A stretch of 33,420 bases of DNA from Alistipes sp. (GTDB lineage Bacteria > Bacteroidota > Bacteroidia > Bacteroidales > Rikenellaceae): NCBI GenBank assembly GCA_017629985.1, contig JAGBWD010000001.1, positions 1-33,420 of the forward strand, written 5' to 3'. The position numbers and the translations under genes were made by a program. The notes beneath the pieces are model-generated. The model did not search any database, was not told the DNA's origin, and saw only the letters and a program-made list of their open reading frames with translations. Positions within the stretch are counted from its first letter, which is position 1; each line of letters starts with the position of its first letter. Shown in pieces: positions 1 through 33,420 of the stretch.

Positions 1-1
1 C

Positions 2-316
2 GAAAAAGAGAGTTCTAATATGAAATCATATGTTGGTGAATGGCAAGCCAAAATAGTATACTCTTCTGATAACAGTACCACACACAATCTAACACTGCGC
101 AATAATGGTACAGCAACATATGAAAGGATAACAATTTGTTATGTAGGGGATTATTACAGTTATGCTAATATGTATTGGTATATTGATGGAAAGCAAATTA
201 GATGTGAAGGCGTATTTACAAATGGTGAAGATGTATATCCATCTTTTGCCATGACTCTTCATATCGAAGGTAATACACTCAAATACGGTGATACTATATT
301 CCACAAAGTACGTTAA
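2..316 (+). CDS. Partial small secreted or lipoprotein-like protein, 5' end outside window
   Basis: The first ATG is at 20 and gives 98 residues, but the frame is open to the window edge, with codons for Glu-Lys-Glu-Ser-Ser-Asn before the Met. I therefore think the true start, probably a lipoprotein leader, lies upstream. The visible part is beta-rich: alternating polar and aromatic residues, a VGEWQ start and a closing stretch typical of small lipocalin-like barrels of Bacteroidales lipoproteins. No enzyme motif is seen. Codon use is very AT-rich compared with metK or the polysaccharide genes. It is followed by two hairpins (371-391 and 396-425). Function unknown; the lipocalin-like reading is an inference from residue pattern and length. 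Confidence 0.6.
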   Translation, partial: EKESSNMKSYVGEWQAKIVYSSDNSTTHNLTLRNNGTATYERITICYVGDYYSYANMYWYIDGKQIRCEGVFTNGEDVYPSFAMTLHIEGNTLKYGDTIFHKVR

Positions 317-370
317 TATAGAATCATAAAATATTTTTAATGTTTACCACCATTGGGTTAGTAGTTTTTA

Positions 371-437
371 TTTACAGACTTGCTCTGTAAAGAGGATAGG
401 CGGGAGCTTCACAGCTCCCGCCTATTGTTTTTTGTTT
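371..437 (+). terminator. Tandem hairpins ending the first gene
   Basis: The first hairpin pairs TTTACAGA (371-378) with TCTGTAAA (384-391). The second pairs ATAGGCGGGAGCT (396-408) with AGCTCCCGCCTAT (413-425) around a TCAC loop and is followed by a T-rich tract (TTGTTTTTTG). The second is a good intrinsic terminator for the plus-strand gene ending at 316. A close relative of the GGCGGGAGCT hairpin occurs at 1650-1677. The remaining sequence to 540 is AT-rich with nothing I can name. Confidence 0.75.
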
Positions 438-540
438 TATACTTATAAATACAAACTCAATGGTTGTATGACTTTAACGCATTACGATGAGTGAATACTC
501 TCTATATATTAGTTATTTATTAAGGACACAAAACAGTTGA

Positions 541-1386
541 TTACTCACTGTATATGAATAAATACGTAGAGATATACTCTTCACCACTTGCGTACTCTGT
601 CACCTCACACTTTATGGGGTATCCATCACTATCATATGTCCAGTCATAGCTCGCCCTTACACCTATAATCTTAAAATCTTTAGATGCATTACACAACTCT
701 GTAATATAGTTCTTACATCGCTTACCCATAAGGCCTATTGTGGCAAATTCAAAATCGACATTACCAGATCCAAATTCATTCATTGGATCAACAAACCAAT
801 TTAAGTCTAGGTTTACTGCGTTCGTATAATTATTATTATACTTTACTTTATAATTGTACTGCCTATCATCACCAAAATTACATTGTACACTCTCTATATT
901 ATCATTCCTCCACTCATATATTGTGCTTCTACTTCCACCAAATTCACTCGAAGATGTAGATTCATAATAATCATTAATGATTTGACCTTCATGATTATAT
1001 GTAAAGAGAGTATTTTCCCAATATGTGATATATCCTAAATTATTAGCCACTGCATCAGAATACCTCTTATCTGATTGAGAATCAGATATATTAATCGTTG
1101 TACCATCATAGTCTATACTAATACAACGATTGTATTTACCACCATCACCATATACAACATATATTTGTTCAACTCTATTATGTTCATTATATGTAAAAGT
1201 GTAATCATAATACCCACAATATCCTTCAAAATAGCCATAATTAGCGATTATTTTTGAAATTGTTTTCTGTTCAGAAGGATTGGGTATAGGAGGATTCTCT
1301 GAACTGCTACCTTCAGTATTTTCACATGCAAAAATAAAGCAACATCCTATAATTGCGATTAACGCACATAATAAAAACTTTTTCAT
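541..1386 (-). CDS. Predicted surface lipoprotein (DUF4595-like layout)
   Basis: The frame opens at 1398, but the Met four codons later gives a clean lipoprotein signal: MKK, a hydrophobic stretch, and a lipobox ending IFAC with the lipidated Cys at residue 21. I therefore place the start at 1386. The mature protein is about 260 residues, begins with a Ser/Pro-rich linker, then is rich in Tyr, Asn and Asp with repeated short strands such as TYNEHNRVEQI and YDWTYDSDGYPIKCEV. That YD-repeat-like layout resembles Bacteroidales DUF4595 lipoproteins; the family call is tentative. It is strongly AT-rich relative to the rest of the window. A promoter copy at 1486-1516 precedes it with a leader of about 90 bases. 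Confidence 0.75.
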   Translation of the reverse strand: MKKFLLCALIAIIGCCFIFACENTEGSSSENPPIPNPSEQKTISKIIANYGYFEGYCGYYDYTFTYNEHNRVEQIYVVYGDGGKYNRCISIDYDGTTINISDSQSDKRYSDAVANNLGYITYWENTLFTYNHEGQIINDYYESTSSSEFGGSRSTIYEWRNDNIESVQCNFGDDRQYNYKVKYNNNYTNAVNLDLNWFVDPMNEFGSGNVDFEFATIGLMGKRCKNYITELCNASKDFKIIGVRASYDWTYDSDGYPIKCEVTEYASGEEYISTYLFIYSE

Positions 1387-1447
1387 ATTTTCATTCATTA
1401 TTAATATTACACCTACTCTCTTAAGGGCTTTTCGGGCTTATTGGAAA

Positions 1448-1600
1448 CGCCATCTATAAACACTGCATAGTCCGCAATGTTACTACAAATATAGTAATTT
1501 CTTTTCTAATTACAAAGAGACCCTCCACAGAATAGTTAGGGAATTTAGGGAGTTTAAAGAGGCTAGGGATAAACTCCCTAAATTCCCTAAACTCCCTAAC
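1448..1600. repeat. Intergenic cassette, copy 1: hairpin, promoter and mini-ORF start
   Basis: This stretch is nearly identical to 2657-2820. Read on the minus strand it holds a perfect 21-bp inverted repeat (arms 1536-1556 and 1570-1590, loop 13), then TTTG-N19-TATATTTG, then a short ORF starting MAF. Here that ORF has only 10 codons (1421-1453) before the stop. The hairpin arm is built from 9-bp units YTCCCTAAA, three in this copy. It sits between the 3' end of the gene at 1723 and the 5' end of the gene ending at 541. Confidence 0.85.
1486..1516 (-). promoter_or_regulatory. Bacteroidetes-type promoter for the lipoprotein at 541-1386
   Basis: Minus strand TTTG (1516-1513), a 19-base spacer and TATATTTG (1493-1486) match the -33/-7 consensus exactly. 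It lies inside repeat copy 1. Confidence 0.75.
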
Positions 1601-1649
1601 AGCATTCGCTCAACAAAAAGAGTTTTTCAGACCGTTTTCTATAAACCAC

Positions 1650-1688
1650 TAGGCGGCAGCTGTGAAGCTCCCGCCTAATTCTTTTTTT
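1650..1688 (+). terminator. GC-rich hairpin with T tract
   Basis: TAGGCGGCAGCT (1650-1661) pairs with AGCTCCCGCCTA (1666-1677), with one C-C mismatch and a GTGA loop, followed by ATTCTTTTTTT on the plus strand. No plus-strand gene ends here, so it may be a relic of the copy at 396-425. On the minus strand it lies 46 bases past the stop of the gene at 1723, but without a T tract. Confidence 0.5.
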
Positions 1689-1722
1689 GGTCACATTGTT
1701 TTAATTGGTTTAAATCTTAATA

Positions 1723-2436
1723 CTAAATGGAACACACAATGGCTATAAATAAGAAGAGAAGTATATAAAAGATAACAACGCCCATGATGAGCGTACGTCC
1801 ACTTAATCTGCTTGCACGCCTTCTCAACGCCTTTAATTCAGGACTGTCGAAGAGTTCCTTATCTTGCTTCTTAACTCGTTTGCATATTCTAAATGCCAAC
1901 CAAGCTGTTGCCTTCTTCTTTGCTTCGGCAAGTCTTGAGTGCAGTTTGTCAGGGTGGCTCTGCTCAAGCTTGTACTCCTCTGCTTGAGCCATCAACTCCT
2001 TGATTCGCGGAACGAGTTCATCTGTGCTACCGGTCAATGGATACTCGGCTTTAAGATTTTTCTTAAAATGCTTCATCTGGTAATCGATAATATCCTGTAT
2101 GCGCTCATCCTCTCTTTCCTCTCTTTCTCGCTCAGCCTTCTCCTCGGGAGTCTCTTCAACTGCGTTCTTAACTAAACCCACAATACCTCCGCCGGCGGCA
2201 GCCCCAAAACCGGTGCCTCTACGAGATGAAGAACTACTTGACTTAGAACTATTTGATTTAGCATATTTGCCCAAACCTTTTGACCTGCAATAGCGATCGG
2301 TATATGTCATCTCGGGATTAATCTCGCCACCTACATACCATACCGTAGCATAAGACTCCCCATTGAGATGAGATATAGATTTGTACTTACCACTACAAGC
2401 CTCTTCTCTTGAGACTTTCACATCTTCTCTTTTCAT
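1723..2436 (-). CDS. Unrecognised protein with Ser-rich linker, charged coiled coil and C-terminal membrane helix
   Basis: This is a 237-residue protein I do not recognise. There is no signal peptide. Residues 1-55 form a small Tyr/Cys-containing domain (TVWYVGG, TDRYCRSKGLGKYAK). Residues about 60-90 are a Ser/Gly-rich linker. Residues about 92-185 are strongly charged (EEKAEREREEREDERIQD) and probably helical or coiled. Residues about 212-236 form one transmembrane helix at the extreme C terminus. That suggests a tail-anchored inner-membrane protein with a cytoplasmic body. It follows repeat copy 2, whose promoter is about 260 bases upstream; a 46-codon ORF and a terminator-like hairpin lie in the leader between them. 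Confidence 0.75.
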   Translation of the reverse strand: MKREDVKVSREEACSGKYKSISHLNGESYATVWYVGGEINPEMTYTDRYCRSKGLGKYAKSNSSKSSSSSSRRGTGFGAAAGGGIVGLVKNAVEETPEEKAEREREEREDERIQDIIDYQMKHFKKNLKAEYPLTGSTDELVPRIKELMAQAEEYKLEQSHPDKLHSRLAEAKKKATAWLAFRICKRVKKQDKELFDSPELKALRRRASRLSGRTLIMGVVIFYILLFLFIAIVCSI

Positions 2437-2514
2437 AATTGTTAAGTATTTAAGTTAAACAGTAGTTTTGTCTTGCCGTTATATGACAACCGCTTAACTA
2501 AAAAAAGAGAAACG

Positions 2515-2553
2515 TGGGTACACTTACGCCTTGAAGGGACGACCAAGTACCCA
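2515..2553 (-). terminator. Terminator-like hairpin in the leader of the gene at 1723-2436
   Basis: GTACCCA (2547-2553) pairs with TGGGTAC (2515-2521) around a long loop. On the minus strand the stem is followed by a pyrimidine run, TTTCTCTTTTTTT (about 2512-2500). The stem overlaps the stop of the 46-codon ORF, so it could act as an attenuator or simply end a small transcript. Confidence 0.45.
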
Positions 2554-2664
2554 TACACACATAAGCACAACCCACGCCATACGGCGAGGGCATTCATCGT
2601 GCCTATTGCTTGTGTGTAGTAAATTTGGTCGTTTTACAAGGTCAGCAATAGCCCTAAATGCCAT
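2524..2664 (-). CDS. Small ORF, 46 codons, downstream of the repeated promoter
   Basis: The ATG at 2664 lies about 35 bases after the TATATTTG box of repeat copy 2, where a transcript would begin. The predicted peptide starts MAFRAIADLVKRP, is basic in the first half, and ends with a hydrophobic Trp/Val/Met stretch and GRPFKA. Its first codons (ATG GCR TTT) fall inside the repeat and are shared by copy 1, where the frame stops after 10 codons. A terminator-like hairpin overlaps its stop. It may be a leader peptide, a small membrane protein or noncoding leader RNA. No homologue is recognised. Confidence 0.4.
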   Translation of the reverse strand: MAFRAIADLVKRPNLLHTSNRHDECPRRMAWVVLMCVWVLGRPFKA

Positions 2665-2820
2665 CTAAATCATTGCGTATTCCGCAATGTCACTACAAAT
2701 ATAGTAATTTCTTTTCTAATTACAAAGAGACCCTCCACAGAATAGTTAGGGAATTTAGGGAGTTTAAAGAGGCTAGGGATAAATTCCCTAAACTCCCTAA
2801 ACTCCCTAAATTCCCTAAAT
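2657..2820. repeat. Intergenic cassette, copy 2, with extra 9-bp units
   Basis: This is the second copy of the cassette at 1448-1600. The perfect 21-bp arms here are 2746-2766 and 2798-2818. Compared with copy 1, two more YTCCCTAAA units have been added (about five in a row, 2782-2824), as expected from slippage. It lies between the 3' end of the lipoprotein at 2839 and the leader of the gene at 1723-2436, so the hairpin may also end the upstream transcript. Confidence 0.85.
2696..2726 (-). promoter_or_regulatory. Bacteroidetes-type promoter in repeat copy 2
   Basis: TTTG (2726-2723), 19 bases, TATATTTG (2703-2696) on the minus strand, identical to the promoter of copy 1. It should drive the 46-codon ORF and the gene ending at 1723. 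Confidence 0.75.
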
Positions 2821-2838
2821 TCCCAGATAGATAAAAGT

Positions 2839-3339
2839 CTAATACTCCTCGAAATATACCGTTACCTTGCCATCGAAGGTGTAGATATCTCCTTCATCGG
2901 ACCTCATCCTCAGGTTCTGGAAATCGACAACCATAGTATAGTCCTTTTTGCTTATATCCACAACCTTAACCTTGCCACTCACGCTCTTATACACCGTAGA
3001 TGGGAAGGTATCATCACAGTAGAAGCACAGCTCCTTCTTCACGAGGTCATCGCCCTCTCTAGGAGGAGTGCTAGAGACAAACCCAAAGTCATAATACCAA
3101 CAGCTGTTAGCACCACCACTTCTTTCTACGGCAGTAACCGAGAAGTTGCCATACCCCTCGGCGTTATCCCACCCACCAGACTTACCTATAAAGGTTGAGG
3201 TAGGATATGTTATGCCATTGATGGTTATCTCACCATCATAAACATCGAAGAGCGACCCCTCCTTCTCGCTACATCCCCCGAGAGTAAGCAACAGAGGGGC
3301 TACAGCAGCGATAGCAAATCGTTTAACAAGACTAATCAT
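2839..3339 (-). CDS. Predicted lipoprotein, 166 residues
   Basis: A short basic start and hydrophobic core lead to LTLGGC, with the lipidated Cys at residue 23, followed by the Ser-Glu-Lys-Glu spacer common in surface-exposed Bacteroidetes lipoproteins. The mature part is about 140 residues of probable beta structure (GEITINGITYPTSTF, FSVTAVERSGG, KVTVYFEEY), a pattern seen in many single-domain lipoproteins of unknown role. No catalytic motif is seen. It lies 20 bases after the lipoprotein gene at 3360-3773, so the two are probably one transcript. Function unknown. Confidence 0.8.
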   Translation of the reverse strand: MISLVKRFAIAAVAPLLLTLGGCSEKEGSLFDVYDGEITINGITYPTSTFIGKSGGWDNAEGYGNFSVTAVERSGGANSCWYYDFGFVSSTPPREGDDLVKKELCFYCDDTFPSTVYKSVSGKVKVVDISKKDYTMVVDFQNLRMRSDEGDIYTFDGKVTVYFEEY

Positions 3340-3359
3340 GCGAGTAACACCCTTTGCGA

Positions 3360-3773
3360 CTACATCTTTGTTACACGAATACGGAGGCTATTGCCCGATT
3401 TATCGTGCATAGTAAGCTCTGCCCAGTCACCGACAATAAGGTCGATGGTATAGTTTAGGTAGGGATCACCATTGACGTAGGTATATATCTTATTACCCTT
3501 CAACGTATAGGTACCATAGCCTGTGCCAAAGAATCCAGAGCCATAGTATCTACCATCATCGTAGAAGGTGATTGTGAAACGTAGGTCGCTAAACAAGATG
3601 TTGCTTGTAGGGTCAATCCAATCGCCATCATAATAGATGCCCGTACCCTCCCATGTTCCTAAAATCTGCTCATAGGTAACAGCGGTCTTCATAGCATCGA
3701 TAAACTTCTCCTTATCACAGCCATAAGAGAGCAACATCATAGGGGCGATTAATAGTAATAGTAGTTTTTTCAT
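3360..3773 (-). CDS. Lipocalin-like lipoprotein, 137 residues
   Basis: MKK, a run of Leu and LLSYGC give a clear lipobox with Cys at residue 19. The mature domain has the usual order of small lipocalin-like lipoproteins: ILGTWEGTG near the start, then FTITFYDDGRYYGSG, GTYTLKGNKIYTY and a final strand LRIRVTKM. These are thought to be small beta barrels on the cell surface or periplasmic face; the ligand is unknown. It is the first gene of a two-gene unit with 2839-3339 and has a perfect -33/-7 promoter 52 bases upstream. Confidence 0.8.
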   Translation of the reverse strand: MKKLLLLLIAPMMLLSYGCDKEKFIDAMKTAVTYEQILGTWEGTGIYYDGDWIDPTSNILFSDLRFTITFYDDGRYYGSGFFGTGYGTYTLKGNKIYTYVNGDPYLNYTIDLIVGDWAELTMHDKSGNSLRIRVTKM

Positions 3774-3824
3774 AATTGTTTGTAGTTAGATAATCATTTT
3801 CAGCAACATAGTGCATTGCTAATA

Positions 3825-3855
3825 CAAATATACTAGCTCTTTTTCAAATAACAAA
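3825..3855 (-). promoter_or_regulatory. Promoter of the two-lipoprotein unit 3773-2839
   Basis: Minus strand TTTG (3855-3852), 19-base spacer, TATATTTG (3832-3825); an exact match to the Bacteroidetes consensus. Confidence 0.75.
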
Positions 3856-3894
3856 AGCGCAGTAACAAAAATTAAGGTTATCCCCAACAAAATT

Positions 3895-3926
3895 GGAGAC
3901 CTTCAAAGTGCGCTTTGAAGGTCTCC
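3895..3926 (-). terminator. Terminator of the 774-residue lipoprotein gene
   Basis: A perfect 14-bp stem, GGAGACCTTCAAAG (3895-3908) with CTTTGAAGGTCTCC (3913-3926), lies 20 bases past the stop at 3946. On the minus strand it is followed by AATTTTG, a short T run. Confidence 0.75.
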
Positions 3927-3945
3927 AAATGTTAAATAGTAGATA

Positions 3946-6270
3946 TTATAGGCGGAAGCTCTTAACTACGCGAACATCAACCAAGTCAGATACTACGTTC
4001 TGGAGAGGCTCCACAGCGTGGTAGGTAACCTCGGCAGCACGTGGTGCGCCTACAGCCTCGCTCCAGATGCACTCCATAGATGGCTCGGCGATATCCTCTG
4101 CGATAACCAATGACTTTGCAGCGCTCTGTGCTGTAGCATCGTTCACCTCCTGAACATAACCCTTAAGCTCCTCAATATCACCAGAGCTTACTGGCTTAAC
4201 ACCCAAAATACCAACGCCGCCCTCGTGGCCATTAGCATCCTGTGCATAAGATACTACTGTCTGCTCAACATCCCAATCAGCTACAAAGAAGTAGTATGGT
4301 ACATCCATTGTGAAGATAGGCTGCCATACGCCACGGAACTCCGAGATCACATAGCGAGCTGCAAGGGCAGCTACATCTACGGCAGGGTCTGTAGAGAGAG
4401 CAGTGTATACCGCTGAAGCATCATCGATGTTATTATACTTTACAGCGATGATAGGACGACCAGCTGTCATCTCCTTATCGCCAAAAATCTCACCATACTC
4501 ATCATCGCCATTGTAGACACCAAGAAGCTCTACAGAAGGAGTCACGCTACCAACATTTGTTGTTGTTGCGATAACATCGCTATATACGCAACGTGCAAAC
4601 TCACCAGTCTTGGCATTAATAGCCAAAACATAGCCGATATAGTTGCGGTTAGGCTCAAGGTTTGCGATGTAGTACTTACCGCTACCATTACGATAGTAGC
4701 CTGTAAGCTTCTCCTCCAAAGCCTCGTGGATGGTAAGGCTAGGGCTCTGACCTGTCATACACATCTCCATAAGCATCTTGAGGTTTGCGCTTGATGCGCT
4801 GATAGCCGCCTCTGGGTCGAAGTTCTCGGCGTAGGCGATACCTGGCTGATAGTAGATAGTAGGATCCTCGGCATTGATCTCCAAGTAGAAATCGTATGGA
4901 CCTACATCCGAAGCGCTAAATGTAAACTCTGCGGTCATAGGATCACCCTGCTCTGCAGTCATGAATGACACATATACAGGTGCAGAGGTGATAGTACCAG
5001 GGTTGGTGTCGTACTCACCAGTCTCCTCATCAATAGTGCCATAAGCAGGATTCAAATCATAGCTAAATGCTACGATATAGTACTCTGTCTCGGCAATGTT
5101 AAGCTCTAGCTTGTTGTCGCCAGTAAGCTCTACAACGCCTGTCACAGGATCCTTATGCTTAAGCTCTGTGTAGTTCTCCCAGTAGTAGATACCCTCTGTA
5201 ACTGCCATCTCGGCAATCTCCACAGGCTTCATATTCTTCTTCTGCTGGTTGATATATCCAACATGATAGAAGTACTCGGCATTAGGATCTGAAGGTGTGA
5301 TACGCACCTCGGCAGAGTAATGCTCGATATTAAATACATCGATATCGAATGTAAGGTTGCTCTGCGCTGCCTCGCCAGAGTTATAGCGAAGCTCCTTCAA
5401 TGCAGAGGTAACGCTAGCCTCACCGTTAGCATAATCTACAGCTGCAGCAAAGACAACATACTTTGACTTCTCAACAAGACCCGAGTCGTTGAGTGTACGC
5501 ATACCCTTGTGGAAGAGCTTAACATTAATCTCATCGTTTGTGAGGCCCTGCTCCTTAAGTGTAGATATCTCGGTATTTAGGTAGTTCTGGAAGAACTCAT
5601 CCTTTGTCCAGCCATACTCACCATCCTCGCTTGTGTAGCTCTGATACTCCTCAACTGTGGTGTTTACGATATGCCACAACTGGTTGTTATCAGAAGGCTT
5701 AACGGTGATAGCAACATTTGTAGAGTTTACAACAGCCTTAAGGTCGAAAGTACATGACGACTGCTGTGAAGCCTCTGTGGTAAACTCCTGCTTAAACAAC
5801 TTTGATGTAGTGGCAAACTCCGCCTCAACATCCACGCCAAAGACAAGGATATAGTAGCTTGTTGCCACGTTGAGGTTCTCCACCTTGTGGTTCTCAAGTA
5901 GACCACTCTTAACCTTTGGTGCCAAATACTCCTCCAATGTAGTGTCATTAGCCTCGGCATAAGACTCTACATCTGCATAAATCTTTGCGATTACCTCGGC
6001 ATCATTGTCGTAAGAGTCTACAGTTTTAGCATCGAGAGCAAGTACAAGGTAGTCTGCCTCGAGGTCTGAAGGTGTTACGTTGATAATAGCCTCGGTCTTT
6101 GTAGTATCCACCACCTGAAGCTCGAATGTTAGCTCTGTTGGGTTGGGCTGTGGTTCTGGCTCTGGTGTAGGAGTTGGCTCTGGCTGTGGCTCCACCTTAT
6201 CCTTCTCGCAAGCCACTAGAGAGAGGGTCATGGTCATCAATGCGACCATCAACCATTTCATTGTTCTCAT
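3946..6270 (-). CDS. Large modular surface lipoprotein
   Basis: A 774-residue protein with a signal ending LSLVAC (Cys 21), then a Pro/Glu/Thr-rich stalk (about residues 27-44). The rest is a series of roughly 125-140-residue modules. Each opens with a beta strand of the type LTFELQV, CTFDLKA, LTFDIDV or FTFSASD and carries a following motif such as VTPSDLEADY, VKPSDNN, ITPSDPNAEYFY or INAEDPTIYY. Starts are near residues 47, 172, 305 and 447, with a more divergent last part from about 575. Each module probably folds as an Ig/FnIII-like sandwich plus a helical insert. It should be exported, probably surface-exposed. No enzyme motif is seen; adhesion or ligand binding is a guess. Monocistronic, with its own promoter and terminator. 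Confidence 0.85.
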   Translation of the reverse strand: MRTMKWLMVALMTMTLSLVACEKDKVEPQPEPTPTPEPEPQPNPTELTFELQVVDTTKTEAIINVTPSDLEADYLVLALDAKTVDSYDNDAEVIAKIYADVESYAEANDTTLEEYLAPKVKSGLLENHKVENLNVATSYYILVFGVDVEAEFATTSKLFKQEFTTEASQQSSCTFDLKAVVNSTNVAITVKPSDNNQLWHIVNTTVEEYQSYTSEDGEYGWTKDEFFQNYLNTEISTLKEQGLTNDEINVKLFHKGMRTLNDSGLVEKSKYVVFAAAVDYANGEASVTSALKELRYNSGEAAQSNLTFDIDVFNIEHYSAEVRITPSDPNAEYFYHVGYINQQKKNMKPVEIAEMAVTEGIYYWENYTELKHKDPVTGVVELTGDNKLELNIAETEYYIVAFSYDLNPAYGTIDEETGEYDTNPGTITSAPVYVSFMTAEQGDPMTAEFTFSASDVGPYDFYLEINAEDPTIYYQPGIAYAENFDPEAAISASSANLKMLMEMCMTGQSPSLTIHEALEEKLTGYYRNGSGKYYIANLEPNRNYIGYVLAINAKTGEFARCVYSDVIATTTNVGSVTPSVELLGVYNGDDEYGEIFGDKEMTAGRPIIAVKYNNIDDASAVYTALSTDPAVDVAALAARYVISEFRGVWQPIFTMDVPYYFFVADWDVEQTVVSYAQDANGHEGGVGILGVKPVSSGDIEELKGYVQEVNDATAQSAAKSLVIAEDIAEPSMECIWSEAVGAPRAAEVTYHAVEPLQNVVSDLVDVRVVKSFRL

Positions 6271-6343
6271 AGATTTGTTGTTTTAGTTAATTAATATTTG
6301 TTATTAGATTATATACTTTCAGTTTCTCACTATTTCTCCGATA

Positions 6344-6374
6344 CAAATGTACTACAATTTATATAAGTAGCAAA
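6344..6374 (-). promoter_or_regulatory. Promoter of the 774-residue lipoprotein gene
   Basis: TTTG (6374-6371), 19 bases, TACATTTG (6351-6344) on the minus strand; the transcript leader would be about 65 bases. Confidence 0.75.
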
Positions 6375-6465
6375 ATTTTAGAGCAATAATAATCCGATAA
6401 GGATTGTATAATGGGCAATAGACCTCGCTGGAGGCTCATAAAAGATGCGGTTTTGACAAACGAAA

Positions 6466-6492
6466 GGGTCTGTCACTTAAAGCGACAGACCC
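6466..6492 (-). terminator. Terminator of the small lipoprotein gene at 6519
   Basis: GGGTCTGTC (6466-6474) pairs with GACAGACCC (6484-6492). On the minus strand the stem is followed by TTTCGTTTG, 27 bases past the stop codon. Confidence 0.7.
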
Positions 6493-6518
6493 CTACTCCA
6501 CCATAGAAAGATATCAAG

Positions 6519-6887
6519 CTACCTTCTATATAGCACCAATTCATCATCTATAATCATCCTATTTCCCTTGATTACACATTCAAACGCTTCATACTCTCCA
6601 TCGTCAAAAAATATCTCGAGATAGTTGTCGCTATAATCATACTCAAAGCCATACACTTCACTATAGTCGTCATATCCATCGTAGATATACTCCTTCCATA
6701 CACCTCGACCATTGCTCTTAAATGTTATAGCAATATAATACTCTTCGTCATAGTAATCAACCCCCTCATACTCCCAAGTACCAACTATTGAGCTATCACC
6801 TTTAGCATTTTCCTTATCCTCCTTGTCACAAGAGTAAGCAAATAGTAGTGCAACTGCGGCTACTAAAGCAAATAAAAACTTCTTCAT
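6519..6887 (-). CDS. Small lipocalin-like lipoprotein, 122 residues
   Basis: MKKFLFALVAAVALLFAYSC gives a lipobox with Cys 20, followed by an acidic spacer. The mature part has IVGTWEYEGVDYYDEE, FKSNGRGVWKEY, an acidic Tyr/Asp-rich middle and a final IIDDELVLYRR. This strand order matches small lipocalin-like lipoproteins such as the one at 3360-3773, and the protein is notably acidic. Monocistronic, with a candidate promoter at 6927-6958 and a terminator at 6466-6492. Function unknown. Confidence 0.8.
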   Translation of the reverse strand: MKKFLFALVAAVALLFAYSCDKEDKENAKGDSSIVGTWEYEGVDYYDEEYYIAITFKSNGRGVWKEYIYDGYDDYSEVYGFEYDYSDNYLEIFFDDGEYEAFECVIKGNRMIIDDELVLYRR

Positions 6888-6926
6888 AACTAATTTATTT
6901 TTGTTGATTAATAACTGTTTGCTCCG

Positions 6927-6958
6927 TAAAGATAGGTAAAAATATCTTAAAAACCAAA
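6927..6958 (-). promoter_or_regulatory. Probable promoter of the lipoprotein at 6519-6887
   Basis: TTTG (6958-6955), 20 bases, TATCTTTA (6934-6927) on the minus strand; one mismatch at the last position of the -7 box. Confidence 0.5.
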
Positions 6959-7020
6959 TAATTAGCCCTAAATATAACTTTTGCTTATAGCGTTATAAGA
7001 AAATAATTCTGCGCTTTGGG

Positions 7021-7049
7021 TTGTCTATGTTAAAAATTTATTACCTTTG
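7021..7049 (+). promoter_or_regulatory. Promoter of the riboswitch-metK transcript
   Basis: A TTG at 7021-7023, an 18-base spacer and TACCTTTG at 7042-7049 fit the Bacteroidetes consensus. A transcript would start just before the riboswitch aptamer at about 7056-7064. Confidence 0.7.
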
Positions 7050-7062
7050 CAGCCGAAATAAG

Positions 7063-7115
7063 ATGTGGAGGGATTTGGACTGATTGCAACCACAATAAAA
7101 AAATGCTAAAGCGGC
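7063..7115 (+). ncRNA. SAM-II riboswitch aptamer upstream of metK
   Basis: Helix P1 is TGTGG (7064-7068) with CCACA (7090-7094). The loop carries the conserved GATTT (7072-7076) and TTGCAA (7084-7089). The tail carries AATAAA and TGCTAAAG (7104-7111), the part that forms the pseudoknot. This order and spacing is the hallmark of the SAM-II (metA motif) class, known from Alphaproteobacteria and Bacteroidetes and found ahead of methionine and SAM genes. Binding of SAM should lower metK expression. The 130 bases between aptamer and ATG hold further possible stems (for example 7192-7209), and AGGAG at 7216-7220 could be the ribosome site that is masked. Confidence 0.85.
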
Positions 7116-7243
7116 ACAACATCTCTGGCGTTGCCTACCTAGCAATCTTTTTAGCGACAGCCAATCCTAGCCATACAATATTTCAACCCATACATAAGTT
7201 ATTATGTAAGGATTAGGAGTATAACTAAAAACATTATAAAATT

Positions 7244-8536
7244 ATGGCTTTTCTATTTACTTCAGAGTCAGTATCGGAGGGACATCCAGATAAGGTGTCA
7301 GATCAGATTTCGGACGCCATCCTCGATGAGTTCCTTCGTCATGATGTAAACTCAAAGGTTGCATGCGAGACTCTCTGTACTACAGGTCTTGTTGTTGTAT
7401 CGGGCGAGGTTCGCTCGGAGGGATATGTAGATATCCAGGGTGTTGCTCGCCGCGTTATTGACCGCATCGGCTACAACCGTAGCGAGTATCAGTTTGATGC
7501 TGCATCGTGTGGTATTCTCTCTGCTATTCACGAGCAGTCGAAGGATATTAACCAAGGTGTAGAGCGCACCGATGGCGAGGATCAGGGTGCTGGAGATCAG
7601 GGTATTATGTTTGGCTACGCCGTGGAGGAGACTCGCGAGTTTATGCCTGCAACACTCATCCTTTCGCACGTAATTCTCAAAGAGTTGGCCGTTATCCGCC
7701 GCGAGGGTGAGGTTATGCGCTACCTTCGTCCTGATGCCAAGAGCCAGGTGACTATCGAATATGGCGATGACCGTCGTCCACAGCGTGTACATACCATCGT
7801 TGTATCTACGCAGCACGATGAGTTCATCCTGCCAACACACACCCGCTCGGAGAAAGAGGCAGAGCGCGAGATGCAGCGTATCATCGCTGACGATGTTCGC
7901 AACATCCTTATCCCACGTGTCAAGGCTCGCCTAGAGCGTGCTAACGACAAGCTTGCAGAGCTTATTAACGATGACTACATCCTTCACGTAAACCCTACAG
8001 GTAAGTTTGTGATTGGTGGCCCTCATGGCGACACAGGTCTTACAGGCCGCAAGATTATCGTTGATACCTACGGCGGTCGTGGCGCTCATGGTGGCGGTGC
8101 CTTCTCGGGCAAGGACTCTTCGAAGGTGGATCGCTCGGCAGCATACGCAGCACGTCACATCGCAAAGAATATGGTCGCTGCAGGCATAGCACGTGAGGTC
8201 TTGGTACAGGTCAGCTACGCTATTGGTATCGCCCAGCCACTATCTATCTATGTAGATACCTACGGCACAGCAAACGTGGCGATGAGCGATGGCGAGATTG
8301 CACAGAAGATTGGCTCTATGTTTGACCTTCGCCCTGCGGCTATCGTATCGCGCTTCGGCCTAAACTACCCTATCTTTGAGGCTACAGCATCTTATGGCCA
8401 CTTTGGTCGCCGTCCATACACCGAGCTAGTACGCTTCATTGGCAAGGATGGCAAGGAGTTTGCCAAGGAGGTAGAGTTCTTCTCATGGGAGAAACTTGAC
8501 GAGGTAGACCGCCTAAAGCAGGAGTTTGGTCTATAA
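7244..8536 (+). CDS. metK: S-adenosylmethionine synthetase
   Basis: This enzyme makes S-adenosylmethionine from methionine and ATP in the cytoplasm, normally as a tetramer. All signature stretches are present: [18 protein letters not shown] near the N terminus (substrate and metal site), [12 protein letters not shown], the methionine-binding region [20 protein letters not shown], and the P-loop-like [19 protein letters not shown]. The 430-residue length is normal for the longer Bacteroidetes form. It is the only large plus-strand gene in the left two thirds of the window and has its own promoter, a SAM-II riboswitch and a strong terminator, so feedback by its product is expected. Confidence 0.98.
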
Positions 8537-8561
8537 GAGATAAAAAACATCTCATATATAA

Positions 8562-8610
8562 AAGACTCATAAGCAATGTGTTAGCTTATGAGTCTTATTT
8601 TTTATTTAAA
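8562..8610 (+). terminator. Terminator of metK
   Basis: A 13-bp perfect stem, AAGACTCATAAGC (8562-8574) with GCTTATGAGTCTT (8584-8596), followed by ATTTTTTATTT. Confidence 0.9.
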
Positions 8611-8626
8611 CTTTTTATCAAAAAAA

Positions 8627-8657
8627 TTTGCAGATTAAAAAATAGTTAGTACATTTG
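8627..8657 (+). promoter_or_regulatory. Promoter of tRNA-Leu
   Basis: TTTG (8627-8630), 19 bases, TACATTTG (8650-8657); a perfect match, 17 bases before the mature tRNA. Confidence 0.8.
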
Positions 8658-8674
8658 CACACCCAAATCTCAAA

Positions 8675-8758
8675 GCCCAGGTGGTGAAATTGGTAGACAC
8701 GCTACTTTGAGGGGGTAGTGAGCGCAAGCTCGTGCAAGTTCGAGTCTTGTCCTGGGCA
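8675..8758 (+). tRNA. tRNA-Leu (anticodon GAG)
   Basis: The acceptor stem GCCCAGG (8675-8681) pairs with CCTGGGC (8751-8757), with A as discriminator at 8758. The D-arm has the typical tRNA-Leu TGGTGAAATTGGTAGACACG pattern. The anticodon stem CTACT/GGTAG encloses the loop TTGAGGG, so the anticodon is GAG. There is a long variable arm (GAGC...GCTC), as expected for a class II tRNA, and a T loop TTCGAGT. CCA is not encoded. Confidence 0.95.
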
Positions 8759-8761
8759 CTG

Positions 8762-8790
8762 AAAAACGGAAGAGCAATCTTCCGTTTTTT
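8762..8790. terminator. Bidirectional terminator between tRNA-Leu and the glycosyltransferase gene
   Basis: ACGGAAGA (8766-8773) pairs with TCTTCCGT (8778-8785) around GCAA, flanked by an A run on the left and a T run on the right. It therefore works in both directions and serves the convergent tRNA and polysaccharide transcripts. Confidence 0.85.
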
Positions 8791-8806
8791 TGTTTTATTC
8801 TGCCCC

Positions 8807-9931
8807 TTACAGCGCATTATACATTTGAAGTGTTGCTCGCCACACATCGTGCTGCGCATAGCGCGTGGCGACCATGGTGCGAGCAACAGAGGATAACCTC
8901 CCCAACATCTCCCTATCCTCAACAACTGCAACCATAGCTTCATAGAGCCTATCTACACTCCTCTTTGGCACTACAAGGCCATTCACTCCATCTACAATTA
9001 TCTCGTTGCTGCCACTAATATCCGTGACGATAGATGGGAGGCCCATGGCACCTGCCTGAATAACCACATTAGGAAATCCCTCGCGATAGCTAGGCAGAAC
9101 AAGAATATCCGAGGCGGCGAGGTAAGGGCGCACATCGTGCTGATAACCAGCTAAAACAATATCTTTATTACGTTCTATGGTCTCTCTAGCGACAGAGGAG
9201 ATGGGGTCTAGCCTATCCTCGAAGCGTCCTACAATCATAAGGCGCACATCCCCATATAGCGCCGAGAGCCTATCAAAGGCCTCAACAAGCTCATTAACAC
9301 CCTTGTCGCGCACTATGCGTCCCACAAAGATAAAGGTTAGCTTCGCGGATTTCATGCTCTCGGCCTCTGCCATAACCTCCGTGGTGCGGTCGTAATAGGC
9401 AAGGTTTACACCATTTATATTACCATTTAGAATCTTCTGAAGGGGTTTACGTGTGATTGCCTCACGCCGCAAGGTGGCCTTCACGCCATCACCCTCGGGG
9501 ATTACACGCGTAGCACACATGCAGGTTACACGCTCCATGCTCTTCAGCACAAAGCGCAAAAGACCCGATGTTGTCTCAAAGCGCAATCCCGTAACGGTAT
9601 ATACCCTGTTGGGGACACGGGCAAGCCATGCGGCAACCATACCCAGGAGGCTCGCCTTCGGGGTATTTGCATGAACAATATAGGGGTGCTCCTGGCGAAA
9701 GAGACGGTATAGGGCAACCAACGACTTTATGTCGCGCCACAAGGCTATCTCACGTGCCATAGGCACATCGACAATTCTAACGCCCTCAACCTCCCCCACC
9801 TCGGCAAGGGTGCCTGTGTCGGCAGCAACGGCGGTGACATCATAGTGGTTATTCATATACTCTAGCTGCCCCTTAAGCAGCTCCTTAAACGAGCAAGAGA
9901 TAGTCGTAAGACGATACAATTTTTGTTTCAT
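8807..9931 (-). CDS. GT4-family glycosyltransferase
   Basis: A 374-residue retaining glycosyltransferase with two Rossmann-like halves. The N-terminal half has VHANTPKASLLGMVAA, the acceptor-side region. The C-terminal half has TFIFVGRIVRDKGVNELVEAF and SYREGFPNVVIQAGAMGLP, the nucleotide-sugar site of GT4 enzymes (the distal acidic residue of the usual EX7E is Gln here, which I recall from the CapM-like Bacteroidetes branch). It likely adds a sugar to a lipid-linked oligosaccharide on the cytoplasmic side of the membrane. It is the last gene of the polysaccharide operon, 5 bases after the polymerase gene. Donor and acceptor sugars cannot be read from the sequence. Confidence 0.9.
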   Translation of the reverse strand: MKQKLYRLTTISCSFKELLKGQLEYMNNHYDVTAVAADTGTLAEVGEVEGVRIVDVPMAREIALWRDIKSLVALYRLFRQEHPYIVHANTPKASLLGMVAAWLARVPNRVYTVTGLRFETTSGLLRFVLKSMERVTCMCATRVIPEGDGVKATLRREAITRKPLQKILNGNINGVNLAYYDRTTEVMAEAESMKSAKLTFIFVGRIVRDKGVNELVEAFDRLSALYGDVRLMIVGRFEDRLDPISSVARETIERNKDIVLAGYQHDVRPYLAASDILVLPSYREGFPNVVIQAGAMGLPSIVTDISGSNEIIVDGVNGLVVPKRSVDRLYEAMVAVVEDREMLGRLSSVARTMVATRYAQHDVWRATLQMYNAL

Positions 9932-9936
9932 AATGA

Positions 9937-11106
9937 TTATAACAATAGTAGTGGCAGAGGCATATAATAGATTGCGCCACCTGTTACGCTATAGCAATTA
10001 TATATCGTCCAGGCGATATGCAACATGTATACCATAGGCATCAGAGAGATAAACCCCCGAATGGCAGATGAGCTATTATCCTGATAGATGTTAAACATAT
10101 AGAGATATAGCAGCACCATGGCTATATATACAAAGCGCTGGCCAACAACCGAAAATGAGATTAACGAAAAACTAAAAAATAGATAGTAGAGGAGAAGACG
10201 ATATATCCTATCTGTATAATCGGTAACCTTCAGCGTGAAGCGATTATATCGCACATATATCAGGAATATAGATATAAAGAGTGCGCTAATCTGGTTATTA
10301 AGGCGCGTAAGCTGCGTGGTGAGTGACCTATTGAAATGGATATCCGTATCCTGCGAGCCATAGTTACTGACACGGCTTGCAACCGAATCATTATCTACAG
10401 CATCAACAAAGAGGCCTACAGCGCCTGCATAGGAGGATGTATCCAAGAATATAGAGGTGATGCACGCCAAAACAGCCATATAGTGAAGAAGGCGACTAGG
10501 AATCTTGAACACCCATATCACCATGGTTGCTGCAACGGCGATGATATATCCAAAATGTATCAATGGGGTGAGCATCAGGCCAACAACCCACCACTTGCGA
10601 CCATCTATCATCACGCGGATTAGAGAGTATACGAAGAGTGGGAAGGCTGAGAAGTTACGAATACCACCCAACAGTGGAATGTTGGACTCCATAACCATAA
10701 ACGCCATAAGAATAACCATAGGGAGACTATATCTCATCCTCTTATCCTGCGCAAAACGTCTGACAACAAGCATATAAAAGAGTCCCCCGAAGAGTCCTAC
10801 AACCATCATCAACAGATGAGGGTTACGGGTAAAGCGCTTCACAAGGCTAAAGAGTAGCGACTCGTATATATCCTTGATATCGCCATGTCGATAGTCATCA
10901 ATAATAAGCTCCACATCCTGCACTCCATACTGCGTAAATGACACACTCTTACGATAGCTATCTGCGCGAACATCCTCAAAGTTATGACAGTAGCCAAAGA
11001 GCGCAAAGAAAAGGACAAAAATAACCTGACTGCTACGCTTTTGGATATCGAAGCAGGAGTAGACAAAGGTCAGAAATGGCGATAGTATAAAGAGTACAAA
11101 GCGCAT
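9937..11106 (-). CDS. EpsG-like polysaccharide polymerase (Wzy role)
   Basis: The frame is open from 11241, but the first 45 residues are polar, hold many Pro and overlap the LicD-like gene. The Met at 11106 begins a membrane helix (RFVLFILSPFLTFVYSC) and lies 11 bases past the previous stop, so I take that start: 389 residues. About ten hydrophobic segments are visible. The early soluble loop (EDVRADSYRKSVSFTQYG) and the segment TRNPHLLMMVVGLFGGLFYMLV match the general layout of EpsG-family capsule polymerases. It should join repeat units on the periplasmic side after flipping. The family assignment rests on topology and context rather than a decisive motif. Confidence 0.75.
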   Translation of the reverse strand: MRFVLFILSPFLTFVYSCFDIQKRSSQVIFVLFFALFGYCHNFEDVRADSYRKSVSFTQYGVQDVELIIDDYRHGDIKDIYESLLFSLVKRFTRNPHLLMMVVGLFGGLFYMLVVRRFAQDKRMRYSLPMVILMAFMVMESNIPLLGGIRNFSAFPLFVYSLIRVMIDGRKWWVVGLMLTPLIHFGYIIAVAATMVIWVFKIPSRLLHYMAVLACITSIFLDTSSYAGAVGLFVDAVDNDSVASRVSNYGSQDTDIHFNRSLTTQLTRLNNQISALFISIFLIYVRYNRFTLKVTDYTDRIYRLLLYYLFFSFSLISFSVVGQRFVYIAMVLLYLYMFNIYQDNSSSAIRGFISLMPMVYMLHIAWTIYNCYSVTGGAIYYMPLPLLLL

Positions 11107-11116
11107 CACAAGGGGT

Positions 11117-11911
11117 TTAAAATATACAGTCGGAGCTATGTATGCGCAGGGTGTCGAGGTTTGGCAGGGTGTCGTAGCTACCAAACATCTTGCGAAGATA
11201 GGCATCTGTATCATTGGGGGCCGGGAACTCATAACCCTCAAATGTCACACTCGACAACGGCAAAAGGCTCTTCATATCTCTACTTCCCCACCTTGGGCCA
11301 CAGCCGTAGAGGTGATTTAGGCTCTTATGGGGCAACATACGGAGTAGTGGCCGTAGCAGGGAGACCAAACCATAGTAGAGAGTTTTACCTGCAAATATCA
11401 CGCCCCTAGAGATTCTCCCATCCTCCATCCTCTGCAACTTGATGAGGGGGTACAGCATCGCACCAAAGGCTACATAAGCAAAGCGCGGTGACTGCTCTAG
11501 ACAAAAGACATCTACAAATAGCCCTCGGTGCCTATATCTGCTATTGTTGCTACACTCACACAGGAGCGTATGCCTATCTCGCACTTTAGCAAAAGGCAAC
11601 AGGTAAAACCTATCACTCTCACACCTCTGCAACACATAATCTGCACTACTGGGGAAGAGCGCCACAAACCTATCGTAATCCTCCTTAAGCATCTCTATAT
11701 CAAGGTCATCGTCCCAAGGAATAAAGCCCCCATGTCGCACAGCGCCGAGCAACGTCCCCGAGCTTAACCAATAACGAATATCGTTCTCACGGCAAACATT
11801 GTCTATATAGCGCAAGATATCCAACATCCGCAGCTGCTCCCTACGAAGCAGCGAGCCATCGGGATTAAAGCGCTCACGAAGCTCGCGCTGCAGCTCCTCA
11901 TCTATCATCAT
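11117..11911 (-). CDS. LicD-family transferase
   Basis: A 264-residue protein with the LicD/FKTN signature: LSSGTLLGAVRHGGFIPWDDDLDIEM at about residues 48-73, including the metal-binding DDDLD. LicD proteins are nucleotidyltransferase-fold enzymes that move phosphocholine or a related phospho-group onto surface glycans. A cluster with DVFCLEQSPR follows, as in relatives. The substrate is unknown; no choline genes are nearby, so a phospho-sugar or other alcohol is possible. The start codon overlaps the flippase stop (TAATG at 11909-11913), which suggests translational coupling. ATG is doubled, so 11908 is an alternative start. Confidence 0.88.
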   Translation of the reverse strand: MMIDEELQRELRERFNPDGSLLRREQLRMLDILRYIDNVCRENDIRYWLSSGTLLGAVRHGGFIPWDDDLDIEMLKEDYDRFVALFPSSADYVLQRCESDRFYLLPFAKVRDRHTLLCECSNNSRYRHRGLFVDVFCLEQSPRFAYVAFGAMLYPLIKLQRMEDGRISRGVIFAGKTLYYGLVSLLRPLLRMLPHKSLNHLYGCGPRWGSRDMKSLLPLSSVTFEGYEFPAPNDTDAYLRKMFGSYDTLPNLDTLRIHSSDCIF

Positions 11912-13344
11912 TATATGCGTTTATATGAAACTATAAAATTGCGAATATCACGTAGCACAGAGCATCCACACATCCACGCCACGCCAACATAAAACAGCAT
12001 AAATAGCAAACAGCAGACCACCCAATGAAGTGTCAGATATCTATATAGGCCAAACATCATACCTCCACTAATAATCGAGATGGCGAGTGCTGGCGCCACA
12101 TCTCTACATTGCTGCGCCACACGATAACCTATATAGCGTTGTGATAATAATGAATTAGTAAGCCAGATATTGACATTACTAACCACCATAGCCACAAGAA
12201 CCCCAAGCATGCTTACCGAGGCGCCAACAAGGAGAAGGATTAGAAGCATACCCCATTTGTAGCATCCCCAGAGAAAAAGTTCCCTGCTACGGCCCACAGC
12301 CGCTACGGCATAGTAAGAGAAGTTATAGAGTGCCGAGAAGAAGCCCCCAATACATAGAATCTGAAAATAGAAGACCGCACCTACCCACTGCTCGCCATAC
12401 AACCATATAAATAACGGCTCTGCTACAATAATAAGCATCATCATAAGCGGAAATATGACAAAGGCAACCATACGAATATTGCGCCCAAGCATACTACACA
12501 ACCTCCTTTTATCGCTCTGCAGCTGGGAGTATATCGGAAATAGCACCTGACACAACACCGCTGGCACGGTCATACTAGCCACCTCGTCCATCTTCTTTGC
12601 CTGGGCATAAAGGCCCATCTCCAGAGCCGAGAATCTACGACCTATGACCACACCCTGGATATGTGTACAGAGATCCTGCATTATGCTGGCAACAAGAAGA
12701 AAACCACCATAGGAGAGCAACTGCCAAAGAGTTATGAATGAGAATTGAGGAGTGGGTCGCCACGAAGAGAGGCTCCAAAACAACAACACCGACAATAGCG
12801 CATTGGAGAGATACATACCCACAAAGCTCCACACGCCACACCCTACGCTGGCCATAACAACAGCAACAACGGCAGAGCCACCATAGGAGAGGATATCGGC
12901 GATGGCGATAGCCCTAAAATTGAGACTCTTACGAAGTATAGCTCGCTGGACTATGGTCAGAGAGTTGATGATAATAACAGTGCCTAAAATAGGCAAAAGG
13001 GTCTCGAGAAGCTCTATACGGAAGAACTCCGAGACCCAATGTGCAGAGATAAAAACACCTACATAAAGTGTTATAGCAAAGAGAATATTCCAAAAAAATA
13101 TCGTAGAGTAATCGACCGAAGAGGCATCTACCTTATGTATTAAGGCCACTCCAAAGCCACCATCAACAAGGGTCTGTGACAATGCCACAAAAATAAGTAT
13201 CATCCCCACAAGCCCAAAGTCGCTAGGCATCAGCAACCTAGCCAACATCAGGTTTACAACAAATTGTAGTAGGACTACACCAAACCTATCAATAGCACTC
13301 CATAGTGTGCCACTAGCAACGCTGCTGCGGGTATCTCTACTCAT
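11911..13344 (-). CDS. Polysaccharide flippase (Wzx-type, MOP superfamily)
   Basis: A 477-residue membrane protein with about 12-14 hydrophobic segments. The start SVASGTLWSAIDRFGVVLLQFVVNLMLARLLMPSDFG is typical of the oligosaccharide-exporter branch of the MOP superfamily, as is GFGVALIHKVDASSVDYSTIFFWN. It should flip the undecaprenyl-linked repeat unit to the periplasmic face. Upstream spacing to the ATP-grasp gene is 63 bases; downstream it overlaps the LicD-like gene by one base. Confidence 0.92.
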   Translation of the reverse strand: MSRDTRSSVASGTLWSAIDRFGVVLLQFVVNLMLARLLMPSDFGLVGMILIFVALSQTLVDGGFGVALIHKVDASSVDYSTIFFWNILFAITLYVGVFISAHWVSEFFRIELLETLLPILGTVIIINSLTIVQRAILRKSLNFRAIAIADILSYGGSAVVAVVMASVGCGVWSFVGMYLSNALLSVLLFWSLSSWRPTPQFSFITLWQLLSYGGFLLVASIMQDLCTHIQGVVIGRRFSALEMGLYAQAKKMDEVASMTVPAVLCQVLFPIYSQLQSDKRRLCSMLGRNIRMVAFVIFPLMMMLIIVAEPLFIWLYGEQWVGAVFYFQILCIGGFFSALYNFSYYAVAAVGRSRELFLWGCYKWGMLLILLLVGASVSMLGVLVAMVVSNVNIWLTNSLLSQRYIGYRVAQQCRDVAPALAISIISGGMMFGLYRYLTLHWVVCCLLFMLFYVGVAWMCGCSVLRDIRNFIVSYKRI

Positions 13345-13407
13345 ATCATGTGATTAAGGGTGCCGAAACTTACTACACCACATCAAATCACATGCCAAAG
13401 CTCAATA

Positions 13408-14538
13408 CTAGTGTTTTACCCCCTTGAAATAGCTATCGAACTCACCCTGTAGGCCATGCGAACATATCTGCACAAGGCTTATCTCCCAATTATCATTACC
13501 CTCAATAATAACAGGGCCATCCTCCGTAATTGCAATATCCCAACCTATGGAGTGTATATCCTTAAAGTAGTTATGAAAGCGCTTTACGGTCTCAAGGCTC
13601 TCCATCATATATGGAATCTCATAGCCATCAAACTCCACGCCTGTATTGGGATGATGGGTAGCCTTTGTGCCATATTTAGGCTTATAAAAGCCATACTTCG
13701 CGAGGCTATATTTCTCCAAATCGATACCTATGGCGAGGCCTCCAGCAGCCCAATTATCAACATTATTGTCACCCGTACCAACCCTCAACAATGGCGGTAA
13801 GAACTCTATCTCGCCACTCTGGATATTTCGCACGGTCTCTACACGTATGGTGTTGATAGACTTCGAAAATATGTTGCTGATAGCCCTATGCTGCACGATG
13901 GTCCTCTGCATGAGATATGTTCCTTGTCCAAGTATCTTGTTGCACAACTCCTCACACGTAGAGCGCTTGCCATCAACCGTTACAGAGCCATCCGATATCA
14001 CAAGGTGATAGACACCATCACCACACTCACCATCAATATCCTTAACAAAGAAATCGCCACTCTCGATGCCCTGCAGATAACCCGTTAGAGCTACGGATGA
14101 CTTATCCTTAAGGATAAATATCTCACTACCGCTTATTATGCCAACATTCTCGGGAACAGATATTCCCAGCGTCTCGGCCACGATACCAAAGAAGAACTTA
14201 TTCCTCAAAATGCCTACCGTAGACTTGGGGCTAAATGGGTTGTTGAGCCTCTCGCGATAATACATAAACTCCGAATAATCCACATAGTTATCCTCCCTAT
14301 GCTTTATATCTAGGCCATAGAGGAAATAGTAGTTATTAGGCTCTGCATGCTTGATGATATTGACAAACTGGTCACATATCATACGTAGCTTACTCTTTCT
14401 ATCTTTGCGATATTCAGGGAAATATGACTCCCCACGAATAAACTTGGTGGTAAAAAAGAGTTTATACAGGTTCTTCAATCGCAACTTGAGCAGATAGAAA
14501 AACCTCTCTATTGGTGTCATTGGAACAAGGCTCTTCAT
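13408..14538 (-). CDS. ATP-grasp protein of the sugar-transfer-associated group, first of two downstream of ugd
   Basis: A 376-residue soluble protein. The central and C-terminal parts carry ATP-grasp features: GDFFVKDIDGECGDGVYHL (about 162-180, a Gly-rich nucleotide loop with Lys), INTIRVETVRN, and the metal-binding end WDIAITEDGPVIIEGNDNW (about 336-354). This matches the ATP-grasp group found in polysaccharide loci (sugar-transfer-associated ATP-grasp). Such enzymes join a carboxylate to an amine or similar nucleophile using ATP. With ugd in the operon, uronic acid or amino-acid amide formation is a reasonable guess. It is a distant paralogue of its neighbour at 14545-15624, 6 bases away. 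Confidence 0.82.
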   Translation of the reverse strand: MKSLVPMTPIERFFYLLKLRLKNLYKLFFTTKFIRGESYFPEYRKDRKSKLRMICDQFVNIIKHAEPNNYYFLYGLDIKHREDNYVDYSEFMYYRERLNNPFSPKSTVGILRNKFFFGIVAETLGISVPENVGIISGSEIFILKDKSSVALTGYLQGIESGDFFVKDIDGECGDGVYHLVISDGSVTVDGKRSTCEELCNKILGQGTYLMQRTIVQHRAISNIFSKSINTIRVETVRNIQSGEIEFLPPLLRVGTGDNNVDNWAAGGLAIGIDLEKYSLAKYGFYKPKYGTKATHHPNTGVEFDGYEIPYMMESLETVKRFHNYFKDIHSIGWDIAITEDGPVIIEGNDNWEISLVQICSHGLQGEFDSYFKGVKH

Positions 14539-14544
14539 CCTAGG

Positions 14545-15624
14545 TTATGCTTTAAAAATTGAGTCCAACACCTCTTCTGTCATATCGCCAAATATTGGGC
14601 CATTTGTCACTTGATGAATCTCAATGCCACCAAACGTAAGGTTGGCCTCAATCAACATCGGCTCGTCATTCTCATCGAGACATATATCCCAACTACATAA
14701 TCTCGATATGCGCGATAGTCGTGGCGCACAACGCTCTATAAGCTCCTTACACTTCCCGAAATTGGGGATATGGAACTGATTAAATGGGCCTGTTTGGGGA
14801 TGTTCATAGAAGATATCACCAAGGGTGTTATATGCAACATCCTTTAGCGTACCATCACCATTTATACCACAGAAGATACCTCCTGCAGTGGCATTGTCCA
14901 CCTTCGCACCACCAACACCCATGCGCAATATAGAGGAGAGAATATAGACCTTATTATTATACATAAGGCTCATGATGCGGATAGTGTTCAACGAAGAGGC
15001 GTGAACCCTGCTAATCTCCCTACTCTGCGACACCACCTCCGATACGATATATCGTCTATTGGCATTTAGGATATCCACTAGAGCCTCAACACTATCCTCA
15101 CCACTCTTCCAGAACTTTATTCCATCGCCACCACACGAGTTTACAGATGGCTTGATGATAACATAACCTGCCGCCTGGCACAACTTAACAGCCTCGTCAC
15201 GCGTAATAAGCTGATAGTTGCCATCTAGTAGCACACCATCCTCAACTCTACAAATAGTCTTTGGCTGATGTATATCGTGAAACAATAGGTCATAGTAGTT
15301 CTTGTCATCAAGAGTTTTTGCAGCATAAGGCACCGTCAGAGCGGCATCTACACGTGCGAAATATAGGCCATGGGGAGCATATAGCTCCAAGTTTTCGCAA
15401 TTTGGAACTACCGTGTTATAATAGTCAAACCAACCCAAATCCTGGCTCTTTACACCATACTTCGACCAAAAAGCCCTGATTCTCTCCTTTTGCTCGGGGC
15501 TACACTTCTTAAAGGCACGGTGCGAAGCCTTCATCTGCAAATCTTTGTCTGCATAACGAAATCGCACTCTTGTAATATTCCTATTATAGAGTATATTCTC
15601 TAACGCCGACTTAATCTTACTCAT
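14545..15624 (-). CDS. ATP-grasp protein of the sugar-transfer-associated group, paralogue
   Basis: A 359-residue ATP-grasp protein. Visible motifs are YVIIKPSVNSCGGDGIKFW (about 154-172, nucleotide-binding Lys and Gly-rich loop), the conserved SLNTIRIMSLM, VDNATAGGIFCGI and the C-terminal metal site WDICLDENDEPMLIEANLTFGG. The corresponding motifs of the neighbour at 13408-14538 line up with these (SINTIRVET, VDNWAAGGLAIGI, WDIAITEDGPVIIEGN), so the two are an old duplication. Likely a carboxylate-amine ligase that decorates the repeat unit; the substrate is unknown. It lies 36 bases after ugd. Confidence 0.82.
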   Translation of the reverse strand: MSKIKSALENILYNRNITRVRFRYADKDLQMKASHRAFKKCSPEQKERIRAFWSKYGVKSQDLGWFDYYNTVVPNCENLELYAPHGLYFARVDAALTVPYAAKTLDDKNYYDLLFHDIHQPKTICRVEDGVLLDGNYQLITRDEAVKLCQAAGYVIIKPSVNSCGGDGIKFWKSGEDSVEALVDILNANRRYIVSEVVSQSREISRVHASSLNTIRIMSLMYNNKVYILSSILRMGVGGAKVDNATAGGIFCGINGDGTLKDVAYNTLGDIFYEHPQTGPFNQFHIPNFGKCKELIERCAPRLSRISRLCSWDICLDENDEPMLIEANLTFGGIEIHQVTNGPIFGDMTEEVLDSIFKA

Positions 15625-15660
15625 AGTTTCTCTTAAGTTTGGTTTGTAGTTTCAGTAGTT

Positions 15661-16962
15661 TTAGTCTCTTCTAAAGAGGTCGCGCGTATATACCTTTTCG
15701 CCAACATCATCTAAATCAGCATGATAGCGATTTGTGATTATCACATCACTGTCGCGCTTAAAACGATTTAGGTCGTTTGTCACCTCCGAGCCAAAGAATA
15801 GCGTACCCGACTCCAACGTAGGCTCGTAGATAACTATCCTTGCGCCCTTTGCCTTGATGCGCTTCATAACACCCTGGATAGAGGAGTGGCGAAAGTTATC
15901 CGAGTTACTCTTCATCGTAAGTCGATATACGCCGACTGTCACCTCTCGCTCCTTCGAAGCATCCCACATGCTAGAGCCAACATAGTATCCCGCCTTGCGC
16001 AACACCTGGTCGGCGATATAATCCTTACGCGTACGGTTGCTCTCGACAATGGCCGTCATCATATTTTGCGGCACATCGGCATAGTTAGCCAAAAGCTGCT
16101 TCGCATCCTTTGGTAGGCAGTAGCCACCATATCCAAACGAAGGGTTGTTATAGTGCATGCCAATACGGGGATCTAGGCCTACGCCCTCTATTATAGCCTG
16201 TGAGTCGAGGCCCTTCATCTCGGCATAGGTATCTAGCTCATTGAAGTAGCTGACGCGCAACGCCAGATATGTATTAGCAAAGAGCTTCACAGCCTCCGCC
16301 TCCTTCGTACCCATATACAACATAGGAATATCCTCCTTTACGGCACCCTCCTCGAGCAACGAGGCAAAGTGACGTGCATCGGCATCTAGTCTAGAGCTAT
16401 CGGCAAGTCTTGCGATGGCGATATTCTCCTCGTCATACTCCTTGCCATCTATCTGCTTGGGGCAGCCTATGATGATACGCGAGGGGTAGAGGTTGTCGTA
16501 TAGCGCCATGGACTCTCGCAAAAATTCTGGCACAAAGAGCAGGTTAAGACGCTCCACGCCCCTAGCAGCATACCTCACATACAGACTACGGCAATATCCC
16601 ACAGGTACGGTACTCTTAATGATTATCGTAGCCTCGGGGTTTACCTCCAGCACCATATCTATAACATCCTCGATGTGATGTGTATCGAAGAAGTTGAGTT
16701 GAGGGTCATAATTTGTAGGCGTTGCCACGATTACATATTTAGCATCTAGGTATGCCTCACGTGCATCTAACGTGGCACGCAGATTCAGCTCCTTTTCTGC
16801 GAAATAGCGCTCTATATAGTCATCTTGAATGGGTGAAATACGCTTGTTGATACTATCGACCTTCTCTGCCACAACATCTACCGCCACAACCTCATTATGC
16901 TGCGCCAAAAGTGTCGCAACAGAGAGACCTACATATCCCGTACCTGCTACTGCAATCTTCAT
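15661..16962 (-). CDS. ugd: UDP-glucose 6-dehydrogenase
   Basis: It oxidises UDP-glucose to UDP-glucuronate with two NAD+, giving the uronic acid for the surface glycan. The NAD site GTGYVGLS is at residues 7-14. Other family motifs are VATPTNYD (79-86), [10 protein letters not shown] (116-125), VPEFLRES (144-151), the Lys/Asn pair in [21 protein letters not shown], and the catalytic Cys282 in [12 protein letters not shown]. The 433-residue length is usual. It is first in the seven-gene polysaccharide operon, behind the promoter at 17004-17035. UDP-N-acetyl-mannosamine dehydrogenase is the closest alternative but fits the motifs less well. Confidence 0.95.
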
Positions 16963-17003
16963 ATATCTACCCTATTTGTGATAAATGATATTCATCAAAT
17001 ATA

Positions 17004-17035
17004 CAAAGATATAAAAAAAGTCTATTTCTAACAAA
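17004..17035 (-). promoter_or_regulatory. Promoter of the polysaccharide operon
   Basis: TTTG (17035-17032), 20 bases, TATCTTTG (17011-17004) on the minus strand. A second TATATTTG box begins a few bases downstream and might be used instead. No invertible-repeat arrangement around it is visible, so phase variation by inversion is not indicated. Confidence 0.65.
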
Positions 17036-17074
17036 ATAAAATGGTTCAAGATACCAAAAAGAGGCTACATGGGA

Positions 17075-17121
17075 ACAATGTAGGGGTGTCCAAAATATTG
17101 AACACCCCTAACATCATTGTC
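17075..17121 (-). terminator. Hairpin ending the channel-peptidase operon
   Basis: TAGGGGTGT (17081-17089) pairs with ACACCCCTA (17102-17110), and outer arms ACAATG (17075-17080) and CATTGT (17116-17121) also pair. It lies 24 bases past the stop of the gene at 17145; the T tract is weak. Confidence 0.6.
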
Positions 17122-17144
17122 GCCTTATTTTATACTACACGGCT

Positions 17145-18848
17145 CTAATAGCCGCACTTCTTAACCTTCAAGTCTGCCGCATACTTCTTTATGACATCAC
17201 TCTCGAAGTGAGCATTGAGCGCATCTGCTATACACTTTGCTATGGCTATGCGGCGCGAATCCCACAACGAGGCGCTCCACGCCATGCGCATAATGATATT
17301 ATTCTTGCTTCCCATACCCTCTCTAAACTTACGCAAGAAGAGATTTGAGGTGGTTGCAGCATAATAACGCTGATGATCAGACTCCATATTGAACTTCTCA
17401 ACTAGCTGTGCCGTTAAGTCCTCGTAGAAGGCCTTATAGGCTGCCATATCCTCTACAACAAGATTCTCGCCATCAAAGCTCTCATCACCCTTCTTACCAC
17501 CTATAGAGAAGTGAAAATGGGTGGGATATGATGGCTCTAAAGCTCCATTTGAGGCGAGGAATGTCAAGGTCCAGCTACCCTCGCGTGTTGTCAGGCGTTC
17601 CAAGTCCTCCATATAGGCTGCCAGGTTCTCCTCTTGAGTATAACGATCCTCAAAGATATAGTATGAGCGATATGGTCGTAGCTCACCCACCTCGCGCGAG
17701 ATGTAGTTAAAACCACCTATCAGGGCTAAATAGTATGTGATGCTCGATGTACATGGGTCTACCACACTTGCTGGTGCGATTATAGTAACCTTGGAGCCTC
17801 GGTCTATGCAACAGCCATAGGGGCGGTTTACCACAAAATGCTCCACCGCTAGTCTATCCTGTGGATGCTCATCTATGGTTTGTGTGGTAGCGAGGTTTAT
17901 GAGGCGGAAGTTCTCTGCGGCATCTACAGCATCAAAAATCTCATCAGCCTTCATGCCCATACGTGCCTGGATATCGGTAAATGAGAGGAACTGTGGAACG
18001 AGGTAATAGCCCGTAGGACGATCTAGCTTTCGCTCAAAGACGCGGTATAGCTTGTCGATATTATCTTTAATCTCTTTCTCCTTGGCATCCTCGGCCATGA
18101 TATCCGAGAATCCCGAGCCTATAAGACCGGCAGGCACGGCAAAGATAGCGATACCGAGTACACCAATAACGCAGGCTATAAGACGTCCTACAAGGGTGAT
18201 AGGTGGCGTGTCGGCAAAGTTACCAGGGTCACCGATATACTGCGCAAAGGCCCACACCACCGAGGTCCAACCATTGTCATACACATCGGGCTGTGCCTCA
18301 TGCTCCACAAAGAAGAGGATAAACGACAAGATAAGGGTGATGATACACAGGAACTGCACAGAGACTACCAACTCCTCCTTCTTCGACTTCAAAGCTCGCG
18401 ACAAGATGCTGAAGGCCTTGATATATCTGAAGACACGCAATAGACGTGCTATACGCAGAGCCTTCAACGCCGTATAAGGGATGCTGTAGAAGAAGTTTAT
18501 ATAGAATGGGTAGGTAGACAATATGTCGATAAGGCCATAAAACGAGAAGCAGTAGCGCACACGGCCCCATAGGCCCTTATACTTATCATCTATCATGTCG
18601 GCACACCAGATACGCAACGTAACCTCAATGGTAAAGAGGAAGGTAGTGGCATAGTCTACAAAGTGGAGTATGTGGCCATAACGCTCCACAACAACACTAT
18701 AGGTAGATGCAAAGACCTCCAACGTTGAGATAATGATAAGACCAATGATGGCATAATCTATCACATTATGCCACTTAACAGTCTTAAGGTCATCATCAAA
18801 AACCTCCGATATGTGCCTCTTAAACACTGCTATTTTATTCATAGACAA
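17145..18848 (-). CDS. Voltage-sensor ion channel protein with large C-terminal domain (A)
   Basis: A 567-residue protein. Residues about 28-250 are a six-helix ion-transport domain: a voltage sensor with an S4 helix (LKALRIARLLRVFRYIKAF, 128-146, Arg or Lys every third position), then a pore region (WTSVVWAFAQYIGDPGNF, about 194-211) and S6 (GRLIACVIGVLGIAIFAVPAG). The K+ filter TVGYGD is absent; YIGDPG occupies that place, so selectivity is unclear. Residues about 270-567 form a soluble domain I do not recognise, with RPYGCCIDRGSKVTI and FHFSIGGKKGD also found in the paralogue at 19597-21303. The first 240 residues are almost identical to the paralogue and the rest diverged. Last gene of the operon, 9 bases after the peptidase. 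Confidence 0.85.
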   Translation of the reverse strand: MSMNKIAVFKRHISEVFDDDLKTVKWHNVIDYAIIGLIIISTLEVFASTYSVVVERYGHILHFVDYATTFLFTIEVTLRIWCADMIDDKYKGLWGRVRYCFSFYGLIDILSTYPFYINFFYSIPYTALKALRIARLLRVFRYIKAFSILSRALKSKKEELVVSVQFLCIITLILSFILFFVEHEAQPDVYDNGWTSVVWAFAQYIGDPGNFADTPPITLVGRLIACVIGVLGIAIFAVPAGLIGSGFSDIMAEDAKEKEIKDNIDKLYRVFERKLDRPTGYYLVPQFLSFTDIQARMGMKADEIFDAVDAAENFRLINLATTQTIDEHPQDRLAVEHFVVNRPYGCCIDRGSKVTIIAPASVVDPCTSSITYYLALIGGFNYISREVGELRPYRSYYIFEDRYTQEENLAAYMEDLERLTTREGSWTLTFLASNGALEPSYPTHFHFSIGGKKGDESFDGENLVVEDMAAYKAFYEDLTAQLVEKFNMESDHQRYYAATTSNLFLRKFREGMGSKNNIIMRMAWSASLWDSRRIAIAKCIADALNAHFESDVIKKYAADLKVKKCGY

Positions 18849-18857
18849 CCCTTCTAG

Positions 18858-19589
18858 TTACTTATTTAGGAAATAGTCCACAACATGTGATACAAAATTG
18901 AGGGCATTTTCCAACTCCGAGAATAGAGTATACTCATCCTCCTTGTGAGCATTGTAGTAGCCACAGCTGATGTTACAACAATTCTTATCAAGGCCTCGCT
19001 CACGCAACGCCACAACATCTGTACGCCCACCCACGGTATACTGATATCCATACCTATCGAGGATATCTTGAGGTATAAACCCCTCCTCACATAGGCAAAT
19101 ATCACCCTTGCCCACAGAGACAACCTCCTGTGCGCCACGCTTATCGCACTGAAGCAAACACATAGCATTATCAAACTCCGCGAGGTTACAAGATCTAGAG
19201 CCACGACATCCCGCCTCGCCATTGAGCTTCTCCTCATGAACGAAGAGCGCCACCTTGAGTATAGGTTTCATCTCGAGGAGTTTTAGCGCCATCCACACAC
19301 CATTCTTATCATCCGCGCCAAGGCCCACACGATTACCACCGTTATCGCAGGCATAAATCATATCCTCCTCAACCACAATTTTGCGGTTCTCAACATCGTG
19401 AACCTCGTCAAGGTGTGCAACGATGGTTGGGTAGCTATCGGCAACGCCCTTGGTAATAAAGAGGTTACCAAAGGCATCACAGCGAATATCAAGATTCATC
19501 GTGGAGAGATACCCCTGCACGAAGGCCTTTATCGCAGCCTCCTTGCCCGACTTACTATTGATTTTGTATAGACTCTTGAGTAGTTGCAT
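18858..19589 (-). CDS. Short M20-type metallopeptidase
   Basis: A 243-residue zinc peptidase-like protein. Metal-site motifs in order are VAHLDEVHD (His59, Asp61), GLGADDKNG (Asp93), HEEKLNGEAGCRGS (catalytic and metal Glu119/120), CDKRG (Asp149) and NAHKEDEYT (His215). This matches the catalytic domain of the M20/M28/M42 clan. It is much shorter than peptidase T or typical M20 enzymes (about 370-410) and seems to lack the lid/dimerisation domain. It probably acts on small peptides in the cytoplasm, as no signal is present. It lies between two channel paralogues, 7 and 9 bases away, clearly in one operon. Family level is firm; subfamily is not. Confidence 0.85.
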   Translation of the reverse strand: MQLLKSLYKINSKSGKEAAIKAFVQGYLSTMNLDIRCDAFGNLFITKGVADSYPTIVAHLDEVHDVENRKIVVEEDMIYACDNGGNRVGLGADDKNGVWMALKLLEMKPILKVALFVHEEKLNGEAGCRGSRSCNLAEFDNAMCLLQCDKRGAQEVVSVGKGDICLCEEGFIPQDILDRYGYQYTVGGRTDVVALRERGLDKNCCNISCGYYNAHKEDEYTLFSELENALNFVSHVVDYFLNK

Positions 19590-19596
19590 ATCTTAA

Positions 19597-21303
19597 TTAA
19601 TCAACGTAGTCCTGCATACCAAAGTCGTGGCCCTCTACACGAGCAACCATCTCGGGTGGCAACTGCTTCTCCACCTCTGGCTCGATAATGGCATTGATGC
19701 CATCTGCCAAGGCCTTGATGGTAGCCATACGGCGGAAGTCAAAGAGCCACACAAAGCACTCCACGCGAAGTGTAAAGATATTATCTGCCTTGATGTAGTG
19801 AGCTATATTCTGCTTGCCTATACCATAATACTCATTCTTATCACAGTTGTAGTCTAGTTCACGCTTCAAGGTCTCGGAAAGATGGTTATAGAGGCGATCA
19901 AAGGTCTCATAATCCGTAATCTTACACTGCGGATCATTATACGAGGCATCCTTCTTCTTCGAGTTATAGCAGAAGTGGAACTGGTGAGGACGTGAACGAG
20001 GTCCTGAAGCTCCGAGGATAGGTATTGCCCAGCTACCAGGACGTGCTGTAAGACGATTCAAATCCTCGAGGAAGAGAGGTAGATTTGTACATATAGGGTT
20101 GTTAGGGATGGTATAATATGACGTAGGGTTGTTAGGATCGGTATCCACCTCCTTGGAGATAAAATTAAAACCACCTATCTTGGCTATATGGTAGGCAAAC
20201 CAGCTGGTGCAAGATTCGATATTTCCCGATGTAAAGACGATTGTAACCTTCGAGCCACGATCTATACAACAGCCATAAGGGGTATTACGCTTGTAGTTAA
20301 ACACCACAATCTTATCAGCAGGGTTATCCTCGGCATTTACAGCATTTGCCATGTTATACAGATGTAGACAGTCTGAAGCCTCCACCGCCTTGGTTATATC
20401 CTCAATAGTGAGGTATTGTCGGGTGATGATGGTATTCAAATCCTTATATCGTGGCACCACAAAGAGCTGTGTAAAGTGCTGGTCCTTCTCAAACTTAAAT
20501 GAGTGTACAATTCTCTGGATATCGTTCTTGAGCTTCTCTGCCTCTGCATCCTCGGCCATGATATCCGAGAATCCCGAGCCTATAAGACCGGCTGGCACGG
20601 CAAAGATAGCGATACCGAGTACACCTATAACGCAGGCTATAAGACGTCCTACGAGGGTGATAGGTGGCGTGTCGGCAAAGTTACCTGGGTCACCGATATA
20701 CTGCGCAAAGGCCCACACCACCGAGGTCCAACCATTGTCGTAAACATCGGGTTGCGCCTCATGCTCCACGAAGAAGAGAATAAACGACAAGATAAGGGTG
20801 ATGATACATAGGAACTGCAACGACACCACTAGCTCCTCCCTCTTGGAGCTAATGGCACGCGACAAGATATTAAAGGCCTTGATATATCTGAAGACACGCA
20901 ATAGACGTGCTATACGCAGAGCCTTCAACGCCACATAAGGAATCTGAATAAAGAAGTTCAGATAGAATGGGTAGGTAGACAATATGTCGATAAGGCCATA
21001 AAACGAGAAGCAGTAGCGTACACGGCCCCAGAAGCCCTTATACTTCTCATCTATCATGTCGGCACACCAGATACGCAACGTAACCTCGATGGTAAAGAGG
21101 AAGGTAGTGGCGTAGTCTACAAAGTGGAGTATGTGGCCATAGCGCTCCACAACAACACTATAGGTAGATGCAAAGACCTCCAACGTTGAGATAATGATAA
21201 GACCAATGATGGCATAATCTACGTAGTTATGCCACTGCTTTGTGTGAAGAGTATCATCGAAAACTCGAGATAACTCATGCTTAAATTTTGAAATACTACT
21301 CAT
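19597..21303 (-). CDS. Voltage-sensor ion channel protein with large C-terminal domain (B)
   Basis: A 568-residue paralogue of the protein at 17145-18848. The voltage sensor, S4 and pore are nearly the same residue for residue (about residues 27-250), including the non-canonical QYIGDPG at the filter position. The DNA in that part is also close to identical. The C-terminal half is clearly related but divergent; shared landmarks are TPYGCCIDRGSKVTI, CTSWFAYHIAKIGGFNFIS, FLEDLNRLT, GSWAIPILG and HQFHFCYNSKKKD. This suggests two channels with one sensor/pore but different cytoplasmic ligand or enzyme domains, possibly forming hetero-oligomers. The ATG overlaps the end of pcp by 8 bases. Confidence 0.85.
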   Translation of the reverse strand: MSSISKFKHELSRVFDDTLHTKQWHNYVDYAIIGLIIISTLEVFASTYSVVVERYGHILHFVDYATTFLFTIEVTLRIWCADMIDEKYKGFWGRVRYCFSFYGLIDILSTYPFYLNFFIQIPYVALKALRIARLLRVFRYIKAFNILSRAISSKREELVVSLQFLCIITLILSFILFFVEHEAQPDVYDNGWTSVVWAFAQYIGDPGNFADTPPITLVGRLIACVIGVLGIAIFAVPAGLIGSGFSDIMAEDAEAEKLKNDIQRIVHSFKFEKDQHFTQLFVVPRYKDLNTIITRQYLTIEDITKAVEASDCLHLYNMANAVNAEDNPADKIVVFNYKRNTPYGCCIDRGSKVTIVFTSGNIESCTSWFAYHIAKIGGFNFISKEVDTDPNNPTSYYTIPNNPICTNLPLFLEDLNRLTARPGSWAIPILGASGPRSRPHQFHFCYNSKKKDASYNDPQCKITDYETFDRLYNHLSETLKRELDYNCDKNEYYGIGKQNIAHYIKADNIFTLRVECFVWLFDFRRMATIKALADGINAIIEPEVEKQLPPEMVARVEGHDFGMQDYVD

Positions 21304-21901
21304 CTTTTGTCACTTCATTTATTATTTTCTCTATAGCCTTGACCATATCGGCCATAGGCATTCTCCTTGCTTCGGAATTGGTTGTAGTCTGCTCTTCGCA
21401 TAGTGGAAGATGGATAAATAGGGCCTGCATAGTACCACATCTGCACATACGTAACGCCTCATAATAGAGTCTGTTACACACGTATACACCTGCCGAGTTA
21501 GATATCTTGGCAGGGATACCCTCATCGACAATCGCGGTATGTAGCCTCTTTATCGGAAGAGTGGTGAAGAGGGCATTGTTCTCACCACTGTAGATAGGCT
21601 CCTCGCTAGGCTTATAATCATCGTTATCCCCCATTGCCGAGTCCATGAGATTCAGCGCCACACGCTCCAACTTCACCCTATCGGTGAGTGTCGACTGCCC
21701 AAGCATAATAACCACATCGGGTGTATATCTCTCTACGGCCTTGCGCAGGCTATGTGCTACACGTGTAAAACTCACAGGGAGCAACTCAACGGCAAGCTCC
21801 AGGCCATCTGCAGAGTAGCAACTAACCCTGCGAGCCACCTCCCATGACACATTCTCGGGATGCCCACCAAAAGGTTCAAAGCCTGTCACAAGCACCCTCA
21901 T
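21296..21901 (-). CDS. pcp: Pyroglutamyl-peptidase I (family C15)
   Basis: It removes N-terminal pyroglutamate from peptides in the cytoplasm. The fold start MRVLVTGFEPFGGHPENVSWEV is diagnostic. The catalytic triad is visible as Glu79 (VKLERVALN), Cys142 (NSAGVYVCN) and His164 (LFIHLP). At 201 residues it is slightly short of the usual 205-220. Its end overlaps the first channel gene by 8 bases and it starts 4 bases after the outer-membrane protein gene, so it belongs to the channel-peptidase operon. Two peptidases in one unit with channels hint at peptide handling. Confidence 0.95.
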   Translation of the reverse strand: MRVLVTGFEPFGGHPENVSWEVARRVSCYSADGLELAVELLPVSFTRVAHSLRKAVERYTPDVVIMLGQSTLTDRVKLERVALNLMDSAMGDNDDYKPSEEPIYSGENNALFTTLPIKRLHTAIVDEGIPAKISNSAGVYVCNRLYYEALRMCRCGTMQALFIHLPLCEEQTTTNSEARRMPMADMVKAIEKIINEVTKDE

Positions 21902-21905
21902 AACT

Positions 21906-22661
21906 CTATCTACGAGGGTTGTTTATCTGCCATGCTACGCCAAAACTTACAGCCCAGCACTGCGCAGGGTTGCAAAGGTCGAGGTTTGCCGCGACATCCA
22001 ACTGCACACGCTCACCAACCATATAGTTAAGGCCAAAATCTACGCCATAGGCGTTGCCATACGCTGCAAAGTTATTGTAGCTCTCGGCAAAGCAGCCAAG
22101 ACGCTCCGAGAGTGAAAAGCCAAAGCATAGCGCCACAAATGTAGAGGGTGCTGGAGAGTATCCATTCCACTCTGCACCTACGTTATAGCCGATGCTCAAC
22201 CAGTCGTTCACAGGGTTCTCAAAGAGCAGGTAGAGTGATGGTGCAAAATGCTCGGTCTCAAAACCATTGCTCGCTGTGCCAGGTATTGCAAAGTCCGCCA
22301 ATACCGAGATGGCAGGTATAGCGCCCTCGCCCTCGAAACACTTTATCTTCGTACCGACACTCAAGCCAGCAAATGCCGCGCTCCACTTGTCGTAGGTGTG
22401 GTGAATAAGGGCATCGCCACCAAGACGTAGCTCCATGCCATCAAACAAGCCATAACGTAGCAGCGTGTTGCTAAAGGTAAACTGACCATAGCCTCCGCCA
22501 TCGCCATCAAACTGCACACCCTGCTCCAACTGTATAACATTACGTGCCACGGTAGCAGGACCTGTAGATGCTCCAGGACGGTCGGCGGTAAACTCCACAT
22601 CTTGGGCCATAACGCCCAGAGTCATAAAAATAGCTACTAGGGCTAAAATACTTCTCTTCAT
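21906..22661 (-). CDS. Predicted outer-membrane beta-barrel protein (Phenol_MetA_deg/transporter-like)
   Basis: A 251-residue protein with a signal peptide (MKRSILALVAIFMTLGVMAQ, probably cleaved after AQ; no lipobox). The mature start FTADRPGASTGPATVARNVIQLEQGVQF is the signature of the family annotated as MetA-pathway of phenol degradation or transporter. It is followed by about twelve amphipathic strands (for example YGQFTFSNTLLRYGLFDGMELRLGGD) and ends in a long strand region. It is probably a small outer-membrane barrel; the cargo is unknown and phenol metabolism is not implied. First gene of the five-gene channel-peptidase operon. A possible -7 box TATCTTTG is at 22715-22708, without a good -33. 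Confidence 0.82.
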   Translation of the reverse strand: MKRSILALVAIFMTLGVMAQDVEFTADRPGASTGPATVARNVIQLEQGVQFDGDGGGYGQFTFSNTLLRYGLFDGMELRLGGDALIHHTYDKWSAAFAGLSVGTKIKCFEGEGAIPAISVLADFAIPGTASNGFETEHFAPSLYLLFENPVNDWLSIGYNVGAEWNGYSPAPSTFVALCFGFSLSERLGCFAESYNNFAAYGNAYGVDFGLNYMVGERVQLDVAANLDLCNPAQCWAVSFGVAWQINNPRR

Positions 22662-22786
22662 ATAGTACTCTAAATTGGGGTAGTAATCGTTAATCTAAAA
22701 ATTCCTACAAAGATAGAAAAAAATTTGACACATGTGTTTAAAATCTCTAAAAGATGCAGTTGTCCACAGCTCCTCTTTGCAACACA

Positions 22787-22810
22787 GGCAACCACCGTAT
22801 GGTGATTGCC
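22787..22810 (-). terminator. Hairpin at the end of the kinase-OmpA-NTPase cluster
   Basis: On the minus strand GGCAATCACC pairs with GGTGGTTGCC (10 bp with one G-T) around a four-base loop. It lies 23 bases past the stop of the last gene (22833) and has only a weak T run after it. Confidence 0.55.
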
Positions 22811-22832
22811 AGCACTGCAAATATTCTAAATA

Positions 22833-23075
22833 TTATTTATAACGCGCTATAGACTCCTTGCAGCTCTCAATCTGACGCTTCAGGCTCTCAATCTGACGAT
22901 CGTGATATGCCGCCTTGTCGATCTTCTGCTTGCGATAACTAGCCTTTGATGATGGCGATGACGCACCCTTTATCAACGATGCATAACGCTCATTATCACG
23001 CTTCTTTGCCTCCTTCTCACGCGCCATGTCTGCACGCAAATCTATAATACGCTTCTTGTAATACTCCTTGCTCAT
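22833..23075 (-). CDS. Small basic coiled-coil protein, 80 residues
   Basis: The whole 80-residue sequence is Lys/Arg/Glu-rich and should be helical: YKKRIIDLRADMAREKEAKKRDNERY, a short Ser-rich break (SSPSSKASYRKQ) and a second helix RQIESLKRQIESCKESIARYK with heptad spacing. There is no signal or membrane helix. It is the last gene of the cluster, 24 bases after the KAP-type NTPase, so co-transcription is likely and it may be a partner of the NTPase. I do not recognise a named family. Confidence 0.7.
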   Translation of the reverse strand: MSKEYYKKRIIDLRADMAREKEAKKRDNERYASLIKGASSPSSKASYRKQKIDKAAYHDRQIESLKRQIESCKESIARYK

Positions 23076-23099
23076 ATTACTGTGGTTTTAATGTTATAA

Positions 23100-24893
23100 T
23101 CATACTTGCTCCATAACGGGGTAAATAGCGAGCATAGTATCTGCACACCATTTTACCAAGCTACTGTCTGACCTATCAATTTGGGCTCTCACAATCCAAT
23201 CAATCTTCTTACTAAATTGGTTATGCTCTGCTGTCTTGAGAAGATGGTCAGCAGGTAGTTTTGATATTGCATCATAAATTCGATCCTTCATTTCTTCTAT
23301 GTGGGTTGTAACCATCCAGACCCTTACCTCACTCGCCCTAACGCCATACGTGATACCCAAATCAATCTTACCCTTATTCGCAGTAGATTTCACTACCATA
23401 TAAGGGGCACCGTTTTTAGGGATTGTGACCTTTGCCTTGGGATATGCCTTAAGTATTTCGGCCTTGATAGGCTCCCAAAGTTTGACATCCCAAGGATATT
23501 CAGAGGCCTTGATCTTCTTTGGGGTATCAAATGCCTTGAGGTTGGTCACAGCTGACATCTCAAGTGTTGCCTCCACAATCTCGCCAAGGTTTTCGTCATT
23601 ATTGACGATTGTGGCCATCTTGTTCAGAAGCTTCGACACGTAGAAGGCACGATTACTCAAGAATGTCTCCTTCTGACACATGCGAAATACCACCTTCTCC
23701 CAATCCTCGTCAAACTCCTCGGTAGCATCAAGAGCCTCCTTCTCCAACTCCGTGAGAGGGCGCAACTTGAGCTTTGAGGCTATCGTCTCGTTCCAGCTCT
23801 TGAAATCGGGCTCATCAGCAAGCTGATTGTAGATATATGGGTATGCAATCTGCAAACATACTAACGCATAGTTCAACATCTTGGTGGTATTCTCCAATGA
23901 TGCGCTATCAGCACCAAATTGCTTCTGGTTGATGATCGAGATAAGTGCAAGAGTGTTGGTAAGACGCTTCAAAGAACGAGGGTTGGTACCCACCGAGAAG
24001 CGGGTAATCTCCGAGAGTGTCTCTGCAAGTGCATTATCGGCAAGCTCCTCAGCGCTGAAGAACTCAATCTTACCCAAGGCATCGACAAGGAACGTGTCTA
24101 CGTTATACGATGCCACAGGCATAGAGAATGGCAACTGGATAATCTTGTCGAAGAATGAGCGGAACTCACGCTCGTTGGCATCCGTAAGTTCACCAAATTT
24201 TGGCTTCAAGCCCTTAATAACCACATCGTAGTCGATGGCAAGGACAAAAACACACTTCTCCAAGTCGAAGATGTTCTTCAATAACTCCAAAATCTCGACA
24301 GCCACAGGTGGGTCGATACGGTCAAGGTCGTCGATGTAGAAGGTAAAGCCCTGCTTCGAGGCATTCGTAGCCAACGCCTCCTCTATAAGCTTTGATATCT
24401 CACTCTTGAGCTTAACTATATCCGAAGAGGCGGCGCTATTCTCACCACCTTCGAACAACTCATCAACCAAACCGCCATCGATGCCCACAGCACCTGCAGC
24501 GACCTTTGTTCCCACTGTCGCCATCTTCTTGAAGAGGCCACCAATCTTACGCTTGCTCTCCTCCCAATTCTGCTTGCTGGGGTTTAGCTCACCAATCTGG
24601 TGTATGATACCCTCAAGGATAGAGATTATGGTCTGCTGTGGGGTCTTCATCAGGGAGTAGTGCCACGTATTTATCCAAATTGGATAGTATGGCGCGTTGT
24701 CCATGTCGCAGAGGTTGTAGCGCAACAGGTTCATCAACGATGTTTTACCACTACCCCACTCACCCTGCAAGGCGATGGTTATAGGCGTATCGGTAAGTCT
24801 TATATATTCTACAAGCGCATCCTGGTATATCTGAATACCAAATAGGTCGTCCTGCGTATGTTTACGTGGAACATCAATAATACTCGATTTCAT
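23100..24893 (-). CDS. KAP-family P-loop NTPase
   Basis: A 597-residue NTPase. The Walker A motif GEWGSGKTS is at 44-52 and Walker B FYIDDLDRIDP at 185-195; WINTWHY and the later FVLAIDYDVV (sensor-like) complete the KAP pattern. KAP NTPases are STAND-related ATPases often tied to the membrane and, in some cases (PifA of plasmid F), to phage exclusion. The usual inserted membrane helices are replaced by a short, weakly hydrophobic stretch at about 122-147 (MATVGTKVAAGAVGIDGG). The last 120 residues (KAKVTIPKNGAPYMVVKS onward) are a separate small domain I cannot name. It lies 75 bases after the GIY-YIG gene. Confidence 0.88.
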   Translation of the reverse strand: MKSSIIDVPRKHTQDDLFGIQIYQDALVEYIRLTDTPITIALQGEWGSGKTSLMNLLRYNLCDMDNAPYYPIWINTWHYSLMKTPQQTIISILEGIIHQIGELNPSKQNWEESKRKIGGLFKKMATVGTKVAAGAVGIDGGLVDELFEGGENSAASSDIVKLKSEISKLIEEALATNASKQGFTFYIDDLDRIDPPVAVEILELLKNIFDLEKCVFVLAIDYDVVIKGLKPKFGELTDANEREFRSFFDKIIQLPFSMPVASYNVDTFLVDALGKIEFFSAEELADNALAETLSEITRFSVGTNPRSLKRLTNTLALISIINQKQFGADSASLENTTKMLNYALVCLQIAYPYIYNQLADEPDFKSWNETIASKLKLRPLTELEKEALDATEEFDEDWEKVVFRMCQKETFLSNRAFYVSKLLNKMATIVNNDENLGEIVEATLEMSAVTNLKAFDTPKKIKASEYPWDVKLWEPIKAEILKAYPKAKVTIPKNGAPYMVVKSTANKGKIDLGITYGVRASEVRVWMVTTHIEEMKDRIYDAISKLPADHLLKTAEHNQFSKKIDWIVRAQIDRSDSSLVKWCADTMLAIYPVMEQV

Positions 24894-24968
24894 AAAGTAT
24901 CAATTAGTAGTCTGTTGTTTCTATCTTTATCTATGGTAGCGATGTCTTAATCGGCATCTACCAATTCG

Positions 24969-25733
24969 CTATCTTATGTATCTCACCGCACCGCGCGATG
25001 GAAATGGAAAGGCTGTCACATCCTTGTTAAGGTAGAGGTCATTGCCCTCCTTGTCGTTCGTGACACCCTCGATGTTGTATCTTCGTGATTTTGACGGATG
25101 CCCCTTGACCTCCTTCCACTTCGACGTGGGCTTGATAACCACACGCACTATACCTCGGTATACGCCTAGCACATAGTTCACCTGATCGGCATTTGCCTTG
25201 CTCACGTGCCAATCGCCACGAGTTATCTCGTATAGGTCGGGGCGAACATTTAGGCCATTTGCACTCCGTTGAACATATGACCTATTAAGGTTCACCATAA
25301 GGAGCTTATGCCCCTCCTTCAGTTGCAGAGGCTTGCAATCGTAGAGCTGTATAACCTCATCTGCAGTCTTTATACCCTCATCCCACTGATGATGCCCCGC
25401 CACGATGTTCGTAAGCAGGCTATCGGTATTGAAATCCTCATATGTGAGGAGATCTATAAGTACCGACTCTACCGTGAAGGCATCCTCCTCGGAGAGTTTG
25501 TGACGAATGATATAGTGCCTAACCTTGTAGCCAGCGTCAATAATCTCCCTAATCTTCTCGATCTTATCCGTAGTGGCCTCTTCATCCTCCAAGGCGTTAC
25601 AGGCGTGGGCATACACCCTATCGCCACAGCCCTTGCCTATATAGAAGATTTTGCTGTCACGAGGATCTACCAAGCAGTAGACATAATAACCTAACTCCTC
25701 CTTAACCTTTTGTGAAAATTGAGGTAGCTCCAT
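24969..25733 (-). CDS. GIY-YIG nuclease-like protein (LEM-3-like branch)
   Basis: The frame opens at 25784, but the Met at 25733 (MELPQFSQKVKEELG) fits the domain better; 254 residues. The N-terminal domain is a GIY-YIG variant: YYVYCLVDPRD for GIY, FYIGKGCGDRVYAHACNA for YIG with the conserved Arg, and the later Glu in AFTVESVLIDLL. The YIGKG...RVYAH pattern resembles the LEM-3-like GIY-YIG group. The C-terminal part (NLNRSYVQRS, YEITRGDWHVSKANADQVNYVLGVYRGIVRVV) looks like a small beta domain, perhaps PUA-like or a nucleic-acid reader. Probably a DNA endonuclease acting with the NTPase next door; target unknown. Confidence 0.82.
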   Translation of the reverse strand: MELPQFSQKVKEELGYYVYCLVDPRDSKIFYIGKGCGDRVYAHACNALEDEEATTDKIEKIREIIDAGYKVRHYIIRHKLSEEDAFTVESVLIDLLTYEDFNTDSLLTNIVAGHHQWDEGIKTADEVIQLYDCKPLQLKEGHKLLMVNLNRSYVQRSANGLNVRPDLYEITRGDWHVSKANADQVNYVLGVYRGIVRVVIKPTSKWKEVKGHPSKSRRYNIEGVTNDKEGNDLYLNKDVTAFPFPSRGAVRYIR

Positions 25734-25810
25734 ATCAAGAGTATTTAAACATTTAGATACACACCATCCAGCGGCAATAGCCACACGTCATTACCACCGC
25801 AAATTTATGA

Positions 25811-25915
25811 TTACTTCTTCTTTTTGCCGAAAAGGGTCTTTAGGATGGTTCCACCAATCTTACGTTAGTTTTTAGGGTTTTGATTAGTGATATGTGAGGT
25901 AATCATGCCCCACAT
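25811..25915 (-). pseudogene. Possible broken 34-codon ORF in the gap before the GIY-YIG gene
   Basis: In one minus-strand frame the gap reads ATG (25915), 16 codons, a TAA stop (25867-25865), then a further open stretch in the same frame encoding RKIGGTILKTLFGKKKK and a stop at 25811. The last part looks like a real protein C terminus, with a small amphipathic helix and a Lys tail. One nonsense change could have split a small gene, or this may be the remnant of a longer deleted gene. With so few codons, chance cannot be excluded. Confidence 0.3.
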
Positions 25916-25921
25916 ACCCTA

Positions 25922-26725
25922 TTATTGGTTGGCCTGGACAAGCTCAATATACGAGAATCCCATGGCCTTGAAGAATAGCTCTAAACGCTCCTTACCACTC
26001 TCATCAGCCTTCTCGAGAATGCCAGACTCCAACGAACTTGCCTTCAATGCCTCGCGATAGTTCGATTGAAGAGCCGAAATCTCCTCGTGACTCCACTCAC
26101 CCTCCTCGATATACATCTCGTAGTCGGACGGGTTAGCAATAACATCGAAGATCTCTGGGTTAGGCAATACGATAGAGATTGAATCGCCACCAACTTTAAT
26201 TTGGTCGGCTGCAACCTTGCTCAAGTCGTAACCCGCACGAACACGGCCCTTTGCCAAGATAACTACCTCGCTATATACCGAGTCGGCCTCGATATTTGCC
26301 AAACGCATCAAACTGTTCTGCTTACCAGCTTCAACCTTATCATTATGAAGCACCGCCTCCTCATAGTAGCACGCTGTGGTAAACTCCGAAATCTTGCGAA
26401 TCTTCTCAACTACGTTAGCTGTCTTATCGATAGTAGGCTCCTTTGTGATATACTTATGCAATGCGATACCACCTCCTGTCAAAGCGCCAATACCAAAGAG
26501 CGATGCGATGACTGGCAGTAAATAGGAACCAAACATACTACCTGCGATTGCTGTTGTTGCAGTGCCCGCAGCTCCCTTAACGGTCTCGCTTACAACATCC
26601 TTGACAACCTCTGTGGCAATATCCTTGACTCCACTCCCCTTCTCGGTCTTAACAATATTGTCGGTGGACTCGTTCTTGGAACGGCCAAACAACTTTTTAA
26701 TAGTCTTAAATATACCCTTTTCCAT
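25922..26725 (-). CDS. DUF4230-type membrane protein
   Basis: A 267-residue protein. A basic N terminus (IFKTIKKLFGRSKN) and a helical stretch precede a Gly/Ala-rich hydrophobic region (about 56-90, ATTAIAGSMFGSYLLPVIASLFGIG) that should insert in the membrane. The rest resembles DUF4230 proteins: KISEFTTACYYEEAVLHND, VYSEVVILAKGRVRAGYDLSKV, SIVLPNPEIFDVIANPSDYEMY, and a helical end FFKAMGFSYIELV. It pairs with the DUF4230-like lipoprotein gene just upstream (11 bases). The role of DUF4230 is unknown; two different membrane anchors suggest a complex at the envelope. Confidence 0.78.
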   Translation of the reverse strand: MEKGIFKTIKKLFGRSKNESTDNIVKTEKGSGVKDIATEVVKDVVSETVKGAAGTATTAIAGSMFGSYLLPVIASLFGIGALTGGGIALHKYITKEPTIDKTANVVEKIRKISEFTTACYYEEAVLHNDKVEAGKQNSLMRLANIEADSVYSEVVILAKGRVRAGYDLSKVAADQIKVGGDSISIVLPNPEIFDVIANPSDYEMYIEEGEWSHEEISALQSNYREALKASSLESGILEKADESGKERLELFFKAMGFSYIELVQANQ

Positions 26726-26736
26726 AACTCAGCCTC

Positions 26737-27291
26737 CTATTCTTCGTTAAACACTACATTAATCTTCTCGAAGCCTACTTGTGATAGCAATGCCTCAAAA
26801 AACATTCGCGCATTATTCTCTGCATCTTCCAAGATTCCCAAATTTGGGGCATCAGCCAAGATATCCTCCTCGCCCTGACGCAACAAATTGTTACGATCCT
26901 CGGCAGTGAAGTCGAAGCGCAATGCGCCTACCTTCTCATACTCCAACTTTGCCTTCTCGGGTGGCATATTAAACGACAAAACTCTTGGTTTTGGGAGGTT
27001 GATAGTGATCTCCTTATCTTTGATTTTGACCTGATCTACCGAGAAATTAGTCATATCGACACCAGCCTTCATTGTAGCGCTACACGAGAAGAGAATCTTA
27101 CGGTCACCAATGGTGTAGAACTTTGAATCAGAGGCTTTGATAATCTTTGAGATAGTATACTCCACAGTGCCTATCTCCGCCATCTCGGTCATTGTTGAGA
27201 ACTTCTCTTTTGCTCTATCCTCGAGCGACTTGCCACATCCCGTAAATAGGATAGCAGAGGCAACGAGCAAAGTAAGTATATTTTTCCTCAT
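26737..27291 (-). CDS. DUF4230-type lipoprotein
   Basis: The signal MRKNILTLLVASAILFTGC gives a lipidated Cys19. The mature 165 residues follow the DUF4230 pattern: EMAEIGTVEYTISKIIKAS, IGDRKILFSCSATMKAGVDMTNF, ITINLPKPRVLSFNMPPEK, and a C-terminal helix plus FEALLSQVGFEKINVVF. The core order (conserved T/VEY, GDRKIL, AGVD, NLPxP) is shared with the membrane paralogue at 25922-26725, which lacks a lipobox. It is likely tethered to the membrane facing the periplasm. A stem-loop (27325-27350) separates it from the small module gene upstream. Biochemical function unknown. Confidence 0.82.
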   Translation of the reverse strand: MRKNILTLLVASAILFTGCGKSLEDRAKEKFSTMTEMAEIGTVEYTISKIIKASDSKFYTIGDRKILFSCSATMKAGVDMTNFSVDQVKIKDKEITINLPKPRVLSFNMPPEKAKLEYEKVGALRFDFTAEDRNNLLRQGEEDILADAPNLGILEDAENNARMFFEALLSQVGFEKINVVFNEE

Positions 27292-27324
27292 ATCACATTT
27301 AATTAATTATCAATACATTAGAGA

Positions 27325-27350
27325 CATAGGAGGGTATCAATCCTCCTATG
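27325..27350 (-). terminator. Intercistronic stem-loop in the cluster
   Basis: CATAGGAGG (27325-27333) pairs with CCTCCTATG (27342-27350), 9 bp, 8-base loop, 21 bases past the stop of the gene at 27371. There is no real T run, so partial termination or 3' end protection is as likely as full termination. Confidence 0.5.
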
Positions 27351-27370
27351 CCAGAATTTGGTGCAAGCAA

Positions 27371-27688
27371 TTACTCGCGACCTGCAGCAGCCAAAGTGAT
27401 ATCGTTGTTTGAAAGAGCAGTGTCATCAGGATTTGCTACCTGAACACCGATACCATACAACTCAGCGATCTTCTTCTCGAAGTTACCAACCTTGAGGTTG
27501 CCACCTACAACGAGCTCGCCGCCCTTCTTACCCTCGCCACGGATAGAAGCGAGTGTAGCGTCGTCGTCAGCGAAACCGCCCTTGCAGCTCTCGCTCTTGT
27601 AAACACGCAATGTAGCGCCAAAGCACTCCTTAAAGTTTGCCTTCAATGTCTTGACCTTCATACGGCCATCCAACTTAAATTCTGCCAT
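27371..27688 (-). CDS. Free-standing copy of the duplicated small module, 105 residues
   Basis: The whole protein is close to residues 1-105 of the OmpA-domain protein at 29665-30963. It has two similar halves: GRMKVKTLKANFKECFGATLRVYKS, then DDATLASIRG; and GGNLKVGNFEKKIAELYGIGVQVAN, then NNDITLAAAG. Each half reads as strand, helix, strand and a xDxTL turn, which I read as a possible beta-grasp (ubiquitin-like) unit; this is inference. There is no signal or membrane helix, so it is cytoplasmic. It ends AAGRE without a Gly-Gly tail. It could compete with or bind the cytoplasmic end of the OmpA protein. Confidence 0.8.
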   Translation of the reverse strand: MAEFKLDGRMKVKTLKANFKECFGATLRVYKSESCKGGFADDDATLASIRGEGKKGGELVVGGNLKVGNFEKKIAELYGIGVQVANPDDTALSNNDITLAAAGRE

Positions 27689-27727
27689 AATTGTTTAATG
27701 TTTAAATGGTTAATAAATATGTGTAAT

Positions 27728-28150
27728 TTAGAAAATAACGCCCTTTGAAATCTCTGCTATCTCCTGTGCTGTAACTTTAGTACATCCATTCTCCTTTGCC
27801 CAGTTGTTAGCTTGAGTCAAAGACTTTGAGTTAAACTCTCCAATAGGGAAATAGTGCTTGTGGCCAGAATAATTGCAAACACCAATCTGGCAAGCTATAC
27901 CAAGCTGCTCCCAGAAGTAATTCTCAATATTCTTAACCATAGTACGACCATGGATAGATATCTCCTCGTTAGAGAACTTCTTTCTTGTCTCTGCCAATGA
28001 TTTCGATGTGTCAATACCCTTTACGCTACAAGATTTCGCTCTATCTGCATCAATGATAAAGCACAATGTGAGATACTCAAACTTCTCCGAGAACTCTCTT
28101 TGGAGAGTTGACATCTTCTTACGGCCATGAACACTAATTTCGTTTGCCAT
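27728..28150 (-). CDS. Divergent member of the duplicated-module family, 140 residues
   Basis: Two related halves are visible: EISVHGRKKMSTLQREFSEKFEYLTLCFI (about 4-32) and EISIHGRTMVKNIENYFWEQLGIACQIG (about 63-90), each a strand, helix, strand as in the 105-residue protein at 27371-27688. It differs by having a longer linker (DADRAKSCSVKGIDTSKSLAETRKKF) and an added C-terminal helical stretch FNSKSLTQANNWAKENGCTKVTAQEIAEI. No export signal. It lies 39 bases before that gene and 44 after the OGG-like gene. The within-protein repeat is seen directly; function unknown. Confidence 0.75.
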   Translation of the reverse strand: MANEISVHGRKKMSTLQREFSEKFEYLTLCFIIDADRAKSCSVKGIDTSKSLAETRKKFSNEEISIHGRTMVKNIENYFWEQLGIACQIGVCNYSGHKHYFPIGEFNSKSLTQANNWAKENGCTKVTAQEIAEISKGVIF

Positions 28151-28194
28151 AATTGTTTAGTTTTAAGTGATTAAGTTAGTTATTATTATGTTTG

Positions 28195-28878
28195 TTAGTC
28201 AATTTTCACCTCTGCTATACTTTTCTTATCGAGTTTTGCCAAACGCTCTATCTCAAAATCTTCGCCTGCCACCTTAAACGCACCCCAAATGTAGGCATCT
28301 ACCTCACGCACCGAAAACTCTGTCAAATCGAACAGCTCCATAAAGTATTTGTAGAGGTCCACAAAGAAGTCGTACTCCTTAAGTTTGGCTGCAAACTCAC
28401 CCTTCGTAAAGGTATTCGGCGATTTACTCTTTGTGCGGCTATAGGTATATTTAGGGAGGTATCCCTGCATAAAAAGGCTCTCAAAAGTATCCGCCACAAT
28501 GCTATCATAGATAGGATACTTTGTTGGCTGATGCAGAGCGCAATACTTTGTCGCAAACGAATAGTTAAAGCGTACATCGCCATTGGATAGTTTGAGCGTT
28601 GCAATCTCCGCTACCAACGACTTATCTCCAGCTTTGAGACGTGCATCTATATCCTTTATAGAGAGGATGTGCGCTGTCATCATATTGGTTGCTTGGATTC
28701 CTGTCGAGTAGAACAAGTTTAGAAGCTTGACCTTTGTATCCACAGCGCCAGCGTTTTTATGGTCAGGATACTCCTCTACCAAACGTTGCAAAATATCCTC
28801 CTGGATGCTATATGATGGTAACTTGTCATAGGCTGCCAACGCACGTTCTGCATCCGATTTTAGCGATACCCTCTTCAT
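28195..28878 (-). CDS. Protein resembling the OGG-fold DNA glycosylase-like family
   Basis: A 227-residue, mostly helical soluble protein. Two stretches recall proteins annotated as 8-oxoguanine glycosylase OGG fold: FATKYCALHQPTKYPIYDS (108-126), where relatives have a similar Lys-Phe/Tyr, His, Pro, Pro-Ile-Asp pattern, and FSVREVDAYIWGAF (188-201), where relatives have Arg-x-x-Asp-x-x-x-Trp. The classic HhH hairpin and catalytic Lys of true OGG1 are not obvious, so glycosylase activity is doubtful. It may bind DNA or nucleotides. It sits inside the module-gene cluster behind a 9-bp stem-loop. The family reading is tentative. Confidence 0.6.
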   Translation of the reverse strand: MKRVSLKSDAERALAAYDKLPSYSIQEDILQRLVEEYPDHKNAGAVDTKVKLLNLFYSTGIQATNMMTAHILSIKDIDARLKAGDKSLVAEIATLKLSNGDVRFNYSFATKYCALHQPTKYPIYDSIVADTFESLFMQGYLPKYTYSRTKSKSPNTFTKGEFAAKLKEYDFFVDLYKYFMELFDLTEFSVREVDAYIWGAFKVAGEDFEIERLAKLDKKSIAEVKID

Positions 28879-28904
28879 TTTTCAGTTTTAGCTAATTCTC
28901 GTAC

Positions 28905-28930
28905 CTCGGGGTGCGGTCAAACACCCCGAG
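28905..28930 (-). other. Intercistronic stem-loop, 9 bp
   Basis: CTCGGGGTG (28905-28913) pairs with CACCCCGAG (28922-28930) around an 8-base loop, between the 89-residue gene and the OGG-like gene. It is GC-rich, has no T run, and is built like the stem-loop at 27325-27350, so mRNA processing or stability is a likely role. Confidence 0.55.
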
Positions 28931-28967
28931 ATTATTATTTATTGTCGCTTGATAACCATTGTTGTCA

Positions 28968-29237
28968 CTAATATCTCTCAATGGTTTCATCGCAATAAAA
29001 TCCATATACACTTACTCCACGTGGGACCCTTATGGTTACATGGTCGTCAGAATTGCCATTGTGGTCATAACTGCAGCTACACAATTTGTATTGCTTACCG
29101 TCTTCGCGCCACACTTTGGGAAATTCTATCACTCTTGCTACAGGATCGTAACTTCCGGGGCGATATTCAATACGAACAGTCATATCGTGGCTATATAATG
29201 ATGTATATACGCCATCCGTTTTAGGTGTAACTTTCAT
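28968..29237 (-). CDS. Unrecognised 89-residue protein
   Basis: A small protein without signal or membrane helix, rich in Tyr, Asp, Ser and Val, probably all beta: MTVRIEYRPGSY, ARVIEFPKVW, KQYKLCSCSYDHNG, DHVTIRVPRGVSVYGFYCDE. A CxC pair and a third Cys near the end could matter for metal binding or disulphides, but the evidence is thin. It lies between the module genes at 29276-29638 and the OGG-like gene, same strand, 38 bases from the former, so it is probably part of the same transcript. No family is recognised. Confidence 0.65.
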   Translation of the reverse strand: MKVTPKTDGVYTSLYSHDMTVRIEYRPGSYDPVARVIEFPKVWREDGKQYKLCSCSYDHNGNSDDHVTIRVPRGVSVYGFYCDETIERY

Positions 29238-29275
29238 AATACAAATAATTTAAATTAGTGAATATAAATCGGTTT

Positions 29276-29638
29276 CTAATACTCACCGCGGGCTGCCTGA
29301 CCAATGGTTATCTCGTTAGGAACGAGCTTCTTGCCCTCTGCATCCTTAATCTGAACGGTTACGCCGAACTGCTCATCGAAGAGCTTCTCAGCATCACCAA
29401 CCTTCATACTTGCCTTAATCTTGAGGCCATCAGCCTTGACGTTTACCGTCTTGGCAGTCTTGGTGTTGAGTGCCGCAAGGGTCATATCACCATCAGCAAT
29501 CTTTGCACCCTTGTAGAATACAAGCGTAAGCCCAAAAGCCTCCTTAAACTCCGCAGAGATAGTTTTTAGCTTCTTCTGTGGAGCAACGGTAAACTCCGCA
29601 TTCTTGAATCTATCCATTATATTATTCAAAATTCCCAT
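29276..29638 (-). CDS. Member of the duplicated-module family, 120 residues
   Basis: After a short lead (MGILNNIMDRFKNAEF) come two related halves: APQKKLKTISAEFKEAFGLTLVFYKGAKIADGDMTLAALN and ADGLKIKASMKVGDAEKLFDEQFGVTVQIKD, then EGKKLVPNEITIGQA. The first half, with its VFYKGAKIADGDMTL ending, recalls the second part of ubiquitin (strand, loop, acidic turn, TL); this is the best single piece of sequence for the beta-grasp idea, but it stays an inference. No export signal. It starts 26 bases after the OmpA-domain gene at 29665, so the two are surely co-transcribed. Confidence 0.78.
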   Translation of the reverse strand: MGILNNIMDRFKNAEFTVAPQKKLKTISAEFKEAFGLTLVFYKGAKIADGDMTLAALNTKTAKTVNVKADGLKIKASMKVGDAEKLFDEQFGVTVQIKDAEGKKLVPNEITIGQAARGEY

Positions 29639-29664
29639 AATATATTATATGTATTAAATGTTTA

Positions 29665-30963
29665 TTACTCAACAATGATAAACTCTGTACGACGGTTAGC
29701 CTCTGGGGTATTCTCATCGATAGGCTCTGAAGAGCCCTTACCCTCTGCCTCTAAACGCTCTGCAGCGATGCCACGACCTACGAGGAAGTCTACAGCAGCC
29801 TGTGCGCGTGCCTCCGACAACTTCTGGTTGAACGCTGGGTCACCCTCCGATGATGTGTGGCCAACGAGCTTGAGGCGCAACTCTGGGTGCTTCTCCATAA
29901 GCTGTGCGAGGTCGTGCAACACAAACTTTGCCTCCTCCGACAAGTCGGCCTTACCCACGATAAACTTCGCAGCGTTGAAGTTCTTCTCAATCTCCTCAAC
30001 ACGGTCTACGTATACAATCTTCTCTACCTCGACAATCTTCTCTACCTCCTTCTCGATAACCGTAGGTTTAGTAATTGCATCGTAGAACACCTGAAGAGTG
30101 CCGATTACAAACATCGCGATAAGTAGCCATACCCACCACTTGAGCTTCTTCTTGCCAGGTACTGGAGGTACGTAGCCATTGAGGTACTCAAGGCGGAAGC
30201 CACCCTTCTTTGCACCGCCATCAGCCTTCTCGAAGTCGGCGATGAGGATACCATACTGCTTTGCGTGGGCTGCTATGTTCTCAAAATCAGGCTTTGTCCA
30301 CATCATAGCAAACTGCACCTTTGTACCATCGCCCATAGTAAGCAACTCATCGGGCTGCGTGAAGTAACATCCGAACTTGCCGTTATCAGCATCGCCCTTA
30401 TATTCAGTAAAGATTTCGCGTGCTGGATTCAAGCTATTAGGGAACGCCTGACGTAAATCCTCCAACTTGGCGTGTGGATACATCACCATATAAGCATGAG
30501 CAATACCGAGTGCTGTACGATTCTGCGCCTTGCCATAAACTCGCACACGTGCGCTTGCAAGCTCCGCAGCAGTCGCCTCAACATTTGGGGCAGTCTCGGT
30601 TGCAGTTGGTGTTACGATGTTATGGCCATGACCACTCTCTGCCGAAGCGGTTGATGCTGCACCCATGAGCGTTGCAGCGTCATCAGCAAATTCTGTATCA
30701 TCGGCATTTGCCACCTGAACACCGATACCATACAACTCGGCAACTCTGCGCTCAAAGGTAGCAACCTTCATATTACCCTTCACCGTAAACTCGCCACCCG
30801 AGTAACCCTCGGCGCGGATTGATGCGAGCGTTGCATCATCAGAAGCCTGCTCACCCTCACACTTAATATTGGTGTAGACGCGAAGTGTAGAACCAAAGTT
30901 CTTCTTAAACTCATCTTTTAAGGTCTTCACCTTTACTCGACCATCTAATGTAAAATCTGCCAT
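29665..30963 (-). CDS. Membrane protein joining the duplicated small module to a C-terminal OmpA domain
   Basis: 432 residues in five parts. Residues 1-103 are the same two-unit module as the protein at 27371-27688. Residues 104-135 are a low-complexity linker. Residues about 137-262 form a soluble domain I cannot name (RTALGIAHAYMVMYPHAKLEDLRQAFP, FTQPDELLTMGDGTKVQFAMMW). Residues 276-295 are one membrane helix (WWVWLLIAMFVIGTLQVF), followed by a Glu/Lys/Val coiled segment (300-328). Residues about 332-432 are an OmpA/MotB-type peptidoglycan-binding domain (LVGHTSSEGDPAFNQKLSEARA, GKGSSEPI, NRRTEFII). With no signal peptide, the N terminus should be cytoplasmic and the OmpA end periplasmic, bridging membrane and wall. 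Confidence 0.88.
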   Translation of the reverse strand: MADFTLDGRVKVKTLKDEFKKNFGSTLRVYTNIKCEGEQASDDATLASIRAEGYSGGEFTVKGNMKVATFERRVAELYGIGVQVANADDTEFADDAATLMGAASTASAESGHGHNIVTPTATETAPNVEATAAELASARVRVYGKAQNRTALGIAHAYMVMYPHAKLEDLRQAFPNSLNPAREIFTEYKGDADNGKFGCYFTQPDELLTMGDGTKVQFAMMWTKPDFENIAAHAKQYGILIADFEKADGGAKKGGFRLEYLNGYVPPVPGKKKLKWWVWLLIAMFVIGTLQVFYDAITKPTVIEKEVEKIVEVEKIVYVDRVEEIEKNFNAAKFIVGKADLSEEAKFVLHDLAQLMEKHPELRLKLVGHTSSEGDPAFNQKLSEARAQAAVDFLVGRGIAAERLEAEGKGSSEPIDENTPEANRRTEFIIVE

Positions 30964-31028
30964 ATTCTATTTATCTAAGTTATAAGTTGCTTGTTATACA
31001 AAACCATCCAACGCTTCAGTAGGCACAA

Positions 31029-31062
31029 AAAAAAAGCGCAGACTAATTACTTAATCTCCGCT
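31029..31062 (-). terminator. Strong terminator between the 58-codon ORF and the OmpA-domain gene
   Basis: On the minus strand AGCGGAGATTAA pairs with TTAGTCTGCGCT (one G-G mismatch, one T-G pair) around a GTAA tetraloop and runs directly into nine T. It overlaps the stop codon of the ORF at 31051-31227 and lies about 65 bases before the OmpA-gene start. It could be a simple terminator or an attenuator for the operon. Confidence 0.8.
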
Positions 31063-31227
31063 GATAGGCCCTAGGATAGCCTGTGGTAAGAAAAAAAAGT
31101 AATAGCCTACGCCATGTCGGCATACCACACAATATGGCACGCTAACACAGGCAGCATTATCCTCTCTTACCAAAATGAATTTCCTAGGTTCATCAGCGAG
31201 AAGATAAACACTGTTTGTGCTTATCAT
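31051..31227 (-). CDS. Small ORF, 58 residues, in the leader of the OmpA-module operon
   Basis: The ATG at 31227 lies 14 bases after a perfect -7 box, so the leader would be only about 8 bases. The 58-residue product starts MISTNSVYLLADEPRKFILV, has PYCVVCRHG (a CxxC) in the middle, an aromatic run GYYFFFLPQAILG and ends PISGD. The stop lies inside a strong terminator stem. It could be a genuine small protein made from a short transcript, or a leader whose translation decides whether RNA polymerase reads on into the OmpA operon. It is too short for composition tests and no homologue is recognised. Confidence 0.5.
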   Translation of the reverse strand: MISTNSVYLLADEPRKFILVREDNAACVSVPYCVVCRHGVGYYFFFLPQAILGPISGD

Positions 31228-31241
31228 AATATTTTATATTA

Positions 31242-31272
31242 CAAATATATATAAAAAAATTCAAAGCACAAA
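31242..31272 (-). promoter_or_regulatory. Promoter for the 58-codon ORF and possibly the OmpA-module operon
   Basis: TTTG (31272-31269), 19 bases, TATATTTG (31249-31242) on the minus strand; an exact consensus match between the kinase 3' end and the small ORF. Confidence 0.75.
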
Positions 31273-31366
31273 TCCACCCCACAATTTTTTAACAATTAAG
31301 GGCGTAGACTATTTACAACACAAAGGTATGAAATTAGAGCAAATCTCTCAACAGGCTTACTTGTCT

Positions 31367-32557
31367 TTACTTGTCTTTTACATTGCCTTTATACGGCACA
31401 TAGGGCAACTCATTAACAATCAACGAGTCCAGATACTTACGTTCCTCACCCTTTACCTCAATATAGAAACATGGATACGTAGACAAATGCTCTGCAAGGC
31501 TCTCGAAATAGCGTTTATAGAGTTCTTCATAATGAGCATACAACAACGACTGCAGATAGGTATCATCGGTCATTGCCAAATACTTACGTTGCACAGCATC
31601 GCACTGCTCCCACATGGAGCGTAGGTGACGCGAGGCAAACTCCATATATGGGACATTATACACCGAGTCGGTAAGAGCATTACAAATATCTGCAATCTCC
31701 CTCTCCATACCCGTCAGCATCCTATCACGAGCATTGTCACTCTGGCGAGCTACACTCCACGAGTAGAGATAGAGGGACATAGGTGCTATGACAACAAGTA
31801 TAAAGAAGATATTTCGCAAAATCCTCCAGCCGCGGTGTCTATTTTTCCAGGCATGACGCAGGGCCTCGACATTGGCATAACGACACTCGGGGTTCTCCGC
31901 AGTGCATCGGCGCACGATGGCAGACTCCCCAAGTAACTCGCCCATAATGACACCTATGGAGTATATATCGCTACGGGCATCGACAGCACCTCTAGAACGC
32001 AGCTCGGGAGAGGCATAGCGTGGCGTACACCCCAGCATCTTGAACATAGCCTCGGCATCGCTATCTGCCAATCCAAAATCTGCCAATTTCAGTCTATTAT
32101 CGGAATATGTAACAAGGATATTTTCGGGCTTGAGGTCGTTATGTATAACACCGCGCTTATGGAGATATTCGACAGCCGACATCAGCTCCTCGAATATACG
32201 TTTACGCTCATCGCCCGAGGGGCGCTCCGCAAGGTACTCCGCAAGGGTGCGACACTCCAAATACTCCATGACAATAGCTGGGCCAACAGGGAGCTTTGTA
32301 TCATATATAAATGTATGAACAATATGCGGGTGATCACAGCCAATGGAGAGTTCATACTCGCGATAGAGGAGCTTCTGCTGATACTCGGAGTTGTCTTTTG
32401 TTGTCTTTAACAAGAAGTACTTTCCCTGGCGCGTGGCGCGATATAGTTTGGCATTAGAGGTGGTTTTCAGCAACTTAAGGTCACAATATTCCTCATCAAC
32501 AATTATGTTCGGGGTGTCACAATCGAAGATTTCGCTTTCGGTAGTCATATTCTGCAT
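31367..32557 (-). CDS. Membrane Ser/Thr protein kinase with extracytoplasmic domain
   Basis: A 396-residue Hanks-type kinase. The domain runs over about residues 25-240: Lys51 (YFLLKTT) for ATP, Glu in YREYEL (67-69) on helix C, hinge AIVMEYLECRTL, catalytic loop VIHNDLKPEN (137-146, Asp141, HND so a non-RD kinase), LADFGLAD (158-165) and PRYASPEL (179-186) for the activation segment, SDIYSIGVIMGELL in helix F. The Gly-rich loop is poor (LLKTTSNAKLYRA has no GxGxxG), yet the other catalytic residues are intact. Residues 249-267 are a membrane helix and about 130 residues follow outside, without PASTA repeats. It heads the envelope cluster and probably senses a periplasmic signal. Met4 is an alternative start. 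Confidence 0.92.
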   Translation of the reverse strand: MQNMTTESEIFDCDTPNIIVDEEYCDLKLLKTTSNAKLYRATRQGKYFLLKTTKDNSEYQQKLLYREYELSIGCDHPHIVHTFIYDTKLPVGPAIVMEYLECRTLAEYLAERPSGDERKRIFEELMSAVEYLHKRGVIHNDLKPENILVTYSDNRLKLADFGLADSDAEAMFKMLGCTPRYASPELRSRGAVDARSDIYSIGVIMGELLGESAIVRRCTAENPECRYANVEALRHAWKNRHRGWRILRNIFFILVVIAPMSLYLYSWSVARQSDNARDRMLTGMEREIADICNALTDSVYNVPYMEFASRHLRSMWEQCDAVQRKYLAMTDDTYLQSLLYAHYEELYKRYFESLAEHLSTYPCFYIEVKGEERKYLDSLIVNELPYVPYKGNVKDK

Positions 32558-32567
32558 TTTTATTTCT

Positions 32568-32588
32568 CAAAGATAGTTATTAATTTTG
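32568..32588. promoter_or_regulatory. Back-to-back -7 boxes in the 36-bp divergent gap
   Basis: On the minus strand TATCTTTG (32575-32568) precedes the kinase ATG by 10 bases. On the plus strand TAATTTTG (32581-32588) precedes the divergent gene ATG by 5 bases. Neither has a clear -33 TTTG at 19 bases. Starts this close imply very short leaders and mutual interference. Confidence 0.45.
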
Positions 32589-32593
32589 TAACT

Positions 32594-33181
32594 ATGAACA
32601 TTCAAAGTAATATTCCTGAAATAGCCGTTCTACGTGAGCGCGTAGAGGCACGACTAGGCAAGCGTCTTACGGTACACTCCGACTTTCTAGAACTAGTCTC
32701 AATTATCGAGATGGAGCAACGACAGCACATCTCCGAGACAACAATCGAGCGTGTGTGGGGATACTCTACCCGCGGCTATAGCACCGTATCACTACGAACA
32801 TTAAACGTCTTGGCAACATACGCCACAGGAGAGCAGTGGCTAGAATTCTGCCAGCATATATATAATAACAGCGACTACGAATCGCAGCTCTTCAACATCG
32901 AGAGGATTGCCACATGCGACCTCGAGGTAGAGGACCGAATAGAGATAGGATGGATGCCCAACAGAAGATGTATAGTGCGCTATGTTGGCAACGGGAAGTT
33001 TATTGCCGAGGAGTGTCACAACTCCAAGATGCAGCCTGGCGATAGCTTCGAATGTAGAGAATTTGCCATAGGCAAGGAGCTAAAGATGAGCAAATACTCA
33101 ACCATAGACCAAGGCAGCAGCACTAGCCAGACATACGTGGTGGGAATAAAAAATGGACTTACGATACTAAAGATACTATAA
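32594..33181 (+). CDS. Predicted DNA-binding regulator, divergent from the kinase cluster
   Basis: A 195-residue protein of a type common in Bacteroidales. The first 90 residues are helical (VLRERVEARLGKRLTVHSDFLELVSIIEM, HISETTIERVWGYSTRGYSTVSLRTLNVLATYATG), with a helix-turn-helix-like segment around ISETTIERVWGYS and SLRTLNVLATY. The C-terminal half (DLEVEDRIEIGWMPNRRCIVRYVGNGKFIAEE, LQPGD-like MQPGDSFECREF, TYVVGIKNGLTILKIL) is a small beta domain. Its start is 36 bp from the kinase start, so it may control the cluster. DNA binding is inferred from pattern and position only. Confidence 0.75.
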   Translation: MNIQSNIPEIAVLRERVEARLGKRLTVHSDFLELVSIIEMEQRQHISETTIERVWGYSTRGYSTVSLRTLNVLATYATGEQWLEFCQHIYNNSDYESQLFNIERIATCDLEVEDRIEIGWMPNRRCIVRYVGNGKFIAEECHNSKMQPGDSFECREFAIGKELKMSKYSTIDQGSSTSQTYVVGIKNGLTILKIL

Positions 33182-33186
33182 AAAAT

Positions 33187-33218
33187 GGGGCTGACTAAAA
33201 AGTAACTTAGCCAGCCCC
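33187..33218. terminator. Bidirectional hairpin after the regulator-like gene
   Basis: GGGGCTGACTAA (33187-33198) pairs with TTAGCCAGCCCC (33207-33218) with one A-C mismatch. On the plus strand it is 6 bases past the stop. On the minus strand it is followed by a clear T run (ATTTTTTAT), so it also shields the gene from transcripts entering from the right. Confidence 0.7.
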
Positions 33219-33219
33219 C

Positions 33220-33276
33220 ATAACTGAAGTGACCCCAAAAGTTTTTTGTCCAAACTTTTGGGGTCACTTCATAACT
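33220..33276. mobile_element. 45-bp palindrome flanked by 6-bp direct repeats, possible minimal element
   Basis: GAAGTGACCCCAAAAGTTT (33226-33244) and its inverse AAACTTTTGGGGTCACTTC (33252-33270) face each other with 7 bases between. ATAACT is found directly on both sides (33220-33225 and 33271-33276). The arm with the adjacent GGACA on the minus strand resembles ends of IS3/IS150-type elements (CCCCAAAAGTTnGGACA). A relic holding only the two ends would look like this; a plain stem-loop is the alternative. Confidence 0.4.
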
Positions 33277-33420
33277 TAAGAGAGTGAATAAAAAGATGTA
33301 GTTTTAGGCTTGCGAAGCCCGAAAAAGCGGAGTTTACTGAGCGTAAATGAGCATTTTGAGGGCAAGCCAATTTGTTGAGAGAATAGTGCAGATACTTTCG
33401 CTCGGCGAATTTCGAGGCGA
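33277..33420. other. Noncoding right edge of unknown nature
   Basis: No open frame of useful length is seen on either strand. The stretch contains GGCTTGCGAAGCCCG (a short dyad, 33308-33322) and an AAGCGGAGTTTACTGAGCGTAAATGAGC segment with an inner TTTAC/GTAAA dyad. The style is that of a dispersed intergenic repeat or the approach to an element beyond the window, but one copy alone cannot show this. Confidence 0.3.

Follow-up and report, generated by a model that had tools for sequence, protein, structure and literature searches.

Zorya combines an OmpA/MotB-type wall anchor, which has a cytoplasmic part, with nuclease partners. CMoRE, a type IV modification-dependent endonuclease, is reported to act as a single component, to cleave 5hmC/5ghmC DNA and to have as a feature the third tyrosine of a GIYxY-YIG motif (PMC12923530). 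The window, by which we mean the whole stretch of 33,420 nucleotides analysed here (Alistipes sp. contig JAGBWD010000001.1, positions 1-33,420), likewise has an OmpA-type wall anchor with a cytoplasmic part together with a nuclease. This nuclease is a CMoRE homologue, and whereas CMoRE is described as single-component, the homologue has kinase, OmpA, module, cc80 and channel genes around it. Gene islands of this mix-and-match kind recur in Bacteroidales, and the region is one such copy, bringing cell-wall-anchored signalling proteins together with interchangeable enzymes that probably cut DNA. Our leading explanation, to which we give a probability of roughly 0.47, is that the island is antiviral and modular, with a kinase/OmpA layer anchored in the wall and duplicated module proteins that work for exchangeable effectors and a channel.

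A first-pass annotation had described thirteen same-strand genes between 22833 and 32557. Twelve of these ORFs were upheld, one of them by a single relative, and the 58-codon ORF was lost; the cluster ORFs are all on the minus strand, at correct coordinates, with intergenic gaps of 11-139 nt. The borders were too narrow, as the recurring set includes outside genes: two Kv-type channels whose C-terminal domain is of unassigned family and a C15 peptidase, down to 17145, and, beyond the other border, a divergent regulator. The channels, C15 peptidase, regulator and RNA had been overlooked, the RNA having been entered as a gene. The recurring set is mostly co-oriented and comprises the regulator, membrane kinase, leader RNA, an anchor of mid domain, TM segment and OmpA domain, module proteins, cc80, C15 peptidase and Kv-like channel, with exchangeable genes placed between and around these conserved genes (Table 1).

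Table 1. Features of the island copy in the window, with supporting matches and occurrence among sister islands.
Feature	Positions	Strand	Support and occurrence
Divergent regulator-like protein, 195 aa, family F4/c5	32594..33181	+	34/79 islands (21-/15+)
Membrane Ser/Thr kinase	31367..32557	-	Pkinase 1.5e-34; HNDLKPEN and DFG; hydrophobic segment 244-270
Bacteroidales-type promoter match TTTG-N19-TATATTTG	31242..31272	-	
Structured leader RNA, P1-P2-P3 rod and proposed pseudoknot	31037..31209	-	z -5.8 and -6.6; covariation
Hairpin and T-run after leader RNA	about 31062-31027	-	
Module + mid domain + TM + OmpA protein, 432 aa	29665..30963	-	OmpA 2.8e-18
Module protein, 120 aa	29276..29638	-	
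89-aa ORF	28968..29237	-	rare; one relative among searched loci (L083, 52%; tblastn 4e-21)
227-aa protein, unassigned family	28195..28878	-	relatives in 14/79 islands
Module protein, 140 aa	27728..28150	-	
Module protein, 105 aa	27371..27688	-	internal tandem duplication, ~45-aa unit
DUF4230 protein, lipoprotein-like by eye	26737..27291	-	PF14014 1.1e-32; hydrophobic 5-23
DUF4230 protein, internal hydrophobic segments 59-90	25922..26725	-	PF14014 1.3e-27
CMoRE/PD-T4-3 homologue (GIY-YIG)	24969..25784	-	PADLOC PD-T4-3 5.3e-44; PDB 9u75 7.8e-29
KAP P-loop NTPase	23100..24893	-	PF07693 1.3e-33; Walker A/B present
cc80, hallmark 80-aa protein	22833..23075	-	84% mean column identity over 12 rows
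PF13557 protein, hydrophobic N-terminus	21906..22661	-	8.7e-14; 20/79 islands
C15 pyroglutamyl peptidase	21296..21901	-	PF01470 1.8e-46; PDB 1aug 2.9e-33; 30/79 islands
Kv/KCNQ-like channel with ~300-aa unassigned C-terminal domain	19597..21303	-	PF00520 2.4e-18
Peptidase-like protein, M20/M42-like by eye	18858..19589	-	no Pfam match; 6/79 islands
Second channel copy	17145..18848	-	PF00520 1.6e-18; PDB KCNQ3 1.1e-17

The hallmark of the island is cc80, the charged, helical-looking protein that had been annotated as a coiled coil. It is present in 15 of 393 Bacteroidales genomes, the window's own included, and 14 of these 15 have a module or mid gene within 4.4 kb, the matches lying 0.1-4.3 kb away; with the window left out, a module/mid match lies within 3.3 kb of cc80 in 13 of 14 genomes. 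Of the 11 genomes with a full-length extended channel, 10 have one at most 6.5 kb from cc80. The check that the first-pass annotation had proposed, adjacency of the homologues in other genomes, is clearly positive. A fixed gene set is not found, since composition varies, with KAP in 18/79 islands, CMoRE-type GIY-YIG in 6/79 and DUF4230 in 8/79. The commonest recurring parts are the module (65/79), cc80, the channel (TM part in 55/79), the kinase (36/79 cc80-anchored islands, 33+/3-), the regulator and mid/OmpA (mid domain in 33/79), and among the tallied families only the regulator, the kinase and F10 (13+/11-) use both strands. These 79-locus counts derive from mechanical gene calls, in which cc80 itself was called in 71 loci, and from loci of which 40 extend 7.5 kb or more in both directions; a family stands for a sequence cluster or a set of HMM matches, with one or two members each domain-scanned. 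The loci come from 152 cc80 relatives in genome contigs, of which 80 were kept, L144 being excluded because it nearly duplicates L145. Congeners occur among them, and nine or more cc80-anchored loci duplicate G-genome records (for example L082/L056, L105/L023 and L106/L073), so that the island rows and the genome samples overlap. A ~7.9-kb island block with 90.6% identity has differing flanks in two congeners, and the sequences on either side of the G213 island are separated by ~425 kb in G367, which shows relocation or rearrangement, not clean insertion. No cc80 relatives were found in viral contigs by a pattern scan or in plasmids by tblastn.

The nuclease-like GIY-YIG protein and the KAP NTPase had both been correctly recognised. 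The former aligns to crystallised CMoRE (9u75) over residues 17-229 of 271, so that the homology spans the GIY-YIG domain and most of the C-terminal part, and it has the third tyrosine of GIYxY-YIG (GYYVYCLVDPRDSKIFYIG; GYYVY..YIG, sharing GxYxY...YIG with CMoRE). This homologue is predicted to cleave 5hmC-modified phage DNA. The KAP protein matches PADLOC PifA (2.1e-33) and PDC-S20 (2.3e-31). Counted per sequence cluster across the 79 loci, PvuRts1I-like enzymes with SRA occur in 10, PDDEXK_4 in 10, GIY_YIG_2 in 7 and CMoRE-type proteins in 6. At least one of these four supported nuclease families is present in 29/79 loci, or 38/79 when counting F17, which is nuclease-like by eye and has no Pfam or PADLOC match. 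F10/PDC-S01 occurs in 19 loci. Given that KAP, CMoRE-type and DUF4230 genes occur in a minority of islands, they look like cargo. The exchangeable genes, which include CMoRE/PD-T4-3, PvuRts1I-type and PDDEXK_4 nucleases, PifA-like KAP and PADLOC candidates, strengthen the idea of defence, and a defence role of the island is likely. Two features of the tally count against the antiviral-island reading: 50/79 islands are without any of the four supported families, a number to which cut contigs and mechanical gene calls that conceal genes may contribute, and nuclease families co-occur in 4 loci versus ~5 expected from the counts, with no excess mutual exclusion.

A possible alternative is that module, cc80, kinase, OmpA and channel make up one system, and that CMoRE, PvuRts1I-like, KAP and similar genes are stand-alone defence passengers of a common hot spot, sharing its operon and leader RNA. 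This would fit CMoRE, which is described as single-component (PMC12923530), so that the nuclease need not use its neighbouring genes, a point that also counts against the antiviral-island reading. It would also fit the minority occurrence of every cargo family and the presence of the same leader RNA ahead of unrelated genes elsewhere. However, F22 and F25 are the immediate upstream neighbours of cc80 (medians of -0.9 and -0.6 kb), every tallied nuclease or KAP gene has the orientation of cc80, and a nuclease, cc80 and the module stay together even in a short form, found at 7 loci, with the order RNA, PvuRts1I-like enzyme, cc80 and module protein. Of these loci L149 was scanned, and there the C-terminus of the module protein matches PADLOC PDC-S26.

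The annotation of the envelope components was largely sound. The membrane kinase is as described, the OmpA fusion has an N-terminal module and a hydrophobic segment at 274-298, and the three small module paralogues are present at 27371, 27728 and 29276. When all ORFs were searched, 44 mid-OmpA and 4 module-mid-OmpA proteins were found. The two halves of the 105-aa module protein align to each other (hhalign, Prob 97.7, E 1.3e-12). Module, mid domain and cc80 are without any Pfam match; in PDB profile searches the OmpA part alone gave clear matches (among the best 60 of 66), and a further search among these queries had a top E of 0.049. Both DUF4230 proteins stand, one with internal hydrophobic segments; the lipoprotein anchor of the other is by eye only, its LFTGC leaving the strict lipobox pattern unmatched. 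The 227-aa protein, for which the earlier label OGG-like is possible but unsupported, gave no HhH-GPD/OGG match in Pfam, either itself or through its L120 relative, and no PDB match in a search with a 7-row profile. For the regulator, the best Pfam match is only 0.08 and the top PDB profile match is ThsA at E 0.4.

Kv-type K+ channels have a canonical TVGYGD-type filter. The window channels have an Ion_trans domain with S4 arginines (LRIARLLRVFR), and the first matches KCNQ3 at 2.5e-26 with a 50-row profile, but the filter of both copies reads AQYIGDPG, not the canonical type; of 11 other aligned copies, ten have GDPG and one (L023) GDIG. The C15 peptidase retains its E, C and H motif stretches. 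To our knowledge, neither pyroglutamyl peptidases nor Kv-like channels have a defence role, a point against the antiviral-island reading. An improbable alternative is an envelope or ion-stress locus, in which kinase, OmpA, lipoproteins, channel and peptidases would cope with stress on the membrane or from osmotic change and the nucleases would be incidental. Its OmpA, DUF4230, PF13557, channel and TerB-like parts, the lipoprotein-like F7 and F20 (by eye) and a leader RNA found upstream of many lipoprotein-like genes would suit such a function, but the sporadic distribution (15/393 genomes), the flanks that differ between congeners and the repeated matches to anti-phage families argue against it. 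Chance neighbourhood, which gaps of up to 139 nt, promoter-like sites within the region and varying cargo might suggest, is refuted by recurrence of the gene set over 79 islands, with cc80-module/mid adjacency in 14/15 genomes and cc80-channel proximity in 10/11.

The greatest novelty of the island may lie in its leader RNA. Its region had been read as the 58-codon ORF (31051-31227), which is not a gene because its relatives have stops and frameshifts despite conserved DNA; the frame also overlaps the covarying RNA. Numerous compensatory changes occur in the helices of the RNA in two plain alignments, one of 14 copies and one of 24. Alignments A6 and A10 were plain MAFFT alignments, A6 without the second L141 copy before folding, and A8 was fitted to the model structure and keeps two opposite-strand matches (L195, L100). 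The model matches in 75/393 Bacteroidales genomes and in 40/79 sister islands, 10 or 11 of which contributed to it; L087, with an opposite-strand match alone, is left out of the count. The promoter pattern has 12 matches in the window versus 0.47 expected in shuffles. No gathering-level match was found in Rfam 15, the best sub-threshold hit (E 0.12) being a miRNA family. Elsewhere the RNA precedes many lipoprotein-like genes and unrelated genes, mostly not defence-like among the first 25 families listed (58/61 proteins scanned; L213, L223 and L231 each had one protein left out). This placement, like the absence of cc80 from viral contigs and plasmids, counts against the antiviral-island reading. 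A putative scattered regulon of the RNA would include several genes of restriction or DNA damage (PvuRts1I-like, GmrSD, TdeIII, UDG). The RNA resembles the FopS/GibS paralogous sRNAs of Bacteroides in being a multicopy family in Bacteroidales. It is, however, a long covarying rod, and FopS is described as a single-stranded 5' stretch with a terminator hairpin (PMC11697453). Identity with FopS/GibS was rejected, as that design of single-stranded seed and terminator hairpin is not matched.

Under the modular antiviral reading, the kinase and OmpA protein would make up a layer, anchored in the envelope, for sensing infection or damage to the envelope, and the duplicated module domains would act as cytoplasmic docking pieces. 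A signal might be relayed within the island by phosphorylation or module exchange. The signal may then license or recruit the resident nuclease, in the window the CMoRE homologue, and the KAP NTPase, with the channel and peptidases as a putative arm acting at the membrane or as a last resort. Operon expression could be set by the leader RNA, perhaps through attenuation. A more specific version, in which a wall-anchored kinase/OmpA layer, the module as a new duplicated docking domain, and cc80 license exchangeable nucleases under a new leader RNA that is an attenuator or orphan riboswitch with a scattered regulon, is doubtful. If the antiviral reading is true, it would add a type of antiviral system present in gut and rumen genomes of Bacteroidales; three of its proteins or domains (module, mid domain and cc80) match no Pfam model, its Kv-like channel is unusual, and the natural swaps would reveal core versus cargo parts. 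The multicopy, strongly covarying leader RNA, without an Rfam 15 match, would be an orphan class with known downstream genes.

Literature searches for the gene set and for the leader RNA, over sources accessible in part, were of little yield, and the island differs from the described systems that it resembles. No ZorA match was found in the ten window proteins scanned, which leave the regulator, channels and peptidases outside the scan, and the weak ZorB match (4.5e-6) is through the OmpA domain alone; membership in Zorya was thus rejected. PifA, QatA and PDC-S20 share with the window NTPase a KAP domain with Walker motifs, and Qat membership was rejected at 82.7 bits for the QatA equivalog versus an NCBIfam cutoff of 600. 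Similarly, the kinase domain resembles those of MADS MAD6 and PD-T4-6 kinases (2.3e-38), and the MAD6 equivalog scored 84.7 bits versus a cutoff of 460, against MADS membership. PvuRts1I-like modification-dependent restriction enzymes, represented by an F22 member (L089) with PvuRts1I_N and SRA domains and a PADLOC mREase_II match of 1.1e-75, are absent from the window and in sister islands adjoin cc80 and module proteins. Set beside these systems, the island looks like an undescribed antiviral platform.

The cluster that the first-pass annotation had drawn at 22833..32557 as a candidate new system is real and unusual, but its borders did not hold, as neighbourhood gene clustering found shared genes beyond them: an Ion_trans channel, a C15 peptidase, a PF13557 protein and a divergent regulator. 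The ORFs described in that annotation are present in the window, and Pfam and PADLOC back its kinase, OmpA domain, two DUF4230 proteins, GIY-YIG protein and KAP NTPase. The catalytic motifs inspected are present (kinase HND and DFG, KAP Walker A/B, C15 peptidase), and the channel filter, AQYIGDPG, is non-canonical. The channel is KCNQ/Kv-like with a ~300-aa C-terminal domain, and its two copies flank a peptidase-like gene. The small module paralogues are real by sequence identity with the N-terminus of the 432-aa OmpA protein, to which the 105-aa module protein is 61% identical and the 120-aa and 140-aa proteins are more distantly related (40% and 27% identity). Within the module itself, a unit of ~45 aa is repeated in tandem (hhalign between halves: Prob 97.7, E 1.3e-12). 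For stand-alone module proteins, no match in Pfam, PADLOC, NCBIfam or PHROGs went below E 0.0045. The 58-codon ORF counted as a gene is not one: its frame is disrupted by stops or frameshifts in relatives (loci L081, L082, L083, L117, L123 and L144), while the DNA around it stays conserved over about 260 nt.

A pattern scan of a species-genome collection identified 152 stretches coding for relatives of cc80, an 80-aa protein and the most conserved piece looked at (84% mean column identity, 12 rows). The best 80 of the 152 were kept as island loci, and 79 were tallied (see table), with L144 left out as a duplicate. Record titles place these loci in Bacteroidales or its families and genera, five stating only Bacteroidia or Bacteroidetes. 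Many of the loci were sampled from ruminants or from other guts, and scans of the viral collection and of plasmids yielded no cc80 relatives. In a second approach, among 393 Bacteroidales genomes, cc80 was present in 15 and a query of the module plus the mid domain (between module and OmpA) matched 26. The proposed linkage of these genes recurs elsewhere, with a module/mid match 0.1-4.3 kb from cc80 in 14 of the 15 cc80 genomes, the window being the 4.3-kb case and G319 the sole exception. The G319 locus (L200, G319:C6), from a genome of the window's own family, carries cc80 without a module match; the genes ahead of cc80 there encode a 561-aa product and a UDG-like protein, and the leader RNA likewise precedes it. 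Eleven genomes have full-length extended channels, and in all but G172 one lies no more than 6.4 kb from cc80; the remaining channel matches, among those listed, cover the transmembrane part only, except a C-terminal fragment in G325. All module (124), channel (72), C15 (30) and KAP (18) genes in the islands lie on the cc80 strand. Two very small basic proteins, F12 (54 aa) and F19 (49 aa), occur in 16/79 and 10/79 islands, F19 usually directly preceding the TerB-like gene.

Window coordinates of features and their occurrence among 79 cc80 islands
Feature	Window position	Strand	Islands (of 79)
Module			65
Channel transmembrane part (two window channel copies)	17145-18848; 19597-21303		55
Leader RNA	31209-31037	-	40
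Promoter match upstream of leader RNA	31272-31242		
Rejected 58-codon ORF	31051-31227		
Kinase			36
Regulator			34
Mid domain			33
C15 peptidase			30
F7, lipoprotein-like by eye			24
F8			22
PF13557 family			20
F10 (AAA_14-DUF4143)			19
KAP			18
F11, TerB-like (one member scanned)			16
OGG-named family	28195..28878		14
F22 (PvuRts1I-like)			10
F21 (PDDEXK_4)			10
F17, nuclease-like by eye only			9
DUF4230			8
F25 (GIY_YIG_2)			7
CMoRE-type			6
cc80	22833..23075	-	
SAM-II riboswitch, upstream of metK	7059-7119		
Identical 31-nt promoter-type sequences	1486-1516; 2696-2726	-	

Other parts of the island are exchangeable. In the window, the GIY-YIG protein aligns with CMoRE, a nuclease of known crystal structure (9u75, 7.8e-29), described as degrading 5hmC- and 5ghmC-DNA (PMC12923530). 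In sister islands, the gene immediately before cc80 may encode an SRA-domain enzyme of the PvuRts1I-like kind (L089; PADLOC mREase_II, 1.1e-75) or a GIY_YIG_2 protein (L073); further cargo matches the PADLOC candidates PDC-S01 (7e-62), PDC-M09A (3e-31) and, weakly, PDC-S26 (1.5e-9). At least one of four supported nuclease families occurs in 29/79 loci, or 38/79 with F17, which is nuclease-like by eye only. A short form, comprising the RNA, a PvuRts1I-like family member, cc80 and a module protein of 291-292 aa, is found in seven loci (L131, L136, L148, L149, L151, L153, L157). In other proteins the module is joined to BspA-type leucine-rich repeats (L119) or to an OGG-named domain (three proteins), and inspection by eye suggests a further fusion with TPR-like parts (L095). 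Some proteins that lack a GIY-YIG domain (L095:7697-9211, L130:3793-5295, L155:1237-2481) contain stretches similar to the C-terminal half of this island family (positions 156-240 of its model, E about 1e-25), after which LRR-like or other parts follow. The matched half is expected to coincide at least in part with CMoRE's C-terminal sensing domain; the CMoRE paper reports no homologues of that domain (PMC12923530).

The leader RNA, unnoticed in the first pass, has a Bacteroidales-type promoter match shortly before its start, and at its end a hairpin and T-run that the terminator scan did not list. Its region folds far better than shuffled sequence (z -5.8). Double-sided changes affect 8/26 pairs in a MAFFT consensus of 14 copies (the window plus 13 from other loci), all 21 predicted pairs in 53 rows fitted to the covariance model, and 30/30 pairs of the named structure, whose helices P1-P3 are 98-99% paired and whose covariation score is 0.753 vs 0.214 shuffled and at most 0.147 slid. 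Plain MAFFT of 24 copies, not model-fitted, recovered P1 and P2 with 13/15 pairs doubly changed. We also propose a pseudoknot, 65% paired in model-fitted rows. The covariance model matched 75/393 genomes of the order (E up to 0.1), often in multiple copies, and 1/296 in a phylum sample, the window's own; at least two of the other genomes in that sample belong to the order. Forty copies were fetched non-randomly, mostly from the top of the genome match list, and 33 of them, counted by eye, are followed within 250 nt by the start of an ORF on the same strand that is 60 aa or longer. Downstream genes are mixed, and many of their products look by eye like lipoproteins or surface proteins; the families listed also include PvuRts1I-like, TdeIII, DNA methylase and GmrSD, described as cleaving glucosylated hmC DNA (PMC4619093). 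Two UDG-superfamily proteins lie behind the RNA, one in a cc80-bearing locus. Since neither Rfam 15 nor the literature searched yielded a match, the RNA is, as far as these show, an undescribed multicopy Bacteroidales family.

An island block of ~7.9 kb is common to the congeners G213 and G367 (90.6% identity); its flanks differ between the two, and those of G213 lie about 425 kb apart in G367. A short dispersed repeat lies beside the island in L059 (about 2685-2886), with about 40 places in G367 among the matches listed. Across 77-83% of the window KAP, identity with the KAP proteins of G065 and G298 is 74% and 71%, and for MetK the figures are 69% and 67%; that an accessory NTPase is as conserved as MetK is a hint, not proof, of transfer. 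Conservation is lower for other proteins of the window (kinase, 46% vs congener G015).

An antiviral role is the best fit for the island, since a number of its exchangeable genes encode nucleases or NTPases belonging to anti-phage families, and the earlier defence proposal was right in direction. Among the steady parts, the kinase and OmpA protein look like an envelope-anchored sensor layer, the module and cc80 like a cytoplasmic docking set, and the channel and peptidase like a membrane arm. A plain alternative is a hot spot, with stand-alone defence genes placed in one operon together with a module/cc80 system. The evidence shown reaches the architecture, and no further. The individual effectors are already known, but searches of the libraries and literature turned up neither this gene combination nor the leader RNA, nor the families of the module, the mid domain and cc80.
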